Origin: a virus
Strand: one strand, 5' to 3'
Virus record (IMG/VR): IMGVR_UViG_3300027708_000033
Coordinates: 62,001-126,000 of that record
Length of the DNA: 64,000 nt
The notes beneath the pieces were generated by a model. That model searched no databases. It was not told where the DNA came from and worked only from the letters and a program-made list of their open reading frames with translations. The first letter of the stretch is position 1. Each line of letters opens with the position of its first letter. The position numbers were made by a program, and so were the translations under genes. Below are positions 1 to 64,000 of this stretch, piece after piece.

Positions 1-650
1 GCTGGGGTCTCAATAACCTCAGCAGTGGTTGTTGTTTCGGTCGAAAGCTCTAAACCTTCTACCACAGTAGCAGACGCTTCGATGGATTCGACTGAGGCTT
101 CAGCAGGATTTTTGTCCTTCTTGTCCTCAGTAGTCTCTTCCTCTGGAGTCTCCTTAGCCTCTTCCTCTGGAGTACCTTCCTCAACCATGCCAGGCTGTTC
201 AGCTGGCATATCTGTTGGGGTTTCTACTACAGGGGTTTCTTCGGCCGGAGCCTCGGCGGGAGCGTCTTTAGGAGTGCCTTCAGCCATAGCTGCTTCATCA
301 GCGGCTACATACTCGGCAGCAACTTTTTCAGCTGGGGCGGCGTCCTCTACAGGAGCCTCCTCGGCAGGAGTTGCTTCTCCATCAACATTTCCATCTTCGT
401 TTCCCTTTACGCGATCAGCTGCAGCGGCTGCCTGTGTGGCTAGCTCCTGTGCGGCTGCTTCGCGACGCTTTGATTCGCCCTTGCAGGCGTCAAGCATATC
501 GGCAAGCGATGTCATAGCGTCAACTGACTCGGCAGTTGGGTCAGTGCTTGAGACTGAGTCGAACTCGGCGACAATTGACTGCTGCAGCTCGGCGATTTGT
601 TCATCGCTTAGCTGCGACAGGTTGTCGACCTGTGACTTAATCTGGTCCAC
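1..650 (-). CDS. Acidic scaffold-like protein, N-terminal part (truncated by window edge)
   Basis: An open frame runs from a GTG at 650 off the left edge (about 216 residues visible). AGGAGG sits 4 nt upstream of the GTG, a strong ribosome binding site. The first 90 residues are helical and Gln/Ala/Ser-rich. The rest is very rich in Glu, Ala, Pro and Thr with repeated PEE/EET/APAE runs. It directly follows the gene containing the capsid maturation protease, the usual place for a scaffold before the major capsid gene in actinophages. The scaffold role is inferred from position and composition; an extended head decoration or a scaffold-capsid fusion is possible. The opposite-strand frame over the same bases is a low-complexity shadow. 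Confidence 0.72.
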   Translation of the reverse strand, partial: MDQIKSQVDNLSQLSDEQIAELQQSIVAEFDSVSSTDPTAESVDAMTSLADMLDACKGESKRREAAAQELATQAAAAADRVKGNEDGNVDGEATPAEEAPVEDAAPAEKVAAEYVAADEAAMAEGTPKDAPAEAPAEETPVVETPTDMPAEQPGMVEEGTPEEEAKETPEEETTEDKKDKNPAEASVESIEASATVVEGLELSTETTTTAEVIETP

Positions 651-770
651 TGTTCCTCCTTAGGACAGTTGTCGTGAGTGGATTTCACTCACTTGCTGTT
701 GGTCCAAAGTAAAGGGACTCCACACATTTGCGTGCAGGCACTCCACCCTGTTTTTTATTGTATATTGCTT
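651..770 (-). other. Intergenic stem-loop before the scaffold-like gene
   Basis: This is the largest gap in the head operon. It contains a perfect hairpin, GTGAGTG/CACTCAC, around 674-692. Between the protease gene stop and this hairpin lies a -10-like TACAAT on the minus strand near 760. There is no U tract, so it is not an obvious terminator. A processing site or an internal promoter for the capsid genes is possible. Confidence 0.4.
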
Positions 771-3700
771 CTAAGTTAGTAATCGGAGCATTTTGCTGAG
801 TTCAGCAGAGATGTTGCTCTGCGTCATCAGCTGTCCGCCAGATAAATAACTTTGAAGCCCTGCGGTTGCCTGGTCGGCTTCCTTTTTGCCAATACGCTTT
901 TCCACGCGTGCCATCATGTCCTTAGTCAACTTCTGCAAAGGAGCTGGCAAGTCAGTGAAACGCATCTTCTTAGTATCATGGCCGAACGGCAATGGCGAGT
1001 TTGCCACCGCAGTTCCAAGTTGTGCAGTTGCCAACTGAATGTTTTCCAGCGAGTCCCTGTTTAAGGCACCGGTTTCCATCCTGTGGACAGTGTCCATAAG
1101 CTGAGATGCTGCACGAGCCGAGGCAACATAATGCCCTGAATCGTGCAACTTCTCAACTCTTTCTGCAAGTTTTTGCTCATTAGTTAGGCCTGCAGCACCA
1201 AGAGAATCCTTGAGAACTGCTAATACCTTACGGAACTTACCCTTTGAGTCACGCGGCTGAGTCTCGAAGGTGTACTTAGTACGACCTTCATCTACTGGCT
1301 CAGCCGCGAATGCTTTTCCCAGGCTCTCCTGGGCAGCTGCAACTCGTGCCTTTAGGTCACTAGCGCTTGCACGCAATGAATCCTTTGCAGTTGGGCTCTT
1401 CCAGTTGTCTGGAATAAGTTCTGGCTTTTTGAGTTCGTTAGCTCGCTTGATGATTAGGTCCTTTACAGCCTTTTCCTTTCCAACTGGTGCACGACCGTAC
1501 GCATGAATTGCGTTCTTTAGGTCTGCCACGTTGCGGATTGGATAAGAGCCGTCTGGCATTGCGTGACCTTTATCAGCAAGCTTCATACGAGTCTCGTGGT
1601 TGATTACTTCAAAGTACGCCTGGCTGTTCACACGGGTAGCCAATTCTGCTGCTTTTGCAGCTAAATCTGCTTTGCCACCAAACTGCTCTAGAGTCTTGAT
1701 TCTGGCAGCCAATTCTGCGATTGGGTCTGACTTCATCTTGGCAAGTGTAGCTGCGCCTGCAGCAACTAGAGCCATAACTTGACCAGATGCGACACGAGCA
1801 CGAGCAATCGGGAAGCCTGGCACGTTGACCTGGCAGACTGCAACTAACTCTAGTGAACCGCGGATTGGACGCCAGTCACCTGACGGTGCTGATGCACGAA
1901 TTGCACGAATCTGCTCTGGTGTAGTGCCTGGACGTAGTGCTCCAGATACCCAGATTCCGTGAGCATCTTCGCCTGCAGAAACATCAGCAAACGATGACGC
2001 TGTGTCATCATAGTGCTTTACTGCCTCGGCTGCGCTAGCTTCGATTGAAGCGTGTCCGCCTGACAAGGTAAGCTGACCGACAGGAACATCGACACCTTCC
2101 TCGGTGCGGCATACGCCGGTGTGGAAATAAGCGTAGTTACTTTTGCTACGCGGTGGACGAGTGCCGAAGGCCATACCGATGTGGTCCACGTGCCAAGCTG
2201 CAATGTGGCCATAGACACGGCCGTCATCGTCAACGGTAAGAGGAGTAGGCTTGTTCAGCTTTGGATTCTCAAACCAGCTTTTTGGTGGGTTCATCGGAAT
2301 AGCGCTAGCCGTGTATCCACAAGCCACAAGAGCTTCTGCATCCAAGGCATCGACGTCGTCAACATAGATTCCGTCTGGAATCATGCTGTCCTCCTGATTG
2401 TTGTTTTGTTCTTCGTCATCGGCGATGACAATCTTGCATTCCTGGAATGCAGGCTTAGGTACAATCGTCACGCCCATGATTCTGGCTTTACTGACAACTA
2501 TAGGATTTGCTACTATTTGTTCGTCTCTAGGCTCTTCAGAGCTTTCTTCAAGAGACTTAGACTTCTTTTCAGTTGCTTCAAACATGTCCATATCTGCTGA
2601 AACTCCACGAAGGAACCCGTTACGTACTAAACGTTCAGCTTCACGACCGTAAGCTCCACTGTCGAAGACACCATAAGCGTTTCCAATTCCCTGCTCAGTT
2701 CTTTCCATGTGGTCAATGCGACCAACTACTACTGAGCCTTGGTGGCCGTCAGCTGTTTTGATTTGCCACATTAGTGGAAGTGGGAGTTCACGAGTTGTGA
2801 TGGAATCTTTTGTAAAGCTGCGACCATCGCCAGACTCCACGCCCTCTGGAATCACAAGTGGGATGCTGAACTTAGAACCGTTCATTCCAGCAGACGCAAT
2901 CATGCCTAAGCGTTCCATACTTCGGTGAGCTTGAGCGTTCAACTGAGAAATCTCCATGACTTCATCAAAGCTTCTGACAGATGCTTCCATCCTGTGGTGC
3001 TGCTGTGACCCTGTCCACATGCCTGTCATCTCATGATGACGAAGTGCGCAGTAGCCCTTGGCACGAGTTCCAAGGTACTTAGATAGATGTCTAACACAGC
3101 GAGTCCAGTCACCTGGAGTGTTCCAGCGGATTTTAGCCCCGCCCTTACCAACTGTCCAATAACGGCGAAGGTCTTCTGCGCGACCACGGTTGCGGTCCGC
3201 ACCGCCTGCTGCAGTCATAGCACTCTTGCAACCTTCATCCTGAAGAAGCTCTTCGATTTCAGGTTCTGGAGTCCAGGCATGGTCGTATGCTTTATCTGTT
3301 TCAGCATGAATGTCATCGATAGTCATGAGCATGTCTTTGTCAGTGACCACTGTAGGAGTGCCGTAGTTCTTAGTTAGAACTTCTTCCATGATGAACTCTG
3401 TCACCTGGTTGTGCTTTCCACGGACAAGTTTAGCGTGAGTTGATGTGTACATGCCAGTTGCTTCCTTGTGGCGAAGCTGACAGTAACCCTTTGCGCGTAC
3501 GCCTAGGTACTTTGATAAATACCGAACGCAGCGCTTCCAGTCTCCACCCTGACCCCAGCGAATCTTTGCGGCACCCTTACCGCGAACCCAGTATCTACGT
3601 AGTTTTTCAGCATTGCCTCTATTTTTATCAATGTTGTGAGCACTAGGTGGACGAGCACCTGCGTACAGTGCATCTAATTCATCTTCACTGCGTGCAGCGG

Positions 3701-5837
3701 CAGCAAGAATAGCAGAAGGGTTAGGGCCAAATAGAACCATGAGAACCAAGTCAGGTGTGTATGCCGATGCAGTTACGCTGTCAGTTTGCTGTAGTACTGA
3801 AACTAGTGATTCATTGTCAAGCGGCACAACCGGTGGAGGAGTTGCTGAACGAAGGTCGTCCATGATTTTAGGATTACGGACCCACTTCTTGTCTTCGCGG
3901 GTGAACGTCATCGGCTCTGGATTTTTGGTGCTGACAGGTACAACAGCGACAACATCCATAACTGCTCGTGGGTCGTCAGGTGATACACAAGCCAAGAACA
4001 GTGGCGGAACGTCACTTGTTTCTGGAGTGATTAGTACGTTTGCATCTTTTGTGACTGCAGTAGGTTCGCCTGCGCCGGTAACTGGCTGGTACCAAAGAGC
4101 ATTAGGACTTGTAGTTTTTCCGCCTTGTGTCACAGTCTTGTTTAGCCACTTTGTCAGCATTGGATGCTTGTAAGCGTCTAGGACTAGCTTGCTACCAGTA
4201 AGATTTTGAAGTTTCTTTGCGAATGGAGAGTTTTCCATCGGAGTGACATCTAGTGTGTTACCAGGTGTCTTGGCATTAGGAGTTATACTCTTTAGAGGAG
4301 CAATCTCACCTTTCTGCGGTGAGTTAGATTCTGGATACGGTGCAACTGAGCCCTGGCGCTGTTCACTGACCCATGAAGGCCAGTCAGCGATGATTCCTGA
4401 GATGTCTTTAGGTGTAAGAGCAGGAAGTGTTCCAGGTATAGTTGCTTCACCCTTGTTGCTAGGAGTCCTAGGCTGGCCTAAAATACCAGTGGTGTCTAGC
4501 GGTTGCTGTTGCTGTTGCTGAGGGGTAGCCTGGTCTGTGGTTCCAGTAACATCTGCACGCTTAGTTGTGTTGATTGGCACTATCGAGCTTGTGCCATCTG
4601 CATGCTTTACTGTCGCCATGCCATTTGCTTTATCAAGTGATGTGATTACACCAGGCTTACCGCCCTTGATGGTTACACTAGAACCGGCTGCAGCAAACTT
4701 TCCACCAGCGTCACGCTGTTGCTTTGATGCATTCTGTCCACGTTCTTCAGTGGTGTACTTTCCATCACCAGCAGTCTGACCTGCAGGCGCTACAGTCACA
4801 GCGGCAACCATTGTGTAGTCTACCATTGCTAGGTCAATTTCACCTGCAGCATTCTCAGCTAGAGCAGCTTCATGAGCATCTAGGTCATGTACTGAAACAC
4901 ACTTGTGAGGGTTCTGCTGTAGCATTGCTGAAATAATGACTGCCGAACCTGGGTCAATTGTGAAGTAATCCTTATCGACCAAATCGTAAGGGTCATCAAG
5001 TGCTTTATCATAGGTGTAAATGTCGCCGCTCAGGTGGCCTAGGTCGTCCCAGGTTCCATCGTCCCAGATGTAAACTTGCCCGTCTGTATCTACTTTGTAG
5101 AGACGGTCCATACCTGAACCGTCCATGCGAACACGAACTAGGAACTCAGGAGCGTCTACATCGTTGTAGCCGTTTTCAGCATCTATAGCCAGCTTGAAGT
5201 CGTCTATTTCAGCGTCATAGAGTTCTTCTGTTTCATACATTCTAGGTTGCGCATAGTAGTCATTTAGTGCATAGCCGTCGGCAGTTAGCGCCTTCTTGTT
5301 CTCACGCTCAACGATACTCTTAGACCAGCGCCAGCCGGCGTCTCCGCCCCATAGAGCCCATGCGATACGTCCGTTAGAAGGAAAGTTAGGTTCTCCAGGC
5401 TGGTAGCCTTTACCCTTTTTATCTACTTCATGACGAGGAAAGTACTTTGCAATGTGGCGAATCTTTTCAATACCAATTTGCCCACCTTTAGCGAGGGTGC
5501 GAGCTGTGCTCAAACCAACAGGCGTGCCTCCACGGTGGTGCTCCTTGTGCCACTCTAAAGACTTCTTTGCCTCATCTTGGACAGATGAAGGAATCGTATA
5601 GAGCCTGCCAGATGCAGTGATTACCTTTATGTTCAGTGTTGATAATGCTCCATTAGCCAGTTCTATAACGGCTTCACTGACTGTGCAAGTTTTCTTGTCG
5701 CTCCACTTGCGTTTCTTTTTCATAGCAGTAGTTAGCCCGCTGTCTACGATTACGTTTAGGTCGGTGTCTACAATGACAGAGTTCTCACCGTGTTGAATCA
5801 GAGTGAGAGCGCCATCGTAACCGATGATTTCTGGCAT
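771..5837 (-). CDS. Polyprotein with capsid maturation protease domain
   Basis: 1688 residues from ATG 5837, chosen over an upstream in-frame ATG because AAAGGA lies 6 nt before it and it starts 1 nt after the previous stop. Visible modules: an N-terminal GGTPVG...WALWGGDAGW segment (about 95-170); an SH3-like patch near 420; two copies of an NRG-LRRYW-GDWTRCVRHLSKYLG-AKGYC-LRH module (about 730-800 and 880-950); a prohead-protease-like segment (about 1015-1110); and an actinophage capsid maturation protease core (about 1170-1370) with GHA (near 1258), HYDD, SGDWR and VNVPGFP. Next comes a MPDGSYPIRN...GRA module (about 1425-1480) and a helical tail. Known for the family: serine-type processing of the procapsid. 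Inferred: this chain is itself cleaved. It is several times longer than stand-alone phage proteases. Confidence 0.85.
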   Translation of the reverse strand: MPEIIGYDGALTLIQHGENSVIVDTDLNVIVDSGLTTAMKKKRKWSDKKTCTVSEAVIELANGALSTLNIKVITASGRLYTIPSSVQDEAKKSLEWHKEHHRGGTPVGLSTARTLAKGGQIGIEKIRHIAKYFPRHEVDKKGKGYQPGEPNFPSNGRIAWALWGGDAGWRWSKSIVERENKKALTADGYALNDYYAQPRMYETEELYDAEIDDFKLAIDAENGYNDVDAPEFLVRVRMDGSGMDRLYKVDTDGQVYIWDDGTWDDLGHLSGDIYTYDKALDDPYDLVDKDYFTIDPGSAVIISAMLQQNPHKCVSVHDLDAHEAALAENAAGEIDLAMVDYTMVAAVTVAPAGQTAGDGKYTTEERGQNASKQQRDAGGKFAAAGSSVTIKGGKPGVITSLDKANGMATVKHADGTSSIVPINTTKRADVTGTTDQATPQQQQQQPLDTTGILGQPRTPSNKGEATIPGTLPALTPKDISGIIADWPSWVSEQRQGSVAPYPESNSPQKGEIAPLKSITPNAKTPGNTLDVTPMENSPFAKKLQNLTGSKLVLDAYKHPMLTKWLNKTVTQGGKTTSPNALWYQPVTGAGEPTAVTKDANVLITPETSDVPPLFLACVSPDDPRAVMDVVAVVPVSTKNPEPMTFTREDKKWVRNPKIMDDLRSATPPPVVPLDNESLVSVLQQTDSVTASAYTPDLVLMVLFGPNPSAILAAAARSEDELDALYAGARPPSAHNIDKNRGNAEKLRRYWVRGKGAAKIRWGQGGDWKRCVRYLSKYLGVRAKGYCQLRHKEATGMYTSTHAKLVRGKHNQVTEFIMEEVLTKNYGTPTVVTDKDMLMTIDDIHAETDKAYDHAWTPEPEIEELLQDEGCKSAMTAAGGADRNRGRAEDLRRYWTVGKGGAKIRWNTPGDWTRCVRHLSKYLGTRAKGYCALRHHEMTGMWTGSQQHHRMEASVRSFDEVMEISQLNAQAHRSMERLGMIASAGMNGSKFSIPLVIPEGVESGDGRSFTKDSITTRELPLPLMWQIKTADGHQGSVVVGRIDHMERTEQGIGNAYGVFDSGAYGREAERLVRNGFLRGVSADMDMFEATEKKSKSLEESSEEPRDEQIVANPIVVSKARIMGVTIVPKPAFQECKIVIADDEEQNNNQEDSMIPDGIYVDDVDALDAEALVACGYTASAIPMNPPKSWFENPKLNKPTPLTVDDDGRVYGHIAAWHVDHIGMAFGTRPPRSKSNYAYFHTGVCRTEEGVDVPVGQLTLSGGHASIEASAAEAVKHYDDTASSFADVSAGEDAHGIWVSGALRPGTTPEQIRAIRASAPSGDWRPIRGSLELVAVCQVNVPGFPIARARVASGQVMALVAAGAATLAKMKSDPIAELAARIKTLEQFGGKADLAAKAAELATRVNSQAYFEVINHETRMKLADKGHAMPDGSYPIRNVADLKNAIHAYGRAPVGKEKAVKDLIIKRANELKKPELIPDNWKSPTAKDSLRASASDLKARVAAAQESLGKAFAAEPVDEGRTKYTFETQPRDSKGKFRKVLAVLKDSLGAAGLTNEQKLAERVEKLHDSGHYVASARAASQLMDTVHRMETGALNRDSLENIQLATAQLGTAVANSPLPFGHDTKKMRFTDLPAPLQKLTKDMMARVEKRIGKKEADQATAGLQSYLSGGQLMTQSNISAELSKMLRLLT

Positions 5838-5838
5838 G

Positions 5839-6558
5839 CTAGTCCTTTTTGTTGATGACACGGGCATACTTAAAGCCTGTGGCAGCGGATGCGGTAGTAG
5901 CAACTGGCTCATCTGCTTCATAGTTAGCCAAGTCGTCTGCTGTTAGTCCTTTGCTTTCTTTCTTATCAAAGAAGTCAACAAACTCTGGAGATACATACTC
6001 AATGTACATGTCGTCTAGCACGTCGCCGTTAGGGTCATCTAGAACTATCCATTTTCCATCCTTACGGATGTAAGTGACATCGGCTCCAGAATACACTAGA
6101 TAGGTGACTTTGCCGTCGTTGTCATACAAAGCGTACAGCTCTTCCGGGCCGTAATCTTTAGCTGATTCAGGAGCTACATCAGCAGTAATTTCATTCATAA
6201 AAATCTCCTCTAGCGCTTCAGCCGGCACGGCGGTACCAGTCATCGAAGCCCAAACTCCGTCTGAATCTTGGAACTTGCGTATTGTATAAATTGTACCTTG
6301 AGACTTAAATGTTATCTTTGAAGCAGATGCGTTTACCTTGAAGTCTTTAGCAGATTTTAGCGAGTATTCATTAGCACCTTCTACTCCACCAAGTCTAACA
6401 CTGACTTCGTCTGGTGATTCATAAAGGACCACTGCGTAGAGTGAGTGGTGGCCAAGTTCACCCTCACTATCTTTACCTTCTAGAACTAACGGGCCGTAAG
6501 CGTACTGTGTTTCAGTATCACTTAACTTCTTTTCAGTCATGTCCACTATTTGTGCCAT
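5839..6558 (-). CDS. Unknown head-operon protein
   Basis: 239 residues; AAAGGA lies 6 nt before the ATG. The sequence is acidic and beta-rich, with alternating short blocks such as LYAVVLYESPDE and YLVYSGADVTYIRKDGKW and no transmembrane segment or signal peptide. I recognise no family. It sits between the two giant virion polyproteins, 1 nt from the next start and 14 nt from the preceding stop, so it is almost certainly co-translated with them. A decoration, adaptor or chaperone role is possible, but nothing in the sequence decides it. Confidence 0.75.
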   Translation of the reverse strand: MAQIVDMTEKKLSDTETQYAYGPLVLEGKDSEGELGHHSLYAVVLYESPDEVSVRLGGVEGANEYSLKSAKDFKVNASASKITFKSQGTIYTIRKFQDSDGVWASMTGTAVPAEALEEIFMNEITADVAPESAKDYGPEELYALYDNDGKVTYLVYSGADVTYIRKDGKWIVLDDPNGDVLDDMYIEYVSPEFVDFFDKKESKGLTADDLANYEADEPVATTASAATGFKYARVINKKD

Positions 6559-6572
6559 CTCAGTTCCTTTTC

Positions 6573-9500
6573 TTACTTCGTTGTGTTCTTAGCAGCTTTG
6601 TAGTCAGGGCCTGTCATAACTACTGCTTCTAGAGGACGACCACCAAGCTGGGTAATTCCCTTTTGGCGCAACTTTGTGATTACACGTGTACGCATGTCCT
6701 CGTCTTTAACCATTAGCACTGCAGCGTCATCGAAGCTTAGACGTCCTTTGAACATCACCTCGTAGCCGCCTGGGACAGCTTGGTCAATCGGGCTCTTACC
6801 TACACGCTTTCCAAACTGGTCTCCCTTGTTGGCCCAGAAGTCTAGTCGCTGGAAGGTTCGCTCTGCATCAAACCAGAGTCCAGGTAGGAGACTACTGTTC
6901 TCAGAGTCTGTGTTAGACTTTGGAGTAGTGAAGACGTAGTCAGCGCCGCCAGTTTCAATGTCTCGACTGCTAGACTGCCCAGACGTTGGGATACCTTCAC
7001 TCCAACGTACCGTGGTAGAAAGCAATCCACCTTGAGGAGTAGACACACGGTTAACGAAGTATTGCGCAACGCGGTCGCGTGCCTCTTCATCGGTTTCTCC
7101 TTGCTTAGCAGCTTGCATAGAGTAGCTGCTTCTTAAGGTGTGACGCAAAACTTTAATACCTGTCTTATTAGCAATCTTTTTTGCACTCTCTGGGTCAAGA
7201 CGCATCTCAATACGGCCACCTGCACCAGTAGTAATAGTTACGTTTTCAGGAGTAATTCCCCATGCGTCCTTGATTCTCTGAAGGCTTGCTGCGCGCTCAG
7301 AACCAGATGGGTTACTCTTCGGGTCAACCTTTTCATCTAGAATACTCATTAGGCGGTTTTCAATCAGAATCTTGGCGTCTTCCTTAGTGCTTGGACGCAC
7401 ATCCTGAACACCTCCTGTATTTAGCGCTAGTGCTAGACTTTCTGGAGTCGAGTCTTTCTTAGGCGCAATAATCATTACCTTGTTGTGGTAAGCTCTAGGA
7501 CCGTTTGAGCTGATTTTTGCTGAACCAGATGTGTGCTTAGTAGGAACGTCTGCACGAAGGAAGTGAATCTTAGTCCCGTCATCTAGAGTGATGATAAACG
7601 TTTGTCCATAGCCACTCTTGTATTTAGCACTACTTCCATTAAGAGACGGGACAAACGAGACTTTATCCCCGTCGACTAGGTTCTCAGGAACACTTAAGCC
7701 TGTAGTAGCTGAAACTCTAGGGTCGTTGTTCTGTATCATTTCTAGTAGTTTGTTTGCGAGCTCGTCGCCTGCCCAGCTAGTCAGCTTGTACTTCATAAGA
7801 TAGGCATCTTTACCGTCTGTGCCTGTAGCCGCCATGATTCGAAGGTCCAAGTCTTCAACAGCATCAGCGTCTAGAGCAATAGAACCTCCAGCAAGACCAG
7901 AACCAGGTGTAGATACCTTAGTCAGCAACTCTTGTAGAGAAGGTGCACCTTCAAAGCCTGACTTGTCCCAACCTAGCTGGTCAATTTGCTGTGGCTTTGC
8001 ACCGGCTCCGTTTTTTGGAACCGATAACTTACCAGATGGGGCCTTATTAGAGGTACCAGACTTAGTCGTGGCTCCAAAAGTAGGAAGGTTGTACTTGTCT
8101 GCATCAAGGTTCTTGAAGTATTTCTGTGCTACTTGGATGTTGTATATGTTCTTTTTATACTTAGTGTCCAACGCTGTTAGAGTGTTGGCTTTACGCTTCT
8201 TCATGCCGTCTGGATACGCAACTTTGATGTAGCCATCACTGCTATAGTTTTCTACGACAACACCAACATCGCCATTCTTGTCGACTACAAGATTCCTGAA
8301 CCCAATCTTCTTGCCATTCTTGTCTTCTAGTGCAGGACCTGTCACTGGAAGCATCGGCTCTGAGTTCTTCTCAAAGTCTAGGTCTGCGACACCAGCGTAG
8401 GCGGCAGCGATTCCAGGAGTGAGATACTTTCCAGTTGCTGTTACTGTGTCAGGTGCAACTGAATCTTGTGAACCATCTTCCCAAATCATACGCATCTTGT
8501 TCGGGTCGCCGTATCCAGGATTGCGGTAGACACCGACTCTGCCGTTCTCGTCCTTGACAATGGCGCCAGGCTTGATTAGAGTTCCCGCTGAGTCGGTCTT
8601 GATAGAGTCTTTGTCCGGGTTAGTTGGGTCAGTGATAGGCTGAATTTCAGGTGCATCTGTGACATCTGGCAGAGTCATGAAATCAAAGGTAAACTTCTTA
8701 GGACCTGACGGTTTAGCAGGCTCAGCTTTTACCTCAGGAGTACTTGGCTCAAAGTTGTTTGTTTCTAGTGCAGTTAGAGCCTCACTCTCTGCTTCATCAC
8801 GGTCCTCTATGTCCATGTGTATCTGACTGAAGTCTGGACCGTTGAGGTCATAGACTACGTCCCATGTACCATTATTGTTTTTGACAACAATAACTTTTGA
8901 TAGACTTCCGTCAGACTTACTGAACATAGTCATGTTTTCAGATTTCTGCGGAATGAAAGTCTCTGCACTAGGAGCGTTAGGAGCGTTAGGAGCAGGAGTA
9001 GGTGACACAGGTTCTCCGCCAGAGCCGTTAGACTTAATCTGGTTGATAGACATAATCTTGATGACTCCACCGCTGTCAGGCTTAACCTTGACGTAGTTCG
9101 GGTCTTTCTGGAACCCAACTATTGTTCCAGTAATACCGTTCTTGCTGTGGACAACTTTGCTGCCCATCTTTCCAGCTGTGCCGTCAGACAACTGAACTGC
9201 CTGGCCACCTTCATTTACAATTTTTGTGGCACTAACAAGTTTTGTCATAGCATCGTTTAGGTCTGAAGTACTTTCAATTTTCCAGCCTGCCTTGAAGTTT
9301 TGGACTTGGTACTCTTTACCGTCATCACTCACAGTCATCATAGCGACTGTTTCATCTTGCTCGTTCTTGACCATGATGAATCCAGTGTTACCAGCACCCT
9401 TTTCAGGTGAAGCCGTATAGCCGTCTGGTAGCTGTGACTGGATAGACTGAGCCGTATCAGTTCTAACTTTCTCATCAGCTAGGTTTAGAAGCGTAGATTC

Positions 9501-12500
9501 TGGTGCAGCGACTGGAGTAGTTGGAGTTTCAACTTTAGCGGTTGTGCCTCCCTTAGGGCTAATTGAGTCTGCTTGGCTCTCAAGCTCCTTGGCTCCTTCA
9601 ATGAGGTCTTGTATAGAGGAATCCTTTGTGCTCCACTCGGCTCCGTCTTCTCCTTCTGTTGAAGTTACTGCATCAACAAGTTCGTTGTACATTGCAGCAA
9701 GCTGGCGCAACTTCTTTGCACTCTCGTTAGTGTCTAAGTCTTTGCCTGACTTAATGTCATCTGCTATTTCACCTAGGTGAGACATAATCGACTCGCCAAT
9801 TCCCTTTGAGTCCCAGCTGTGTTGAGCTACTCCAGGGTCGTATTTTTCGTACGCGTTGTCAACTATTTTCTTGAGTGCGTCTCCTGTTATTGTGCTACTC
9901 GCTGACCCCTCCGAAGGCGCCTCTTCAGGCACATCGACTTCAGACGGCTTAAAGTTCTGGAGGGTGTAGTTCTTGCTAACTCCGTCTTCTTCACCAGTAA
10001 GGTTGATGTTGCCATTCTTAGGGTTAGTCCATACATAAGTAGGCGCGACAACACGCTCTTTGTCGTTGTACTTGAATGAAACTAGGTCACCGTTTTTGGC
10101 TGCATCTTCTAGCTGTGTCTTTAGACTATCGTTGTCGCCATTTACATCTAGCTTCTTAGTCTTGCCAGATGAACCGGCTTCAGGGTTCTTTTTCTTAGCC
10201 GGCTTGTCGCTTAGACCGAACTTGTCAAGGATGTACTGACGACGTGCTTTTAGCTTAGTCTTGAGTTCTTCCTGTTTAGCTGGGTCAGTGATAATTGAGT
10301 CTACTAGTTCATCTATCTGAGAAGTCGACAGGTTCTGAAGAACCTTTGCGCTTTCTAACTTCTGTTCATCACTCATCTGGCTGAAGACTTTTGCAGATGG
10401 ACGTGTGCTAGTCTTGTCTGTAAACGCATCTAGCTCTGGTACTTCTTCACCAAACGCGCCACCCTTTGGAGAACCTTGAGCACGGAACAAAAGCGCGCCA
10501 CCTGGGTCTACACGGACAGGTTCACCATTCTTATCTGTTACTACGTTGTCGTAGTCTAGACCAATTACATCCCAGTTAGCAAGCAATGCGTCAATTGCAA
10601 AGCCTTGCTGTAAACGAGCCATGTACTCTTTGTTATTGAGGTTCTTCTTTAGGTCTTGCTTTGCGCCATCAATCATCGGCGAGTAGGTCACATCTATGCC
10701 GTCGGCATCCTTGCCAGCTAACACCTTTGCAGATGAGATTCCAGCTGCGTCATAAATCGCTGAGGCTAAACGTTCGTTTTCACCGTGAAGCTGCGACTTA
10801 GGAGCCTTGACGTAAACCTGTTCACCTGTTGCTGGATTCTCAAAGGTTCCGCCTGGGTTTGAACCTTTTTGACCGCCGACCTTTTTCCATTTAGACAGGT
10901 CTAGGCTGCCAGCTTGCTCTTCCTTGATTGTGTCAACGGTAACAACGTTGTTCTTGTTTCCACCTTCTGCTGGAGTAAAACTATCTACAGAATCAGCAAG
11001 TTTCTTAATGTATTCGGTAAGAGCAACTGGTGCGCCTTCTTTGTAAAGTGCGTCGTGCAGTGAGTACAAATCTCCTGCAACAGCAATGCTGTTTGCACCA
11101 TCTGATTCATCTAGGCTATCTAGAAGATTCTGGATTACATTCTCGTTGCCGCTAACACCCTTTAGCATTGGCTCGTAGCCAATGTCTTGCTTGTCAAGAA
11201 TCATTGCAATACTCATGTCGGCACCAGTTACTAATGAACGACTACCTCCGGTTTCTGCTAGCAATTTATCACTGTTATCACTGCTGAATGGGTTCTTTAC
11301 CGTGTCTGTTGCTTGCTCAACTGGAGCTGGCTCTACAGGTGCGATTTCAGGTACTACCGACTTCTCATCAGCAATAACCTCGGCTTCTGTTTCAGGAGTA
11401 ACATCTTTCTGATTCCTGTTGAAAATTACTGTCTCACCATTAGGGAAACTAACTGCACTATATTTTCCAGACTGCGCTGCCCACTGTGCGATTAGGTGCT
11501 CAACAGGCTCAGCCATGCTGTTGCCGCTTGCCTTTTCTTCTTCACGCTTTTTCTGGATGTAGTCAAACGCACCGCTAGCCCTTGTAGCAGCTAGACCAGC
11601 CTTAGTTTCAAGTTCTTTCTTATCGTTCTTGTAGACGATGTTGAGCTGCCTTGAATACTCGAAAGCAGGAATCTCAACTTTTAGTTTTGCAATTTCCTTT
11701 GCGTCAGGGTGTGTTGCCCAATACTCGCTAGCCATGTACTCGCTCATGCCGTAGCCGTACTCAGCTACAAACATTGCACCTGGAATTCCCCACTGGCTGC
11801 CGCCTAGTGTGTCCTTACCTTCTGGGTTGAATCCATTTTCGATAATAGATTTTGCGTTTTCTGGAGTTGTCCAGTGGACTAGTTCTCCTGACTTGATGTC
11901 AGACCCATCCGTGATGATAGCAGCATAGTTCTTGTCAGGAGTTCCTGGCTTTCTAGCCTTCATGTCTGCTAGTAACTGTTCAGCTGCAGCCTTACCGTCA
12001 CTGATTTTATGGCCCTCGCCAAAGAACTTTTGTGCAATTACTTTGCCATTCTCATCTAGTAGCCTGGCAATTACTTCGTCTACCTTACCACCAACACCTC
12101 CGTTGTTTGAGCCTTGCTTATGGTGCCAAGTCTTAAGAGTGTAACCAGTTTCTGGGTCAGTAGCAATGACATCACCGTACCCGTCTATTTTCCAATCTGC
12201 AGCTGGAGCAGCTGGAGCCTCAGCAGGAACAACAATGTTAGCAGGTTCTGCCATCGTGTTCTCAAGCTCAGGATGATTCTCATAGAACTTTTTAATGAGT
12301 GCATCTTGAACTCTTTGAAGCTGCGCATTGCGCTGAGGCTTTACAGCTTTAGAAGTACGAGTTGCTGAGATTTCATCTATTACACGCTGAAGGTCTTCCT
12401 CATTACTAATCTTGCTAATGAGCTCACTTAGTGTGTCTCCATTGAATGCTTTTCCAAGCTCTTCATCGATTGCAGCAATAGTGCCATCAGGTAGTCTTTC

Positions 12501-15500
12501 ACTTACAGCAGAAAGGAACTCAATGTCAGGCTGTGCTTCAGTTGAAGCCTCGTTCTTGTCGAGTGCAGCGATACTACTCTTTAGCTCGCCGAATTTCTTC
12601 CATCGTGCCTTATCCAGTGCTGTTGGGAAGTCGACTGCCCAGCTGGTGTTGTACTCACCTTCACGGCTGTTCCAGTGTCCAGGTGATTTAGTGCGAAGCC
12701 AATCAAAAATCTCTTTTGACGGTGCGCCGGAGTTGATGAGCTTTGACAGGTCACCGTTCTCATTGTCGTATCCCTTTAGCGCATTTGTTACGAACTGAGG
12801 CTCGAAACCTTCAGGTGCAGCCGGAAGCCCGTACGCTGCATTAATAATCGCCCATTCTTCTGGTCTTTGCGATTCATCTGCTGAAATGTACTTATAGCCA
12901 GTCGCAAACCCTGTAGGCGACATCGTCTTGTACTCATTCTTGATTTGCTGCTTGTTTAACGCAGCAATGATGTCATCACCGTTGCGTAGAGTTCCATCTA
13001 GGATTCCGCTACGTACCGTGTTTTCAGGGTCATTGCTGTCTGAGATTAGTGAAACAAGATTGTCTAGTGCAGACTGGTGCTCTTCTTTTGAAAGTGGAGT
13101 TATGCTTGCTTGACCTTGCTTTAGAGCGTCTAGCTTATCACTCAGTGCTTTTGCTGTTTCTTCGCTCTTAGCTTTAGCATCTGCAGAAGACTGAGCCTCG
13201 CCCTCTGTTTTGTGGGCGTTTAGAGCTGAATTAAGAGATGTGCCTTCTTGACTGTAATCAGAGTACGATGAAGACGTGCCTTCCCAGTTTTTATTACCTT
13301 TGAGTAGGTCACGGATTTCCTGACTAGTAATCTCTCCACCATTTGCAGTCTTCTCGTCAATGCTACGACGAATAGAACCATCTAAGTCAAACGGTGCAAG
13401 TTTCTCCTTGATTTTTGCTAGCTCAGGGTTAGTGTGCTGGTTTAGTGGGTCGCTACCGTCGGTTAGAGCAACTTTGGCCTTTGGCAAAACTTTTAGTTCA
13501 TTGAACAAAGTATTGACACCGAACTTGTCAATTGAAGCAAGACGGTCCATGTAGCCTTGACGCTCTTCGCTAGTCATGACACGCTCACGTAGCATAGAGC
13601 GAATCATTTCTGTTTGCTTTTTGCTAGGTCTGTTTATAGGGGCTACAGTCGACTTTGTCGCAGGCAGCGGCTGTGAACCATTTGCCTTTCCTTCACCGAA
13701 CTTCTCAGCTGCGTCTAAGATATCTTTTTTAAGCTGGCTAGACTGCTCAGGGTTTAGGTAACTAAGCATCTTACCGATGTTGCTCTTTAGTTCACCTTCG
13801 CTGCTAAACAGGTCAAGAACATCTTGCTTAGTAGCTCCTCCAAAATCTATAGCGTCTCTTAGCTGGAACTCTAGGTCGTACGGAGCGACCAGCATCTTAA
13901 CTCTCTCTAGGAACGGGTCGCTATTTTTATTTAGCGGGTCTGTGCCTGGAGTAATTTGACTGCCCTTGCGAAATGGAAGCTTATACAACATGTTAATGAT
14001 GTTGCTAGCCTCGCCAACAGTAGTACCGTTGTCTAGACTGCGAAGAATCTCTTCTCTCTGTTCCGGAGGTAGGTCTTTTTTGTCGACCGTGGTTCTAATC
14101 GTGTGTAACTGTAGTTTTGATGCTCGCTCGCGGTTTATACCTGTCCATTTAGTAACACGGAGCGGGTCTTCATTAGGGTCACTGTAGGTCTTGCCGGTCA
14201 CTTCTTTGCCGACTATAAACTGGATTTTAGCTAGCGCAGAAGAGTTCTTCTCAGCGTTAAGCTGCTGGTCTTCTCCAGGTTTAGTGTATTTCCCTAGAGC
14301 TTCTATACCGGCATCGATGTCATCCATGGTAATCTCACCGACAATACCGTTAGCACTGTGTAGTTCTTCTTCTCTCCAAAATGGAAATGCTCTTGAGGCT
14401 CTTGCTAGTTCATTCTGCACGTCAGGATTACTCTGGTCCATGCTCTTTAGTTGTGTAATTCTCTGCTGCAGAGCTTCTCTAACTCTGGTTATTGCTTTGC
14501 TAGGAGCGTTCTGTAGCGGACCTGTTGACAACAACTCGTCGGTGCCGGTCTCTTTTTTGCTGGCTACAAACTTCTTTTCCTTAGGATTCCAGAATGTTCT
14601 CTTTTCTAGATTTCTTTGGGTAGGCCATCTAAACGGTTCAGCCGCTGCAGGTTTCGCAGTCTCAGATGCTGCAGCGTTAGAAGTAGAAACAACTTTTAGA
14701 GTGTTAGGCTCGTCTAGCACAGTTGTTTTTTTATCTTCAAACGTGATTCGGTCACCGGTGTCCATTGAAAACTTTTTAGCGACAGTACGACGTGAACCAT
14801 CTGGGAAGACAACGACATCGCCAACCTTGATTTCAGGGCCAGTCTTGTCAACAAGAGTCTCTTCTTGTGGAGTTGCCTTAGAGTCGGCTGCGTGAAGCTG
14901 CTGTAGAACACCAGCGGCTTCACCACGAGTCTTAGCGGAGGCTAAAGCATCCTTGGCTTTTGCAGCAATCTCAGGATTAGCAGAGTTAGAGAACTCTTCT
15001 AGAGCCTTTTTCTGGTTGTCTGTAGTCGGGTTATTAGGCGAGACAACATTCTTGAACTCAGCCATGCGTTCTTCATAACGCTTTTTCATTGCAGGGAAGT
15101 CTAGAAGACTGAGGTCTTTATTGTCTTCTTTTGCAGCGCGGTCAATGATTCTAGAAACCAAGTTGTAAGCATCTTCTGCATCACCGTCAGCTGAGTGCCA
15201 GTTAGCCGGTTCAAAGCCAAGGAAGTTAGCAACAGGACCTAGGCTAGTCGTGGCTTTGATTTCACCAGTCTTACGGTCAGGTGCCTTAGGACCGTCGGTT
15301 CCTGTTTCTGGGTCGTACTTAGGTAGAAGTGAAGCAAGGTCTTTAGAGTCGATGGTTCCAGCAATGTCCAGCTTTACGCCGGCATCGTCAGCCATACGCT
15401 TTAGAATCTCAACGTCGAAAGGAACGTTCTGACCGCCGAGAAGTGCGTTAGGGCCAATGAACGCCATAAACTCTTTAATAGCGTCGTCTTTACTCTTCTG

Positions 15501-17372
15501 CTGAGCTAGCCACTCTGGAGTTACTAGTGTGGTCTTTGGCTTTCCGTTTTCGTCTAGAACTCTGTTGCCGTTCTCGTCTAGAATGTCGCGACCTAGATTT
15601 TTTGCTGACCAGTCAGAGAGCTTACTCTCAGGGTTCGTGTAGACGTTGAAACGTCCAATAATCTTGCCGTCTTTTACCTTGACAGCACCAAGTTGGACAG
15701 AGTCGTTGGTAATGTCCTGACCATCGTAGTCAGCGATACCAGTGGTCTCAAAGTCAAAGTAAGTAACAGTCTGGCCTTGTAGACGGTCTTGAACATCTTT
15801 CCAGCTCTGAGCACCTTGCATAATGTTCTGGAATTCACCAGTGAAAGCACCAGGAGTCGGAAGACGAGTTCCGCTTGCATCCATAGTCGCAGACTGGAAG
15901 TCGATACCCAGGTTGTCTAGTGAGCCTGGAACGCTTGGTGCAGTAGAAGTTGATTCTGCTGCCGGCTTTACTTCTGCCTTTGGAAGTTGCTTCTGACGGA
16001 CGTCGTAGATTCTTGCAGTCTTGTTGACCTCAAAGTATCTTTCCTTGCCAGTCTTTAGATTGCGAATCTTGATTCCGTACTTACCTGGGGCTTTGCCCTT
16101 GTAGATACCTAGAATCTCTTCTGTCGGAGGAAGTTCGTAACTAGGGTCTGCTTGGCGCTTCTTCAGCATGTTCTCCTCGGCGCCCTTAATCGGGTAGTAG
16201 TCTGGGAGCAAGTCGCCTGTGTAGAGCTGGTCTACTCTAAGGTCCTTCTTTAGATAAGTTGCTGCTTCAGCCTCTGCTGGCTGCTCAGTTCCACTGCCGA
16301 ACTCGTCGTCAGCTACCTTCTTGATGTGGGCCTGGATTGCTGGCCACTCAGCTGCATCTAGACCTTCAACTACATTACCGTTTTGGTCTTTTAGCTCGTA
16401 CTTCAAGTCTCCTTTAGGAGTGGCGATAAAGCCATCTTCAGTTGCAAAGTCACCATTTGGAAGTTTCTTCCAGTCGCTTGGAGCTTCTAGCTTATTTGCT
16501 AGAAGGTCTTTGATGTCCTGTGCACGCTTGACTGTGCTGGCCTTACCAGCTGGAAGTTCGATTCCAGCTTTTTTCAGCTGGTCAGTTGTAAGAACTACAC
16601 CTAGAGACTCAAAGTTGTCTAGGTTTACAGGAAGAATGTCTCCCTTCTTTAGACCTAGCGATGCGTCGTCTTCGGTGATGTAAAGTTCACCGGTGTTTGT
16701 GGTCGACGACCCGCCTACTAGAACACCTAGCTGGCTCTTTACCTTACTTCCGAAGCGAACTAAGAATGAACCCATGTGGCCTTCAAAGGCGAAGCGCTTT
16801 AGACGGTCACGAAGCTGGCGCTTTGCACGAGCACTACGTGCAGCTGAAGAGTTTCCATCTGCGATAAGTGCAACAAGGTCAAGCGGAATGTCTCTGCCTG
16901 CAGCTTCTAGACGCGCTAGAGCATGCATACGCTCGAGTGAACCGAACTCCATTGTCTGTATTGACGCGACTAACGGGCGAAGCTCTTCGGCAATCCTTGG
17001 GTCAGCAGACAGCCATTCGGCACGAGCTTCTGCAATAGCAGATGCAGTTAGTCCTGAGCGCGCTGCTGAAAGCGGGTGCGAGATTGGAAGCAGGTCAAAG
17101 TGTTCTGCTTTTTCATTAGTACGAAGACCTAGAGTTGCTAGTGTGATAAAACGGTCAACTGCACGCTCGACTGCGAAAGCACGAGCGCTAGCATCGGTGT
17201 GAGGTGTGCGAGCAAGAACTCTGTCCGCTACAGTCAACGCTGCAGTAAGTGGAACACGGCGAGCAGGAAGCACACGCGCATTAGCAATAAGCACAAGCTC
17301 TGCTATGTGAACTCTAATGCTAGGAGTGTCATCAATCTCTGGCACGTTTGGGTTTTCGTATTCGCTACTCAC
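6573..17372 (-). CDS. Giant multi-enzyme virion polyprotein (3599 aa)
   Basis: A GTG start overlaps the previous TAG by 1 nt, with GGAAGGG upstream. The N-terminal 220 residues are helical, as in phage head proteins of this position. About 535-745 is a DEDDh exonuclease: YFDFETTG (motif I), NVPFD (II), HSADGDAEDA (III). About 1100-1480 holds degenerate repeats beginning DPLN..NP and ending in LAPFDL..IR. About 1825-1975 starts LVHWTTPENAKSIIENGF, like the first strand and helix of ADP-ribosyltransferase-fold proteins. About 2160-2360 is a kinase-fold-like domain with NWDVIGLDYDN and VDPGGAL, seen in phage head polyproteins. Several SH3-like DGxxV/GxV patches lie between 850 and 3240. The last 160 residues carry LLSTTVRW...GGADYVF, another recurrent phage module. 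Inference: enzymes packed in the capsid and injected or released by proteolysis. Confidence 0.85.
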   Translation of the reverse strand: MSSEYENPNVPEIDDTPSIRVHIAELVLIANARVLPARRVPLTAALTVADRVLARTPHTDASARAFAVERAVDRFITLATLGLRTNEKAEHFDLLPISHPLSAARSGLTASAIAEARAEWLSADPRIAEELRPLVASIQTMEFGSLERMHALARLEAAGRDIPLDLVALIADGNSSAARSARAKRQLRDRLKRFAFEGHMGSFLVRFGSKVKSQLGVLVGGSSTTNTGELYITEDDASLGLKKGDILPVNLDNFESLGVVLTTDQLKKAGIELPAGKASTVKRAQDIKDLLANKLEAPSDWKKLPNGDFATEDGFIATPKGDLKYELKDQNGNVVEGLDAAEWPAIQAHIKKVADDEFGSGTEQPAEAEAATYLKKDLRVDQLYTGDLLPDYYPIKGAEENMLKKRQADPSYELPPTEEILGIYKGKAPGKYGIKIRNLKTGKERYFEVNKTARIYDVRQKQLPKAEVKPAAESTSTAPSVPGSLDNLGIDFQSATMDASGTRLPTPGAFTGEFQNIMQGAQSWKDVQDRLQGQTVTYFDFETTGIADYDGQDITNDSVQLGAVKVKDGKIIGRFNVYTNPESKLSDWSAKNLGRDILDENGNRVLDENGKPKTTLVTPEWLAQQKSKDDAIKEFMAFIGPNALLGGQNVPFDVEILKRMADDAGVKLDIAGTIDSKDLASLLPKYDPETGTDGPKAPDRKTGEIKATTSLGPVANFLGFEPANWHSADGDAEDAYNLVSRIIDRAAKEDNKDLSLLDFPAMKKRYEERMAEFKNVVSPNNPTTDNQKKALEEFSNSANPEIAAKAKDALASAKTRGEAAGVLQQLHAADSKATPQEETLVDKTGPEIKVGDVVVFPDGSRRTVAKKFSMDTGDRITFEDKKTTVLDEPNTLKVVSTSNAAASETAKPAAAEPFRWPTQRNLEKRTFWNPKEKKFVASKKETGTDELLSTGPLQNAPSKAITRVREALQQRITQLKSMDQSNPDVQNELARASRAFPFWREEELHSANGIVGEITMDDIDAGIEALGKYTKPGEDQQLNAEKNSSALAKIQFIVGKEVTGKTYSDPNEDPLRVTKWTGINRERASKLQLHTIRTTVDKKDLPPEQREEILRSLDNGTTVGEASNIINMLYKLPFRKGSQITPGTDPLNKNSDPFLERVKMLVAPYDLEFQLRDAIDFGGATKQDVLDLFSSEGELKSNIGKMLSYLNPEQSSQLKKDILDAAEKFGEGKANGSQPLPATKSTVAPINRPSKKQTEMIRSMLRERVMTSEERQGYMDRLASIDKFGVNTLFNELKVLPKAKVALTDGSDPLNQHTNPELAKIKEKLAPFDLDGSIRRSIDEKTANGGEITSQEIRDLLKGNKNWEGTSSSYSDYSQEGTSLNSALNAHKTEGEAQSSADAKAKSEETAKALSDKLDALKQGQASITPLSKEEHQSALDNLVSLISDSNDPENTVRSGILDGTLRNGDDIIAALNKQQIKNEYKTMSPTGFATGYKYISADESQRPEEWAIINAAYGLPAAPEGFEPQFVTNALKGYDNENGDLSKLINSGAPSKEIFDWLRTKSPGHWNSREGEYNTSWAVDFPTALDKARWKKFGELKSSIAALDKNEASTEAQPDIEFLSAVSERLPDGTIAAIDEELGKAFNGDTLSELISKISNEEDLQRVIDEISATRTSKAVKPQRNAQLQRVQDALIKKFYENHPELENTMAEPANIVVPAEAPAAPAADWKIDGYGDVIATDPETGYTLKTWHHKQGSNNGGVGGKVDEVIARLLDENGKVIAQKFFGEGHKISDGKAAAEQLLADMKARKPGTPDKNYAAIITDGSDIKSGELVHWTTPENAKSIIENGFNPEGKDTLGGSQWGIPGAMFVAEYGYGMSEYMASEYWATHPDAKEIAKLKVEIPAFEYSRQLNIVYKNDKKELETKAGLAATRASGAFDYIQKKREEEKASGNSMAEPVEHLIAQWAAQSGKYSAVSFPNGETVIFNRNQKDVTPETEAEVIADEKSVVPEIAPVEPAPVEQATDTVKNPFSSDNSDKLLAETGGSRSLVTGADMSIAMILDKQDIGYEPMLKGVSGNENVIQNLLDSLDESDGANSIAVAGDLYSLHDALYKEGAPVALTEYIKKLADSVDSFTPAEGGNKNNVVTVDTIKEEQAGSLDLSKWKKVGGQKGSNPGGTFENPATGEQVYVKAPKSQLHGENERLASAIYDAAGISSAKVLAGKDADGIDVTYSPMIDGAKQDLKKNLNNKEYMARLQQGFAIDALLANWDVIGLDYDNVVTDKNGEPVRVDPGGALLFRAQGSPKGGAFGEEVPELDAFTDKTSTRPSAKVFSQMSDEQKLESAKVLQNLSTSQIDELVDSIITDPAKQEELKTKLKARRQYILDKFGLSDKPAKKKNPEAGSSGKTKKLDVNGDNDSLKTQLEDAAKNGDLVSFKYNDKERVVAPTYVWTNPKNGNINLTGEEDGVSKNYTLQNFKPSEVDVPEEAPSEGSASSTITGDALKKIVDNAYEKYDPGVAQHSWDSKGIGESIMSHLGEIADDIKSGKDLDTNESAKKLRQLAAMYNELVDAVTSTEGEDGAEWSTKDSSIQDLIEGAKELESQADSISPKGGTTAKVETPTTPVAAPESTLLNLADEKVRTDTAQSIQSQLPDGYTASPEKGAGNTGFIMVKNEQDETVAMMTVSDDGKEYQVQNFKAGWKIESTSDLNDAMTKLVSATKIVNEGGQAVQLSDGTAGKMGSKVVHSKNGITGTIVGFQKDPNYVKVKPDSGGVIKIMSINQIKSNGSGGEPVSPTPAPNAPNAPSAETFIPQKSENMTMFSKSDGSLSKVIVVKNNNGTWDVVYDLNGPDFSQIHMDIEDRDEAESEALTALETNNFEPSTPEVKAEPAKPSGPKKFTFDFMTLPDVTDAPEIQPITDPTNPDKDSIKTDSAGTLIKPGAIVKDENGRVGVYRNPGYGDPNKMRMIWEDGSQDSVAPDTVTATGKYLTPGIAAAYAGVADLDFEKNSEPMLPVTGPALEDKNGKKIGFRNLVVDKNGDVGVVVENYSSDGYIKVAYPDGMKKRKANTLTALDTKYKKNIYNIQVAQKYFKNLDADKYNLPTFGATTKSGTSNKAPSGKLSVPKNGAGAKPQQIDQLGWDKSGFEGAPSLQELLTKVSTPGSGLAGGSIALDADAVEDLDLRIMAATGTDGKDAYLMKYKLTSWAGDELANKLLEMIQNNDPRVSATTGLSVPENLVDGDKVSFVPSLNGSSAKYKSGYGQTFIITLDDGTKIHFLRADVPTKHTSGSAKISSNGPRAYHNKVMIIAPKKDSTPESLALALNTGGVQDVRPSTKEDAKILIENRLMSILDEKVDPKSNPSGSERAASLQRIKDAWGITPENVTITTGAGGRIEMRLDPESAKKIANKTGIKVLRHTLRSSYSMQAAKQGETDEEARDRVAQYFVNRVSTPQGGLLSTTVRWSEGIPTSGQSSSRDIETGGADYVFTTPKSNTDSENSSLLPGLWFDAERTFQRLDFWANKGDQFGKRVGKSPIDQAVPGGYEVMFKGRLSFDDAAVLMVKDEDMRTRVITKLRQKGITQLGGRPLEAVVMTGPDYKAAKNTTK

Positions 17373-18790
17373 TAGCTAGCCCTTCCTCTGCGCGGCAGCA
17401 AATCTGCATCGCGACTTTCATAGAGATTTGTAGCAAGGTCCACAACTCGCTCAAACGGTGATTCATCATCTTGTGTAGCACGAAGCCATGTTGCTCGTAA
17501 AGCTGGAATGAGCTCGTAGCCTAAGCCTGAAATCTCAGCGCATGCAAGTAGCACGTGCTCTGGATTATCGTACTCATGTTCCTCACGGAGCTCGATAGTT
17601 AATTCAAGATAATCGTCTTCGACGTACGCACCTGCAGTCTTGCCCTTAGTCGAGCGAGGATGACCTGCTGGAAGAATGTCGTTGTCCTGCACGTAGTTAG
17701 CATTTGCAGGTTTACCTGTCTTCAACAAGTGCAGGTAAGCGTTTACACGTGCAAGTGCCCATTGGTCTCTGGTAATGCCAGTTCGATGTGAAGATGAATA
17801 AGCTCCAGCTCCACGACGGTAGACACGACGCAACTGGTTTAGAGTTACGTGATGTCCTTTCTTAGCACCTTGGTTATGTGATGCAACCTTGTTTCGTAGC
17901 ACGGCTTCGGTTTGAGCAGAGAAACGTACAGGTAACTTAGAACTGCCAGATGCAGAACCAGGTTTGTTTACCTTTGAGCCATGAATTCGGTCTTTTTTAG
18001 GTGCACGCTTAGACGGATTGGCAGCAGCCGTTACTGTCTCTTGCTTAGGTGAGTCTTCTGTAATCGGCCCGCCGACAACCCAGGCCGAACAAGTTCTTGA
18101 GGCAGCACACTTGAAATCAAAAGCTTCACAGTAACCAAGCTCGGCGGTGTCGATAGCGTCCCAAGCGTTTTGTGCACCAGAGTCTCCAGCAGCAAGACCA
18201 CCTTCAATACAGTCTAGCATCTTAGGTGTGCGAATAAACATGACACAAGTACCACAACGGCTCTTCTTAGCCTCAGTAACGGTCACAGACCAGCGGTTAG
18301 CCTTCTCAGCCCAGAACTCTTCGTTAGGTTCCTCAGGATTTAGAGGTCCATACTTTGCAACTTCAATTGCTTTCTCACGATTAGCAAGGTTTATAGCAAT
18401 GTCTTGAGTCGCAGGTGGGCAGACGCTTTCTTCCTCGGCTGCAGCAACTACAGGTGCAAGGTTCTGCTTCTTGAACGGCTCGACTTCGACAGGCGCCTTG
18501 CTCGGGTCGACAACACCATCTGGTATTACTGCAAAGCGGCAATAACCTTCTGGGTCAACATCAAAAGCAACGACGGCACATCCTTGGCCTCCACGATACA
18601 AGACACAGTTGCTGCATTTGACACCCATCTCAGCGTATGGATTATCTGCAGGTTCATGGTAGTCGGCCCAGATTCCGGTCTGGTCCTCGTTGAACTTACC
18701 GTACTTGTCCGCAATTTGGATAAGTGCGCGGGCAAGGTCCTGTTCCTCAGGAACTAGATTTCCGTCGGCCTGTATTGGACTGTCTGACAT
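17372..18790 (-). CDS. MuF-region protein with paired cysteine motifs
   Basis: 472 residues; AAGAGG precedes the ATG. Residues about 57-90 carry KCSNCVLYR...GCAVV...GYC, a spacing like small high-potential iron-sulfur domains. A second, wider set follows at about 175-250 (RCGTC, DC, GYC, then further cysteines). About 265-385 is the RIHGSKVNK...VYRRGAGAYSSSHR...QDNDILPAGHP module, which I recognise from actinophage head-maturation polyproteins. It overlaps the giant polyprotein start by 1 nt and follows the ferritin-like gene. It is likely a virion protein; iron-sulfur binding is inferred from cysteine spacing only. A zinc structural role is the main alternative. Confidence 0.75.
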   Translation of the reverse strand: MSDSPIQADGNLVPEEQDLARALIQIADKYGKFNEDQTGIWADYHEPADNPYAEMGVKCSNCVLYRGGQGCAVVAFDVDPEGYCRFAVIPDGVVDPSKAPVEVEPFKKQNLAPVVAAAEEESVCPPATQDIAINLANREKAIEVAKYGPLNPEEPNEEFWAEKANRWSVTVTEAKKSRCGTCVMFIRTPKMLDCIEGGLAAGDSGAQNAWDAIDTAELGYCEAFDFKCAASRTCSAWVVGGPITEDSPKQETVTAAANPSKRAPKKDRIHGSKVNKPGSASGSSKLPVRFSAQTEAVLRNKVASHNQGAKKGHHVTLNQLRRVYRRGAGAYSSSHRTGITRDQWALARVNAYLHLLKTGKPANANYVQDNDILPAGHPRSTKGKTAGAYVEDDYLELTIELREEHEYDNPEHVLLACAEISGLGYELIPALRATWLRATQDDESPFERVVDLATNLYESRDADLLPRRGRAS

Positions 18791-18812
18791 GGTGAACCTC
18801 TTGAGATAGGGC

Positions 18813-19370
18813 TTAGTTTAGGTACTGCTCGTCTTCTGCTACCATCATGTCTTCTACTGGAGGCGTCATGCCTTCCATGTCATTGTCTGCTGCAATAGGC
18901 TGCTTGTTCTGGTTTAGAGTAGCGCGAAGCTTCCAACCAAGTTTGCCATGGTCACCTTGCAAGTCAGCCATGATGTTTGCAATTCCCTGCTCACGGCAGT
19001 CTGTTGCAATGTCAAAGATGCTCTTGACGTGTTCGATGTACATGTTGTTTACTTCTAGAAGAGCTTCACACATGCTAATTGGGTCGTCACCTGCGTTGAC
19101 GCTTGTGATACCACTCAGCGAAGCAAAGTCGCTAAGCAAGAAAGGTGCATCGTAGTCTAGCTGACGAATAAGCTCAGCAATGGTGTCAATATTCTCCTCG
19201 GCTTCTTCATAGATGTCACCAAAGAAGCTGTGAAACTCGGTGAAGTCGTGACCCTTGACATTCCAGTGGAAGCCGTGAGCTAGAAACTTGAATGCGACTG
19301 TTTCGCCTAGAAGACCAGTTAGCTCGCTAGCGAGTAGTTCTTTATGGTCAATGCCATCGTTTTCATACAT
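18813..19370 (-). CDS. Dps-like ferritin
   Basis: 185 residues; AAGGA lies 9-10 nt before the ATG. The four-helix Dps signature is clear: HGFHWNVKG then FTEFHSFFGDIYEEAEENIDTIAE. The dinuclear ferroxidase ligands fall at H35, H47, D62 and E66, exactly the 12/15/4 spacing of Dps proteins. Length matches the family (about 160-190). It is embedded between portal and head genes and transcribed with them, so it may be made late and packaged, or protect DNA during packaging by removing iron and peroxide. No DNA-binding lysine-rich tail is visible at the N terminus. Confidence 0.88.
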   Translation of the reverse strand: MYENDGIDHKELLASELTGLLGETVAFKFLAHGFHWNVKGHDFTEFHSFFGDIYEEAEENIDTIAELIRQLDYDAPFLLSDFASLSGITSVNAGDDPISMCEALLEVNNMYIEHVKSIFDIATDCREQGIANIMADLQGDHGKLGWKLRATLNQNKQPIAADNDMEGMTPPVEDMMVAEDEQYLN

Positions 19371-19382
19371 GTTGTTTTTTCC

Positions 19383-21071
19383 TTATTCCTGGGTAGGGGT
19401 TTCTGAAGTTGGTGCTGGTGTTTCTGGTGCTGGTGCTTCTGCAGCAACAGGTTGCCCAGCTAGAACATCTGCCACACTCTGTGGCATCGGTGCTGGATTA
19501 GCGGCCTGACTTGCAGCGCGAGCTGCGTTCATAACTTCTGGAGCCAACGCGGCAAGCATTGACTCTGTCAGGTCAGGTGAGATAGCTGCCTTCTCAAAGA
19601 GAAGACGGAGTGCAATTTCCTTGGCGTCTGGTGCATCTGCATCTGCGAAGCCGTGAGCACGGCGCCAAGTTTCAAAGCTGATTGCCATCTTGTCAAAGCC
19701 TGAGTCGGCGTCAGCTGCACGGTCGTTGCGAGTTGCAACCTGTGATGGGTCAAACCAAACAACAATACGGTCGACAGCTGCCTCGTCGAAGCCGTTAGCC
19801 TTTAGATACGGACGCAAGTATACAACTGTGATAGCGTCTGCAACAAGTAGCATTAGAGGTTCGATGTGTGCCTTGTAAAGTGCCTCATCGATTTGCAAAG
19901 CGTTTGAGTACTTGACGTTTGCAAGACCGGTGACGACATCCTTTGGAACGTCTAGACCCTGCAAGATTCTCTCTAGCACACGGTCTGCACGCTGAACAAG
20001 CGCGCCATCGAAACTACGCTCAAACTTGAACTGCTTGATTTTGTCACCAAGGTCAGCAGGTCCACGAATAATAAGTGGAACGACAGCGCTAGCTGATTCC
20101 TCATCACGAATAGGTGTGGTCATTGCGTCAACGAGCTGGTCTTCAAACTCGTCTTGCATTTCCTCTGGAGTCGGCTCAGTGTATTCACCATCGACATCAT
20201 ACGGGAATGCCGGGTCAGGACCTGCAGCAACCGAGAGACCGTCTGGCAAGTATAGAGCGCCAGCGTTTAGACGTGAACGTGCAGTTGCACGGAACGTACG
20301 GTTTAGAAGTAGAAGTTCAGCACAAAGGTCTAGAAGACCACGTAGACTTGAATCGGCTTCTTCAGAGTAGCGAGGGTGAGCACGCCAGATGCGACCAACA
20401 AAAGAACCGTTTGGAAGCAAGATGTTACCTGATTTAGTAGATGGCTGTGAGCCTCCAGCCATGCCGGTTTGGTCACGTCTAGGCTGGATGAAGTAGTTTC
20501 CTTTTTGGTCAATCAAAAGCTCGTCAACCGAGCGAATGTCCCAGCTCTCAGGAATCTGGTGACCGATACGTGGAGGAATCTGAACCAGGTAGCATTCACC
20601 TGTCACAGAAAGGTTTAGTGCAGCGTCACGTAGAAGACCGGCTTGGCCTCCGTAAGCTGAATCAAGACGAGTTAGCGCACGTTCAGCAGCAGCGCTCAGT
20701 CTAGGGTCCACAGATGGAACGTCACGAATCGGTGACGGTGCTTGAGCAGGATTATCAACGACTGCAGCATAGAGACGGATTCTAGAGACAACGTTTGAAA
20801 CAAGGTTGAAAGCGTACTTGATTTCGCCGATAGCGTCGTAGTACTCCCAGGCTTCTGACTGCCAGCCGTTTATACCTGCAGTACGACGCATTCTGAAGCG
20901 CTCGGCTTCACCTTTGTCGGCAACATTTAGTTGGACAGCCGCAGCTGTGATACCGCGAGGTGTGTTGAAAGGAGCAACTGGAACTGAAGAGTAACTGCTT
21001 GATAAGCTGCCAACGATAGGGCGCTGAGGTTGAGACTGAGGCTGATTATCATCGCGCCTAAATACAGCCAT
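19383..21071 (-). CDS. Portal protein
   Basis: 562 residues; GAGGAG precedes the ATG. It follows the actinophage portal pattern: a basic N terminus, a WQSEAWEYYDAIGEIKYAF start of the core, helical segments with LLLNRTFRATARSRL, a stem-like region and an Ala/Pro-rich tail (about 525-562). Portals form the dodecameric ring through which DNA is packaged by the terminase and to which the neck attaches. Position supports the call: HTH and membrane proteins lie upstream and head proteins downstream. The large terminase is unusually about 4 kb away, beyond rightward genes. Confidence 0.85.
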   Translation of the reverse strand: MAVFRRDDNQPQSQPQRPIVGSLSSSYSSVPVAPFNTPRGITAAAVQLNVADKGEAERFRMRRTAGINGWQSEAWEYYDAIGEIKYAFNLVSNVVSRIRLYAAVVDNPAQAPSPIRDVPSVDPRLSAAAERALTRLDSAYGGQAGLLRDAALNLSVTGECYLVQIPPRIGHQIPESWDIRSVDELLIDQKGNYFIQPRRDQTGMAGGSQPSTKSGNILLPNGSFVGRIWRAHPRYSEEADSSLRGLLDLCAELLLLNRTFRATARSRLNAGALYLPDGLSVAAGPDPAFPYDVDGEYTEPTPEEMQDEFEDQLVDAMTTPIRDEESASAVVPLIIRGPADLGDKIKQFKFERSFDGALVQRADRVLERILQGLDVPKDVVTGLANVKYSNALQIDEALYKAHIEPLMLLVADAITVVYLRPYLKANGFDEAAVDRIVVWFDPSQVATRNDRAADADSGFDKMAISFETWRRAHGFADADAPDAKEIALRLLFEKAAISPDLTESMLAALAPEVMNAARAASQAANPAPMPQSVADVLAGQPVAAEAPAPETPAPTSETPTQE

Positions 21072-21121
21072 GTGGGTTGACTCCTCGTCCTCTGCTAACG
21101 GAACAACAGGTGCTAGTGTTA

Positions 21122-21448
21122 CTAAGCATCAAGTCGTGCGGCTATTATTGCAGCAACAGCGCTCAAGGCTGGGATAAGCAAGAGCGCGACAGTTGCCGTT
21201 GGAATTATTGTATACGGAATAACAATAAGTGATGCGACCCAAATTGACATGCACCAGTTACATGTAAACAGGTAACCGAACCATGAGCGGTCAGGTGGGA
21301 ACTTGTCAAAAAGTTTATTGCGTGGAACGTCAAAGATGTAGTCGGTCGTAATCAAGCGTGTGATGCGAAACACTGCTAACGCTAAAATTACGAGGGCTAC
21401 AGGATTTAGTAGGTCGAAGTTTTCTGAAATGGTAAATGGAAGTGTCAT
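21122..21448 (-). CDS. DUF1360-like membrane protein
   Basis: 108 residues. Two to three hydrophobic segments flank RITRLITTDYIFDVPRNKL and FTCNWCMSIWVASL. The R-I/L-T..D...PR and CxWC..W elements match DUF1360 proteins, which actinophages often carry near the portal. Known biochemical role: none. It is in the head operon, 12 nt after the preceding gene and 50 nt before the portal. Confidence 0.75.
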   Translation of the reverse strand: MTLPFTISENFDLLNPVALVILALAVFRITRLITTDYIFDVPRNKLFDKFPPDRSWFGYLFTCNWCMSIWVASLIVIPYTIIPTATVALLLIPALSAVAAIIAARLDA

Positions 21449-21460
21449 TGCTACCTGTCC

Positions 21461-21853
21461 TTAGTTTCTGTTTGATGTAACTGAATCGATACGACCGAAT
21501 GGACGCCAACCTCGCAGGCGTGAACCACATGAGCAGTCTTCGCTTTTTCGGTATGCAACGTAAATCGGGCTAGATGAATCTCCAGGAATCGTCGTTAGTG
21601 TCGAGTCTGTAGAAACGTTTTTTGATAGCTGCGCAGTGGCTTGGTCATAAAGCTGGTTGAACACAACCAAAGGTCCTTCAGGCGAGTCAGTGGCAACGAT
21701 AATACGTTCAGCAGTGACAATGACCCTTGACCTGTCAAGGCGGCGTGCATTTAGCACTGTCGCCGGGTTAGATGCTGTCAACTGGGACTCTTGAGTAGGT
21801 GCGACACTGGTCATTGAAACAACCGCTGGAAAGATGTCATGGATTATGTTCAC
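21461..21853 (-). CDS. Unknown head-operon protein
   Basis: 130 residues from a GTG that overlaps the previous stop (GTGA), with no clear ribosome binding site, so translational coupling is likely. The ATG 39 nt inside is an alternative start. The middle, SRVIVTAERIIVATDSPEGPLVVF, looks like a beta hairpin. The C terminus has CSCGSRLRGWRPFG. I recognise no family. Confidence 0.65.
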   Translation of the reverse strand: MNIIHDIFPAVVSMTSVAPTQESQLTASNPATVLNARRLDRSRVIVTAERIIVATDSPEGPLVVFNQLYDQATAQLSKNVSTDSTLTTIPGDSSSPIYVAYRKSEDCSCGSRLRGWRPFGRIDSVTSNRN

Positions 21854-22413
21854 GGTCGAGTAGGACTCTTTCTCTTTGGCTGTGCAGATGGACGGCCAAG
21901 GCGACGTGCCATGGCGCGGTACGTGACACCGGCAGCGTTTGCCAGTTCGCGGATGGTTACTCCTGATGAGTACAGAGTCTTGCAGATGTGTGACATCTCA
22001 CCATTCGCTAAAGCCGGCGAGGACATCGGTGCAACTCTAGCGCGATACCTTCTGGCGACAGGAGCCAACTCGGCGAGACGTTTACGGGCATCTTCAGGGA
22101 TACCTGGAGAAACTCGCTTTGGTCTAGGAGCTTTCTGGTTTGCCCGTTCCTGGTAAGTTGGCGCCGTGACTGGAGAACTACTGTCAACGGTTGGCAACTG
22201 TGCCAAAACCCAGACGTGGACTGTGGACCGAGGCCTAGGCGGAGTCAATGACTCGCCGATGGTTTGAAGTGTCCAACCTTGCTGGTAAAGAACTGCGCAT
22301 CGTTGGTGCAGCGTCTTGCCGGTAAGGGTGCGCAACAACGCGACCTCATGCCCTGGAAGACTTTGCCCTCTCGCCGGGCGACGCTCTACGTTTGCCATGA
22401 CTTCATTGTACAC
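21850..22413 (-). CDS. Two-HTH DNA-binding protein, small-terminase candidate
   Basis: 187 residues from GTG 22413; ATG 22398 (MANVERR) is equally possible and neither has an ideal ribosome binding site. Two helix-turn-helix-like segments are visible: GWTLQTIGESLTPPRPRSTVH (about 45-65) and GVTIRELANAAGVTYRAMARR (about 150-170). They are joined by a Pro/Arg-rich linker. It is the first gene of the leftward head operon, opposite the rightward cassettes. A small terminase subunit or a late-operon regulator would both fit; I cannot decide between them. Confidence 0.7.
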   Translation of the reverse strand: MYNEVMANVERRPARGQSLPGHEVALLRTLTGKTLHQRCAVLYQQGWTLQTIGESLTPPRPRSTVHVWVLAQLPTVDSSSPVTAPTYQERANQKAPRPKRVSPGIPEDARKRLAELAPVARRYRARVAPMSSPALANGEMSHICKTLYSSGVTIRELANAAGVTYRAMARRLGRPSAQPKRKSPTRP

Positions 22414-22854
22414 CTCGATTGGGAAGTGTACACGAGGCCGGAAGAAACTTGTACAGAAGGAAAAGATGATACCTTAGGGTCCACTGCTCTTGGAGTCCAG
22501 GAAGGAAGTGGGTGTATTGGGACCGCGACGGAAACGTTTCGGGAGAAAAAAGGACTAAAGAGATTTTTTTGTGCGAATTTCCGGAAAACATGATTTCTAG
22601 TTACGAGATGCGAAACGAAAACTAAGAGCGCGAGACATCGCGAAGAAAAAGTTTGATGGAATTCTGACAGAGAAAAAAGTCTCGTCTAGTCTAGTCTAGT
22701 CTAGTCATAGTCTCTTCTATGAAGTCTCGTTTTTGTCGCGTCCATGAAAGGTCATGAAACTATGAAAAGTGTTGACTAAAGATTTGTCAAAGAATCTGAG
22801 ACTAAAAGACTCGAAAAAAAAGAATTATAACGAATTGGTAACATTGAGCGAAAT
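22414..22854. other. Divergent intergenic region with short repeats
   Basis: There is no gene. Visible items: TGTACA palindromes near 22427-22432 and 22450-22455; four exact tandem GTCTA units at 22684-22703; an inverted repeat TTGAC/GTCAA at 22772-22790, whose right half gives a perfect TTGACA -35 on the minus strand but without a good -10; and TTATAACGAATTGGTAAC at 22825-22842. The region must hold the head-operon promoter, but no convincing consensus pair is seen. Confidence 0.5.
22684..22703. repeat. Tandem GTCTA x4
   Basis: Four perfect consecutive copies of the pentamer GTCTA, followed by a degenerate GTCAT. It lies in the divergent intergenic region. It may be slippage-prone; no function is evident. 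Confidence 0.8.
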
Positions 22855-22931
22855 TGTACATTTTGCTTCAGTTTTGTGATAGAGTCATTACATCAAGAAA
22901 ACTTGATAAAACGACGAAATGAAAAGAGAAA
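22855..22931 (+). promoter_or_regulatory. Promoter and hairpin leader of gene 22935
   Basis: TGTACA at 22855-22860; 17-bp spacer with TTTTGCTTCA; extended -10 TGTGATAGA with the hexamer at 22878-22883. The leader has an ATCAAG-AAAA-CTTGAT hairpin (22892-22907), then ACGACGAAA (22911-22919) running into AAAGAG. Confidence 0.75.
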
Positions 22932-22934
22932 AAA

Positions 22935-23222
22935 ATGAACACAAGCGAAAACATCAAAGACAACGTCTTTTACAACTCAAACCCTAACTTGAACTCACGC
23001 GCAGTTGCATTGTGGTCAATGGGAAACGTCGACATCAACGACATCGTCTGGTTGCATGGAATGAAGTATCGTGTTGTTGAAACTGAAGTCAGAATCCGTC
23101 GATTTGGAAAACTCTTCAAAAAGGGAATCAGAGTTGAATGTGTCAAAACTGGTCTTGGTTTCGGTGACATTCTTACCAACGCAAACGAGAGTTCAGACTT
23201 CAACGCAATTTGGGTTAGTTAG
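22935..23222 (+). CDS. Small early-type protein, cassette 1
   Basis: 95 residues from ATG 22935, 4 nt after a purine-rich GAAAAGAG leader. Middle segment: INDIVWLHGMKYRVVETEVRIRR, possibly a small beta barrel; no family recognised. It is monocistronic, with its own promoter/leader upstream and a GAAA-loop terminator at 23239. Expression is therefore independent of the late operon reading away from it. Confidence 0.75.
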   Translation: MNTSENIKDNVFYNSNPNLNSRAVALWSMGNVDINDIVWLHGMKYRVVETEVRIRRFGKLFKKGIRVECVKTGLGFGDILTNANESSDFNAIWVS

Positions 23223-23238
23223 TAACCGCAAAAGATTT

Positions 23239-23270
23239 TGCTCACTCGAAAGAGTGGGCAATTTCTTTTT
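23239..23270 (+). terminator. Terminator of cassette 1
   Basis: Stem GCTCACTC/GAGTGGGC (23240-23259) with a GAAA tetraloop, followed by ATTTCTTTTT. Confidence 0.88.
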
Positions 23271-23360
23271 GTCCGCAAACTCGAAGAATTTTTTTGTCCG
23301 CAAACGTAAAGAATTTTTTTAGTCCGCAAACTTGACGAAGCCTCTCGAGCTCGTGTCCGC
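23271..23360 (+). repeat. Short direct repeats GTCCGCAAAC
   Basis: GTCCGCAAAC recurs at 23271, 23296 and 23322, with a shortened copy at 23355; the period is about 25-26 bp and the copies are separated by A/T-rich GAATTTTTT. GTCCGCAA also follows other terminators nearby, so these look like remnants of duplicated cassette ends. Too few and too irregular for a CRISPR. Confidence 0.7.
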
Positions 23361-23559
23361 AAGAAGAAGAAAAAAGATCGGTTCGCGTCTCGAAGAAAAA
23401 AAGTTAATCGAAGAATTCATCGAACTCATCGAACTCATCTACCGCACCGAATCGACCTCTCGAACGAGACCGCGTTGACTCGACTTGAGTCCGCAATCAA
23501 AAAGCCGCAAAAAGACTAGAAAAAATTCTTTATAACAAAATGGTAACATTGCGCGAAAT

Positions 23560-23636
23560 TGGCAAAAACGCTTCAGTTTCGTGATAGAGTCATTACATCA
23601 AGCAAATGCTTGAAAACGACGAAACGAAAAGAGACA
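23560..23636 (+). promoter_or_regulatory. Promoter and hairpin leader of gene 23640
   Basis: Weak -35 TGGCAA (23560-23565), 17-bp spacer with CGCTTCAG, -10 GATAGA (23583-23588). Leader hairpin TCAAGC-AAAT-GCTTGA (23598-23613), then ACGACGAAA (23616-23624). It is preceded by the variant element TTATAACAAAATGGTAAC at 23530. Confidence 0.72.
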
Positions 23637-23639
23637 ATT

Positions 23640-23885
23640 ATGAATACACAAAAATGGGCACTTCTAAAAGAATCAGACGGCAACCGCGGAGCAAACGGTA
23701 AGAAGAAGGTTTACGAAATTCTTGTTGAAGGTAACAAGGTTACTTTCAGTTGGGGAATGGCAGAAAAGACTTCACGTCAGAGTTCAGTAATCATCGCCGC
23801 AAACGAGAACGCAGCAATTTGGACCGCGAAGCAGAAAATGTGGGACAAGGTTTCAACTGGTTACGTGGTTGCTTACGCGGTGTAA
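23640..23885 (+). CDS. WGR-domain-like small protein, copy A
   Basis: 81 residues from ATG 23640; an upstream in-frame start would read through the promoter and is rejected. The pattern is WALLKESDG, a KKKVYEI strand, then FSWGMAEKTSRQSS and alternating helix/strand, resembling a lone WGR domain (a nucleic-acid-binding module). It is clearly paralogous to the leftward gene at 42069-42311 (LLKESDG.RG, KKKVYE, SWGMAEK, NAA all shared). Monocistronic cassette with terminator at 23901. Confidence 0.78.
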   Translation: MNTQKWALLKESDGNRGANGKKKVYEILVEGNKVTFSWGMAEKTSRQSSVIIAANENAAIWTAKQKMWDKVSTGYVVAYAV

Positions 23886-23900
23886 GTAATCTCACGAAAG

Positions 23901-23931
23901 TCGCTCACGGAAACGTGGGCGATTTTCTTTT
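23901..23931 (+). terminator. Terminator of cassette 2
   Basis: Stem TCGCTCACG/CGTGGGCGA with GAAA loop, then TTTTCTTTT. Confidence 0.87.
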
Positions 23932-24092
23932 GTCCGAATGGATGCAAACTTTCGCTTCAATCTTCGCCGCGTCTACGCGCCTTCAGACGGCGAGATGATG
24001 CGCGATGGAGATTCGAGTCCGCAAGCAAAAACTCGTGAACTTCACCGCGAAAAAAGATTCAAAAAGATTTTGAAAAAGATTTGCGAATGTAG

Positions 24093-24158
24093 TGTACTTT
24101 GCTTCAATTACCCGCTATAATCGAATTATCAAGCACGCGCTTGAAAACGACGAAGGAG
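24093..24158 (+). promoter_or_regulatory. Promoter and hairpin leader of gene 24165
   Basis: TGTACT (24093-24098), 17-bp spacer starting TTGCTTCA, TATAAT (24116-24121). Hairpin TCAAGC-ACGC-GCTTGA (24129-24144), then AAACGACGAAGGAG (24145-24158), which also serves as the ribosome binding site. Confidence 0.85.
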
Positions 24159-24164
24159 ATTACG

Positions 24165-24458
24165 ATGACTGAAAACGAAATTAAATGCCACGGTTTTGGT
24201 GCGCACAATCAGTACGAAATGAACATGAAAAGAAACTACAAAAACAACTTTGAAACTTGGTGCGAACATTGCGCGAAGGCGATGGACGAGACCGCAGGTT
24301 GGTTAGTTCGCTGGAATTGGAAAACTGATTCTCTAGTTCCATTCGAAAACGAGCAAGCAGACACCCAAATAAAAAGACTCGGAAACGAATGTGTAAAGAG
24401 GTTTCTAAGTTCGAAGGAAGAATACGAGTTCTTCGCGAAGCGAGCCGGCGAAGTTTAA
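24165..24458 (+). CDS. Small cysteine-containing protein, cassette 3
   Basis: 97 residues from ATG 24165, with GAAGGAG 7 nt upstream. It has a WCEHC pair near residues 32-36, an aromatic GWLVRWNWK stretch and a Lys/Glu-rich helical C terminus. Possibly a small metal-binding protein; no family recognised. It is monocistronic between its own promoter and terminator. Confidence 0.75.
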   Translation: MTENEIKCHGFGAHNQYEMNMKRNYKNNFETWCEHCAKAMDETAGWLVRWNWKTDSLVPFENEQADTQIKRLGNECVKRFLSSKEEYEFFAKRAGEV

Positions 24459-24477
24459 AGTCGACCGCAAAAGGATT

Positions 24478-24506
24478 TCGCCTGCGAAAGCGGGCGATTT
24501 CTTTTT
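24478..24506 (+). terminator. Terminator of cassette 3
   Basis: Perfect stem TCGCCTGC/GCGGGCGA with GAAA loop, then TTTCTTTTT. Confidence 0.88.
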
Positions 24507-24562
24507 ATCCGGAAAGAGATTTTTCGGTAACAGAACCGTTATAAATAATTTTAGCGAAATGG

Positions 24563-24628
24563 TGTATTTGCTTCAGTTTTTGCTGTATAATTGAACTATC
24601 AAGAAAACTTGATAAAACGACGAAGGAG
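24563..24628 (+). promoter_or_regulatory. Promoter and hairpin leader of gene 24635
   Basis: TGTATT (24563-24568), 17-bp spacer with TGCTTCAG, TATAAT (24586-24591). Hairpin ATCAAG-AAAA-CTTGAT (24598-24613), then ACGACGAAGGAG (24617-24628). Confidence 0.85.
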
Positions 24629-24634
24629 ATTCAC

Positions 24635-24895
24635 ATGGACGTAAACGTAAAAGCAAACTCAAAAGCCGTAGCAGTAATCCGCGAGCTATCTGGACAGGAC
24701 GCTTGTCACCGCGTAGGTTGCAGCGACTTGCAGAAGGCAAGAAAATTCAGCGATGTCTACTATGAAGAAACTGACTTAGCAACCGCAGAAGCAAACTTCA
24801 ACGAAGACCTAGGTGAAGATGCTGGTTACGACGACCCTTGGATTTGGTCAAGAGACGTGAAAGTTTATCCTTGCACTCTTGAAGTAAACAAGTAG
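24635..24895 (+). CDS. Small early-type protein, cassette 4
   Basis: 86 residues, GAAGGAG 6 nt before the ATG. N-terminal VIRELSGQDACHRVGCSDL, then an acidic EANFNEDLGEDAGYDD stretch. No family recognised. It is the last of four monocistronic rightward cassettes and converges on the large terminase gene, with a shared terminator between them. Confidence 0.73.
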   Translation: MDVNVKANSKAVAVIRELSGQDACHRVGCSDLQKARKFSDVYYEETDLATAEANFNEDLGEDAGYDDPWIWSRDVKVYPCTLEVNK

Positions 24896-24908
24896 TCACC
24901 GCAAAGAA

Positions 24909-24938
24909 AGCCTCCTCGAAAGGGGAGGTTTTCTTTTT
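24909..24938. terminator. Terminator between cassette 4 and the large terminase
   Basis: Stem CCTCCTC/GGGGAGG (24911-24928) with GAAA loop and a long T tract on the plus strand. The minus-strand side has a T-rich CTTTCTTT, so it may act on both converging transcripts. Confidence 0.85.
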
Positions 24939-26353
24939 TAACGGGTTCGGAAGATTCCTCCACCACCGTTTTTATTTCCGCCTCCTCGACCTAAGTCGAC
25001 TCGACGATGACTAGGAGATTTTGCCGTAATTTTTCCTCCAGAGAATCCCGCAGGAGGTTTGATGAGAAGCGCGGTCAATGCGTGAACGAGAGCATCGATT
25101 CGGTCAGGAGATTTTCCTTCGCCTGGAATCCAAGAATACATTTGCGATTCTAAGTTCACGTGATAGCCGATGTGATGTACGCGACCTTGCTGATACGCGA
25201 GCGTAATTGGTTCTGCGCGTAACGCTTTTCCGTACTTCGAATGAACTTCGAGGACCGTAACAGAAGGGTCGATTTGGTGAATTGCATTCTTCACCAACGC
25301 GCCTCCCTGATTTACTTCGGCGACAACCGGACATCCCCATTTCCTTGCCATGTCCACAACCTTTTGCGCCCAAACAGTCGGAGACCCGTGTATGGATGCA
25401 TCTTCTAAGACCCATGCTTGACGCTTGTACAAGTCGCCTTCGGCCGTGGAAGAAACTACAACGATTCCGCACTCGTCTTTTGGATTTTCAGCAACCGAGG
25501 GGTCGACACCGATTAGGCGCAAAGGTGTGTGCGGGGGATACGCCATTTGCCTAGATGCCTCAATAATTTCTTCGGTCCACATTGCGCCGTCAACGTCGCT
25601 CAACATTTCACCGTAAAGTTCTTGTCTAGCTAAAACTGTTCCATCATAGATTCCTAGCATAGTATCCAAGTAAGCGCTAGAAAGATTTCCAGAGTTGTCG
25701 AGCGTCGAGCCGCGAGTAACTTTTACAATGTCGCCTTTTTCAGATTCTTTGAGAAGAGAATACAGAATTGGCACGCGCTTAGGCGTTGTAGTTACCAATA
25801 GTTTTGGATGAGAGCCGAGACGAGTACCTACTCGCAAGTTGTCCCAAGCTGTCATTCCCGCAGCATCAGGAGTTTGTCTCCAAGCCGCAATCTCATCTCC
25901 CCAAGCGTGAGTGAATTGTGGACCACGTAGAGAGTCTGGTTCATCGGCGGTGAATAGTGTTGCAGTATTTCCATTTGGCCATGTCAAACGCCGCTTAGAC
26001 GGTTCGTAATGAGGTCTTTCGGACGGCGGAGTAACGTTCAAGATTCCTGATTCACCCTCGACGATAACGTCACGAACGTCGGCCGCGGTACGAGCGACCA
26101 ACGCAAAACGCCTTTGACCGGTGGTTGTGTACTTTGCTTCCTCTCGAACCCATTCAGATGCGAGCCTGGTTTTTCCAAACCCACGGCCTGCGAGTACTAG
26201 CCAAACGTTCCAGTCACCGAGAGGTGCTTGCTGCTCTGGACGGCCCCAGACAGACCAATCCCAAAGCAGAGATTCCGGGTCCATTCCAGAAAGAAGAATG
26301 TTTCTCTCTTCTTCAGGTAAAAGGGCTAATTGCTCCATTATGCTTTTAGCCAT
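24938..26353 (-). CDS. Terminase large subunit
   Basis: 471 residues; AGGAGTTCAG precedes the ATG. ATPase domain: Walker A GRGFGKT (56-62), ALVARTAADVRDV, Walker B-like HAWGDE (149-154) and a TTTPKR coupling motif. Nuclease domain: RLIGVDPSV (near 282), GIVVVS, VAEVNQGGALVKN and DRIDALVHA with acidic residues expected to bind metal. It ends in a GGGNKNGGGG low-complexity tail. It cuts and translocates the phage genome into the portal. It is separated from the portal operon by four rightward cassettes. It has no obvious promoter of its own; a terminator at 26420 lies directly upstream. Confidence 0.95.
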   Translation of the reverse strand: MAKSIMEQLALLPEEERNILLSGMDPESLLWDWSVWGRPEQQAPLGDWNVWLVLAGRGFGKTRLASEWVREEAKYTTTGQRRFALVARTAADVRDVIVEGESGILNVTPPSERPHYEPSKRRLTWPNGNTATLFTADEPDSLRGPQFTHAWGDEIAAWRQTPDAAGMTAWDNLRVGTRLGSHPKLLVTTTPKRVPILYSLLKESEKGDIVKVTRGSTLDNSGNLSSAYLDTMLGIYDGTVLARQELYGEMLSDVDGAMWTEEIIEASRQMAYPPHTPLRLIGVDPSVAENPKDECGIVVVSSTAEGDLYKRQAWVLEDASIHGSPTVWAQKVVDMARKWGCPVVAEVNQGGALVKNAIHQIDPSVTVLEVHSKYGKALRAEPITLAYQQGRVHHIGYHVNLESQMYSWIPGEGKSPDRIDALVHALTALLIKPPAGFSGGKITAKSPSHRRVDLGRGGGNKNGGGGIFRTR

Positions 26354-26419
26354 CTGAACTCCTGTTTCTATTTCGTCTCATTGTCATCCTACACTAGGCC
26401 GCGTATCAGGGAAAAGATA

Positions 26420-26452
26420 AACGCCCGCAATCCTGCAGGCGCTTTCTTTTTG
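26420..26452. terminator. Terminator upstream of the large terminase
   Basis: Stem CGCCCGCA/TGCAGGCG (one mismatch, loop ATCC) with T-rich tracts on both strands. It lies just past the stop of the leftward gene ending at 26458. Confidence 0.72.
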
Positions 26453-26457
26453 TTAGA

Positions 26458-26970
26458 CTAAACGATTGCTCTTACGTTGATGTCTCCGGTGAAGAGAAGC
26501 GTAAAGGTTTCTGCGTCTACCGTTCCATCACCATTTAGATTGTTCTCGGCTTGGAACTTTGCAACAGCTGATTTGGTCATGTCGCCGTAGTATCCATCTT
26601 TATCGGCGGCCGCTTCCACGTAACCTAGTTCTGCTAGGCGTCGTTGCATGTGATGAACGCTTAGGCTCTTACGAGCGTAAAGGTTTTTGTAAACGATTTT
26701 GTCTAGGTAGACTTCGTCAACAAGTCCGTAACCTACAACCGCGGGACCCGCAGGAGTTGGTGCCAGTTCTTCAATGTCCGCAGTCGTTACTGAGACGGGG
26801 GTTGCGTATTTCTGTTCCTGCTTCACAAGGGCTGGTTTTGCAGGCGCCGGTTTTGGAGGTTCAGGAGGTTCGATTGGTTCTTGAACTTCTTTGACTTCTT
26901 CGACTTCTTTGACTTCTTCGATTACGGGTTCCGCAACGATTTTTTCTGGTTCTAGGTTTTCTTCACTCAT
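26458..26970 (-). CDS. Peptidoglycan-binding domain protein
   Basis: 170 residues. The N-terminal half is a charged Glu/Lys/Val and Pro/Ala-rich linker. The C-terminal 75 residues form a peptidoglycan-binding domain of the PF01471 type (VHHMQRRLAELGY, DGYYGDMTKSAVAKFQ). There is no catalytic domain and no signal peptide. It follows the transglycosylase-like gene by 5 nt and may act with it in wall penetration or lysis, or be a virion protein that anchors to the wall. Confidence 0.8.
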   Translation of the reverse strand: MSEENLEPEKIVAEPVIEEVKEVEEVKEVQEPIEPPEPPKPAPAKPALVKQEQKYATPVSVTTADIEELAPTPAGPAVVGYGLVDEVYLDKIVYKNLYARKSLSVHHMQRRLAELGYVEAAADKDGYYGDMTKSAVAKFQAENNLNGDGTVDAETFTLLFTGDINVRAIV

Positions 26971-26975
26971 GGTGA

Positions 26976-27563
26976 TTATCTTACTTTCTGCTTTGGTTGG
27001 TGAGTTACGATTCCAGGGTAATTGTACGATGACCGCTTATAGGGATTCACGGTCCAAGCGGACCAGTTGGTTCCCTTCCTGGACATCATAAAGGCAATCT
27101 TGCTGTTTGTTACAGGGTTAAACAAGTCTCTTACTGATTTTAGTTTGTATTTCTTCAACCTATCGGATTTCATTTCTCCGGACATGTTGATTTGGAAGAG
27201 GCCGTAACAACCTGAACTATTTAAGGACTTCGGTCTTCCAGTTGATTCACCTTTTGCAACTATCCAAGCGAGGCGGTGTTCTTTTCCTCTGAACCCAACT
27301 TCATACAGCAAATACGATAGCTCACGGTCCGTTAGCATCTTTTTGCTCGTGTACCATTTCATCGGTGTAGGTTTTATCAACGATGTAAGAGTCTTTACTG
27401 ATTTTGGCTTTGCAACCTTCAACGGGCCTGGAGCTTGAACTACTCGCATAGGTTTTGCAATAAGTTCAGGCTTCAGGTTTTCCGTCGGCAAAGGCGGTGG
27501 ATTTAGCAGGCAAATACCAATAAAGAACGCTAGTATTCGCCTAATGCTTCGGTTCGTACTCAT
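26976..27563 (-). CDS. Lytic transglycosylase-like protein with N-terminal anchor
   Basis: About 195 residues from ATG 27563, which overlaps the upstream gene by 23 nt; a longer TTG-initiated form would overlap more. A hydrophobic segment RRILAFFIGICLLN near the N terminus looks like a signal anchor. The C-terminal half carries AWIVAKGESTGRPKSLN, SGCYGLFQIN and WSAWTVNPY, a goose-type/SLT lysozyme pattern with the catalytic Glu in KGE. It should cleave the glycan backbone. Neighbouring peptidoglycan-binding protein supports a cell-wall role. Confidence 0.75.
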   Translation of the reverse strand: MSTNRSIRRILAFFIGICLLNPPPLPTENLKPELIAKPMRVVQAPGPLKVAKPKSVKTLTSLIKPTPMKWYTSKKMLTDRELSYLLYEVGFRGKEHRLAWIVAKGESTGRPKSLNSSGCYGLFQINMSGEMKSDRLKKYKLKSVRDLFNPVTNSKIAFMMSRKGTNWSAWTVNPYKRSSYNYPGIVTHQPKQKVR

Positions 27564-27933
27564 CCGCAAGCTCTTCGAGGAAACTTTCTCTAGCCCAACG
27601 TTTTTTCGCTGCCTCGTCTTCAACCATGTGCATGATTTCCCAGACCTGATGAAGTGCGTCTACGAATCTACGACCTCTGGTTTTTGTGACTCTGTTTTTG
27701 AAGTTGTCGTAATCCGCAACGGAGATTGCGTTCTCCATGAATCCGTAAAGGTCTTGCTTGTGAACTACTGTTCTCCAAGAGTAGTCAGCATTTGGTGAGT
27801 ACTCGATTTCGGTTTGAGACATGAGCGCTAACTCTTCTAGAGATTGCTTGTCTCGCGCTCGAACCATCATGAATCTTTGGTCTTCGCGATGTGCAACCGC
27901 GCTAATGAATCCTGTTTCAGTGAATATCCACAT
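27541..27933 (-). CDS. Conserved actinophage protein (MWIFTETGFISAV type)
   Basis: 130 residues; AAAGGAGTG precedes the ATG. It begins MWIFTETGFISAVAHRED followed by VRARDKQSLEEL, which I recognise as a common actinophage family of unknown function. The C terminus is a charged helix. It overlaps the transglycosylase-like gene by 23 nt, so the two are probably coupled. Confidence 0.78.
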   Translation of the reverse strand: MWIFTETGFISAVAHREDQRFMMVRARDKQSLEELALMSQTEIEYSPNADYSWRTVVHKQDLYGFMENAISVADYDNFKNRVTKTRGRRFVDALHQVWEIMHMVEDEAAKKRWARESFLEELADEYEPKH

Positions 27934-27970
27934 AAGGCATCACTCCTTTTCTATTTTTGTCATTTGTCAT

Positions 27971-28027
27971 TTGTGAAACTGGAAAGCGGAGGAGATTTTC
28001 CCCCGCCTTCCGAAGTTGCTTTCACAA
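27971..28027 (-). terminator. Long nested hairpin after gene 28028
   Basis: It begins at the base after the stop codon. An outer stem TTGTGAAA/TTTCACAA encloses an inner stem GGAAGGCGG/CCGCTTTCC (imperfect). There is no U tract. It may terminate by another route, protect the 3' end, or be processed. Confidence 0.5.
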
Positions 28028-28621
28028 CTACATTTTGAATCCAAACTCTTTGCGGCATCTTGGACCGAGCTTTAGGTCTCGGCTGATTTGGTCAGTCAAC
28101 TCCGCACCGCACTTGCCACAGCATTTGTGAACTTCACCAAAAAGCTGAGTGTACTTTAGAGGGTCTTTCTTCACCAAGTTGATTACCAATTCGGTGTCCT
28201 TGAAGCTAAGCTTCGAGCGGTTGAAGTTTCCAGGAGCTCCGTGTAGTCGACGCATGTAAAGAACGTTCATGTATTCACGAACTTCGATAAACAAGATGTC
28301 TCCGTTTACCTTCTCGTCGATTGCTAGGTCGATTTCGTCCATCGGAACCGCGTACTTAGCTTTTGGAACTTCAGCTAGAAGGATTTGCATCTTGCCAACT
28401 GGAGATGGAGTTGCAGTTGAAGTTACTGAAGTTACTAGTGGCTTTGCAACGATAAGTTCGTCGATAAGCTTAGAAGCTTCCTTCTTGTCAAGCTGCTTGT
28501 CCGCAATCTTTGCTAGAACGGTTTTTGCGTTTGCCGTCTCGGTAAGGTTCTTCTTCTCGATTAGGTCTTGGATAAATTGAATCTGTTTTGGTGAAGCTTC
28601 AAAGAAAGTTGTAATCGTCAT
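28028..28621 (-). CDS. Protein with C-terminal zinc-binding DUF6011-like motif
   Basis: About 197 residues from ATG 28621 (GAAGG upstream; an ATG 12 nt earlier is possible). N-terminal ASPKQIQFIQDLIEKK and KEASKLIDELI helices resemble the region preceding small phage nucleic-acid-linked domains. The C terminus KCCGKCGAELTDQISRDLKLGPRC has four cysteines spaced as in DUF6011-type zinc modules. Central beta-rich region of unknown role. Own promoter at 28665. Confidence 0.75.
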   Translation of the reverse strand: MTITTFFEASPKQIQFIQDLIEKKNLTETANAKTVLAKIADKQLDKKEASKLIDELIVAKPLVTSVTSTATPSPVGKMQILLAEVPKAKYAVPMDEIDLAIDEKVNGDILFIEVREYMNVLYMRRLHGAPGNFNRSKLSFKDTELVINLVKKDPLKYTQLFGEVHKCCGKCGAELTDQISRDLKLGPRCRKEFGFKM

Positions 28622-28639
28622 TTTTGCCTTCATTCTTGA

Positions 28640-28693
28640 GGGTTTTCGTTTACCTCATGTATCTATTATACAGTGTTTTCTGCAGAATGTACA
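28640..28693 (-). promoter_or_regulatory. Promoter of gene 28028-28621
   Basis: TGTACA (28693-28688), exact 17-bp spacer, TATAAT (28670-28665). The leader has a degenerate AAACGAAAACC box instead of ACGACGAAA. The spacer has TTCTGCAGAA instead of TTTGCTTCA. Confidence 0.78.
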
Positions 28694-28733
28694 CTTCATT
28701 TGCACATTTTTTATAACTTTTTTGGATTTCTTT

Positions 28734-28904
28734 TTACGCGCGGTTTGCTAGCAAAGCCATAGTCACGGCCGCTAAGCCAAAAGAGACGGCGGCAGAAATA
28801 GCGTTAGGCAGGAAGATTCCAACCAAGATAGAAGCCACGGCGAAGACCGCAGCTAGGACCGCAGGCCAAATTAGTTCGCGTAGACGGGCAAGTAGTAATC
28901 TCAT
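28734..28904 (-). CDS. Small membrane protein (56 aa)
   Basis: An ATG at 28904 overlaps the previous stop (ATGA), with AAGGAG 8-9 nt upstream inside the preceding gene. It begins MRLLLARLRELIWPA and has two hydrophobic stretches (about 14-32 and 35-53). No family recognised; size and topology would suit a phage membrane modulator or a minor holin-like protein. Confidence 0.72.
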   Translation of the reverse strand: MRLLLARLRELIWPAVLAAVFAVASILVGIFLPNAISAAVSFGLAAVTMALLANRA

Positions 28905-29104
28905 TTTTTCTCCTTAGGGTGGACGACGCCCAGTAATGGACGGACGTGGTGTTCTTCATCAAAGTAAGGTTCAGTATCATCATAGTACTCAAGTTCATTG
29001 AAGTTACTAAAAGCGGCCTCTAAAAGAGTAACTACTATAAATGCCGCAATTACGACGGCAATCAGAACTACTAATCCTAAAACTATTATAAATACTGGTT
29101 CCAT
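28901..29104 (-). CDS. Small single-span membrane protein
   Basis: 67 residues from ATG 29104 (GGGAGAG 6 nt upstream). One long transmembrane helix (about residues 4-31, PVFIIVLGLVVLIAVV...) is followed by an acidic tail with YYDDTEPYFDEEHH. Coupled to the following 56-aa membrane gene by a 4-nt overlap; the pair may work together. Confidence 0.75.
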   Translation of the reverse strand: MEPVFIIVLGLVVLIAVVIAAFIVVTLLEAAFSNFNELEYYDDTEPYFDEEHHVRPLLGVVHPKEKK

Positions 29105-29106
29105 TT

Positions 29107-29379
29107 TTACTCTCCCTCTTCGCCTTGCCAAAGTTCAGGTCGAAGTTCATCGTCGAATCTGTCACCGCGATAGGAGTTTGAGCCGAAAGCAATGTCTTCA
29201 TTCTGTATCAACTTATCAAGAGAAAGAACGGCTGTGTGGTAACGTTCCTCAAACATGATGACGAGTTTAACATCGCCATCGTTCGGGTCGTCGACTAGCG
29301 CAACTTTGAACGGCGCGCCTCCAACTCCGTTTCGGTGAAAGTCTGCGTTTAGGATTTGTAAGTTCTTTAGGTCACTCAT
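29107..29379 (-). CDS. Unknown small protein
   Basis: 90 residues. The start ATG overlaps the previous stop (TAATG). A beta-rich N half (FKVALVDDPNDGDVKLVIMFE) and an acidic C terminus. No family recognised. Fourth gene of a tightly packed leftward run that begins at 30018. Confidence 0.7.
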   Translation of the reverse strand: MSDLKNLQILNADFHRNGVGGAPFKVALVDDPNDGDVKLVIMFEERYHTAVLSLDKLIQNEDIAFGSNSYRGDRFDDELRPELWQGEEGE

Positions 29380-29630
29380 TAGTCATCATACCGATCGTCG
29401 TCTCGGTCCGCTTCGTAATCGTCTCGGTCGTCTGATAGAGAACTCTCTCGGTAAGTCGAACCGCAGAACTCGCACTCGATTGCGTAGTTTCCCCAGTCAT
29501 CGGTCGCTGTTTCTCCTGCTGGATTTGTCTTGCCGCATTCTTCGTTCTCGCACTCGAACTCATCGTAACCTACTTCCTGTGAGTAGATTCCTGAACCTCG
29601 CATCGAGCCTTCTGGATAGTTATCAGACAT
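29379..29630 (-). CDS. Small zinc-ribbon protein
   Basis: 83 residues from ATG 29630, overlapping the previous stop by TAATG. Two cysteine pairs (CENEECG and CEFCG) form a likely zinc ribbon. The C terminus is an extremely acidic Asp/Arg-rich tail (DDRDDYEADRDDD). Possibly a nucleic-acid mimic or protein-binding tail; function unknown. Confidence 0.75.
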   Translation of the reverse strand: MSDNYPEGSMRGSGIYSQEVGYDEFECENEECGKTNPAGETATDDWGNYAIECEFCGSTYRESSLSDDRDDYEADRDDDRYDD

Positions 29631-29818
29631 TAGCCACCACACTTAGGTAGGTGTTGCTCGATGATTGCTTCGTCTCTAACACGACCGCACTTTGGACAGG
29701 CGATTTCTTTTCCTGTCAGAGTGATTTCCTTTACCGCAGGTCTGTCGTATCCTCCGAGTCCTTTGGACTCCCAGAAGATTTCTTTGACGTATTCTTTTTC
29801 GTCTTCGTAATCGTACAT
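29630..29818 (-). CDS. Small C2HC zinc-finger protein
   Basis: 62 residues; AGGAG precedes the ATG. The C terminus CPKCGRVRDEAIIEQHLPKC is a classic CxxC...HxxxC finger. N half acidic. In an operon with another zinc-ribbon gene. Confidence 0.78.
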   Translation of the reverse strand: MYDYEDEKEYVKEIFWESKGLGGYDRPAVKEITLTGKEIACPKCGRVRDEAIIEQHLPKCGG

Positions 29819-29826
29819 AGTTTCTC

Positions 29827-30018
29827 CTATTCCCAGCTATAACCGTTGTTGATGTACATTCTCGCGTACTTTATTGCCTCGCGGAAGTCTTTGTTGGTTC
29901 CGTTCGACCAACTAGAAACTAGCGCCTCTTTGTCAATTACTTCGAGAATGATTTTTGCCTCAGCCTCGTCGCACTTTCCAAGCTTTGTAATTGTTTCGAT
30001 GAAGAATTTTCCTGCCAT
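29827..30018 (-). CDS. Unknown small helical protein
   Basis: 63 residues, first gene behind the promoter at 30059. A mostly helical sequence ending YARMYINNGYSWE. No family recognised. Confidence 0.7.
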   Translation of the reverse strand: MAGKFFIETITKLGKCDEAEAKIILEVIDKEALVSSWSNGTNKDFREAIKYARMYINNGYSWE

Positions 30019-30024
30019 CGTGTG

Positions 30025-30087
30025 TCCTTTCGTCGTTTGTGGTTTTTACCACATAATTATTATACAGTGTAATGAAGCAAATGTACA
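30025..30087 (-). promoter_or_regulatory. Promoter and hairpin leader of the 30018 operon
   Basis: TGTACA (30087-30082), 17-bp spacer with TTTGCTTCA, TATAAT (30064-30059). Hairpin TGTGGT-AAAA-ACCACA, then AAACGACGAAAGGA at 30038-30025. Confidence 0.88.
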
Positions 30088-30125
30088 CTATTTGTGGAAG
30101 ATTTTTATAAGATTTCGGTAACATT

Positions 30126-30344
30126 CTAAGTATTCTGAAGTTCACCGCGAATCAGTAATTCTCCCATTACTCGTATCCGTATCTTGTTCAGTTCTTTAGA
30201 GCCGCGTCCAAAGTCCGCCAGTTCAATCGCATCATAGAGTTCTTTGAGCTGAAGAGTCGTGAATCCTCTGATGTTCCAACCTTGAGAGTTTTCTACATTG
30301 AGAACGGTCAACACGAGTTCTCGCGCCTTTAGCTTCGGTGTCAT
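30126..30344 (-). CDS. Unknown small protein under hairpin control
   Basis: 72 residues, helical and basic, ending GELLIRGELQNT. Its ribosome binding site CTGGAGG lies in the 3' arm of a perfect hairpin (30354-30393), so translation is probably repressed until the hairpin opens. No family recognised. Confidence 0.72.
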   Translation of the reverse strand: MTPKLKARELVLTVLNVENSQGWNIRGFTTLQLKELYDAIELADFGRGSKELNKIRIRVMGELLIRGELQNT

Positions 30345-30353
30345 TGCATTTCC

Positions 30354-30393
30354 TCCAGAGGTTTGATAGAAAAATACTATCTCGCCTCTGGAG
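30354..30393 (-). promoter_or_regulatory. Hairpin sequestering the ribosome binding site of gene 30344
   Basis: Stem CCTCCAGAGG/CCTCTGGAGG (10 bp, perfect) encloses a second stem GATAG/CTATC with a U-rich loop. The GGAGG of the 3' arm is the ribosome binding site, 6 nt before the ATG. Confidence 0.72.
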
Positions 30394-30406
30394 GTTTTGT
30401 ATGCAA

Positions 30407-30667
30407 CTAGATTAGAGCTGGAACTTTTACCCCAATGAACTCGCTAGCTAGAAGGTAAGACTTTGTTCCACCTTCTGCTTTCCAGTCGTAGCCGAAGCCT
30501 TCTACCTTTGTAATCCAGTCTGGACGGGCGTTTTCCTGGTGCCAAGTTACGAACCCTTGGAACCTTTCGTAGCCGTAAGCTTCGTAAACTGGTTTTACTT
30601 CCGCACCGGTGTGAATGTTTGTGCTGGTAACTACTACTGTTGCAATGTCTTTTACTGTTAGGTTCAT
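30407..30667 (-). CDS. Unknown small protein
   Basis: 86 residues from ATG 30667 (AAAGGAG upstream); the longer frame would run through the promoter and is rejected. It has a VYEAYGYERFQGFVTWHQ core and a YDWKAEGG turn. No family recognised. Own promoter; a ribosome-binding-site hairpin follows before the next gene. Confidence 0.75.
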   Translation of the reverse strand: MNLTVKDIATVVVTSTNIHTGAEVKPVYEAYGYERFQGFVTWHQENARPDWITKVEGFGYDWKAEGGTKSYLLASEFIGVKVPALI

Positions 30668-30680
30668 GTGAACTCCTTTT

Positions 30681-30739
30681 GTCGTTTGCCAGATTTTCCT
30701 GGTAATACTATTATAGCACATTGCTGAAGCAAAAGTACA
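30681..30739 (-). promoter_or_regulatory. Promoter and hairpin leader of gene 30667
   Basis: TGTACT (-35), 18-bp spacer with TTTGCTTCA, TATAAT (30715-30710). Hairpin CCAGG-AAAA-TCTGG, then the variant box AAACGACAAAAGGAG. Confidence 0.82.
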
Positions 30740-30775
30740 CATTTCCAAAAGATTTATGAAAAAGTTTCTGCGCCG

Positions 30776-30818
30776 CGTAAAGAAGAATGCCGCCAACTAC
30801 TTTCGCAGCTGACGGCAC
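30776..30818 (-). terminator. Terminator after the NlpC/P60 gene
   Basis: Stem TGCCGTCAGCT/AGTTGGCGGCA (imperfect), then TTCTTCTTT on the minus strand. Confidence 0.7.
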
Positions 30819-30828
30819 TCGACTTTGT

Positions 30829-31485
30829 CTACGGAAGTGACGGGTCCTGGTCGATAATCCGGTTGTATGTAACCGTGGCATTTCCGTTTTCCTGGGAAAC
30901 ATCCGCAACAGATTGAATGACGGTCAACATACCTTTTCTGTATGAATGAATCATCATCCCGTTGCCTAAATAGATTCCACTGTGGAACGAGTAATAACTC
31001 TTTCGGTAGTGAAACGCTACGATGTCTCCGGGTTCTGGATTTGCGGTTCGTGTTCCTGTGTGCGATTGCACCGTAGCTGAATGTTTCAGCGTGATACCTA
31101 ATTGCTGATACGTCCAGTACACAAGCCCAGAACAATCCCAACCCTGAGGACTAACACCGCTGTAAACATACCAAGTATGATTTGCAGTTTTCCTAAGGGT
31201 TTTGATTGTCTTCCGCATGTCCAATGTGTTTTGCACTCGTTTAGCCTGCGCAACCGCAAGTCTCTCCAGAAGCGTTTGCTTCCTGTGAGCTTCAGCTTCT
31301 AAGAAAGTCATCGGCTGGAAAGTTTTTCCCAGTTTGATTCCTTCGAAGTGCATTGGCTTTTCGATTGTAGTTGCAACTACCTTAACATTTTTAGGTGTTA
31401 CGGTATCCGCTCCTGCTGGCGTCTCTGGATAGTTTCCTCCAAAAACAACTACCGATACGAGCGCTGTTGTTATTAACCATTTCAT
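30829..31485 (-). CDS. Secreted NlpC/P60 peptidase
   Basis: 218 residues. Signal peptide MKWLITTALVSVVVFGG with a likely cut after PAGA. A helical segment (60-100) leads to an NlpC/P60 domain (about 104-218): catalytic C118 in WDCSGL, H168 in FHSGIYLG and a third polar residue at H180. Such enzymes cut D-Glu-diaminopimelate bonds in peptidoglycan. The signal peptide is unusual for a holin-dependent lysin and suggests export by the host Sec system. Alternatives: virion-associated or superinfection-related wall enzyme. Confidence 0.85.
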   Translation of the reverse strand: MKWLITTALVSVVVFGGNYPETPAGADTVTPKNVKVVATTIEKPMHFEGIKLGKTFQPMTFLEAEAHRKQTLLERLAVAQAKRVQNTLDMRKTIKTLRKTANHTWYVYSGVSPQGWDCSGLVYWTYQQLGITLKHSATVQSHTGTRTANPEPGDIVAFHYRKSYYSFHSGIYLGNGMMIHSYRKGMLTVIQSVADVSQENGNATVTYNRIIDQDPSLP

Positions 31486-31580
31486 TTAGCAGCCTACCTT
31501 TCCTTGCGTTAGTACTTAGCTGTTTATTGTCCGGTCTCCCTAATCCTGATTATCGACCTCAGGATTAGACTACTTTATCA
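31486..31580 (-). other. Intergenic hairpin
   Basis: A 9-bp inverted repeat TAATCCTGA/TCAGGATTA at 31541-31567 separates the 99-aa gene from the NlpC/P60 gene. No U tract and no promoter hexamers seen; it may be a processing or attenuation structure. Confidence 0.5.
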
Positions 31581-31880
31581 CTAAGCCGCGGTAGAAAGGC
31601 TCTTTAGGCCCTTTGCGATTGCTGCCATTAGGTCCGAAGCCTCTCGCGTGTTGCGAACCGAAACGAACTCACCGGTCTTGATGCTGAAGACTAAATAGTC
31701 TTTTGTTTCAGTTGTTCGAAGGACCAATAGGCCGTGACGCTTGCGGTAGTACGCTGGAACATAGCCCGCAGGAATTTCGATTCCTGGCGCTAGGCGTGGA
31801 ACTGTTTCAACTCTGGTGCGATTTTTTACTGGAACCTTTTTGATTTTAGCCGCAGGTTCAGTGGTTTTGATTTCAGTCAT
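31581..31880 (-). CDS. Unknown basic protein
   Basis: 99 residues with a Lys-rich N terminus (AAKIKKVPVKNRTRVE), then an AYYRKRHGLLVLRTTETKDYLVFSI beta region and a short C-terminal helix. It overlaps the upstream membrane gene by 8 nt. No family recognised; nucleic-acid binding is only suggested by charge. Confidence 0.7.
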   Translation of the reverse strand: MTEIKTTEPAAKIKKVPVKNRTRVETVPRLAPGIEIPAGYVPAYYRKRHGLLVLRTTETKDYLVFSIKTGEFVSVRNTREASDLMAAIAKGLKSLSTAA

Positions 31881-32103
31881 TTTGACTCCTTGTTGTTTGT
31901 TCTTCTTGTTTGATTAATTTGCCGCCCAGTGTGAGCAGCCAGATGGTGCAGATGATTACGAGCATCACTGCCCAAATCGTTAGGTAAGCTGCCCTACCAA
32001 TAAAGCCAAGAAAGCCTTCGCGATTTGCTAGTTCGGTCGCTGCGAACATTCCTTCCTTGGCTTTACGGTAGCCGCGTTCAAAAAGCGACTTGCGCTTAGT
32101 CAC
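31873..32103 (-). CDS. Small membrane protein
   Basis: 76 residues if translation starts at the GTG at 32103, which lies in GTGACTAA across the previous stop. The longer frame overlaps the upstream gene by 53 nt and is less likely. One strong transmembrane segment (TIWAVMLVIICTIWLLTLGG) follows a basic amphipathic N terminus. No family recognised. Confidence 0.65.
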   Translation of the reverse strand: MTKRKSLFERGYRKAKEGMFAATELANREGFLGFIGRAAYLTIWAVMLVIICTIWLLTLGGKLIKQEEQTTRSQND

Positions 32104-32323
32104 GCTTAGCACTGCGGCGTTCGATATAGCGTTCAATGTCTGGACCAAAAGTCCAGCCTAGAACCCATACCGTGCCGATGGTTGGAAGATTTTGTAGAAA
32201 GTCTACGAATCGTCCTTCTGCACCGAACGCAATCAGGATTATCCAGATAAACAGATAGCCTGCGTAAGAGAGCGGTACAGTGATGATGCTTACAAAGAAT
32301 CGTCTCAAAGTGTACTTGTCCAT
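32096..32323 (-). CDS. Small two-span membrane protein
   Basis: 75 residues, first gene behind the promoter at 32365. Hydrophobic segments at about 8-32 and 48-60, then a basic tail IERRSAKRD. Its last codons GACTAA contain the next start. No family recognised. Confidence 0.72.
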   Translation of the reverse strand: MDKYTLRRFFVSIITVPLSYAGYLFIWIILIAFGAEGRFVDFLQNLPTIGTVWVLGWTFGPDIERYIERRSAKRD

Positions 32324-32333
32324 ATTTCCTCTT

Positions 32334-32393
32334 TTCGTCGTTACTAGGTTTTCCTAGTAATTCAATTATACTTCATTCTGCTTCAGAAGTACA
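32334..32393 (-). promoter_or_regulatory. Promoter and hairpin leader of gene 32323
   Basis: TGTACT (32393-32388), 17-bp spacer, TATAAT (32370-32365). Hairpin TTACTAGG-AAAA-CCTAGTAA, then ACGACGAAAAGAGG. The spacer carries TGAAGCA, the reverse complement of the usual TGCTTCA. Confidence 0.86.
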
Positions 32394-32418
32394 TCGTTTT
32401 TTGAAACTTTTTGTAAGT

Positions 32419-32649
32419 TTAGTCGTTCTCGACTTCAATTACTTTTCCTGCCGCATCCTCGAGAACGTAGTATTCGGTGTCGATACCGCTGTTCTTCTCG
32501 AAGTACTCAGGGAGGTCTTCACCGTTGATGTCGCCTTCGGTGAGTTCCTTGAAGAGCCGCATGGCTTCTTCATCGGATGAGGCTTCGAATGAAGCCTTCC
32601 ACGATTCGACCACGTCGAACCTGAAGTTGTAGATTTTCTTTTCACTCAT
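32419..32649 (-). CDS. Unknown small acidic protein
   Basis: 76 residues: an N-terminal YNFRFDVVESWKASFEA strand-turn-strand and an acidic helix, ending VLEDAAGKVIEVEND. Two nt after the upstream gene. No family recognised. Confidence 0.7.
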   Translation of the reverse strand: MSEKKIYNFRFDVVESWKASFEASSDEEAMRLFKELTEGDINGEDLPEYFEKNSGIDTEYYVLEDAAGKVIEVEND

Positions 32650-32651
32650 GT

Positions 32652-32960
32652 CTACTCCTCGTCTTCTTCGTAGTCTTCGTTCTCGACTTCTTCGGTGGTT
32701 TCAGTGAATACACAAGAAGAGTACTTCTTGTTCAATCGCTGAACTTCTTCCCACATGTACTCTTCAAGTTCTTCCTGGTCGCTGAAGTAGTGACGCTCTT
32801 TCCAGTCGCTGCTTGAGATGACTCCCTTGAAGTTCATCGTGAAGTACCAATCGTAGAACTCGTCGATTTGACCTGATGCTTCCAGCTTCCAGTCGCCGAA
32901 GTCGATTGTCGCCGTGGTGATTGTGATGTTCTTCATCTTGTTGTTTTCTTTATCAGTCAT
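32652..32960 (-). CDS. Unknown acidic protein
   Basis: 102 residues, AAGGAG 6 nt before the ATG. Aromatic-rich centre (FYDWYFTMNF) and a very acidic end (EEVENEDYEEDEE). Operon leader with the 76-aa gene. No family recognised. Confidence 0.72.
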   Translation of the reverse strand: MTDKENNKMKNITITTATIDFGDWKLEASGQIDEFYDWYFTMNFKGVISSSDWKERHYFSDQEELEEYMWEEVQRLNKKYSSCVFTETTEEVENEDYEEDEE

Positions 32961-32975
32961 ACTGACTCCTTCATT

Positions 32976-33033
32976 TTGTCGTTTCTGGATTTCTCCATGG
33001 TTCTATTATACAGCGTACTGAAGCAAATGTACA
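32976..33033 (-). promoter_or_regulatory. Promoter and hairpin leader of gene 32960
   Basis: TGTACA (33033-33028), 17-bp spacer with TTTGCTTCA, TATAAT (33010-33005). Hairpin TGGAGAAATCCA, then the variant box AAACGACAAAATG. Confidence 0.88.
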
Positions 33034-33060
33034 CTCATTTTGATAACTTTTTGGAAAGAT

Positions 33061-33405
33061 TTAATTTATTTTTGACATTTCCGCATAAGTCTTTAACTGT
33101 TGAATCTGCACTTCACTGATTCCCCGCGTGTCTCCACTGGAGTCGATGCCTCCCGTAAATACAACTGGACCAACGATGAAGTCTGTACCTCCGCAATACT
33201 TCACGAAGATAGATGTTGCAGCCTGATTGAATGGAAGTTTGGTCATCTTGCCATCTTCATTCGTCCACATGATGAGGTCTGGTGCTAGTCTGATTGGTTC
33301 AATGTAACCTCCAACCGCAGTCTGCATGGTTTTTAGTTGGTTGTCAACGAAAGGTATTACTTGTACCGCACCTTCAGGTGACATGATTGCCGCGAACTGT
33401 GACAT
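33061..33405 (-). CDS. DUF3846-like protein
   Basis: 114 residues. MSPEGAVQVIPF, VGGYIEPIRLAPDLIMWTNEDGK and LPFNQAATSIF fit the DUF3846 pattern seen in phages and plasmids of actinobacteria. Function of the family is unknown. It is the last gene of a leftward run starting at 34354. Confidence 0.78.
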   Translation of the reverse strand: MSQFAAIMSPEGAVQVIPFVDNQLKTMQTAVGGYIEPIRLAPDLIMWTNEDGKMTKLPFNQAATSIFVKYCGGTDFIVGPVVFTGGIDSSGDTRGISEVQIQQLKTYAEMSKIN

Positions 33406-33415
33406 GGTTCTCTCC

Positions 33416-33766
33416 TTATTTCTTTTTCTTGTATTTGTTGCTGATGATTTCAGCAGCTTTTGGACGGTTCTCGTCTGAAGTTTCTTCTATCTCTACCCAG
33501 TCGCTGTCGTTCCAGCTAGAGGTTTCGATGATAACTAACCCATCTGCCATGCCGTAGTTTCCATCATCAGAGAAGTAATGGACGATTGGTTGTGTGAACA
33601 CGCGAGCTTCTTCAGTGTGCTCATCGATGGTGATTAGTTCCGCACCTTCTTCAGGTTCTACGAAGCCAGTTGCGATGAAGATTTCATCGGCACCGTTTTC
33701 TGCATCGCTAATGAAAGCCTCTGGACAGATTTCCTGGATTTTTGCTAGTAGTTCTTCTTTAGTCAT
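33416..33766 (-). CDS. Unknown acidic protein
   Basis: 116 residues from ATG 33766, where ATGACTAA overlaps the previous stop; AGAGGAAG lies upstream. Acidic throughout (pI clearly low) until a KKKK tail. No family recognised. Confidence 0.7.
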   Translation of the reverse strand: MTKEELLAKIQEICPEAFISDAENGADEIFIATGFVEPEEGAELITIDEHTEEARVFTQPIVHYFSDDGNYGMADGLVIIETSSWNDSDWVEIEETSDENRPKAAEIISNKYKKKK

Positions 33767-33992
33767 TTGATACTTCCTCTGCTGTATACTCGCCAATAAA
33801 CTTGACGACGTCTGTTGACGATAGGTTTTCTGGATAGTTGGTGAACTTAGACAGGGCGATGCTCCAATCGCCTGCTATGATGCCGCACGCGTGCTCAGCA
33901 GTTTCTGCTGACACCTGGTAGCGGTAGGTGATTTTTATCGGTGGATTTCCGTTCACCGAGATTTGCCGTGAGACCGCAAACTTTTTGCTCAC
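33759..33992 (-). CDS. Unknown small protein
   Basis: 77 residues from a GTG sharing one base with the previous TAG. Beta-rich N half (KITYRYQVSAETAEHA), helical C half. No family recognised. Middle of a four-gene operon with overlaps at both ends. Confidence 0.7.
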   Translation of the reverse strand: MSKKFAVSRQISVNGNPPIKITYRYQVSAETAEHACGIIAGDWSIALSKFTNYPENLSSTDVVKFIGEYTAEEVSND

Positions 33993-34354
33993 TAGTCCCA
34001 GCCTTTACAGCCGCAATAAGCGATGTCGAAAGCTCGGTGAGGTAGAGTTTGTGGGAAGGCCGGGTCTCCGCTTAGTTCCTTGTCGCAAGTTGAGCAAAGG
34101 CGCTTGCGCTCAGTTTCTGTTGTGACGCTTAGGTCGATGCTAGCCGCAAGCTCGTTGAACCTTTTGAGAGCCTCGTCATACTTTACGTAGGTCATCACAC
34201 AGATGTCGTTGTACTTGTAGTTTGGAGATTCTGACTGGATTCTCCATGCTGGTTGACCTTCGCGGATTTCGACTGAGCGAAGCGCTAGCGTCCATGGACC
34301 GTAAGGTGCGTTTGCATATGCTGGTGCAGTTAGTTCTATTTGTTCTAGACTCAT
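33992..34354 (-). CDS. Protein with C-terminal zinc-binding motif
   Basis: 120 residues, first gene behind the promoter at 34397. The N-terminal domain (GPWTLALRSVEIREGQPAWR) is of unknown fold. C-terminal cysteines CSTC and CGC may bind zinc. No family recognised. Confidence 0.72.
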   Translation of the reverse strand: MSLEQIELTAPAYANAPYGPWTLALRSVEIREGQPAWRIQSESPNYKYNDICVMTYVKYDEALKRFNELAASIDLSVTTETERKRLCSTCDKELSGDPAFPQTLPHRAFDIAYCGCKGWD

Positions 34355-34365
34355 TTGGTCTCCTA

Positions 34366-34425
34366 GTTGTCGTTTTGTCGTTTACTTCTTGGTTTTATTA
34401 TACAGCATAATGAAGCAAATGTACA
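34366..34425 (-). promoter_or_regulatory. Promoter and leader of gene 34354
   Basis: TGTACA (34425-34420), 17-bp spacer with TTTGCTTCA, TATAAT (34402-34397). The leader has a duplicated box AAACGACAAAACGAC and then TAGGAG. Confidence 0.87.
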
Positions 34426-34443
34426 CTTCATTTGAAACTTTAT

Positions 34444-34629
34444 TTATTTATTTTTTGGAGTGATGCGTTTGATTACCAGCTTGTGCTTTGCTGGATGGAC
34501 TTCGATGTCGATAACGTAGTCTGTAGCCTGGTTGTCGACTGTGAAGCTAGGTTGTGATTTCCGTCCAGCAATAAAGCCTAGCACTAAAGTGGCAATGCCT
34601 ACCACGAGTATGATTTCTTGATTAGTCAT
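34444..34629 (-). CDS. Small membrane-anchored protein
   Basis: 61 residues with one N-terminal transmembrane segment (IILVVGIATLVLGFIAG) and a soluble basic tail. The start shares a base with the previous stop. No family recognised. Confidence 0.7.
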   Translation of the reverse strand: MTNQEIILVVGIATLVLGFIAGRKSQPSFTVDNQATDYVIDIEVHPAKHKLVIKRITPKNK

Positions 34630-35027
34630 TATGAAGTCGCTCTCGCCTTCTCACGGATGAAGTCTGCTATCCTTGCCGCGGTGTCTGCCTGAACTACCAA
34701 AGTAGGTCTAGACATTGCTTCGGCGCAAGACTCGTTTTCACCCTTGCACTTGCATAGGAACGCAAATGGCGTGAACTGCGCAACGATTTCATCGGCTAAC
34801 TTAGATAGAGGACTTTCCTCTTCTTCGGCCTGCTCGTCTAGGTCCATGCAGCAAATAAGGCAGAGACCGTGCTCAAGCTCTTCCTCGCTGCAGTCTGTAG
34901 TGCCGCACCTTCTGCAAACACCTTCACAGTCGTTACACCAAGCGATTTCGCCTGGTTCGTTTTTGCTGAACTCAGCAGCTAGTTTTGTTTCTTCGCATCG
35001 CGAACATTGAATCTTGTTTTCGTCCAT
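34629..35027 (-). CDS. Multi-cysteine zinc-ribbon protein
   Basis: 132 residues from ATG 35027 (AAAGGA upstream). It carries CSRC, CNDC, CRRC and CLICC clusters in the first 65 residues, then a CKCKG segment and a helical end. At least two zinc ribbons are likely. Such proteins in phages often bind nucleic acids or host factors; no specific family recognised. Confidence 0.75.
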   Translation of the reverse strand: MDENKIQCSRCEETKLAAEFSKNEPGEIAWCNDCEGVCRRCGTTDCSEEELEHGLCLICCMDLDEQAEEEESPLSKLADEIVAQFTPFAFLCKCKGENESCAEAMSRPTLVVQADTAARIADFIREKARATS

Positions 35028-35035
35028 TGCGGTTC

Positions 35036-35100
35036 CTTTCGTCATTTAGATTTTCCATCTGTAATCATTATACCACAGATGTGTGATGCTTGCTTCATTT
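35036..35100 (-). promoter_or_regulatory. Promoter and hairpin leader of gene 35027
   Basis: TATAAT at 35072-35067. TGAAGCAAGCA lies upstream but no clear TGTACA. Hairpin AGAT..ATCT, then AAATGACGAAAGGA. Confidence 0.7.
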
Positions 35101-35133
35101 TTTGATAACTTTATGGAAAGATTTCCAGCGAGT

Positions 35134-36903
35134 TTAGCGGCGGGAAGCCGAGGCCTTTGATAGCACCTTGACTGCCGCCATTCCAATCTTCTGAGCCGCG
35201 TCAACCGTGTCCTTGCCAACATGCACAACTTCACCATTGCCGTTTACCCAACGGTTTGCTTGCACGACGTCATCGTACGTCAGCCAAAGAACTCCCACGC
35301 CGGCTTTGTAGCAACGCTCGACCCACTTGGTGGCGGCTTGAGTTTCCTCGTGAGTGTAGTGTCCATCGCTTACGACGACAAGCATGCGAGCGCCGTCACC
35401 GTGCAAGAAGTTCATCGCACCGTCTAGTGCCTTGAACGCCTTGTCGAACTTCTCAGTTCCATCAGGAGCCGTGTAAACCTGAACCTCAGGAAGACTTTGA
35501 CCTGGCTTCAAAGTCGGGAAGACATCGTTGCCATAGTAGACCATTGCCGCACGTCCTTGGACGCGCTTGGTGGCCTCAGAGAGAACCCACGCAGTCACAG
35601 CCATTGGTTCCATCGCATCGCCCATTGAACCTGAGATGTCAACCATTACGCCGACTTTGAGCTGCGGGTTGTCGGTGTGCTTGCGCTGCGTACGACGCCA
35701 TGGCTCAGTCTGAGTCAGCAAGCCTTTAGACTTGAGTGCCGCACCTTGAACAAGCGCGCGAGTGCGTAGACGTCCTGGAGGAGTTATCGACTGAATCTCT
35801 GTCTGCGAACGCTCGCGGTACTTAGCCTTGTCGAATAGTTGACCTAGCTTCACGGCTGCCGCACGCTCTTGAGAAGTCGGCTGACGTCTAGACGCTAGTG
35901 TCGACTTAGTCTTGCTACCTGCTTCAGCTTCAGCATTCTCGGTGAAGATTTTCTCCGCGATACCTTTGTGAGCGTGTTCCTCACCTGAATCTGCGCTGCG
36001 GCCTTTTGCAATCTTGACCCACTGCTCACTGATTTGCTGTTCAGCAAGTTCTCCAGCTGCAGCAATCTCTGTGATGCCTGCCGCATCAGCTAGAGCCTCA
36101 AGGATTTCCTGAATCTGCTGCTCGATGCTTTCTTGAGTCTCTTCGCCCTTTTCAGTTTGCGCAGTACGAATGGCTTCAACCCAACGGCGCGCAACGTCAT
36201 ACATCGGAGTGATGTTGTCGTGGTCGTCGTGCATCTGCATTTCGTTCCATAGACCGCGTAGAGTCTTTAGCAAGTCTGCACCTAGTAGAGTCTCAAGAAG
36301 CTGAGGCACGTCACCTAGGTCGCTCTCTTCGAGAACACCAGCATCAACACGAGCTAGCGTTAGTCCAGCGAGTCGTGCGCCAGCGTGAATCGTTGAGATT
36401 TTGCTTAGTCCTTCTTCGCTTAGGTCGCCAAGCACAATTTCAAGTGCACAAGAACGGAGGAACTCACGGTTGTTAGGAGTCGACTGCACACCGAATCCTT
36501 CGATGCGTGATTCTTCTAGAAGCTGAAGAGCCTCAAACTCTGAACTGCTTAGTGAGCCGTGCGCTGCTTCCATCGACCAGCGAGAGTAGCGTGCGTGGCA
36601 AGCTTCGTGGAAGATGGCGCCAGATGCACGAGGCCATTCGAATTGAGTGTCGCGTTCGCGAAGGTCGCCAACTACTTCAGCCTCAACGCCTTTTCCGAAC
36701 GCAGCCTCAGTATTGACTTCGATTTCGCTTAGCGCAGGGTTGTAAGCTGCAGGTGCTGGTCCACCAGCTCCTGGACCAAGGTATACAACTAGGTCGCCTC
36801 GGTATGCCCACTGATTTACAAGCTCGCCAATCTGTGCGCCTGTCTTCAACCATGCTGGCTGAGTCATCTCTGCTCGTGTGCCATTTGTTTTGAAATGTCC
36901 CAT
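35134..36903 (-). CDS. vWA-domain protein with HExxH motif (CobT-like)
   Basis: 589 residues from ATG 36903 (AAGGAG upstream). HEACH at 99-103 in GAIFHEACHARYSRW is a zinc-metallopeptidase-like motif. A helical charged middle is followed by a vWA domain: MIDAS DISGSMG near residue 420, MVYYGND and VVVSDGHYT. This is the arrangement of phage CobT-like/VWA-MoxR-partner proteins. The MoxR-type ATPase is the next gene upstream in the same direction. Inference: an ATP-driven remodelling machine for metal insertion or protein assembly or disassembly. Own promoter at 36938. Confidence 0.85.
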   Translation of the reverse strand: MGHFKTNGTRAEMTQPAWLKTGAQIGELVNQWAYRGDLVVYLGPGAGGPAPAAYNPALSEIEVNTEAAFGKGVEAEVVGDLRERDTQFEWPRASGAIFHEACHARYSRWSMEAAHGSLSSSEFEALQLLEESRIEGFGVQSTPNNREFLRSCALEIVLGDLSEEGLSKISTIHAGARLAGLTLARVDAGVLEESDLGDVPQLLETLLGADLLKTLRGLWNEMQMHDDHDNITPMYDVARRWVEAIRTAQTEKGEETQESIEQQIQEILEALADAAGITEIAAAGELAEQQISEQWVKIAKGRSADSGEEHAHKGIAEKIFTENAEAEAGSKTKSTLASRRQPTSQERAAAVKLGQLFDKAKYRERSQTEIQSITPPGRLRTRALVQGAALKSKGLLTQTEPWRRTQRKHTDNPQLKVGVMVDISGSMGDAMEPMAVTAWVLSEATKRVQGRAAMVYYGNDVFPTLKPGQSLPEVQVYTAPDGTEKFDKAFKALDGAMNFLHGDGARMLVVVSDGHYTHEETQAATKWVERCYKAGVGVLWLTYDDVVQANRWVNGNGEVVHVGKDTVDAAQKIGMAAVKVLSKASASRR

Positions 36904-36917
36904 GTGAATCTCCTTTT

Positions 36918-36965
36918 TGTCGTTTGTCTCTAATTCCATTATACACAGTTTTGAAGTAAAGTACA
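36918..36965 (-). promoter_or_regulatory. Promoter and leader of the vWA gene
   Basis: TGTACT (-35), 16-bp spacer with TTACTTCA, TATAAT (36943-36938). Leader box AAACGACAAAAAGGAG. Confidence 0.82.
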
Positions 36966-36993
36966 CTTCATTTGTAAAAAACTTTTAAGTTGT

Positions 36994-37099
36994 GAGAGGG
37001 AGACCGGAGTGGTCTCAACAGTCTCCCTCTCGTGCAGGATGCAAACGACGAAGAAAGCATCCTGCCACCGAGACGGAAACGACGAAGAAAGCGTCTCGG
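36994..37099. other. Tandem hairpins carrying the leader box in their loops
   Basis: Three hairpins in about 105 bp between the ATPase gene and the vWA gene. A: GAGAGGGAGAC (36994-37004) with GTCTCCCTCTC (37021-37031), plus a competing GAGACC/GGTCTC pairing. B: GCAGGATGC/GCATCCTGC (37034-37065), perfect, loop AAACGACGAAGAAA. C: CCGAGACG/CGTCTCGG (37068-37099), loop with the identical AAACGACGAAGAAA at 37077-37090. Read leftward, the loops present the complement (TTTCTTCGTCGTTT) of the leader box found at more than twenty genes. Confidence 0.8.
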
Positions 37100-37107
37100 A
37101 GTTTCTA

Positions 37108-38091
37108 TTAGATTTTAGCTGGACGAATCTCTTCACCGTAGACTCGAGTGAACGTATCGGCAACAACCGGACGGTCCATCTCTGGAGCCTGAGCTAGAAG
37201 GTTCTGAACTGCCCACTTAGTTCCAAAAGTTGTCGCCAACTCCTTGAACGCAAGCAGCTCACGCATTTGCGGAGCCCATGAGACTTCACCAGTCTGCTGC
37301 TTCTTCGCAAGGTTCTGTGCCGCACCAACCATGTTGGTAGGTACACCAAGTTTCCTAGCTAGGTTCCAGTCAGTGGTCATCTCACTGTGAATCTTGAATC
37401 GAGACAACAACGCCTCACTCAAGTTGACTCCTGGAGCATTCGGGTTAGTCGCTGCGACCACGAAGAATCCATCCTTCGCCTTGACTGTGCCACGCTCTGG
37501 ATTTGCAGTTACCGCAAGTTCACGGCGACCATCCATTAGACCGTACACAACTGTCAAGACCTTCGGGTCGATGATACCAATCTCGTCGATGAGTAGCGGC
37601 TTGCCTTCTTCCGCAGCTCTGATGAGAGGTCCATCAACCCAGCTGAATCCACCGTCAGTGTTTTGTACGTAGCCACCAACGAAGTCAGAAACTTCAGTGT
37701 CGCCTGTACCTAGCACTGTGTAGAGGTCGTTGCCGAACGCTGCCTCGAAGACCGCAGTCTTACCAGTTCCTGGAGCTCCGTACAGAAGTACAAACTGTCC
37801 TGCGACATGAGCCTTGCGAACAACTTCAACATCGTTGTGCTCTCCCCACTTTCGTGCAAAGTACATGTCGCCGTTAGGACGAGTGTACTTCGAGAGTCCT
37901 TCGAGTGTCTCTGCTTCAACCACAGTTACGAATGCCTTCTTGCTAGCTGACTTTTTGGTTAGCATGCCAGTCATCGACATGTAAGCCTCTATCGCTTTCG
38001 CTGAGTCTTCGTGTTGTGTCTGTACAACTGTCGCGTAGATGGCTTCGCTTAGACCATCGTACAACTTGTTTAGATTTTCTACTGATTCCAT
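37108..38091 (-). CDS. MoxR/CobS-type AAA+ ATPase
   Basis: 327 residues. Walker A GAPGTGKT (105-112), Walker B PLLIDE (165-170) followed by IGIIDPK, sensor-like VAATNPN and an ASEALLSRF-type arginine region. This is the MoxR branch of AAA+ proteins, which act with vWA partners. The partner lies directly downstream. The leader ATAACGACGAAACGAGGACATT keeps the conserved box even though the upstream gene is close, so it may be separately controlled at the RNA level. Confidence 0.88.
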   Translation of the reverse strand: MESVENLNKLYDGLSEAIYATVVQTQHEDSAKAIEAYMSMTGMLTKKSASKKAFVTVVEAETLEGLSKYTRPNGDMYFARKWGEHNDVEVVRKAHVAGQFVLLYGAPGTGKTAVFEAAFGNDLYTVLGTGDTEVSDFVGGYVQNTDGGFSWVDGPLIRAAEEGKPLLIDEIGIIDPKVLTVVYGLMDGRRELAVTANPERGTVKAKDGFFVVAATNPNAPGVNLSEALLSRFKIHSEMTTDWNLARKLGVPTNMVGAAQNLAKKQQTGEVSWAPQMRELLAFKELATTFGTKWAVQNLLAQAPEMDRPVVADTFTRVYGEEIRPAKI

Positions 38092-38115
38092 AATGTCCTC
38101 GTTTCGTCGTTATTC

Positions 38116-38583
38116 TTAGATTAGTGCGTCGGCGAAGCCGAGCACCTTTCGGGTTCTGGTGACTCGTGCAAGAATCTTGTACGGAGTCTTGTGTGCGCAG
38201 ATGTCATCCAAGTCATCGACACCAATCTCTACTACGATTGGCGCCTTGCGAAGCTTGTAGCCGTGGTCGATTATCTGAGTGAACAGCTTCTCGCCAAAGA
38301 CTAGTCGCTCTTTTGCCAACTTGATGGCATCTGATTTGTAGTTGATGATTTCAAAGTTGCCATCAACATCGAGCTTTGGCTTGTCGTACGTTGAGTACGC
38401 ATTCCAAGTTGCTCGTGGCTTCGATGGAGTCAGTCTGCGTCTGTACAGTGTCAATGCCACATGTGAACCGCTAGGTGACTTCATGTCTGGTGTTAGTAGC
38501 AGCTGCAACACGCTTGCATTGCCTGGCTGCTCAAGCTCTAAGTAAAGAGCCTTTCCGTAAACCTTGGTCGTCGTATCTTCCAT
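38116..38583 (-). CDS. Unknown protein, ATPase operon leader
   Basis: 155 residues. Beta-rich N half (ALYLELEQPGNASVLQLLL, HVALTLYRRRL) and helical C half. No convincing family; a divergent WGR-like fold is conceivable from the pattern but not supported. It precedes the MoxR-type ATPase by 24 nt and has its own promoter. Confidence 0.72.
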   Translation of the reverse strand: MEDTTTKVYGKALYLELEQPGNASVLQLLLTPDMKSPSGSHVALTLYRRRLTPSKPRATWNAYSTYDKPKLDVDGNFEIINYKSDAIKLAKERLVFGEKLFTQIIDHGYKLRKAPIVVEIGVDDLDDICAHKTPYKILARVTRTRKVLGFADALI

Positions 38584-38593
38584 GGTATTTCCC

Positions 38594-38659
38594 TTCGTCG
38601 TTTTGTCTGAGGCTTTTGCCTCATGTAACCATTATACCTTGTAACTTTTCAAAAGTACA
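38594..38659 (-). promoter_or_regulatory. Promoter and hairpin leader of gene 38583
   Basis: TGTACT (-35), 17-bp spacer, TATAAT (38636-38631). Strong hairpin TGAGGC-AAAA-GCCTCA, then AAACGACGAAGGGA. Confidence 0.87.
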
Positions 38660-38677
38660 ATTCATTTTGAAACTTTT

Positions 38678-38723
38678 TGGTGGTGTCCTAGACACCTGAC
38701 TGAGGATTGGAACTCAGTCAGGC
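38678..38723. other. Two adjacent hairpins after gene 38744
   Basis: GGTGTC/GACACC (38680-38694) and CCTGACTGAG/CTCAGTCAGG (38695-38723), both perfect, without a U tract. They lie between the stop at 38744 and the next promoter. They are probably 3'-end structures. Confidence 0.55.
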
Positions 38724-38743
38724 GCCTAGAAGCTGGAAGTCCT

Positions 38744-39085
38744 CTAGCCGAGGACCTTGAACCAGTGAGTCGCCTTTTCCCAATAAGACTTCTCGAAGAT
38801 TTCCATCGAGAGAGACTTTAGGATGTCGCGGTCGATGCCGGTAGACTTTCCGTTCATGCGCTGGAAAACCTTCTTGCCGTCGACGATGCCGAACTTGGCT
38901 TCGCCCATCAGAGCCTCGGCTTCAGCTTTCGCTTCTGCTTCCATCTCGTCTGCAAGCTTCTTCAGCTCACGAGCGTCTGCCAACTTCTTTGCAACTTCCA
39001 AAGCGTTGGTGTTAGTGAGGTCTACAACTTCACTGGTGGTGGTAATCTCTGTTACCTTGGTTTCTGTCTTGATGATAGTTGCCAT
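38744..39085 (-). CDS. Unknown helical protein
   Basis: About 113 residues from ATG 39085; an ATG 21 nt earlier is possible. A long charged helix, ALEVAKKLADARELKKLADE, suggests a coiled coil. The C terminus is basic and aromatic (YWEKATHWFKVLG). This composition resembles small phage chaperone-like or nuclease-accessory proteins, but no family is recognised. Confidence 0.68.
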   Translation of the reverse strand: MATIIKTETKVTEITTTSEVVDLTNTNALEVAKKLADARELKKLADEMEAEAKAEAEALMGEAKFGIVDGKKVFQRMNGKSTGIDRDILKSLSMEIFEKSYWEKATHWFKVLG

Positions 39086-39120
39086 ACGCAACCACCGTCC
39101 TTTCATCTTTTGAAACTTTC

Positions 39121-39185
39121 GTTTCGTCGTTTATCAAACGTTTGCTTGATAGTTCTATTATACCATGTTTTTGGAGCATTTGTTG
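39121..39185 (-). promoter_or_regulatory. Promoter and hairpin leader of gene 39085
   Basis: TATAAT (39162-39157) in the second spacer class (AATGCTCCAAAAACATGG). Hairpin TATCAA...TTGATA, then AAACGACGAAACG. Confidence 0.78.
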
Positions 39186-39235
39186 CATTTTCGCAAACTT
39201 TTTTGAAAAAGTTTATAACGAATTGGTAACGACAT

Positions 39236-39478
39236 TTATGCCGCGTGTTTGCCCTTTTGCATCATCTTCACTGCTAGCAAGATGAACAAACCGCTCACTA
39301 GCATGATGGCACCAATTAGCGCGTAGCCATTTGCTATGAATCGAGTCTGGTCCATGTCGTCAGCCATGTAGATTCGTTCGTTGTAAATACCGTTCATGCG
39401 CCAGCAAGCTGCCGCAAGAAAGATGTGAGCTGTTGCTAGGTAGTTCAGCGCGTAGCGCGCGTATCGTTTTGTGCTCAT
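39236..39478 (-). CDS. Small membrane protein
   Basis: 80 residues with two hydrophobic segments (about 10-28 and 48-70) and a basic end. No family recognised. Starts at the base where the upstream stop ends. Confidence 0.7.
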   Translation of the reverse strand: MSTKRYARYALNYLATAHIFLAAACWRMNGIYNERIYMADDMDQTRFIANGYALIGAIMLVSGLFILLAVKMMQKGKHAA

Positions 39479-39792
39479 TAGTTGGTCTCCTCTCGAGACT
39501 TCGATATTGGTTTTGTTACTGTTGTGTCAAAGAAAGTGTTCGCGACTTTCGTGAACTCTTCCGGTGAAGCTTGGAAGAAACCCTCCCAATTTGTTTCGCC
39601 GCACTTCACGAGCGCTGCGGCTCGTAGCATCGCGGTCGAAAGATTTTCGTATGTCTCGGTCCAAACATTAATGATGTAGTCTGTCCAAGTCAAGTCGAAC
39701 TTGCCGTCTTCTCGCTTGAGTATCGCGAACTCGACTTCTTGCTTGAAGTCGATTCGCAATACTACATGCTTTTCGTCTATGCGCTCTAACAT
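39478..39792 (-). CDS. Unknown protein
   Basis: 104 residues. VVLRIDFKQEVEFAILKREDGKF is a beta-hairpin-like start, followed by helices with NLSTAMLRAAALVKCG and a basic C terminus. No family recognised. Middle gene of an operon of three. Confidence 0.7.
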   Translation of the reverse strand: MLERIDEKHVVLRIDFKQEVEFAILKREDGKFDLTWTDYIINVWTETYENLSTAMLRAAALVKCGETNWEGFFQASPEEFTKVANTFFDTTVTKPISKSREETN

Positions 39793-39795
39793 GGT

Positions 39796-40023
39796 CTATT
39801 CGTCTCCTGCGACGATAGCGCCAGAGTCATCGTAGACTTTTGCAAGTTCGATGGCATTGTAATCGCATGCTTCATGCGCATACTCACGCAACTTTTCAAT
39901 CATCACTTCAACGGTGATTTCGTCGAGCGGGATTCCAATGTACTCGTTTAGTTCTTCGAGTGTGAGTGTGTACTCTAGTTTTAGAGTTACTGATTCTGGT
40001 AACTTGTTTGTGTTATCTGCCAT
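39796..40023 (-). CDS. Unknown small acidic protein
   Basis: 75 residues from ATG 40023. KLEYTLTLEELNEYIGIPLDEITVE suggests a small alpha/beta fold. First gene of the operon behind the promoter at 40073. Confidence 0.7.
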   Translation of the reverse strand: MADNTNKLPESVTLKLEYTLTLEELNEYIGIPLDEITVEVMIEKLREYAHEACDYNAIELAKVYDDSGAIVAGDE

Positions 40024-40041
40024 AAGCAATCACGTCCTTCA

Positions 40042-40105
40042 TTTCGTCGTTTACAACTTTTGTTGTATTTCCATTATACCTTGTTTTTGGAGCATTTGAT
40101 ACAGT
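40042..40105 (-). promoter_or_regulatory. Promoter and hairpin leader of gene 40023
   Basis: TATAAT (40078-40073), spacer class AATGCTCCAAAAACAAGG. Hairpin ACAAC-AAAA-GTTGT, then AAACGACGAAATGAAGGA. Confidence 0.82.
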
Positions 40106-40147
40106 TTCTAGCAAATTCTTTATAACGAATCTATAACGACATTTCTG

Positions 40148-40396
40148 CTAATCTAGCTGAGTTGTCGATAGCTCGAGAGCAAACTTTTTGAACTCGTCGC
40201 CTTCAAGCGGATTCGCTGCCAAGATGGTGAGTGTGTAAAGTGTCGCCGCAAGCTCTTTTGGACTTGACTCTTTGATGATGTCTCGCATCAATGCAGAAAG
40301 CTGCTGCGCATTTACCAACTCGTCTTCTGTGGAGTTGGAACGAACTGAGGTGACTAACGCCACTGCAGCTCGTGCTCCTTTACTGAACTTATGCAC
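40148..40396 (-). CDS. Unknown helical protein
   Basis: About 82 residues from the GTG at 40396, which overlaps the previous stop by 8 nt (GTGCATAA). A longer frame exists but overlaps more. Helical with LAATLYTLTILAANPLEGDEF. No family recognised. Confidence 0.62.
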   Translation of the reverse strand: MHKFSKGARAAVALVTSVRSNSTEDELVNAQQLSALMRDIIKESSPKELAATLYTLTILAANPLEGDEFKKFALELSTTQLD

Positions 40397-40712
40397 AATC
40401 GACCTGAATCGCTGTGTGATACAAGAAGCAAGTCGAGCAAGCAACTCCGTAATCGTTCGGCTTCTTGGTGTTGTTGCGTCGGTTACCGAACATCACTGAG
40501 ACGTCACCATCTAGTCCTACGAGACTTAGCTTCGTGCAGATTGAGTAGTAGCTGCGACCAAGCAACTGAGCAATCTCAAGGTTCGAGACGTTCGACTTCT
40601 TCAAGTCGCGCATGTCATTGATGTCGTTTACTGACCAGTATTCTCCTGCTGCGATTGCTGTTAGCAATGTGATGGTCTGGTACTTTTCGTTGTATTCTTG
40701 GTTAGTCTTCAT
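40389..40712 (-). CDS. Helix-turn-helix protein
   Basis: 107 residues from ATG 40712. An HTH-like stretch SNLEIAQLLGRSYYSICTKL (about 42-61) is followed by a short CSTC...C tail. I recognise this type as common in actinophages. Likely a small DNA-binding regulator. Confidence 0.75.
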   Translation of the reverse strand: MKTNQEYNEKYQTITLLTAIAAGEYWSVNDINDMRDLKKSNVSNLEIAQLLGRSYYSICTKLSLVGLDGDVSVMFGNRRNNTKKPNDYGVACSTCFLYHTAIQVDCA

Positions 40713-40723
40713 AGTGAAGTCCT

Positions 40724-40795
40724 TTCGTCGTTTTCGCAACTTGTTGTTTGCTGCTTGATTCCATTATACCTTGTTTTTGAAGCGTTTGTCGCCAA
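40724..40795 (-). promoter_or_regulatory. Promoter and leader of gene 40712
   Basis: TATAAT (40768-40763), spacer with CGCTTCAAAAACAAGG. Hairpin GCAGCAAAC...GTTGC region, then AAAACGACGAAAGGA. Confidence 0.8.
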
Positions 40796-40829
40796 TTCGC
40801 GAAATTATTTATAACGAATTGGTAACAGC

Positions 40830-41063
40830 TTATTCGTCTAGAATCTTGGTGATTTTGAATCCAACTTCTTCGAGCGACTCGACTCGCGCTCTGTCGAACT
40901 GAGCTTGGTCGTCAAAGTAAAAGTAGACTCGAGCATCGAAGTCAAAGTCGTCATCGAACTTTGTCTTGCCGTCGCCAATCGCGACAGTGACTTCGTCCAC
41001 GTTGTCTTTGTAGTTGTAGATGGACACGATGCTGACATCGACGTACTTTAGGTTGTCACTCAT
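40830..41063 (-). CDS. Unknown acidic protein
   Basis: 77 residues, strongly Asp-rich centre (DDDFDFDARVYFYFDD). It overlaps the zinc-ribbon gene by 8 nt. No family recognised. Confidence 0.68.
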   Translation of the reverse strand: MSDNLKYVDVSIVSIYNYKDNVDEVTVAIGDGKTKFDDDFDFDARVYFYFDDQAQFDRARVESLEEVGFKITKILDE

Positions 41064-41310
41064 GTGTTGCTCCTAAAGTTTTCAAGCTAAAGTTTTCAAG
41101 CGCCGCGTCAATCTTCGCAATGTCTTCCAGCATCTGCGCGCGCTGCGCTTCGATGATTGGTAGTAGAGCTTCGCGAGTTCCGCAAGCCGAACAGATTTCA
41201 GTCTTGTTGTCCTTGCGTGAGATAGCGCCCATGTACGCGCCTGGAGTTTCGTTGTTCGGTATGAATCCATCGCATGATGGACAAATTGGTGCTGGTTTGT
41301 TTTCACTCAT
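41056..41310 (-). CDS. Zinc-ribbon protein of the IPNNETPGAY type
   Basis: 84 residues. CPSCDGFIPNNETPGAYMGA and SRKDNKTEICSACGTREAL match a widespread small actinophage zinc-ribbon family of unknown function. Two CxxC pairs give one zinc site. C-terminal helix. Confidence 0.82.
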   Translation of the reverse strand: MSENKPAPICPSCDGFIPNNETPGAYMGAISRKDNKTEICSACGTREALLPIIEAQRAQMLEDIAKIDAALENFSLKTLGATHE

Positions 41311-41492
41311 TTGCTAGCCTCCTTCAAAGCCTTTGAAACTGTGTTGTACATTTCGCCGAACATTTGGTCAACGAACTTTTCGTCGCCTTCCCAATTGTCG
41401 GAATCCATCGCTTCGTAAATTGCATCTTGCAAAAGTGAAAGTTGCTTTTCACTAAGCTCTAGCGTGATTTTGATTTTTGGTTTGTCGCTCAT
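41307..41492 (-). CDS. Unknown small protein
   Basis: 61 residues from ATG 41492 (AAGGAG upstream). KIKITLELSEKQLSLLQDAIYEA is a strand followed by a helix, a ribbon-helix-like start without a clear DNA-binding sequence. Coupled to the next gene by a 4-nt overlap. Confidence 0.7.
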   Translation of the reverse strand: MSDKPKIKITLELSEKQLSLLQDAIYEAMDSDNWEGDEKFVDQMFGEMYNTVSKALKEASK

Positions 41493-41526
41493 GATTTCTC
41501 CTTCTCGAGAGTGGGTTGCACTTCGC

Positions 41527-41901
41527 TTACGCGAAGGCAACCAACTCAGCCTCAAGATTTACGGTTTCGATTTTTGCCCAATAGTCGATTCCAATATCGC
41601 CGTTGACGATAACGAATCCACCTGAACATGGACACATTGAACATCCTGCATAGCGGTTCCAGCTTATCTTCTCGAACTTGATTCCCTGCTCGATAAGTTT
41701 CGCCGCGATGAGTGGTCGCAATGTGTTGTAGTCGCGTGAGCGACGGTTCGCTAAGTGAGTCCAGACGTCTTCACCGAAGTCAACGAAGACTCGTGATGGC
41801 GCGTATGGAGAATCGCTTGCTTGTTGCTTGTATTCGTACTTGCGTGGGTACTTGCTTGCTTCTAGTTTTGCAACTACCATTTTTGTGATTGTAGTTTCCA
41901 T
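41527..41901 (-). CDS. Unknown protein with CSMCPC motif
   Basis: 124 residues from ATG 41901. A tyrosine-rich basic start, RSRDYNTLRPLIAAKLIEQGI helix and a CSMCPCSGGF loop in the C half. I recognise the general pattern from actinophages but no function. Own promoter. Confidence 0.75.
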   Translation of the reverse strand: METTITKMVVAKLEASKYPRKYEYKQQASDSPYAPSRVFVDFGEDVWTHLANRRSRDYNTLRPLIAAKLIEQGIKFEKISWNRYAGCSMCPCSGGFVIVNGDIGIDYWAKIETVNLEAELVAFA

Positions 41902-41919
41902 AAGGAACCTTCTTTCATT

Positions 41920-41978
41920 TCGTCGTTTGCAGCTTTTTGCTGTAATTCCATTATACCATGTATTGAAGCAAAATGTAA
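41920..41978 (-). promoter_or_regulatory. Promoter and hairpin leader of gene 41901
   Basis: TTACAT (-35), 17-bp spacer with TTTGCTTCA, TATAAT (41955-41950). Hairpin CAGC-AAAAA-GCTG, then AAACGACGAAATGAAAG. Confidence 0.86.
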
Positions 41979-42068
41979 CCATTTTGCAAAATTATTTATA
42001 ACGAATTGGTAAGAGATTTTTTTGTTTTTGGTGGGCATTTTTACGAGTGCCCAGCTCGGTGCTCATCG

Positions 42069-42311
42069 TTAGACGACGAACGCTAGTTTGTAACCCTTGT
42101 CGAGCTTTGAGTGAATCTTGTCGAGTGCTTCTGCGACTGCCGCGTTCTCGCTTGCGAAGAATTTCGTGCTAGATGCTCGAACTGACTTCTCTGCCATTCC
42201 CCATGAGGTGAACAACATGTTGTCCTTTACGACAACTTCGTAGACCTTCTTCTTGCCAGCATCGCCGCGTGCGCCGTCTGACTCTTTTAGTAAACACCAT
42301 TTCTTTTCCAT
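42069..42311 (-). CDS. WGR-domain-like small protein, copy B
   Basis: 80 residues from ATG 42311. Same pattern as the rightward gene at 23640: CLLKESDG, KKKVYEVVV, FTSWGMAEKSVRASS, NAA and a C-terminal DKGYKLAFVV. The two are clear paralogues on opposite strands, each behind a copy of the same leader module. WGR-type modules bind nucleic acid ends in larger proteins; here the domain is alone. Confidence 0.78.
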   Translation of the reverse strand: MEKKWCLLKESDGARGDAGKKKVYEVVVKDNMLFTSWGMAEKSVRASSTKFFASENAAVAEALDKIHSKLDKGYKLAFVV

Positions 42312-42323
42312 AGCATCCCTGCT

Positions 42324-42395
42324 TTCGTTTCGTCGTTTGTATTTATTGTTTGTTGCTAATTCCATTATACCATGTTTTGAAGCAAAAGTGCGCAT
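42324..42395 (-). promoter_or_regulatory. Promoter and leader of gene 42311
   Basis: GCGCACT region as weak -35, spacer with TTTGCTTCA, TATAAT (42369-42364). Leader with AGCAACAAACAATA, then AAACGACGAAACGAAAG. Confidence 0.82.
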
Positions 42396-42412
42396 TTGCG
42401 CAAACTTTTTTA

Positions 42413-42715
42413 TTACATTTTGGTAACGAGATTTTGACGCTTCCAACCGATGTTCTCGCATCGATACACGCGACCATCGATTTCGATTTCGTCACCAACG
42501 CTTAGTGCGGTGTGAGTGCGAAGCGGTGAGAGCTTCGGCTCGATGATGTTCCACATGAATCCTTCGTAGACGTTAGTGTCACGGAAGATGATGTCTAGAA
42601 TCACTAGGTCCATGATTCCATTTGGATTTTTGATTTCGTACGAGAATGAAACGCTTGTGTGTTGGCGTTCACCACGTGGCTCGAAAGCCTTCCAACTGAT
42701 TTTGATTTCTGACAT
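42413..42715 (-). CDS. Unknown beta-rich protein
   Basis: 100 residues. Beta-rich (VSFSYEIKNPNG, DEIEIDGRVYRCENIGWKR). The end looks like a small OB/SH3-type strand pattern. No family recognised. Monocistronic with own promoter. Confidence 0.72.
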   Translation of the reverse strand: MSEIKISWKAFEPRGERQHTSVSFSYEIKNPNGIMDLVILDIIFRDTNVYEGFMWNIIEPKLSPLRTHTALSVGDEIEIDGRVYRCENIGWKRQNLVTKM

Positions 42716-42724
42716 ATGATGTCC

Positions 42725-42785
42725 CTTCGTCGTTTATTGTTTGTTGCTAATTCCATTATACACTGCGCCAGTGACATTTGCTGCC
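42725..42785 (-). promoter_or_regulatory. Promoter and leader of gene 42715
   Basis: TATAAT (42760-42755) with an AATGTCAC-type spacer instead of TTTGCTTCA. Leader AGCAACAAACAATA, then AAACGACGAAGGGA. Confidence 0.8.
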
Positions 42786-42801
42786 ATTTGGCGCAAATTC
42801 T

Positions 42802-43128
42802 TTATAACGGAATGGTAACAGTATATGCATCTATCCACGCAGTAGAAACGTTTTCCCAAGCGCGGTGGTCACGTCCACCAATGTGCCACGCGTAAAGCTC
42901 GTCGTCCTTTGGAGCTCCATGCGTGTATCGCTTGTAGTCGTAGATAGTCGCAACGGTTTTATCTGCAAACTCGATAATCCATCGAGTCGTGATTTTGCCG
43001 TCGATGCAATCGGTTGGATGTGGTTCTCCAAATAGCTCGACTAGCTGCTCGCGTGTCGACTCGAGATATCCTCTGAGCCCAGTGTCATCTGCTTTGCCTG
43101 ATTCTTGTTTGAGTAATTTAAATTTCAT
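42802..43128 (-). CDS. Conserved actinophage protein (LRGYLES/FGEP/WHIGG type)
   Basis: 108 residues. LRGYLESTREQLVELFGEP, TTRWIIEFADKTVATIYDYK and YAWHIGGRDHRA match a frequent small actinophage family of unknown function. Monocistronic with its own promoter. Confidence 0.82.
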   Translation of the reverse strand: MKFKLLKQESGKADDTGLRGYLESTREQLVELFGEPHPTDCIDGKITTRWIIEFADKTVATIYDYKRYTHGAPKDDELYAWHIGGRDHRAWENVSTAWIDAYTVTIPL

Positions 43129-43141
43129 GTCGTTCTCCTTG

Positions 43142-43200
43142 TTCGTCGTTTTTAATTTTTGTTGCTGATTCCATTATACCATGTGCTTGTGACATTCGTC
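43142..43200 (-). promoter_or_regulatory. Promoter and leader of gene 43128
   Basis: TATAAT (43178-43173), spacer class AATGTCAC. Leader with AGCAACAAAAATTA, then AAACGACGAACAAGGAG. Confidence 0.8.
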
Positions 43201-43203
43201 GCA

Positions 43204-43548
43204 TTATTTAAGAATCCAATGCGGAAGACTTTTGTCGAAAATTCTGCCAAGCGTTTTCATCGTGAATATGTTCACCATACCGATGACACGATAAGTTCCC
43301 AAGCGACCGTGCTTCTCGCTTCCAATTTCAACTAGTTTGCCAAACGCAAAAGTCGAACTTGGAGTTTGCGTCGTCGTGATAACGCGATAACCTTTTTGGC
43401 GCGTGTTATCGACGTAACGCTCGACGATGATGCATGTGTGCATGTCTCGCGTCCACGATTTAGCGTGAGCCGGAGCACCGGGGTTCATGCGAACCCCAGT
43501 CTCCTCAATTAGCTCGTAGTCGAAGATGCTCGCGTTCAAATTAGTCAA
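43204..43548 (-). CDS. Unknown beta-rich protein
   Basis: About 114 residues if started at TTG 43548, within TTGACTAA across the previous stop; ATG 43491 (about 95 residues) is the alternative. Beta-rich, with TFAFGKLVEIGSEKHGRLGTYRVIGM resembling a small barrel. No family recognised. Confidence 0.62.
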   Translation of the reverse strand: MTNLNASIFDYELIEETGVRMNPGAPAHAKSWTRDMHTCIIVERYVDNTRQKGYRVITTTQTPSSTFAFGKLVEIGSEKHGRLGTYRVIGMVNIFTMKTLGRIFDKSLPHWILK

Positions 43549-43921
43549 CCCAACTGTGAACGTAAGCTTTGATGCCAAGTGACTCCAAGTGGTCGACCAT
43601 CGCTTTTGCAATCGCCTCGTTGTACGCAAGGCTCTGTCCTCCACTTGCAAAGCCCATGAAACTGTAAGTTCTCAATGAGAGTCCTGGCTTACCATACCAA
43701 GGTTCAGCAAGTCCAAGCTTCTTGAAGTCTTGCGCGACTTTGGTTCGTGCACTACTGAGCATGACGACAGCATTTCCGCAAATGCCGCCAGACATACTCC
43801 ATGTTTGAATTCCATCAGTTACTGATACTGGAGTTGGAGCCTCAGCTTCCATACGTCCTTTGAATGACGCTAGCTTTAGCTCTTCGTAGATTTTTGCTGC
43901 TGAGAGAGTTGTAGTTGTCAT
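43541..43921 (-). CDS. Conserved actinophage protein (GGICGNA type)
   Basis: 126 residues. SMSGGICGNAVVMLSSARTKVAQDFKK and GGQSLAYNEAIAKAMVDHLES..GIKAYVHS match a common actinophage family of unknown function. First gene behind the promoter at 43972. Confidence 0.8.
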   Translation of the reverse strand: MTTTTLSAAKIYEELKLASFKGRMEAEAPTPVSVTDGIQTWSMSGGICGNAVVMLSSARTKVAQDFKKLGLAEPWYGKPGLSLRTYSFMGFASGGQSLAYNEAIAKAMVDHLESLGIKAYVHSWVD

Positions 43922-43938
43922 AATGACTCCTTTTCATT

Positions 43939-44000
43939 TCGTCGTTTGCAAGCATTTGTGCTTACAGTTCTATTATACCATCTAGATGTGACATTTATTC
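43939..44000 (-). promoter_or_regulatory. Promoter and hairpin leader of gene 43921
   Basis: TATAAT (43977-43972), spacer class AATGTCAC. Hairpin AAGC-ACAAAT-GCTT, then AAACGACGAAATGAAAAGGAG. Confidence 0.84.
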
Positions 44001-44044
44001 TAGTATTGGTAAAAATAGTTATAACGAATTGGTAACGAGTTTCC

Positions 44045-44320
44045 CTAGTTCGAAACTAGTTCCAAAAACGTGTCAGCACTTATGTGGCCGTTTTCAAAAG
44101 CGAGCTTGTATCCTGCCGCGATGACGAGTTCATGAACTGGAACTCCAAGACCGTACGCGATGCAGTTGAGAATTTCAGACGAGGCTTCTTTTTGTCCACG
44201 CTCGACTTCGCTCAAGTATCCAAGGGCGATGACGCCGCGTTGCGAAACGTAGCGTAGTGTCTTGTTCTTTTCAAGTCGAGTCTCGCGAATCACGTCGCCT
44301 AGTGCTTGTCTATACTGCAT
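44045..44320 (-). CDS. ClgR-like XRE-family regulator
   Basis: 91 residues. LGDVIRETRLEKNKTLRYVSQ and GYLSEVERGQKEASSEIL form an XRE-type HTH that closely follows the actinobacterial ClgR/PopR pattern, the activator of clp protease genes. The C-terminal tail (LAFENGHISADTFLELVSN) is short. Inference: it may switch the host Clp regulon or act as the phage's own early repressor. Leader keeps an AAACGACAAAG box but no TATAAT is seen, so it is probably read from the upstream gene. Confidence 0.85.
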   Translation of the reverse strand: MQYRQALGDVIRETRLEKNKTLRYVSQRGVIALGYLSEVERGQKEASSEILNCIAYGLGVPVHELVIAAGYKLAFENGHISADTFLELVSN

Positions 44321-44357
44321 GTTCTAATCCTATCGCTTTGTCGTTTGAAAATTGTTA

Positions 44358-44582
44358 TTAGGCTTCTGGGTCTGTAACGGGCATCGCGCACGCTTCACAC
44401 GTGAACCAAAAGTCGTCGTTCTCGTCAGAGACGATTACGTAGTCGAACAGTTCTCCAGAGATTAGGCCAACAGGCTCGTCACACGAAGTACAGGTGTCTT
44501 CGTACTGAGCTGCAAGACCTTCGGCCTCTGCGTCTGAGTGGTCTTCAATGGAACGGACTTGGAAAAGTTCGAAACGATGCAT
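44358..44582 (-). CDS. Acidic zinc-ribbon protein
   Basis: 74 residues with CTSC and CEAC pairs around an acidic DYVIVSDENDDFWF core; one zinc ribbon. No clear family. It precedes the ClgR-like gene by 37 nt. Confidence 0.72.
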   Translation of the reverse strand: MHRFELFQVRSIEDHSDAEAEGLAAQYEDTCTSCDEPVGLISGELFDYVIVSDENDDFWFTCEACAMPVTDPEA

Positions 44583-44628
44583 GGTAATCTCCTATGGAAA
44601 CTACCATACATCGCTTCGATTTCCGTGA

Positions 44629-45249
44629 CTAGCTTCTGAGAAGGTCCTTCAGAGTTGCTAGCTTCGCGTTCGCTTCGTCCAACTGAGTTTGGATTTCGCG
44701 AGTGCGCTCTTTGACAAGCTGCTCGATGAGCGACTCGACAGTTAGAGAGGGAGAGGTGTCAGCAGATTTCACTGGCGCCGGAATTGTTGGGCGGTTCTTC
44801 GAACCTAGCGGACGTCCACGCTTCTTTACTTTTGCGCGACGACCAAACGTCGAGCGAAGTTCTGAGCCTGGAACCACAATTGCCACTGTGCGAGCTGGAG
44901 GAGTGTGAACTCCTGCAACTGCAGAGAAGTAAATTGCTGATGGAGTACCTGGAACTGAACGGCCTTCGGAACGAAGAGTTCTCTCGGCCAGAGTTTCGAT
45001 ACGGGTAACAGCGCGACGCTCGAGGACGAGCTCGTTCACGATTAGGCGAATGGTCGACTTGTCGTAATTGCGCTTGAGTTCACGGTTGACGAAAATTGTA
45101 AGTTCGGCAACTGTGAGAGGCTGAGTCTGGTCTTCGAGAGCTAGAGCCACAAAGTCCTTCAGCTGAATGTGATTTTGAGCACGAGCTTCAATTAGGTTTT
45201 TGAAGTTCTGACTCATTTGGTGCTGGGTTTGATTAGTGATGGGTATCAT
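44629..45249 (-). CDS. AT-hook / winged-helix-like DNA-binding protein
   Basis: 206 residues from ATG 45249; ATG 45216 is the alternative (the GAAGG lies directly against the first). The N-terminal 80 residues (LTVAELTIFVNRELKRNYDKSTIRLI) look like a winged helix. The middle has an AT-hook, KKRGRPLGSKNRP. The C terminus is a coiled coil (EQLVKERTREIQTQLDEANAKLATL). Likely a nucleoid-type or transcriptional regulator. It is the first leftward gene next to the iteron-like array. Confidence 0.72.
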   Translation of the reverse strand: MIPITNQTQHQMSQNFKNLIEARAQNHIQLKDFVALALEDQTQPLTVAELTIFVNRELKRNYDKSTIRLIVNELVLERRAVTRIETLAERTLRSEGRSVPGTPSAIYFSAVAGVHTPPARTVAIVVPGSELRSTFGRRAKVKKRGRPLGSKNRPTIPAPVKSADTSPSLTVESLIEQLVKERTREIQTQLDEANAKLATLKDLLRS

Positions 45250-45325
45250 CCTTCGTCATTGTCGAGATAGTCACGGAATTGACTATGAAACCATTATACC
45301 CCCTAAAGGTGACAAAAGTCTGGCA
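45250..45325 (-). promoter_or_regulatory. Promoter and hairpin leader of gene 45249
   Basis: TATAAT (45298-45293), AATGCCAGACTTTTGTCACC spacer region. Strong hairpin ATAGTCA/TGACTAT, then CAATGACGAAGGATG, where the box merges with the start. Confidence 0.8.
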
Positions 45326-45411
45326 TTTGCGCGAAATTGGTTATACTAAATTGAAGCGTTTCCTCTAGCCTAGGGTTTCCCTAGCTTTCAGGCCTTCAGG
45401 CCTCTAAAACT

Positions 45412-45715
45412 GGTCCGGCCTAGTTTCCTGGTTCCCTATAGCAGGTTGCACTGTTTTTCAGTCCGGCATGCATTTGCAAGGCCCCTATAGGCAGGTTGCG
45501 CATATTTTGGTCCGGCAAAACCTCTAGGCCCCTATAGGCAGGTTGCATAGTTCTGAAAAGCAGTCCGGCCTAGTTCCGGAGGCCCCTATAGGCAGGTTGC
45601 GCGGTTTTCTGCCCGACGCGACCTCTAGGCCTATAGGGCAGGTTGCGCGGTTTTTTCGGTCCGATGCGCGTCCGGCCTAGGGTATAGGCAGGTTGCGCGC
45701 TTTTTAAGGTCCGAG
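45412..45715. repeat. Iteron-like array of CCTATAGGCAGGTTGC units
   Basis: Six copies of (C)CCTATAGGCAGGTTGC, starting near 45434, 45482, 45529, 45582, 45629 and 45683 (spacing about 45-54 bp). Each is followed by a T-rich run and GGTCCGGCC or a close variant. CCTATAGG is itself a palindrome. Degenerate copies continue into the 3' end of the next gene (near 45777 and 45893). No T-rich unwinding element with CRISPR-like spacers is present. Candidate replication origin, partition or packaging site. Confidence 0.8.
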
Positions 45716-45718
45716 TTG

Positions 45719-46531
45719 CTACCCGACTACAAACAGTCCGGTGTCTCTAGCCAGACATGCAAGGGTGTTCGAGTCCAGGTTGCCCGATGCATCCGGCCCG
45801 ACCCGGCCTATGGCACGTTGATAGCGGGCCAAAGCGGTCCGAGTTGCATTGTCAAAGGTGCCCGAGGTATGTCCGGCAAGTTGCACCCGACTGGATAGGG
45901 CAAGTTGCAGTGTTGCTGTCGCCCGATTAGGCCGCCCGGTCGTGAGATGCGCCACCGTTAGCTTCGGTAAGGAGTCCGATGCGGAAACCTTCAGCTTGTT
46001 GTTGAAGCTTATGGTTTTCTTCAGCTTGAAGTCCGGCCTACCGAACCCGATTACCTCTTGGCCCGAGCGCACCCGAAGGTAAACGCCCGTCGGGTCCTGA
46101 TTTCCTCTAGGCAGTCCGGTGCTGGTTTGCGCCTCTAGCACCTGGAAGAACCCGGTTGAAGTGAACCGAGAGGTATCCGTCACGATTCCGACGTGGGGCA
46201 TGTCAAACATGGTGCGTGCACCTTCACCTGGGAAGGCGAAGAAGGCAATGTCGCCTCGTTGTGGCTTCTGGTATAGGGTGTTTCGCTTCACAAACTCAGC
46301 AAGTGCCGCCGGGGTGTACACCGTAGCAGGCACGTTGCGCACCGTCAGACCGGCCTCTCGCGCCACGACGTCGATGAAAGACCCGGACCAGGGATTTGAG
46401 CCGTACCCGACCTTCTCACCGAAGCCGGAGGCCATGCCGGCCTGCGCCCGATGGCCCTGGTAGGCTAGAGCTTTAGAAACGAAGAGTTCAATCAGGTCTT
46501 TAGAAGATGGTGACTTCGGTGTTGCTGTCAT
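45719..46531 (-). CDS. CHAP-like endolysin with peptidoglycan-binding domain
   Basis: 270 residues. Residues about 15-175 follow the CHAP pattern: NPWSGSFIDVVAREAG, a KPQRGDIAFFAF turn and MPHVGIVTD with the expected His. The position of the usual catalytic Cys (PWCxxF) is Ser. The C-terminal 75 residues resemble a peptidoglycan-binding domain (TRTALARYQRAIG). I recall the PWSGSF variant from other actinophages, so it may be a conserved subfamily. GC-rich relative to most of the window. Confidence 0.75.
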   Translation of the reverse strand: MTATPKSPSSKDLIELFVSKALAYQGHRAQAGMASGFGEKVGYGSNPWSGSFIDVVAREAGLTVRNVPATVYTPAALAEFVKRNTLYQKPQRGDIAFFAFPGEGARTMFDMPHVGIVTDTSRFTSTGFFQVLEAQTSTGLPRGNQDPTGVYLRVRSGQEVIGFGRPDFKLKKTISFNNKLKVSASDSLPKLTVAHLTTGRPNRATATLQLALSSRVQLAGHTSGTFDNATRTALARYQRAIGRVGPDASGNLDSNTLACLARDTGLFVVG

Positions 46532-46697
46532 TTGAATCGTCTCTCTCGGTTTCCTTCAGTGCAATGAGTAGGATTTGTGCAGCGTTTGCCCGGGAAGACA
46601 CCCGGACATGTTCCATTCTAGTCGCGGCAAGGGCAACGTCCGCGTGAAGGTCGTTAGCCAGTGCTTCCGCTAATTCAATTATAGCATCTTTATTCAT
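46500..46697 (-). CDS. Small unknown protein between TerS-like and endolysin genes
   Basis: 65 residues from ATG 46697, which lies 4 codons inside the upstream gene's end (ATGAATAA) with GGAG 9 nt before it. Helical (MNKDAIIELAEALANDLHADVALAATRM). It overlaps the endolysin start by 32 nt. No family recognised. Confidence 0.65.
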   Translation of the reverse strand: MNKDAIIELAEALANDLHADVALAATRMEHVRVSSRANAAQILLIALKETERDDSNDSNTEVTIF

Positions 46698-47661
46698 CTT
46701 TGTACACTCCATCGGTGATTTCTTTTTGATTTTCTTCGTCGGTGACGATTTCTGCGTCTTCGATCCTCGGGTCCTCATCGGCTGGGACTATGATACCGGC
46801 TTGAGCCAGCTTGGCTGCCGCCTCTGTTGCACCTACAGCGAGGCGCTGTAACCTCTCGGCAATCACCATTGCAGCAGGCCTGACGTCCAGGTTCACTGAG
46901 GTATCCACCTCTATGCCGCCACGAACGCCGGCACGGTCAAGGATTTCGGTGGCTGCCTTGAGTTTCACTGGCTCAGACTCGGCGGTCTCCATAAGTTCCT
47001 CAAGCAGGTTCACGGCGAACGGTGCTGCTTGCTGCAGCTTCTGTCTGGCACGCTCAATGTCGTCGCCAGGCTTCCTGCTCTCGGAGCGAAGGTGGACACG
47101 GCACATGCCGTCGTCTGCCGGCCGCCCTGAGGACCACAGCATACAGCGGATGCCGTCGTCCTTGACGGTTCGACAGCGGTGAGGCTTGGCGCTTGGCTTT
47201 CGCTTCGGATTCGGGTGAGGTGTTTCCTGTTCCTTCATCCACAGGCGTGTCGCCCCGAGGACCCAAGGTGGAACCAAGTGGTCGGCTGCCGACTCGATAA
47301 TCAGGTCTAAGCCGGTCAGGTAGTCAGAGTTACGGTCAGCAGGGTCCGAGAGGATCGGCTTCTTCTCAGCGAGGGAGAGGATACGGCGCTGAGTGGCCAT
47401 GTTTTCGGAGCGGGCTTGAATCATGCCGGTCGGGACACCATTCGAAGCGTATACCGTGTCCCAGCCCATCTTCGCACGGCGGAGGATTGCACGGTTCTCG
47501 AAGGTATCCTCACAGACACCTCTCTCAACCTCGTCAATGCCAATCTCCGAGAGGTCAGGGCGAATGTTTACAGGAGTGTCGAGTTCAATAATCGGCTTGT
47601 CAGCAACCTCGGCCCCAAAAGGGACGAGAGGTTTTTCTTCATCATCGTGTACAGAAGTCAT
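46690..47661 (-). CDS. Terminase-small-subunit-like protein
   Basis: About 323 residues from ATG 47661, which has TATAGT 7 nt upstream and may be leaderless; a GTG at 47718 is possible. The middle has a C-rich insertion (HRCRTVKDDGIRCMLWSS...MCRVH), probably zinc-binding. The C half, LLEELMETAESEPVKLKAATEILDRAGVRGG then VIAERLQRLA, is the pattern seen in actinophage small-terminase-like proteins. Alternative: an unrelated DNA-binding protein that shares the helix pair. Confidence 0.68.
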   Translation of the reverse strand: MTSVHDDEEKPLVPFGAEVADKPIIELDTPVNIRPDLSEIGIDEVERGVCEDTFENRAILRRAKMGWDTVYASNGVPTGMIQARSENMATQRRILSLAEKKPILSDPADRNSDYLTGLDLIIESAADHLVPPWVLGATRLWMKEQETPHPNPKRKPSAKPHRCRTVKDDGIRCMLWSSGRPADDGMCRVHLRSESRKPGDDIERARQKLQQAAPFAVNLLEELMETAESEPVKLKAATEILDRAGVRGGIEVDTSVNLDVRPAAMVIAERLQRLAVGATEAAAKLAQAGIIVPADEDPRIEDAEIVTDEENQKEITDGVYKDE

Positions 47662-47913
47662 GTTTGCACTATAAGACAAGACGGGTGCCGCTAACCGGGG
47701 AGAGACTCGTAGCAGCACCCGCCTTGATGCGACCTGCGTGCTGCGAGGGACCGGAAACCACTAACGGTAAAGGTCGTTTACAGTCGCGAGGTCAGTTACA
47801 CTGTATACGGTTCCTAAAGTTTTCTTTCGAGTGTGTAGCGCGCCGGACACAGTTTTCGCTGTTCAGAAACAACGCGCCGTAAACGATAGGTTATTTTTGA
47901 AACTGCTTGTGCT

Positions 47914-48264
47914 TTACGCCTCGTCCGATGCCAAGTACTTTACTAGCTCTGGATTGTCCTGCAACACCATTAGCAGACCGACTTCGTACATGGAAATGAA
48001 GTGGTGCTCCCAATCAGAGAACTCGGCAGACTTTCCTGGCTTACTAGCTGAACCCATTGTGTTATGTATCGCGTGAAGTATCTCGTGTACAAGTACTTGC
48101 TTCTTGTTAGACTCGTCTAAGTCAAGAGATAAGACTATTAGGTTTCGCTCTGCCAACGTGTAAGCGTGGCTAGCATCTGACAGCATGCCATCATCGCCTG
48201 TTCTTCTCTGCTCGACTCGGTACCATTGCGGTCCGACTTTTAGTCTTCTCGGAGCTTCAGTCAT
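47914..48264 (-). CDS. Minimal zinc metallopeptidase-like protein
   Basis: 116 residues. HEILH at 60-64 (VLVHEILHAIH) and a downstream W..HFISMYEVGLL helix form the compact metallopeptidase core seen in small phage proteins related to ImmA/WLM types. Substrate unknown; may cleave a host regulator or a phage protein. It follows the zinc protein gene with a 1-nt overlap. Confidence 0.78.
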   Translation of the reverse strand: MTEAPRRLKVGPQWYRVEQRRTGDDGMLSDASHAYTLAERNLIVLSLDLDESNKKQVLVHEILHAIHNTMGSASKPGKSAEFSDWEHHFISMYEVGLLMVLQDNPELVKYLASDEA

Positions 48265-48776
48265 CAGACGTTTTCACGGCACTTACGGCACAACAAGGCA
48301 TCGAACCCGGTAGCTGCCTGAACAACGACACCTCGCTGAGTCACAGCTACTGGACTTACCTGAGCTTCAGCCAAGCAACGGTCACACTTAGCCTCAACTA
48401 GCCACTCAACAGACTTGCCTGCGTCTTGCGCTGCTCTCAATCCTCGACCTAGTGCATGAAGAGCGCCTGACCCTTCGGTCTTCCTCAAGAAGTTTCGAGT
48501 GTCCTCGGCTCTTAGCACAGCACGCAAGTTCTTGCATGGACATTCCATTCTCGTTGGCTTACAAATCGTTAGCCCCTGAATCTGAGTGTGCCTTCCTGCA
48601 GGATGCCCGCAAACACAGATGTTTCTGTTTCCATTGCGCCTACGCCCAGAAGCAACTAGCTCCGCTTCACTTGACACAACATCGTCGTATTCAAAATCGA
48701 CAATCGCAAATCCTTGTCCGGTTACTTTTTCCTGCCCGACTTCAACGAACTCGTCTTCTAAAATCTCGTCTTCCAT
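48264..48776 (-). CDS. Cysteine-rich zinc protein
   Basis: 170 residues from ATG 48776 (AAGGA 4 nt upstream); an ATG 24 nt earlier lacks a ribosome binding site. Acidic N terminus, then CVCGHPAGRH...C...CPC (zinc module near 54-82) and a C-terminal pair CDRC / CRKC. I recognise the CxCGHP...H...CPC pattern as a frequent actinophage zinc module. Function unknown. Confidence 0.75.
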   Translation of the reverse strand: MEDEILEDEFVEVGQEKVTGQGFAIVDFEYDDVVSSEAELVASGRRRNGNRNICVCGHPAGRHTQIQGLTICKPTRMECPCKNLRAVLRAEDTRNFLRKTEGSGALHALGRGLRAAQDAGKSVEWLVEAKCDRCLAEAQVSPVAVTQRGVVVQAATGFDALLCRKCRENV

Positions 48777-48800
48777 TTTTCCTTTTTTCTTTCCGCCCAT

Positions 48801-49235
48801 GTCAACTCATGGATTCATGGAATCATAGTATCATAAAAAGTCCTCCATGTATCCATGTAAGTACTATGAAACTACTTTGATTAGGTTGTAACCATTGAAC
48901 CTGATTATTCTTTTAAAGGGGCCCCCAGTTAACTCTTAACGTGTATAGAAATAATAATCAGTAATCACCATTACAGTCAATACATGGTTTTATGGAAGCC
49001 GCGATACTAGAGAAAAACGTACGAGCCTTGCGCGAATTTTCTTCTAGTATCTGAGATTTTAGTTTTTCATTACTGTATCGCGCTTGTCGTCGCTTATGTA
49101 CAGAAAAGCGGCTCCCTAGCGACCCCCGCAGACTTTCATAAGTTTCATGGAATCATCGACATTTCATAAACAGAGACGCGCTCAAGCGGTCCAGTTCGCG
49201 CGCTCCGATACCGCTACTTAGAGTCAAGGACATGT
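48801..49235. other. Gene-free, repeat-containing region
   Basis: No coding frame fits. CATGGAATCAT occurs at about 48827 and 49146. A GGGGCCCCC block (48919) and several ATG-rich direct repeats (CATGGATACATGGA) lie near the left end. There are no clear promoter pairs, although the 48776 gene needs one here. Confidence 0.45.
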
Positions 49236-49266
49236 AAAAAATCCCCTGCCAATAGCGACAGGGGAC
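49236..49266 (-). terminator. Terminator after the PLP-enzyme gene
   Basis: Stem TCCCCTG/CAGGGGA with a 9-nt loop, followed on the minus strand by TTTTTT. Confidence 0.85.
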
Positions 49267-49286
49267 TTTTTAGAGGCGCGCCGGAG

Positions 49287-50192
49287 CTAGCGAACCTCAC
49301 CCCATTCACGAGCCGAATCAACATCTTCGTGCTTCATGAAAGACGGTTTTATGTCGCCTGCGACGTTCCAGAAGAGCGTCTCAGGGTTCATCGGAACACC
49401 GAGCTTACCGCGAATCAAATACTCGATGCCCTTCATGTCGTAGTTCGGAGCCGAGCTGATTCCAGTTTCTTCGATAATCTTCTGAGCTTCATCTGCGTCC
49501 TGCAAGAACGGACGGTGATAGGAAATAACGTTTGCCCGACCAATTTCACCGGCCTTCAAGTTTCTGGCAACGGCAACTCCGTGGAACTCAGCGTTCGGGA
49601 AGGCTATCTGCAAAGTGCGACACAAGACTCCAGTCGAGACGACCGAGACAATGTGCTTCGGCTCAGGGCGGTCTCCCCACTGCTGTAACGTCGAGGCCAC
49701 GCCAGCAGCGACAACAAGTTCGTGGTCTAGACCGAACGGAACGAAGAATCCGCCGACCTCGTCAGCATAGTCCTTCGCATACTTATTTAGTACAGGCATC
49801 GCAGCGATTCGTCTGAACTTTGTCTTTGCTCCACGCTCAACACAGATTAGCTGATGGTCGCTTATCTTCTTCGACGCAGGCATAAACAATGTCAAGTTCT
49901 TGTCGTACTTATCTACTAGAGCCGACAGCGACATGCCTGCCCATCCGACTCGAGGCTGGACGTATACGACTTCTTTTTGCTCGACCTTGCTAATAAGCAA
50001 GTCTCCCCAGCGTCCTTTAGTTCCTAGCCCGGTTACAGAGTCGTCCCAGACAGTGGCACCATTCAAATCGACAATCGCCGGTTTCGGTGCCGTGTCTACC
50101 CAACCAGAAGCCAACTCTAAATAATAGTCTCTAGTTTTTTCCTTCAGGTACTTGTTACTTGTATCTGAGGTAATCTCAAATTCAAATGCCAT
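49287..50192 (-). CDS. Fold-type-II PLP-dependent enzyme
   Basis: 301 residues. TGLGTKGRWGD gives a candidate PLP lysine, K59. VGWAGMSLSALVDKY, LFMPASKK and VSTGVLCRTLQIAFPNAEFHGVAVARN follow the tryptophan-synthase-beta/ACC-deaminase fold (glycine-rich phosphate loop near VSVVSTGVL). Start overlaps the preceding gene by 11 nt. Known context: PLP enzymes accompany amino-acid:DNA transferases in thymidine hypermodification operons. The substrate cannot be read from sequence. Confidence 0.8.
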   Translation of the reverse strand: MAFEFEITSDTSNKYLKEKTRDYYLELASGWVDTAPKPAIVDLNGATVWDDSVTGLGTKGRWGDLLISKVEQKEVVYVQPRVGWAGMSLSALVDKYDKNLTLFMPASKKISDHQLICVERGAKTKFRRIAAMPVLNKYAKDYADEVGGFFVPFGLDHELVVAAGVASTLQQWGDRPEPKHIVSVVSTGVLCRTLQIAFPNAEFHGVAVARNLKAGEIGRANVISYHRPFLQDADEAQKIIEETGISSAPNYDMKGIEYLIRGKLGVPMNPETLFWNVAGDIKPSFMKHEDVDSAREWGEVR

Positions 50193-51270
50193 CTGCTGCT
50201 TCTTCTTTCTTCTTGAGTTCTGCGTGCTTCTCCCAAGTCCAATGCTTAGGGTACTTGATTCCGGTTACCGGATTATGCGTCACTCGCCATAGTTCTAAGT
50301 GCTCGTAACCTTTCGGAACGTAAGAGCCAACATAGCGAATGTAGTCACAAGCCACGTCCTCAAGGCACATCGCTTTGCCCATGCCCTTTTCCATGTCGCT
50401 GGTCCCGTAAGGCGACCGAAACTCTTCAACGATTCTGTCCATTGCAGCGTCAAGAAACTCGTCCTTGCTCTTGAAGCCTTCACCTTTGAAGATGATAGAT
50501 AAAGCCTCAACAGCGTTCTTGCCGTAGTTTACCTGTGAATACGGGTCAATGTATTCAGGGAAGTACTCTGCAATGTCCATCACGAACGCCGTCATCTGGA
50601 AGTGGAAACACTTCAGACCGTTAGCCTTGTGCCAAGTGTTTATCAAATCCACACCTTCACGAATTGACAACTCGAGCGGGTGCTCCCTGACGTATCGAGC
50701 AACGTCTCTGACTAGCGGGTTCATGAAGTGCCCGATGTAGTAAGCGCTTGCCTTCTCGTACGGTGCAACTGGCTTAGGGAACATCGGAATCGTGTTACCG
50801 ATACTTGTAAAGATAGGCTTACCAGTCGCCATGATTCTAAGAGCGTGGTCTCGCATCTCGTCAATGGTTTTGTTCTCTAGTGCAATCTCAAGTAGCACCG
50901 AGTTTCTAAAGCCATGGTCATGACTGAACGATGCACCTGAGCCGGTTAGTCTGTGGAACAAGAATAGCCAAAGCCACTCCTCGAGTCCTAAGCTCTCATG
51001 CAACCCATCACATCTCTTATCGACTTGCCACTGCTTAGGGTTATCAGACCCATACCAAACTTGCTGGATAGCATTAGCAAATCCGGCAAAGCAACGATCG
51101 ACGGTATCGTAGATAGTGATGTGATGCTGCAACGGGTCGTTTACGTGCAACGGCTCAGACGTGTCTCGGCCTAAAGGTGCTGCAATGTTTATCTCTTGAA
51201 GCGCTGCAGCTTTCTTATAGTACTCTTTAAACTCTTCCCAGTGCTCTGTGTAAATCAACTTACCCGGCAT
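50182..51270 (-). CDS. Possible amino-acid:DNA transferase (aGPT-PPlase-like)
   Basis: 362 residues, mostly helical. The N-terminal half carries HHITIYDTVDRCFAGFANAI and WLWLFLFHRLTGSG; the C half FHFQMTAFVMDIAEYFP then YGKNAVEALSIIF. This layout (a helical core ending FxxQ...D......G..A) resembles the alpha-glutamyl/putrescinyl thymidine pyrophosphorylase group, which attaches amino acids to pyrophosphorylated 5-hydroxymethyl-dU in phage DNA. The PLP enzyme overlaps its end. No thymidylate-synthase homologue or kinase is visible here. Assignment is tentative; a search could show another helical enzyme. Confidence 0.55.
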   Translation of the reverse strand: MPGKLIYTEHWEEFKEYYKKAAALQEINIAAPLGRDTSEPLHVNDPLQHHITIYDTVDRCFAGFANAIQQVWYGSDNPKQWQVDKRCDGLHESLGLEEWLWLFLFHRLTGSGASFSHDHGFRNSVLLEIALENKTIDEMRDHALRIMATGKPIFTSIGNTIPMFPKPVAPYEKASAYYIGHFMNPLVRDVARYVREHPLELSIREGVDLINTWHKANGLKCFHFQMTAFVMDIAEYFPEYIDPYSQVNYGKNAVEALSIIFKGEGFKSKDEFLDAAMDRIVEEFRSPYGTSDMEKGMGKAMCLEDVACDYIRYVGSYVPKGYEHLELWRVTHNPVTGIKYPKHWTWEKHAELKKKEEAADGI

Positions 51271-51447
51271 TTACTTCTTTCCTTTGACAAGCTCTAGTGC
51301 CGTCTCAAGACCGTCTAGGTACTCACGGTCGACTAGCATTGGATTGCTGACTCGGCTAATTTCGTCTTCTATCTTTTTTGCAATACGCTGCTGCTCTTCT
51401 GCGGCACCGTCTTCTTTACCTAGGTCATAGGCTTCAATTCCACTCAC
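51271..51447 (-). CDS. Small unknown protein
   Basis: 58 residues from GTG 51447, overlapping the previous stop (GTGA) with AAAGGAG upstream. Helical and charged (AAEEQQRIAKKIEDEISR). No family recognised. Directly abuts the transferase-like gene. Confidence 0.72.
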   Translation of the reverse strand: MSGIEAYDLGKEDGAAEEQQRIAKKIEDEISRVSNPMLVDREYLDGLETALELVKGKK

Positions 51448-51647
51448 TTGTTTTCTCCTTTGATTATTTCGATTGCCTCGCAAAAACAAAAGCCTTTTGT
51501 GTCGTGTCCGCCGTCAAGTCGGCACTTGCTCTTATCTCTTAGTAGTTCAACAACTTGCTTCTCAGCGTCTTCCCAACCCCAGCCATAACATTGACGTTCA
51601 AAGTCGCTCATTGTGTTTCTAGCTGCACTGTTCTTTGGCTTGCTCAT
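51444..51647 (-). CDS. Small cysteine-containing protein
   Basis: 67 residues, GAGGAG before the ATG. CYGWGWEDAEKQVVELLRDK and KCRLDGGHD..GFCFCEA; a possible single zinc site. No family recognised. Confidence 0.72.
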   Translation of the reverse strand: MSKPKNSAARNTMSDFERQCYGWGWEDAEKQVVELLRDKSKCRLDGGHDTKGFCFCEAIEIIKGENK

Positions 51648-51784
51648 TTAGTTCTCTCCTCAATAAAAGCAACAACGGTCCAGTACCAACGCTTTACGCC
51701 GTAGCGATTCCACCATTTATGCAGAGGACTTGTTTTGTGTGGTCGGCATCTGCCTTTGCGGCAATCGAAGCACCCAGGCTTCAT
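51644..51784 (-). CDS. Small basic cysteine protein (46 aa)
   Basis: From ATG 51784 overlapping the previous stop (ATGA), to a TGA overlapping the next ATG. MKPGCFDCRKGRCRPHK is a CxxC..C zinc-like start, followed by an aromatic WWNRYGVKRWYWT segment. Four-nt overlaps at both ends make it very likely real. Confidence 0.72.
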   Translation of the reverse strand: MKPGCFDCRKGRCRPHKTSPLHKWWNRYGVKRWYWTVVAFIEERTK

Positions 51785-52800
51785 TTGCTTTCTTCTCTAG
51801 CACAGTTGTTTTCTAGGTCCCACTCGTAGTGTCCTGGTGACAAGTGGACTGAACGAGGCTTTTCCATGTACGTCTCTGCGTAGACTTGCGGGTCTAGCTC
51901 GAACCATTCTGCAGGCCACTGCTTCACACGCTCAGCACCGAATCGACTTACAAGTCCGTCAGTTATGTATTTCCTCAGAGCTTCACGTTCTTCACGAGAC
52001 CCGATAAACGGAGTGCCTTTGTACCAACCAGTCTTTGGAAGCTTTCGCTCCTCATACTCGATAGGGTACGGTGCTGTAATCTCCACGTCCTCAGCTATTG
52101 AACCGGTAATCACACCACGCAACTGCACTCGCAACTCGTCTAGCATTGTGTCGATAGCAGCAAACGGTTCAGGCTGGCGCATTAGGTGATGGCGAATGTC
52201 AATGTTAGTACCAACGATGACCAGCTTCTTAGTCTTCTCGATTCCAGCTTCTTTGAGCATCTCAACAATGCCACGCTTCAATAGTCCATGCATTGTCAGG
52301 CCATCGTTACGTAGAAGTCTAGTCCTGCTTTGGTATCGAGCAACCGAGTGCGAGTCTCCAAGAACTACTCGCTCAGCGTTAGGAACCAGCATCTCGGCAC
52401 TCATCCATGGACAGTTGTCCACAATGTGCTGCAACGCTGCCCACTCTTCGTCTGTCAAGTTGCAGTCGCTCTTGTCTCCACGAGGTTTTAGAATTCCAAC
52501 TAGGTCAGGCATCGGTCTCTCAAGAGAAACCACCCGCTCGGCACCCTTGCGAATCATCAAGCGTAGACGCTCGGCATGCTCAGGCTGCCAACCAGCGTTT
52601 AGGTTATAGGTGTCTTTGAACTCCATGCCGTGCGAGACAGCCCAAAAGTCTGCTTGCTCGATGATGTTATTGTCACCAAATGCTAAGACAACGTCTTTGC
52701 CTAAGTCCTGTAACTGGCACTTCTGTGTTCTAGGCCATGATGAACGATGCGAGTAGATTCTTGATGTGAACGGTGTGACGATGTCGTCTATTGCTATCAT
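51781..52800 (-). CDS. GDSH-motif (SGNH-hydrolase-like) protein
   Basis: 339 residues, AGGA 6 nt before the ATG. VVLAFGDNNIIEQADFW lies near the N terminus. VVLGDSHSVARYQ (about 145) resembles the GDS block of SGNH/GDSL hydrolases, and VGTNIDIRHHL near 200 could supply the later Asn/His residues. It heads the genes leading to the PLP enzyme. Possible esterase or transferase in base modification; the family assignment is moderate. TATAAT just upstream overlaps the preceding stop. Confidence 0.65.
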   Translation of the reverse strand: MIAIDDIVTPFTSRIYSHRSSWPRTQKCQLQDLGKDVVLAFGDNNIIEQADFWAVSHGMEFKDTYNLNAGWQPEHAERLRLMIRKGAERVVSLERPMPDLVGILKPRGDKSDCNLTDEEWAALQHIVDNCPWMSAEMLVPNAERVVLGDSHSVARYQSRTRLLRNDGLTMHGLLKRGIVEMLKEAGIEKTKKLVIVGTNIDIRHHLMRQPEPFAAIDTMLDELRVQLRGVITGSIAEDVEITAPYPIEYEERKLPKTGWYKGTPFIGSREEREALRKYITDGLVSRFGAERVKQWPAEWFELDPQVYAETYMEKPRSVHLSPGHYEWDLENNCAREESK

Positions 52801-52830
52801 GTTTATCCTGTCTCTTGCGTCTTTAGATTA

Positions 52831-53253
52831 TTATACCGTGTCTTCGGTATGCACGACCACTTCTTGTTCAGGCTCGTCAAAGTTTTCTGAAGCGTCTTCA
52901 GCTTCTGTTTCAGCTTTAGCTTTTGCTGCAGCAACAGCTGCCGCGGCTTCTTCTTTGGCCTTCTTCTTTACCATGCTCTGTGTCATGTACTCAGCGACAA
53001 CTAGATTCTCAGGCACCGCTCCGATAGTTCCGTCCTTCTCAACGACAACGGCTACAGGCTTCCAGTCGGCATTACACTCACAACTACAAATCGTCAGCTT
53101 GTCAAACCAAGCAATTTCATGGATGCACTCATGTGGTTTTTCATTTTCTAACGTTGCTTGGCTTGGATAAGAGCAGTACCCACACGCTGCCGTGTAACTT
53201 ACAGTTCTCGTTCCGTACCAACTTGACGGATTATCTCCGGTTATTCTTGCCAT
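52831..53253 (-). CDS. Protein with cysteine-rich N domain and coiled tail
   Basis: 140 residues from ATG 53253 (AGGA 5 nt upstream). CGYCSYPSQ...CIHEIAWFDKLTICSCEC suggests zinc binding; then a Lys/Ala-rich helix (MVKKKAKEEAAAAVAAAKAKAE) and an acidic end. No family recognised. Confidence 0.7.
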   Translation of the reverse strand: MARITGDNPSSWYGTRTVSYTAACGYCSYPSQATLENEKPHECIHEIAWFDKLTICSCECNADWKPVAVVVEKDGTIGAVPENLVVAEYMTQSMVKKKAKEEAAAAVAAAKAKAETEAEDASENFDEPEQEVVVHTEDTV

Positions 53254-53584
53254 TGCGTTCCTCTCCAAGTCCTATGTCCATTGTTTCTGTCCAGTCTCTG
53301 ATGACTCCACCAAGTGATTCTAGTTTTGCTGGTAGCAGATACTTTTCCCAGTCAGCAGGGTCTAACAGCGAGTCTTTCAAAAGATTCATCAAAAGACTAA
53401 GTTGTGTCATAGCGTCTTGCTCTGACATTATTGGCAGTATTCTCATTATCGGCATTTGAGACATGTGCATTGCCCTTATCGGATGACCGTCAACCATCAA
53501 GACAATAACCTTGAGCTCTTCGCCAAACTCGTCACCTAACTGAGACTGGTCATCAAACTTGCCGTTACGTTTTCTAAACCACAT
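53231..53584 (-). CDS. Unknown helical protein
   Basis: 117 residues. Acidic N half, Met-rich centre (MHMSQMPIMRILPIM) and a WEKYLLPAKLESLGGVIRDW helix. It overlaps both neighbours. No family recognised. Confidence 0.7.
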   Translation of the reverse strand: MWFRKRNGKFDDQSQLGDEFGEELKVIVLMVDGHPIRAMHMSQMPIMRILPIMSEQDAMTQLSLLMNLLKDSLLDPADWEKYLLPAKLESLGGVIRDWTETMDIGLGEERNGKNNRR

Positions 53585-53924
53585 TAGACGACTCTTCTTT
53601 CTTTATCCAGCGACTTCCGTTTTCAGTTCTTGGAATCAAAGCCCAGTTCTTGTTGTAAAGCGTGTGCTTTCGGTCGTAGCCAAGTTCAGGCTGCCGTTCA
53701 ACTTCAAACAGGTCGACCTCGTAGTTGTAAGAGTTTCCAAACACGTAATACTTTGTGAGGTAGCCTCGGCTAGCCCAATAGATTACCATTTCTCTAGAGA
53801 CACCTACTTCGTATGCTGCTTGCTTACAACTCATTAGCACGGCGCCTTTAGCTCCGGCTTCTTCTCGAGTCGTCACTACTTCAATAGGAACAGCTACACT
53901 GCGTTTGCTTTTTCCTTTTGCCAT
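53574..53924 (-). CDS. MerR-type HTH regulator
   Basis: 116 residues from ATG 53924 (GAGGAG upstream). SCKQAAYEVGVSREMVIYWASRGYL is a MerR/excisionase-type winged HTH (about 32-56), followed by a basic beta region. First gene of the leftward base-modification-type operon, so it may control it. Confidence 0.78.
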   Translation of the reverse strand: MAKGKSKRSVAVPIEVVTTREEAGAKGAVLMSCKQAAYEVGVSREMVIYWASRGYLTKYYVFGNSYNYEVDLFEVERQPELGYDRKHTLYNKNWALIPRTENGSRWIKKEESSNVV

Positions 53925-53959
53925 GTCGCTCCTCAAACTTTCATACGTAACTCTATTCA

Positions 53960-53988
53960 ATTATACCTGATTCTAGTCTGCAAGTACA
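53960..53988 (-). promoter_or_regulatory. Promoter of the 53924 operon
   Basis: TGTACT (53988-53983), exact 17-bp spacer, TATAAT (53965-53960). The TTTGCTTCA and ACGACGAAA elements are absent, so this unit may be regulated differently. Confidence 0.82.
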
Positions 53989-54028
53989 CTATCAAGTCAG
54001 CGTTTCTAAAATGCTTTACAATATAAGA

Positions 54029-54271
54029 GTGGATACAGATGACTACTATGATGGAAAAGTTCGAGCGCAGCTAAGGCAAGTCCGCCTCTGCTCGCTAGTA
54101 CTTGAAGGCATCAACAACAATCTCACTGAGCCAGTAACTGCAGACTCAAAAGCTGATTTAGTTATTGTCTCAGAGAACTTGCTAGTCGAAGTAATGAAGC
54201 TCGTCGAGCATGCAAGGTCCATCGCTTGGAACGAAGAGCCGACTAACATACCGCCAAACACAATAATCTAG
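54029..54271 (+). CDS. Small unknown protein, probably leaderless
   Basis: 80 residues from GTG 54029, which lies 6 nt after a TACAAT -10 (54017-54022); an in-frame ATG 18 nt earlier is inside the -10. Mostly helical (VRLCSLVLEGINNNL, LLVEVMKLVEHARS). No family recognised. It precedes the surface protein gene. Confidence 0.62.
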   Translation: MDTDDYYDGKVRAQLRQVRLCSLVLEGINNNLTEPVTADSKADLVIVSENLLVEVMKLVEHARSIAWNEEPTNIPPNTII

Positions 54272-54301
54272 TACCTAGATGTAGGTGCAAGAAAGAATGA
54301 G

Positions 54302-57300
54302 ATGCTACGTCCTGAAAAGGGCGAGGGAGAGCGTCCAGCTAAGTCTTACAATTCAATAAAAAAAGCACCGCTGATTTTCACAACGGCGCTTCTTGTAGGT
54401 TATCCACTTTGCCTTGGTCAGGCAGCACTAGCCTCTACTTCTTCCTTCGGACTACACTCACAACAAGACCAATCACGAACAGCGCTACATACGCGCTCAC
54501 AAAGCCTACCCAAAAACTATCTAGGTTTACGGTTACACTCACTGTCGACACTTCCTTCCGATAATCAGATTTCTAATCTTGAGTCTATCTTATCTGATTA
54601 CAAGTCAAAACTTACAACTATTCGCAACCAAGCCGCTGACCGTCCAGACTTAGACCTATCCGCTTCAATCAGCGCAATCCAGTCTGACATCAACACACTG
54701 ACCGAACGAATTGCAGTTCTCAACTCAACGCTAACTCTTTACTCTAAGCACAAGGCTACACTTGCTCAAGCAACCCAAGCCTACAACTCAGCTCTCACAA
54801 AACAGACAGACCTTTCGACCGAGCTTCAACAGGCAACAGCTAACCGTGACTCACTAGCAACTCAAAGTGCAAGTGCTGCCCAAACTCTTGCAGCTGCAAA
54901 TCAAGATGTGACTAATGCTACTCAAGCTCTTGCAGACGCAAACGCTGCAGTGCTAGCCGCTACAGACAAGAACGCAAAAGCAGCTACCGCGCTTCAGCTT
55001 GCCAATCAAAACAAGAACGCATCTGACCGAGCAGTCACCTCAGCAGAGCTAGCACTCGCTAAAACTACAGACACACTTACTCAGGTTCAACAAGACCTTG
55101 TAGCTGCGCGGACTCTTCTTGCAGAGACTACTGCAAATCGTGACGCAGCGTCTACTTTGTTCTGGCAGCTACAAGCAGAGCTCGGTCCTGTTTATGACAA
55201 GATAGGCGCTGCGCAGACTAAACTAGACTTAGCAACTAGCAACTACCAGCACGCTAACACTGTGACAGGTCGCACCGGTGCAGCACTTACATCGGCTAAC
55301 TCTGCACTAGACACAACAACAGCTAAACTGCAACAGGCTAACCAGGACTTGGCAGCAAAGACGGCGACACTGCAGCAGTCGTACGTATCTCTTCAGGCTG
55401 CACAAGACAGCTATGCACAGTACCTAGCTGCAAACGACTCAAGCGCTCAACAACTTGCTCAGGCTAATCAGTCACTAACTAATGCTCAATCAGACTACTA
55501 CGCTAAATACCAGAGCTATCAAGACATGCTAGCCAACTATCAACAGGCTCAAGTTGACCAGGATTCAGCCTATGCTACGTATCAACAGGCGCAGTCTACA
55601 CTTGACTTAGCAACTTCATCACTTGCTCAAGCACAGTCGAACTACGACACTAAACTAATAGTAGACCCGACATCTAACTTGCCAGCTGCAACTCCTGGAA
55701 TCAAGGTCGACATCTACAATCAGCTAACCTCATCTAATCCAAGACGCGACCCGAATGCCTATCATTTCTGCAAGACAGAAACACTAGCGCTAATCAACTA
55801 CAACTGGGGTGGCGGCAACGTTGAAGGCTGCGGCAATGATTATGTCATGCTTCACTATACCGGCTACTTTACGCCGGACCAGAACATTACTTATTTACAG
55901 AACAACGCCGATGACGGCTTCTACATGGAACTCGATGGAGTCACCGTCATCAATGACTGGCGACTAAAAGGCTGTGGCGGAAGCTGGTATCCAGTTTCTC
56001 TAAATAAGGGTCAAACTTATCGACTAGATGCCTGGTTCTATGAATGGGGCGGCGGCGCTTGCTCTAGTCTTTTCTACCAATCAAACAGTAGCTGGGGAAA
56101 TGTTCCAGCAGCGTGGTACACGCAAAGCCAGCCAGCTCCAATGATTAAAGACCCAGCGCTTCTAGCGATTCTCAACACTAAGCGTGATGAGTATAACGCA
56201 GCACTAGCTGCTCTAGACACTTCGTACAGCAACTATCAAGTTAGTGTCGCGCACCGTGAAGACTTAGGCTCTCACTACAACGACTATGTTGACGCGGTAA
56301 ATAAAGCCGGTTGGAATTGGCAAGCCGTTGCAGTTACTCAGTCCGATGCAGCACAGGCTTACTCAAACGCAAGTCAAGACCTAGCACAGGCTCAGCAACT
56401 TTTGGACCAGGCGCAAGCAACTTACGACCTAAACGGTGTTGCACTTCAAGCTGCAAGTGATACACTTGCCCAGGCACAGCAAGACTACGACCAGGCAGTT
56501 GCAAACATCTCGGCTCTCTCTGCAGCTCTAGACCAAGCTAGACTTGACGAGGCTGCAGCTCTTCAAGCAGTGAACGATGCCACCACTCTTCCAGGTCAAG
56601 CCCAAGCTGATTACGACCAGTTGCTTGACAGACGTAACTCAGCATGGGAAGATTACGGCGTCTATAACAACAAAGCGTCTTCACTTACTGCTAGCATTGC
56701 AGACTACGAGTCAAAGCTCTCTAGCGCGTCATCAGCCAAGATTGTAAATGAACAAGACCTGGCAGATGCCATAACCGTAGCTGCAGCATCAAAGACTAAT
56801 CTTACAAATGCTCAAGCGGTTCTAGGCAGCACGATTACAAGTCTAGACCTTGCAACACAAGCCTTGTCGAATGCGACCACTGTAAAAGACACGGCAGCTA
56901 CTAATCTAGTAACAGCCACTACAAAGGCTCAAGCAACACAGACCGACTTAGCGCAAGCAGAGACAGTCGTAGTGCAAGCAACAGATAACGTAACCTCTGC
57001 TACTAATGAGGTCGAGTCGCTAAAGACCGAAGTTGCAACAGCTGAAGACACTGTCTCAGCTACCGAGTTGACTATCGTGTCGAACTATCAAGTAGCACAA
57101 GCTGTGTCGCCAGACTTTAATGCAGTTGAAACTAAACTTGCAACTCCTAAGCCAGACCCTGTACCAGAGGAAGGAAGCAAGGAGATTCCAGTAGACTTGT
57201 CCGCCGATAATCTTATGAGCGTCGACTTGACAGCGGTCGACCCAACCGAACTTACTCCAGAACAAGCAGACCAACTTGTTGCAGCAGCTCTTGAGACTTT

Positions 57301-57619
57301 CCAGACAGCAGAACCTGGCTCAGCACAGTATGAGCAAGCTCTCGATGCCTTGTTTGTTGCTGCTCAGCAAGACGACATTGAACTCTCGCCAGAACTTGCT
57401 GCTATACCAGGACTTGCTGCTGCAACAGAACTTATCAACTTTATTGGCAACGTAGGTGCCGACATGTCTCCAAAGGTTCGTGCAGAGTCAAAGAAAATCA
57501 TTGTTACAGCAGTAGTCGCAGCAGGTGTTGCAGTTCAAGCAGCAGCAGGAGCAGCGGCAAGCGCAGCAGCATCTTCCAGTTCCTCATCTGGTTCTGGTTC
57601 ATCTAGAAGAAAGCAGTAA
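54302..57619 (+). CDS. Secreted coiled-coil protein with PA14-like domain
   Basis: 1105 residues. A hydrophobic segment PLIFTTALLVGYPLCLG and an A-L-A site near residue 45 suggest a Sec signal. About 90-460 and 620-960 are Gln/Ala/Thr-rich heptad-like coiled coils (repeats such as LAQANQ and LTNAQ). About 463-610 is a PA14/GLEYA-like domain with NADDGFYMELDGVTVINDW. The end has an acidic domain (VDLSADNL...ELTPEQADQL), an Ala-rich hydrophobic helix, a Ser run and RRKQ. Such a protein could sit on the host surface or act as a receptor-binding fibre. Holin-like and lysin genes follow on the same strand. Confidence 0.75.
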   Translation: MLRPEKGEGERPAKSYNSIKKAPLIFTTALLVGYPLCLGQAALASTSSFGLHSQQDQSRTALHTRSQSLPKNYLGLRLHSLSTLPSDNQISNLESILSDYKSKLTTIRNQAADRPDLDLSASISAIQSDINTLTERIAVLNSTLTLYSKHKATLAQATQAYNSALTKQTDLSTELQQATANRDSLATQSASAAQTLAAANQDVTNATQALADANAAVLAATDKNAKAATALQLANQNKNASDRAVTSAELALAKTTDTLTQVQQDLVAARTLLAETTANRDAASTLFWQLQAELGPVYDKIGAAQTKLDLATSNYQHANTVTGRTGAALTSANSALDTTTAKLQQANQDLAAKTATLQQSYVSLQAAQDSYAQYLAANDSSAQQLAQANQSLTNAQSDYYAKYQSYQDMLANYQQAQVDQDSAYATYQQAQSTLDLATSSLAQAQSNYDTKLIVDPTSNLPAATPGIKVDIYNQLTSSNPRRDPNAYHFCKTETLALINYNWGGGNVEGCGNDYVMLHYTGYFTPDQNITYLQNNADDGFYMELDGVTVINDWRLKGCGGSWYPVSLNKGQTYRLDAWFYEWGGGACSSLFYQSNSSWGNVPAAWYTQSQPAPMIKDPALLAILNTKRDEYNAALAALDTSYSNYQVSVAHREDLGSHYNDYVDAVNKAGWNWQAVAVTQSDAAQAYSNASQDLAQAQQLLDQAQATYDLNGVALQAASDTLAQAQQDYDQAVANISALSAALDQARLDEAAALQAVNDATTLPGQAQADYDQLLDRRNSAWEDYGVYNNKASSLTASIADYESKLSSASSAKIVNEQDLADAITVAAASKTNLTNAQAVLGSTITSLDLATQALSNATTVKDTAATNLVTATTKAQATQTDLAQAETVVVQATDNVTSATNEVESLKTEVATAEDTVSATELTIVSNYQVAQAVSPDFNAVETKLATPKPDPVPEEGSKEIPVDLSADNLMSVDLTAVDPTELTPEQADQLVAAALETFQTAEPGSAQYEQALDALFVAAQQDDIELSPELAAIPGLAAATELINFIGNVGADMSPKVRAESKKIIVTAVVAAGVAVQAAAGAAASAAASSSSSSGSGSSRRKQ

Positions 57620-57621
57620 AA

Positions 57622-57876
57622 ATGAAAGACTTTTTAAAAGGTCTACTAAAAGACATCATTGACCAAGCATGGACTCTACTAGGTATGGCAGTTGCATGGC
57701 TAGTTCTTGAGGGTTCAGCCAAGGCGCTGACTGGTAATCTAATCATGATTACGCTTGGCATCTGGGTGCTGACCTTCCCTCTACGCTATGAAAAGCCTGA
57801 GAAAGAAGAGAAGAAGCCTGTTGCTAAGAAGCCTGTAGCTCGCAAGAAGCCAGCTGCAAAGAAGACGGAGAAGTGA
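57622..57876 (+). CDS. Holin-like membrane protein
   Basis: 84 residues, starting 2 nt after the surface protein stop. Two transmembrane segments (about 17-33 and 39-55) and a Lys/Pro-rich tail (KKPVAKKPVARKKPAAKK). Size, topology, charged tail and location directly before a double-M23 endolysin fit a holin. Not tested; it could be a generic membrane anchor. Confidence 0.72.
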   Translation: MKDFLKGLLKDIIDQAWTLLGMAVAWLVLEGSAKALTGNLIMITLGIWVLTFPLRYEKPEKEEKKPVAKKPVARKKPAAKKTEK

Positions 57877-58076
57877 TGAGCCTGTTGTCTTATCTAAAGT
57901 ATTACTACCAGCCAAAGCACAAAGACGTTTGTCTCCTAGCCCTAGAGTCTTGGCGAGAGTACATCAAAGGCAAACCACGTATCTACGACATGGATGTGTG
58001 CCGAGCATACCAACGAGGCTACATCTCTGCCTGGCGCCACTCGTACGCTAAGTCAATGCTCGAATCAGCCAAGTAA
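57876..58076 (+). CDS. Small unknown protein between holin and endolysin
   Basis: 66 residues from ATG 57876 overlapping the previous TGA (TGATG). Aromatic and basic (YLKYYYQPKHKD, CRAYQRGYISAWRHSYAKSM). No family recognised. Lysis-cassette position. Confidence 0.7.
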   Translation: MSLLSYLKYYYQPKHKDVCLLALESWREYIKGKPRIYDMDVCRAYQRGYISAWRHSYAKSMLESAK

Positions 58077-58116
58077 CCAAGCTGTAAAATAGAACATACC
58101 TAGCAAAAGGATAATA

Positions 58117-59241
58117 ATGGCAAAAACACAATACCCAATTGACGGCGTCGTTGGTAAAGAATACAAAGTAACTAGTCCATTCGGCTGGCGTCAGCACCCG
58201 ACTGACCCTGGTCGTCGTAGTCACCACAACGGAACAGACTTATGGGGAGCAGCTAACGTCATTTACATTGAAGCATTCTATGACGGCAAGGTAGTCTACG
58301 CAGGTCCAAGTAAGTCTAAGAAGGCTGACGGGTCGCTAGGCGGCTTTGGATACTACGTTCAGATTCTTCACACAATCAATGGAAAGCCTTACGTTTCGCT
58401 TTACGCTCACATGGTCAAGGACTCACTACAAGTCAAGGTTGGTCAGAAGGTTACCGCTGGAACAGTTCTAGGTAAGATGGGTGCAACTGGTGATGTCACT
58501 GGTAAGCACCTACACTTTGAAATCTGTGCTGGCAAGGTTTACACATGGTCTGCAGACGGAAAAGGATTTGTTGACCCGCTACCTTTCATCAAGGCAATTA
58601 TTGCTGCTGAGAAAGTTGCAAGTTCTGCTCATGAGGCAACACCTGCAGACGCTCCAACTGCACCAGCTCCAGTTCATGCAGCGCCAGTTGCAAAAGCAGC
58701 AGTAGCACCAGTTCCAAATAAAGTAGTGGCAGCTGCCGTACCTGCACCGACTGCAGCAGTACCAGTGAAGAACATCTACAAAGAACCGTTTAGTGCAAAA
58801 CTTCGCAACGACGAGTTTGGCAACATGGCTCCTTATCGCTCGCACCCGCATCGTGGTCAAGACTGGTCACCAAAAGACCGTAGTCCAATCCCTGCCGTTT
58901 GCGCTGGTAAAGTTAGCAACGTTTTCTGGACCGACGTTCTTGGTTGGGTTGTTGAAATCTACAACCCTCTAGACAAGGTGTTCACTCAGTACTGCCACAT
59001 TGCGCCAGTCGATAACAAGAACCCTAAGAAGGCAAGCACAGCTACCGTCAAGAAGGGCGACTTAGTTGCAATCGGTCAGATTATCGGTAAGGTCGGTGGT
59101 TCTAAGACTACTAGCCCAAGTGGTTCTGCAAGCACCGGTGCTCATCTTCACATGGGAATGAGCAAGAAGCAGAATGGTCACCTAGCTGCGTACAACCAGC
59201 TAATCGACCCGTTGAAGTGGATTCTAGCGCACCTCAAATAG
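58117..59241 (+). CDS. Endolysin with two M23 (LytM) peptidase domains
   Basis: 374 residues, AAAGGA before the ATG. Domain 1 (about 15-150): H37/D41 in HHNGTD and HLH at 131-133. Then an Ala/Pro/Val-rich linker (170-215). Domain 2 (about 215-374): HRGQD and AHLHMG. Both sets of Zn ligands are intact, so both could be active endopeptidases cutting peptidoglycan cross-bridges. A pair of complete M23 domains in one chain is unusual. No signal peptide, so a holin is needed. A strong terminator follows. Confidence 0.9.
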   Translation: MAKTQYPIDGVVGKEYKVTSPFGWRQHPTDPGRRSHHNGTDLWGAANVIYIEAFYDGKVVYAGPSKSKKADGSLGGFGYYVQILHTINGKPYVSLYAHMVKDSLQVKVGQKVTAGTVLGKMGATGDVTGKHLHFEICAGKVYTWSADGKGFVDPLPFIKAIIAAEKVASSAHEATPADAPTAPAPVHAAPVAKAAVAPVPNKVVAAAVPAPTAAVPVKNIYKEPFSAKLRNDEFGNMAPYRSHPHRGQDWSPKDRSPIPAVCAGKVSNVFWTDVLGWVVEIYNPLDKVFTQYCHIAPVDNKNPKKASTATVKKGDLVAIGQIIGKVGGSKTTSPSGSASTGAHLHMGMSKKQNGHLAAYNQLIDPLKWILAHLK

Positions 59242-59271
59242 TAAAAGGTTTCCGACAAGGAATAAAGAAAG

Positions 59272-59306
59272 CCCCCTGCTTAGAAAACAGGGGGTTTTTC
59301 TTTTTA
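59272..59306. terminator. Terminator closing the lysis cassette
   Basis: Stem CCCCCTG/CAGGGGG, 9-nt loop, TTTTTCTTTTT on the plus strand; the T-rich flank on the other side may also stop the converging leftward gene. Confidence 0.9.
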
Positions 59307-59310
59307 CGTA

Positions 59311-59520
59311 CTAGTACCGTACAACAAGTTCTAAAACGTTCCAGAGGACAGTCATAGTCACAGTTAAGGCCACAATATACAGAGCTCTCTTAGGCCAACT
59401 CTTGTAGTGAGAAAACGACATGGCTACACCGACAATGTAAGTCAGAATTATCGTTGCCATTCCAGGCCAGTATCCAATGTACTCACCAAACCTAACAAAC
59501 CAAGTATCTTCAATCCACAT
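59311..59520 (-). CDS. Small membrane protein
   Basis: 69 residues from ATG 59520, 1 nt after the upstream stop with AAGGG before it. Two hydrophobic segments (ATIILTYIVGVAMSF and LYIVALTVTMTVLWNVLEL). No family recognised. Confidence 0.72.
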   Translation of the reverse strand: MWIEDTWFVRFGEYIGYWPGMATIILTYIVGVAMSFSHYKSWPKRALYIVALTVTMTVLWNVLELVVRY

Positions 59521-59521
59521 A

Positions 59522-59803
59522 CTATTTCCCTTCGTATTGCCACATGACTGCATTGCAGTACGCGTGCACTGCACCTTCAGTCATTTTACTATCATGGTTG
59601 TGTTGCAAGTGTATCGGGTGTTTTAGAAAGAATGGTGGAAACAAAGTCCAGTCAATACTCAAACTCGTGATACGCTCTGGAGGGTTGGCATCTAAAGACT
59701 CTTTGCAGTAGTAGCAATTACCCTTTTGCTGCTTGACATATTCTTCACGGACGGCACGACGTTTGGCAGTGCTAAGCGAATCATAGTTAACAGGAAGGTC
59801 CAC
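59522..59803 (-). CDS. HNH-endonuclease-like protein
   Basis: 93 residues. NCYYCKESL (CxxC) and HLQHNHDSKMTEGAVHAYCNAVMWQYEG; the HNH-like HxHN and a final cysteine fit the compact phage HNH fold, and the AVHAYCNAVLWQ-like end is familiar from actinophages. May be a DNA-nicking endonuclease or a degenerate zinc protein. Confidence 0.65.
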   Translation of the reverse strand: MDLPVNYDSLSTAKRRAVREEYVKQQKGNCYYCKESLDANPPERITSLSIDWTLFPPFFLKHPIHLQHNHDSKMTEGAVHAYCNAVMWQYEGK

Positions 59804-60141
59804 TATTTAGCGGCCTTTGGTGATGTAGGCTTTGACCCAGCTCTTGGCGATTTTGGTTTTGCGCCTGAGCTCTGGCTTCTTGAACGCGTACCACTGGTTT
59901 TTGACGTACCGCCAGTGCCAGCGCCAGTTGATTGGTTCTCGCTTTGCGGCGTGTTTTCCCATGTCTTTATCCCTTCAATTCCTGCTATTAGTTTCTCTAC
60001 GTCCATTGTTTTGTTTATTCTGCCAGCTTTTAGTTCAGCCTCGACCCATTTTAGGATGTCGTACTTTAGTTTAAAAGCTCCGCTCCGCTGTGCCATCTTT
60101 TGCATTTCGCTAAGCTGGTCATAGATTGGTGTGTCACTCAT
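59803..60141 (-). CDS. Unknown protein with Ser/Lys/Gly-rich tail
   Basis: 112 residues from ATG 60141 (AAAGGAG upstream). A helical N half (YDQLSEMQKMAQRSGAFKLKYDILKWVEAEL), then a low-complexity basic tail of Ser, Gly, Thr, Pro and Lys. Likely disordered and nucleic-acid binding; no family recognised. Confidence 0.72.
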   Translation of the reverse strand: MSDTPIYDQLSEMQKMAQRSGAFKLKYDILKWVEAELKAGRINKTMDVEKLIAGIEGIKTWENTPQSENQSTGAGTGGTSKTSGTRSRSQSSGAKPKSPRAGSKPTSPKAAK

Positions 60142-60310
60142 TCGGTTCTCCTTTGATAATTGCAATTGCCCATGGAGAGCAAGCAGAGTCTGCTTCCTCA
60201 AACTTCTTGATAAGACGCTCGTGTTCTTCTTTTACGATAACTTCGACTTGTTTTTGTTTACAGCAAACACATTCTGGTCCTGTGTAGTAAGGTTCCTTGA
60301 AGTCTCTCAT
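60134..60310 (-). CDS. Small zinc-binding protein
   Basis: 58 residues from ATG 60310. ECVCCKQKQ and a later CSPW; a possible zinc site. Helical middle. No family recognised. Overlaps neighbours at both ends. Confidence 0.68.
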   Translation of the reverse strand: MRDFKEPYYTGPECVCCKQKQVEVIVKEEHERLIKKFEEADSACSPWAIAIIKGEPNE

Positions 60311-60462
60311 TCGTGGACCTCGCAAGCCATAATTGCTGCACTTTCTGTAGTGTAGTTACTCCAACAGTCGCCAGTCGAATTTGATATTATGGCAAGCACT
60401 ATACCAACCATTATTAGAAACAACGCCATAGCAGCGCATGCAAATCTAGTTCTTCCAGTCAC
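60307..60462 (-). CDS. Small single-span membrane protein (51 aa)
   Basis: GTG at 60462 inside the end of the upstream gene; the stop overlaps the next ATG (ATGA). A clear transmembrane helix (ACAAMALFLIMVGIVLAII) and a short C-terminal tail with three Cys in total. It covers a stretch that would otherwise be unexplained. Confidence 0.65.
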   Translation of the reverse strand: MTGRTRFACAAMALFLIMVGIVLAIISNSTGDCWSNYTTESAAIMACEVHE

Positions 60463-60694
60463 GGTTTAGTCCGTCCTTTACTCCGATAGGCCGACCACGG
60501 CCGTCCCACATCACGTGCTTTTTTACGAACAACCAAAAATCGTCGTAGTCTATCGGATGATTTTTTAGTCTAACTCCACCTCGATTAGGTGTAGTTCCTT
60601 TTTCTTGGTGGTAGTGCTTATAGCACGGACCACTTTTTCTATGAGATACTTTTTCACAATCATCGTGACTGCAGGTGCCACGTACTTCGCTCAC
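60446..60694 (-). CDS. Small zinc-finger-like protein
   Basis: 82 residues from a GTG overlapping the previous TAG by one base. TCSHDDCEKVSHRKSGPCYKHYH is a C..C...C..H motif near the N terminus. C half aromatic and basic. Family recognised only as a generic phage zinc finger. Confidence 0.7.
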   Translation of the reverse strand: MSEVRGTCSHDDCEKVSHRKSGPCYKHYHQEKGTTPNRGGVRLKNHPIDYDDFWLFVKKHVMWDGRGRPIGVKDGLNRDWKN

Positions 60695-61017
60695 TACTTA
60701 ACCAACCTGTCTTGTGTTCGCATTCCAGTGCAAAGATGAATCGCAAAATCGTGTCCTCGTTGTGCGTCTTCTAAACTGGTGTACTGCTTCATATAACCTG
60801 TTTCTGGACCGCCAAAAATCATTGTCTCAAACACAGGCTTTCCTTCTGGCGCTGACCTAGAACCTGGAAGCCATACCGTTGAAACTTCAATGCGCTCCTC
60901 GCCTTCTATGTGGGCGACTTGTGTTTTCTTTATTCGGCAGTAACTTTGGTCAATAGAGAGTTCAATCATCTCTTCGTGAGTTATTTTCTTGCCGTACTTG
61001 TCTACGTATTCTGTCAT
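60694..61017 (-). CDS. Unknown protein
   Basis: 107 residues. VDKYGKKITHEEMIELS start, a VSTVWLPGS turn and EDAQRGHDFAIHLC. First gene of a leftward operon with its own TATAAT. No family recognised. Confidence 0.7.
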   Translation of the reverse strand: MTEYVDKYGKKITHEEMIELSIDQSYCRIKKTQVAHIEGEERIEVSTVWLPGSRSAPEGKPVFETMIFGGPETGYMKQYTSLEDAQRGHDFAIHLCTGMRTQDRLVK

Positions 61018-61023
61018 GCGTGT

Positions 61024-61065
61024 CCTTTCGTCATTACTATTATACCTCTAAACCAGCTAAAACAT
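61024..61065 (-). promoter_or_regulatory. Promoter and short leader of gene 61017
   Basis: TATAAT at 61044-61039 with TGATGT as a weak -35; a short leader ATGACGAAAGGA keeps the core of the conserved box without a hairpin. Confidence 0.7.
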
Positions 61066-61259
61066 CACTTTTCATCACGGTATTTAGAAGCAAACATCAT
61101 ACCCACAATCATGGCAGACGCCAGAACAAGTCCGACTTGAGCAACGGCCCAGAACAATCTTCCACTGTCGCCAAACATAAATGACAGTCCAGTGACAACT
61201 ATCTCACCAGACATAAAGACGATGACCATTGCAGTTAAGACGTCGCGCAACCTACTCAT
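61065..61259 (-). CDS. Small two-span membrane protein
   Basis: 64 residues from ATG 61259 (AAAGG 7 nt upstream); a longer frame lacks a ribosome binding site. Two hydrophobic segments, VLTAMVIVFMSGEIVVTGLSF and FWAVAQVGLVLASAMIVGMMF. No family recognised. Confidence 0.72.
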   Translation of the reverse strand: MSRLRDVLTAMVIVFMSGEIVVTGLSFMFGDSGRLFWAVAQVGLVLASAMIVGMMFASKYRDEK

Positions 61260-61311
61260 GGTGCTACCTTTCCATTCTGAGCGAAATTGAATTTTCATAA
61301 GGTTAACTCTA

Positions 61312-62472
61312 TTACAGAGACTTCTCAGCGGACACAATTCGCCCGACAATTATAGGTAAGTACTCATCAGTCATTTCAATTCCAATGAACTTACAGTTCT
61401 CAAGAATTGCAGCTTTGCCAGTTGAACCTGAACCTGTAAACGGGTCTAGAACTATCCCGCCAACTGGAGTCACCAGTTTGACTAACTGACGCATTAGTGA
61501 AGTTGGCTTGACTGTCGGGTGCTCGTTCTTGAAGTCTAGTCCTTCACTTCTATCTTTAGCGTTAGCCTTAGCAACGTAGAAGAACCTAGACGCGCCGCCT
61601 TCATCGGCAGGTCCTGGCACCGATTTGTACTCTGCGCCGACGGCATCTCCCCAAGGCTTTGCGCCACCAACAAAGCGATTTATCTTGCCGCCTGATTTCG
61701 TGAATCCACTTTGGTCATCTACTAGCGGTGCAGTAAACTCATCTAGCACTACGTTAGCTGGCCAGCGCCCGAGACTTTTTAGTTTCTCTAAGGCTTCTTG
61801 TTGCTCAGGCGATTCACTAACACGTGCGCGCCATTCTTCTTCAGACTCACCATTGCGCCTAGTCGACAACTTAGTGATTGGAATCCCTTTGACGTTGTCG
61901 AAGTTCTCACCTTCTCTTGCTGGTACCCTGGTACCGTCAATGTTTAGCCCACCGACTCCCCACTTAGACACATTTGCAATAACAGTTCCGTCTAAAGGCT
62001 TTCGTGCCAAGACAATTGGTTCCACACATGGTTTTAGTGCAGTTCCCCAACCTTCCCAATCTTTAGAGTCGCCTTCTCCTTTAGCCATTGCTTTTGCAAT
62101 GTTGTGAGACTTTGGAAAAGCCTTGCCGTAAATCCACATGATGTTGTCACGAATTTCAAACCCTGCGTCTTCAATAGCAACAGCCATTCTATGCCAAGTC
62201 CTTGTGCCACCAAACGATAGTAAATGGCCCCCGGGTTTTAGCACTCTAAGGCATTCTTGCCATAGTTCAGGGTTGAACGCAATGCCAGTGGCGTCCCAAG
62301 TGTTTCCCATGAACCCGCCTTTAGAACCTTTGCCACTAGTCAAGTCGTACGGAGGGTCGGTGACTATAGAGTCTACAGAGTTATCAGCAAGTCTCTTGAG
62401 AACGTCTAAGCAGTTGCCGCTATAGACTACTGCACTGTCGCTAGCATAATGTGGTTCGTATGTATCCGTCAT
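61312..62472 (-). CDS. DNA methyltransferase (N6/N4 type)
   Basis: 386 residues, probably leaderless: TATGAT lies 6 nt before the ATG. DPPYD near residue 38 (catalytic motif IV) and DPFTGSGSTG near the end (motif I) give the beta-class N6-adenine/N4-cytosine order. A middle segment with KWGVGGLNIDGTRVP matches phage and plasmid methylases. HPTVKP precedes motif I. It likely protects phage DNA from host restriction or marks it. Specificity cannot be read. Starts divergent from the glycosyltransferase gene. Confidence 0.9.
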   Translation of the reverse strand: MTDTYEPHYASDSAVVYSGNCLDVLKRLADNSVDSIVTDPPYDLTSGKGSKGGFMGNTWDATGIAFNPELWQECLRVLKPGGHLLSFGGTRTWHRMAVAIEDAGFEIRDNIMWIYGKAFPKSHNIAKAMAKGEGDSKDWEGWGTALKPCVEPIVLARKPLDGTVIANVSKWGVGGLNIDGTRVPAREGENFDNVKGIPITKLSTRRNGESEEEWRARVSESPEQQEALEKLKSLGRWPANVVLDEFTAPLVDDQSGFTKSGGKINRFVGGAKPWGDAVGAEYKSVPGPADEGGASRFFYVAKANAKDRSEGLDFKNEHPTVKPTSLMRQLVKLVTPVGGIVLDPFTGSGSTGKAAILENCKFIGIEMTDEYLPIIVGRIVSAEKSL

Positions 62473-62496
62473 GGTCTAATCATATACAATAGGTAC
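62473..62496. promoter_or_regulatory. Divergent overlapping promoters for leaderless genes
   Basis: Only 24 bp separate the two starts. Reading left, TATGAT ends 6 nt before the methyltransferase ATG. Reading right, TACAAT ends 7 nt before the glycosyltransferase ATG. Both genes would make transcripts with little or no leader, and their -10 boxes nearly overlap, so the promoters may exclude each other. Confidence 0.7.
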
Positions 62497-63186
62497 ATGA
62501 TTGCTAAAGATGAAACGATTCACATTGTATGGCCTCACCACGGAGAAATTGACAACGGCTTTGCTATTAGTCTTTTAGACCTTGTGACCAAAAGTGGACG
62601 AAAACTTACATACAACTCAATGCTAGGTCTAGGCCTGCTTGCTAAGACTAGAAACATGCTAGTAAAGTCATTTCTAGATGACACTACAGCCGACTGGCTG
62701 TTCATGGTCGATGGTGACGAATTTGCAAGTCTAGACGCTTTTGATAAACTTGCTCGCGCCGCAGACGCTAAAAAGGTGCCAATTATCTCAGGTCTATGCT
62801 TTGGCAACAAAAGCCCTGTTGATTTAGAACCGTCTCCGTGCATCTTTATCTTCAACGAGGCCAAGAACTTTGTGCCATACTACGAGTACCCTGAAGATAA
62901 GGTCGTGCCTATTGCAGCAGCCGGAGCTGGTTGTCTACTCATCCATCGCTCTGTGCTAGAGGCAGTACGCAAGCAGGAAGAAGAGATGTCTGGCAAAGAC
63001 TGGGCTTGGTTCCAAGATGGACCAGCTGGTAACAACACCTGGCTAAGTGAGGATTTGATGTTCTCGCTACGAGTAGTTGCTGCTGGTTACCAGATGCATG
63101 CACACACTGGCGCAGTCTTCCCACATCACAAGAACTTGTGGCTAACTGATAAGCACTACAAACAGTTTACTACTAATCCTAATTAG
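62497..63186 (+). CDS. GT-A glycosyltransferase
   Basis: 229 residues from ATG 62497 (leaderless). ARNMLVKSFLD-like start (KTRNMLVKSFL), DWLFMVDGDE with the DxD metal/nucleotide-sugar motif, ISGLCFGNK and VVPIAAAGAGCLLIHRSV; C-terminal WLSEDLMFSLRVVAAGY and HH. This is the phage family-2-like fold. It may glycosylate a modified base in phage DNA or a virion protein. Confidence 0.85.
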   Translation: MIAKDETIHIVWPHHGEIDNGFAISLLDLVTKSGRKLTYNSMLGLGLLAKTRNMLVKSFLDDTTADWLFMVDGDEFASLDAFDKLARAADAKKVPIISGLCFGNKSPVDLEPSPCIFIFNEAKNFVPYYEYPEDKVVPIAAAGAGCLLIHRSVLEAVRKQEEEMSGKDWAWFQDGPAGNNTWLSEDLMFSLRVVAAGYQMHAHTGAVFPHHKNLWLTDKHYKQFTTNPN

Positions 63187-63401
63187 TCGTTAAGTATTCT
63201 TAGGACTGCGATAGAAGTCCACGGAACAAACACTGTCTGAGTAGGCTCAGTAGTATCAACAAAGATACCCTTGTCATTCTCAAAAGAAACAAATCCTGTC
63301 ACTTCGTCAATTGACCCGCCAATGTTGTCAATCTGAACTATCTTTCCAGTGAGTCGGTACTTTGCCATTTTTTCCATGTGGCCTAGTAAAGTGCTGTTCA
63401 T
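63183..63401 (-). CDS. Unknown small beta protein
   Basis: 72 residues, AGGAG 7 nt before the ATG. YRLTGKIVQIDNIGGSIDEVTGFVSF.. and VFVPWTSIAVLRIL suggest a small barrel. It overlaps the glycosyltransferase end by 4 nt on the other strand. No family recognised. Confidence 0.7.
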   Translation of the reverse strand: MNSTLLGHMEKMAKYRLTGKIVQIDNIGGSIDEVTGFVSFENDKGIFVDTTEPTQTVFVPWTSIAVLRILND

Positions 63402-63429
63402 AATTTATCTCCTGTCTAAACGTATTTCG

Positions 63430-63502
63430 AGCCTCGAGCAGGACTTGAACCCGCCACCTACGCATTACAAGTGCGTTGCTCTACCAGATGAGCTATCGAG
63501 GC
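63430..63502 (-). tRNA. tRNA-Thr (anticodon TGT)
   Basis: Acceptor GCCTCGA/TCGAGGC with discriminator T, D arm GCTC...GAGC, anticodon loop CTTGTAA, T arm GCGGG/CCTGC with TTCAAGT. All stems pair; CCA is not encoded. It may supply a codon richer in the phage than in the host. 72 bp of gene-free flank separates it from the methyltransferase side genes. Confidence 0.95.
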
Positions 63503-63514
63503 AATACTTCTATT

Positions 63515-63619
63515 TTACTGCTTTTTGCGTAATTCCTTGTAGCACTCAGGGCAAACGCTACCGCTAAACCAAATCCTATGCTTTCTGCATGGATAGTATC
63601 CACGTCTACTCTTTGCCAT
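63515..63619 (-). CDS. Small zinc-ribbon protein (34 aa)
   Basis: GGAGAG lies 6 nt before the ATG at 63619. YPCRKHRIWFSGSVCPECYKEL holds C-x-x-H and CPEC sites, enough for one zinc. It overlaps the end of the glycosyltransferase-like gene. Confidence 0.65.
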   Translation of the reverse strand: MAKSRRGYYPCRKHRIWFSGSVCPECYKELRKKQ

Positions 63620-64000
63620 CGATGTCTCTCCATGGTAGTTGGTTGTCACCATACATCGCTCGAACCTGCGCGTTTCCTTGTTCAAACATCTCAATCTTTA
63701 CAGAACCTTCGTTGCCACCAAGTCTGTAGTACAACGTGCTTAACCCGCTGCAAGCAAAGTTCTCGTGCCCTAATGATTGAGTCACTAGTTCTAGAAAGCG
63801 ACGGTCTCCACCCCAACCCCAGTTCCAGAAGTGTCCTGTAGACCGAGCAAACTTATTCGTGAAGAAATAGGCACTCGTATCGATAAGGTGTCCAAGCTTC
63901 TCATTGCCACCTATTGGCCACCAGCCTAGTGACTCACAATCGTCTTCGCAAAGGAACTTGCCTTCCTTAGAGAAAATCTTCCTTAGCGAGTACGCCCAAT
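63606..64000 (-). CDS. Glycosyltransferase-like protein, C-terminal part (truncated by window edge)
   Basis: An open frame entering from the right edge (about 130 residues visible) and ending at TAG 63608-63606. CEDDCESL, GHLIDTSAYFFTNKFAR, FWNWGWGGDRRFLELV and FACSGLSTLYYRLGG follow a GT-A-fold glycosyltransferase C half, with an acidic site and a WGGDRRFLE helix. With the other glycosyltransferase it flanks the tRNA gene. Start and full length lie outside the window. Confidence 0.7.
   Translation of the reverse strand, partial: WAYSLRKIFSKEGKFLCEDDCESLGWWPIGGNEKLGHLIDTSAYFFTNKFARSTGHFWNWGWGGDRRFLELVTQSLGHENFACSGLSTLYYRLGGNEGSVKIEMFEQGNAQVRAMYGDNQLPWRDIDGKE

Follow-up and report, generated by a model that had tools for sequence, protein, structure and literature searches.

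The DNA between a MoxR-type AAA ATPase gene and its vWA (CoxE/CobT-like) partner gene holds strong inverted repeats, and the question is what they do in a phage. They lie in the window, the 64,000-nt stretch analysed here, which runs from base 62001 to base 126000 of a virus record 127,237 bp long. The cultured phage records contained no near match to this phage. The closest counterpart of its MoxR protein is that of Actinomycetia phage DSL-LC01 (65%), followed by those of Microbacterium and Gordonia phages, so the phage is very probably an actinophage.

Tandem hairpins downstream of the MoxR gene

Three inverted repeats follow the MoxR stop codon on the gene (-) strand, H1 and H2 in tandem and then a terminator-like H3. 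Read leftward, the order is MoxR end (37108), H1, H2, H3, and the vWA promoter and leader (Table 1). On the gene strand the loops of H1 and H2 have the 14-nt sequence UUUCUUCGUCGUUU in common while their stems differ, which confirms what the first-pass annotation had described, and the 127-kb record has exactly two copies of the 14-mer AAACGACGAAGAAA, both within these loops. Allowing up to 3 mismatches, AAACGACGAAGAAA had 28 matches in the window against 10.3 expected (maximum of 23 in 100 shuffles). The minus-strand RNA of the hairpin region folds far better than shuffled sequences (z -5.4), and the plus-strand RNA behaves similarly (z -5.0). A mobile or tandem-repeat origin of H1 and H2 was rejected, as the stems are unrelated and the loop is conserved.

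No U-run follows H1 or H2, as one would directly after the GC stem of an intrinsic terminator. A T-run lies about 12 nt past H3, which was not called by a simple terminator scan. Because relatives, distant ones included, have a GC-rich hairpin at the same position after MoxR, H3 is best read from the sequence as an ordinary, positionally conserved MoxR terminator rather than a switch; the competing internal pairing, which had suggested a switch or terminator, does not make it an obvious switch. Rfam at gathering thresholds returned for the window only a tRNA match, with no homology to c4 or another family. A single tRNA-Thr (TGT) is located at 63429-63502 (-).

Table 1. Hairpins, genes and leader boxes of the MoxR/vWA locus and its surroundings (window positions, unless a contig is given)
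Feature	Position	Strand	Description
H1	37068..37099	(-)	8-bp stem CCGAGACG/CGTCTCGG; (-) loop CUUUCUUCGUCGUUUC; anti-leader core 37090-37077; letters on +: CCGAGACG / GAAACGACGAAGAAAG / CGTCTCGG
H2	37034..37065	(-)	9-bp stem GCAGGATGC/GCATCCTGC; loop UUUCUUCGUCGUUU (37056-37043); letters on +: GCAGGATGC / AAACGACGAAGAAA / GCATCCTGC
H3	36994..37031	(-)	GAGAGGGAGACTG...CGGTCTCCCTCTC then ACAACTTAAAAGTTTTTT; presumed MoxR transcript terminator; labelled GAGAGGGAGAC... in leftward reading
MoxR-type AAA ATPase gene	37108..38091	(-)	H1-H3 in its 3'UTR; Pfam AAA_5, 2.8e-20
vWA (CoxE/CobT-like) partner gene	35134..36903	(-)	own promoter; VWA_CoxE, 2.6e-4, below the curated cut-off
MoxR leader box	38103..38112	(-)	TAACGACGAA; 9-nt match AACGACGAA to own 3'UTR loop
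Box of gene upstream of MoxR	38594..38603	(-)	AAACGACGAA; at the start of the presumed transcription unit
vWA leader box	36916..36925	(-)	AAACGACAAA; just downstream of TATAAT (36943-36938)
15 exact boxes	30029..44346	(-)	5' ends 44346 (no clear promoter), 43947, 43151, 42735, 42338, 41928, 40733, 40052, 39132, 38603, 36925, 34383, 32984, 30687, 30038
Four boxes	22909..24624	(+)	AAACGACGAA at 22909, 23614, 24145, 24615
Single 11-bp hairpin, complementary loop	L107:10145-10186		43-kb high-GC viral contig 3300037458_000852, in which 20 leaders consist of TATAAT + AACGACGAARGGACA

Complementarity of the loops to a leader box

The loop of H1 and H2 is the complement of a box, AAACGAC[AG]AA (AAACGACRAA), that is present in about 20 leaders of the window phage. 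Outside the hairpins, the window contains 19 exact copies, 14 of the G form and 5 of the A form, and one-letter variants, such as TAACGACGAA before MoxR, come in addition. Nearly all copies sit between a TATAAT-type -10 element and the Shine-Dalgarno (SD) site with its start codon, usually 5' of the SD; elsewhere in the 127-kb genome, copies are scattered and have no leader context. The loop pairs with the box over 10 nt in the G form and 7 nt in the A form, so that the five exact boxes reading AAACGACAAA offer only 7 contiguous pairs. The mean loop-leader duplex energy is -12.8, compared to -8.8 ± 1.1 for shuffled loops, of which 0/200 were as good. The loop also holds the complement of GAAA and is not a perfect anti-SD, because the SD sequences of the leaders vary at the place that it faces.

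An unbiased scan of 203 strong hairpins of the genome placed H1 and H2 at ranks 1 and 2 by the number of leaders matched (14 each; next 5), with a reversed-loop null that reached 12 in this genome and is not clean there; as a guess, the loop behind this value is the repeated TTTGCTTCA promoter element. In most of the other box-bearing phages, too, the hairpin with the anti-box loop heads the ranking, the exceptions being G015, G016 and G020, and the top-ranked hairpin of DSL-LC01 is its other anti-leader hairpin.

Other features recur in these leaders. The sequence TTTGCTTCA is repeated near the -35 of many leader promoters of the window, upstream of TATAAT. Between the transcription start region and the box, most window leaders have a short 5' stem-loop; its loop is of the AAA type, and its stem sequence varies between genes (for example at 43947, 41928, 40052, 38603 and 30038, all (-)). 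Small HTH-like proteins that resemble each other, both with box leaders, are encoded at 40389-40721 (-) of the window and at 9718-9996 (-) of L107, in phages that are otherwise divergent.

Conservation of the loop and its covariation with leaders

At the third codon positions of MoxR, the relatives L012 and L037 are 96% and 73% identical to the window, and the 79-nt block from the stop codon to H2 shows 0 and 2 differences, respectively, with more change in the segments that follow. H1 is unchanged in both; H2 of L037 has two changes adjoining the loop and an intact anti-box core, CUUCGUCGUUU. Tandem hairpins were found only in close relatives when the tandem anti-box pattern was searched across viral contigs, the other matches being repeats or chance, and such tandem hairpins are missing after MoxR in those distant MoxR relatives that make no use of the box. 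The related cultured Gordonia and Microbacterium MoxR phages Pumpernickel, Cece, Forza, Phendrix, GMA2 and Sixama carry no anti-leader hairpin. Loss of the hairpins in phages that keep the leaders had been named as a sign against the element; the close relatives and distant box-bearing phages that we examined keep a hairpin.

The same loop was also found on other stems. Viral contigs were scanned for the loop with G or C on its flanks, which gave hairpins on quite different stems in L128, L141, L142, L163, L178, L181, L182 and L184, and all of these contigs except L184 have ACGACGAAAGGA boxes on the hairpin strand and none on the opposite strand. The loop UUUCUUCGUCGUUU is carried on other stems by nine other contigs or genomes (G013-G020 and DSL-LC01), at other gene positions and on the leader strand: 13-22 nt past the stop codon of a gene of about 90 aa in G013-G019, at the MoxR terminator position in G020, and after yet another gene in DSL-LC01. 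The stem pairs of this recurring hairpin show compensatory types at all eight positions. Candidates in G012 and G022 were dropped as weak or outside gene 3'UTRs. The window itself has a homolog of the ~90-aa 'YFAEDGNYG' gene that hosts the hairpin in G013-G019, at 33416-33796 (-), where no such hairpin is present.

In the divergent 43-kb high-GC phage G006, 20 box leaders lie on one strand and 0 on the other, and one 11-bp hairpin has a loop, UGUCCCUUUCGUC, that fits the phage's own leader form, GACGAARGGACA; shuffled loops paired as well in 0/200 cases. The two hairpins of this kind in DSL-LC01 (OQ999401) are at about 30150-30205 and 41343-41376. The second anti-leader hairpin of this phage is located after vWA (L118:30157), with a stem of about 13 bp and a loop bipartitely complementary to its own leader, at GGACAAGTAAAC and AAAGGACAA.

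In the wider MoxR/vWA family, a hairpin just past the vWA stop codon exhibits a loop complementary to the vWA leader of the same phage. Examples are CAACGAAAGGACGAA with UUCGUCCUUUCGUUG (15 nt) and, in many lineages, TGACGGAAGGA with UCCUUCCGUCA; further matches are CAAAGGACAAACAA (14 nt), GGGAAGCAA (9), GAAAAGGGG (9) and CAAAGGGG (8). The longest own-leader match has a mean of 8.82 nt over 49 lineages, compared to 5.75 ± 0.25 nt when leaders are swapped (permutations as high, 0/3000), and reaches at least 8 nt in 35 lineages against 8.5 expected (maximum 18). In the 36 lineages below 70% identity, the corresponding values are 8.42 and 5.47 ± 0.28 nt (again 0/3000), with at least 8 nt shared in 23/36 against 4.9 expected. 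The own-leader advantage persists when the SD core is masked, when only the sequence 5' of the SD is used and when duplex energy is compared (0/2000 each); L354 of the 36-lineage set, which has a non-start codon, was dropped from these tests, leaving 35. The hairpin starts 3-14 nt past the stop codon in 55 of the 59 cases with at least 8 antisense nt shared with the leader, and all targets include or adjoin a purine-rich SD sequence.

About a third of the vWA lineages have no 8-nt match. Complementarity to the own leader is not general to 3' hairpins, own and swapped leaders being about equal genome-wide in nearly all genomes, so one or two loci per genome account for the effect; within genomes, the best own-leader match is often that of MoxR or vWA. 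The complemented motif stands at the head of several leaders of the examined locus in many phages, the loop being its sole inverted copy, and in others it is found at the vWA leader only. Because the loop covaries with the leader, RNA-RNA pairing between the two is strongly supported by these comparisons. The suggestion that a leftward transcript would display the leader complement and pair is in this way well supported, by the gene strand, by a loop conserved as stems and locations change, and by the covariation.

Proposed action, rival explanations and known systems

We consider it probable that H1 and H2 are anti-leader hairpins of the MoxR 3'UTR that shut off, in trans, about 20 leaders of presumably early genes and exert feedback on their own operon. 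In the MoxR transcript that we infer, each hairpin would present its 14-nt loop to AAACGAC(G/A)AA and the adjoining SD region of these leaders, MoxR's included, with 7-10 contiguous bases paired and a wobble extension into the SD. Since the pairing covers or abuts the SD, as for icaR (PMC3868564), exclusion of the 30S subunit is the most likely way in which translation would be blocked, and the duplex may also be exposed to RNase III. The MoxR mRNA, or a small RNA cut from its 3' end, would then serve as a delayed shut-off of the early regulon and as feedback on its own operon. The 5' arm of a hairpin that lies 3-14 nt from the stop codon would be hidden under terminating ribosomes, and hairpin availability could thus be coupled to translation of the upstream gene. 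Because the window-lineage loop fits about 20 leaders, we propose that regulon-wide action may have grown out of operon feedback. More tentatively, and at somewhat less than even odds, 3'UTR anti-leader hairpins would form a widespread phage class co-evolving with leaders, which in the window lineage has become a regulon-wide switch of about 20 early genes.

A narrower explanation is feedback in cis only, in which the loop in the 3'UTR and the leader of one and the same transcript pair with each other and so autoregulate the MoxR/vWA operon, the shared box having another cause, such as a common type of ribosome binding site. This would account for the many relatives whose vWA 3' hairpin matches its own leader only, as in G011, where the match is 15 nt and the motif occurs once per locus, for G020, whose box is the MoxR leader, and for the bipartite vWA hairpin of DSL-LC01; in view of such relatives, 'master regulator', as the element had been called, is too strong a name. 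We nevertheless hold a cis-only action to be rather unlikely, as the motif heads several to 20 leaders, with one inverted copy, in the window, G006, DSL-LC01, L300, L331 and others, and as the gene that hosts the hairpin in G014, G015 and G018 has no box in its own leader. That all targets contain or border an SD would also be expected if the loops imitated the 3' end of 16S rRNA and bound any SD, the leader match reflecting the shared SD only. This explanation is improbable, given that the own-leader advantage survives SD masking and that the window loop fits a box upstream of the SD.

The conserved anti-leader loop could also be incidental, or hitch-hiking on plain terminators or 3'-end stabilisers. 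Some vWA hairpins just past stop codons are indeed terminator-like, and the G020 hairpin is at the MoxR terminator position, but the loop is conserved while stems change and covaries with the leader, and we give this explanation little credence. Lower still stands a sense decoy, in which a rightward transcript would titrate a leader-binding protein, as had been offered as an alternative. The plus strand folds too, but the genes flanking H1-H3 are all leftward, no rightward promoter was found, and in every lineage the gene-strand copy is the anti-leader one: at least 8 nt are shared with the own leader in antisense by 59/82 family loops and in sense by 0/82. It is no more credible that the box serves as a site in DNA, either an operator or a promoter-proximal protein site, with the inverted copies as further DNA sites. 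The boxes do lie just downstream of -10 elements, but at a variable distance from them, the MoxR box has no promoter immediately before it, and the inverted copy is in a hairpin loop 3' of a gene, on a stem that covaries.

Among known systems, the 3'UTR of Staphylococcus aureus icaR carries a motif, UCCCCUG, that pairs with the SD region of its leader, blocks initiation and creates an RNase III substrate (PMC3868564). The likeness is a 3'UTR complementary to the SD or leader of its own mRNA, here over 9 nt for MoxR and up to 15 nt in relatives, with 0/3000 permutations. Unlike icaR, the present elements belong to phages and are compact hairpins right past the stop codon; they covary across dozens of lineages, and the loop of the window lineage fits a box common to about 20 leaders. 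The c4 antisense RNA of phages P1 and P7, with complementary sequences likely in loops, acts at a ribosome binding site (PMC12197685). It likewise sets antisense loops against a phage ribosome binding region, the likeness here being one of complementarity only, but it targets one mRNA (ant) in immunity, whereas the hairpins described here face a regulon-wide box or the operon's own leader; the window hairpins showed no sequence relation to c4. By analogy, the element would work like the icaR 3'UTR-SD pairing and loop-borne antisense RNAs such as c4. In T4, the translational repressor RegA competes at the translation initiation region of about 30 mRNAs and so shuts them off (PMC3014915); RegA is a protein, whereas the candidate repressor here is an RNA. 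With no Rfam match and a motif that differs from the start-associated sequence (SAS) of actinophages, we assigned the element to none of these families.

RNAIII of S. aureus is a host regulator whose C-rich hairpin loops pair with the SD regions of several mRNAs. The loop-SD pairing proposed for the window hairpins would be alike, the comparison being one of descriptions. A literature search, with subscription journals mostly outside its scope, returned no description of such phage anti-leader hairpins, and the data point to a hitherto undescribed means by which a phage would control the synthesis of its own proteins. If this is true, RNA does in phages what the RegA protein does in T4, the pairing of a 3'UTR with a 5'UTR has evolved repeatedly as a device and is not a single S. 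aureus example, and the loop sequence by itself would predict the regulon.

Catalogues of repeated start-associated motifs in actinophages go back to 2011, and the papers on them give their role as unknown; the SAS of cluster K mycobacteriophages and cluster EF Microbacterium phages is a conserved motif at many non-structural gene starts (PMC3203893, PMC7302621). Like SAS and ESAS, the box is one gene-oriented motif repeated before many gene starts, but those are 13-bp sequences at start codons, GGGATAGGAGCCC (K) or GGGAAAGGACCCC (EF), to which AAACGAC[AG]AA is unrelated. A single inverted copy in a hairpin loop just past a stop codon provides a testable partner for one start-associated motif. 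In AnnaSerena, a cluster EF phage that has SAS, an inverted hairpin loop was predicted blind, and the prediction failed, the loop being absent in this cluster. At the K1 locus, no inverted SAS hairpin loop was found in Pixie, Unicorn, MarkPhew, Shandong1, SirPhilip or KiSi; outside K1, the cluster K phages sampled gave at most partial loop matches. An inverted SAS core in K1 was noted without explanation in 2011 (PMC3203893), and in the K1 phages Anaya, CrimD and Amelie this core, CCTCCTATCC, is in the loop of a conserved hairpin. The region concerned in Mycobacterium phage Anaya (L218), at about 59690-60066, is conserved, structured and intergenic, with a promoter-like start.
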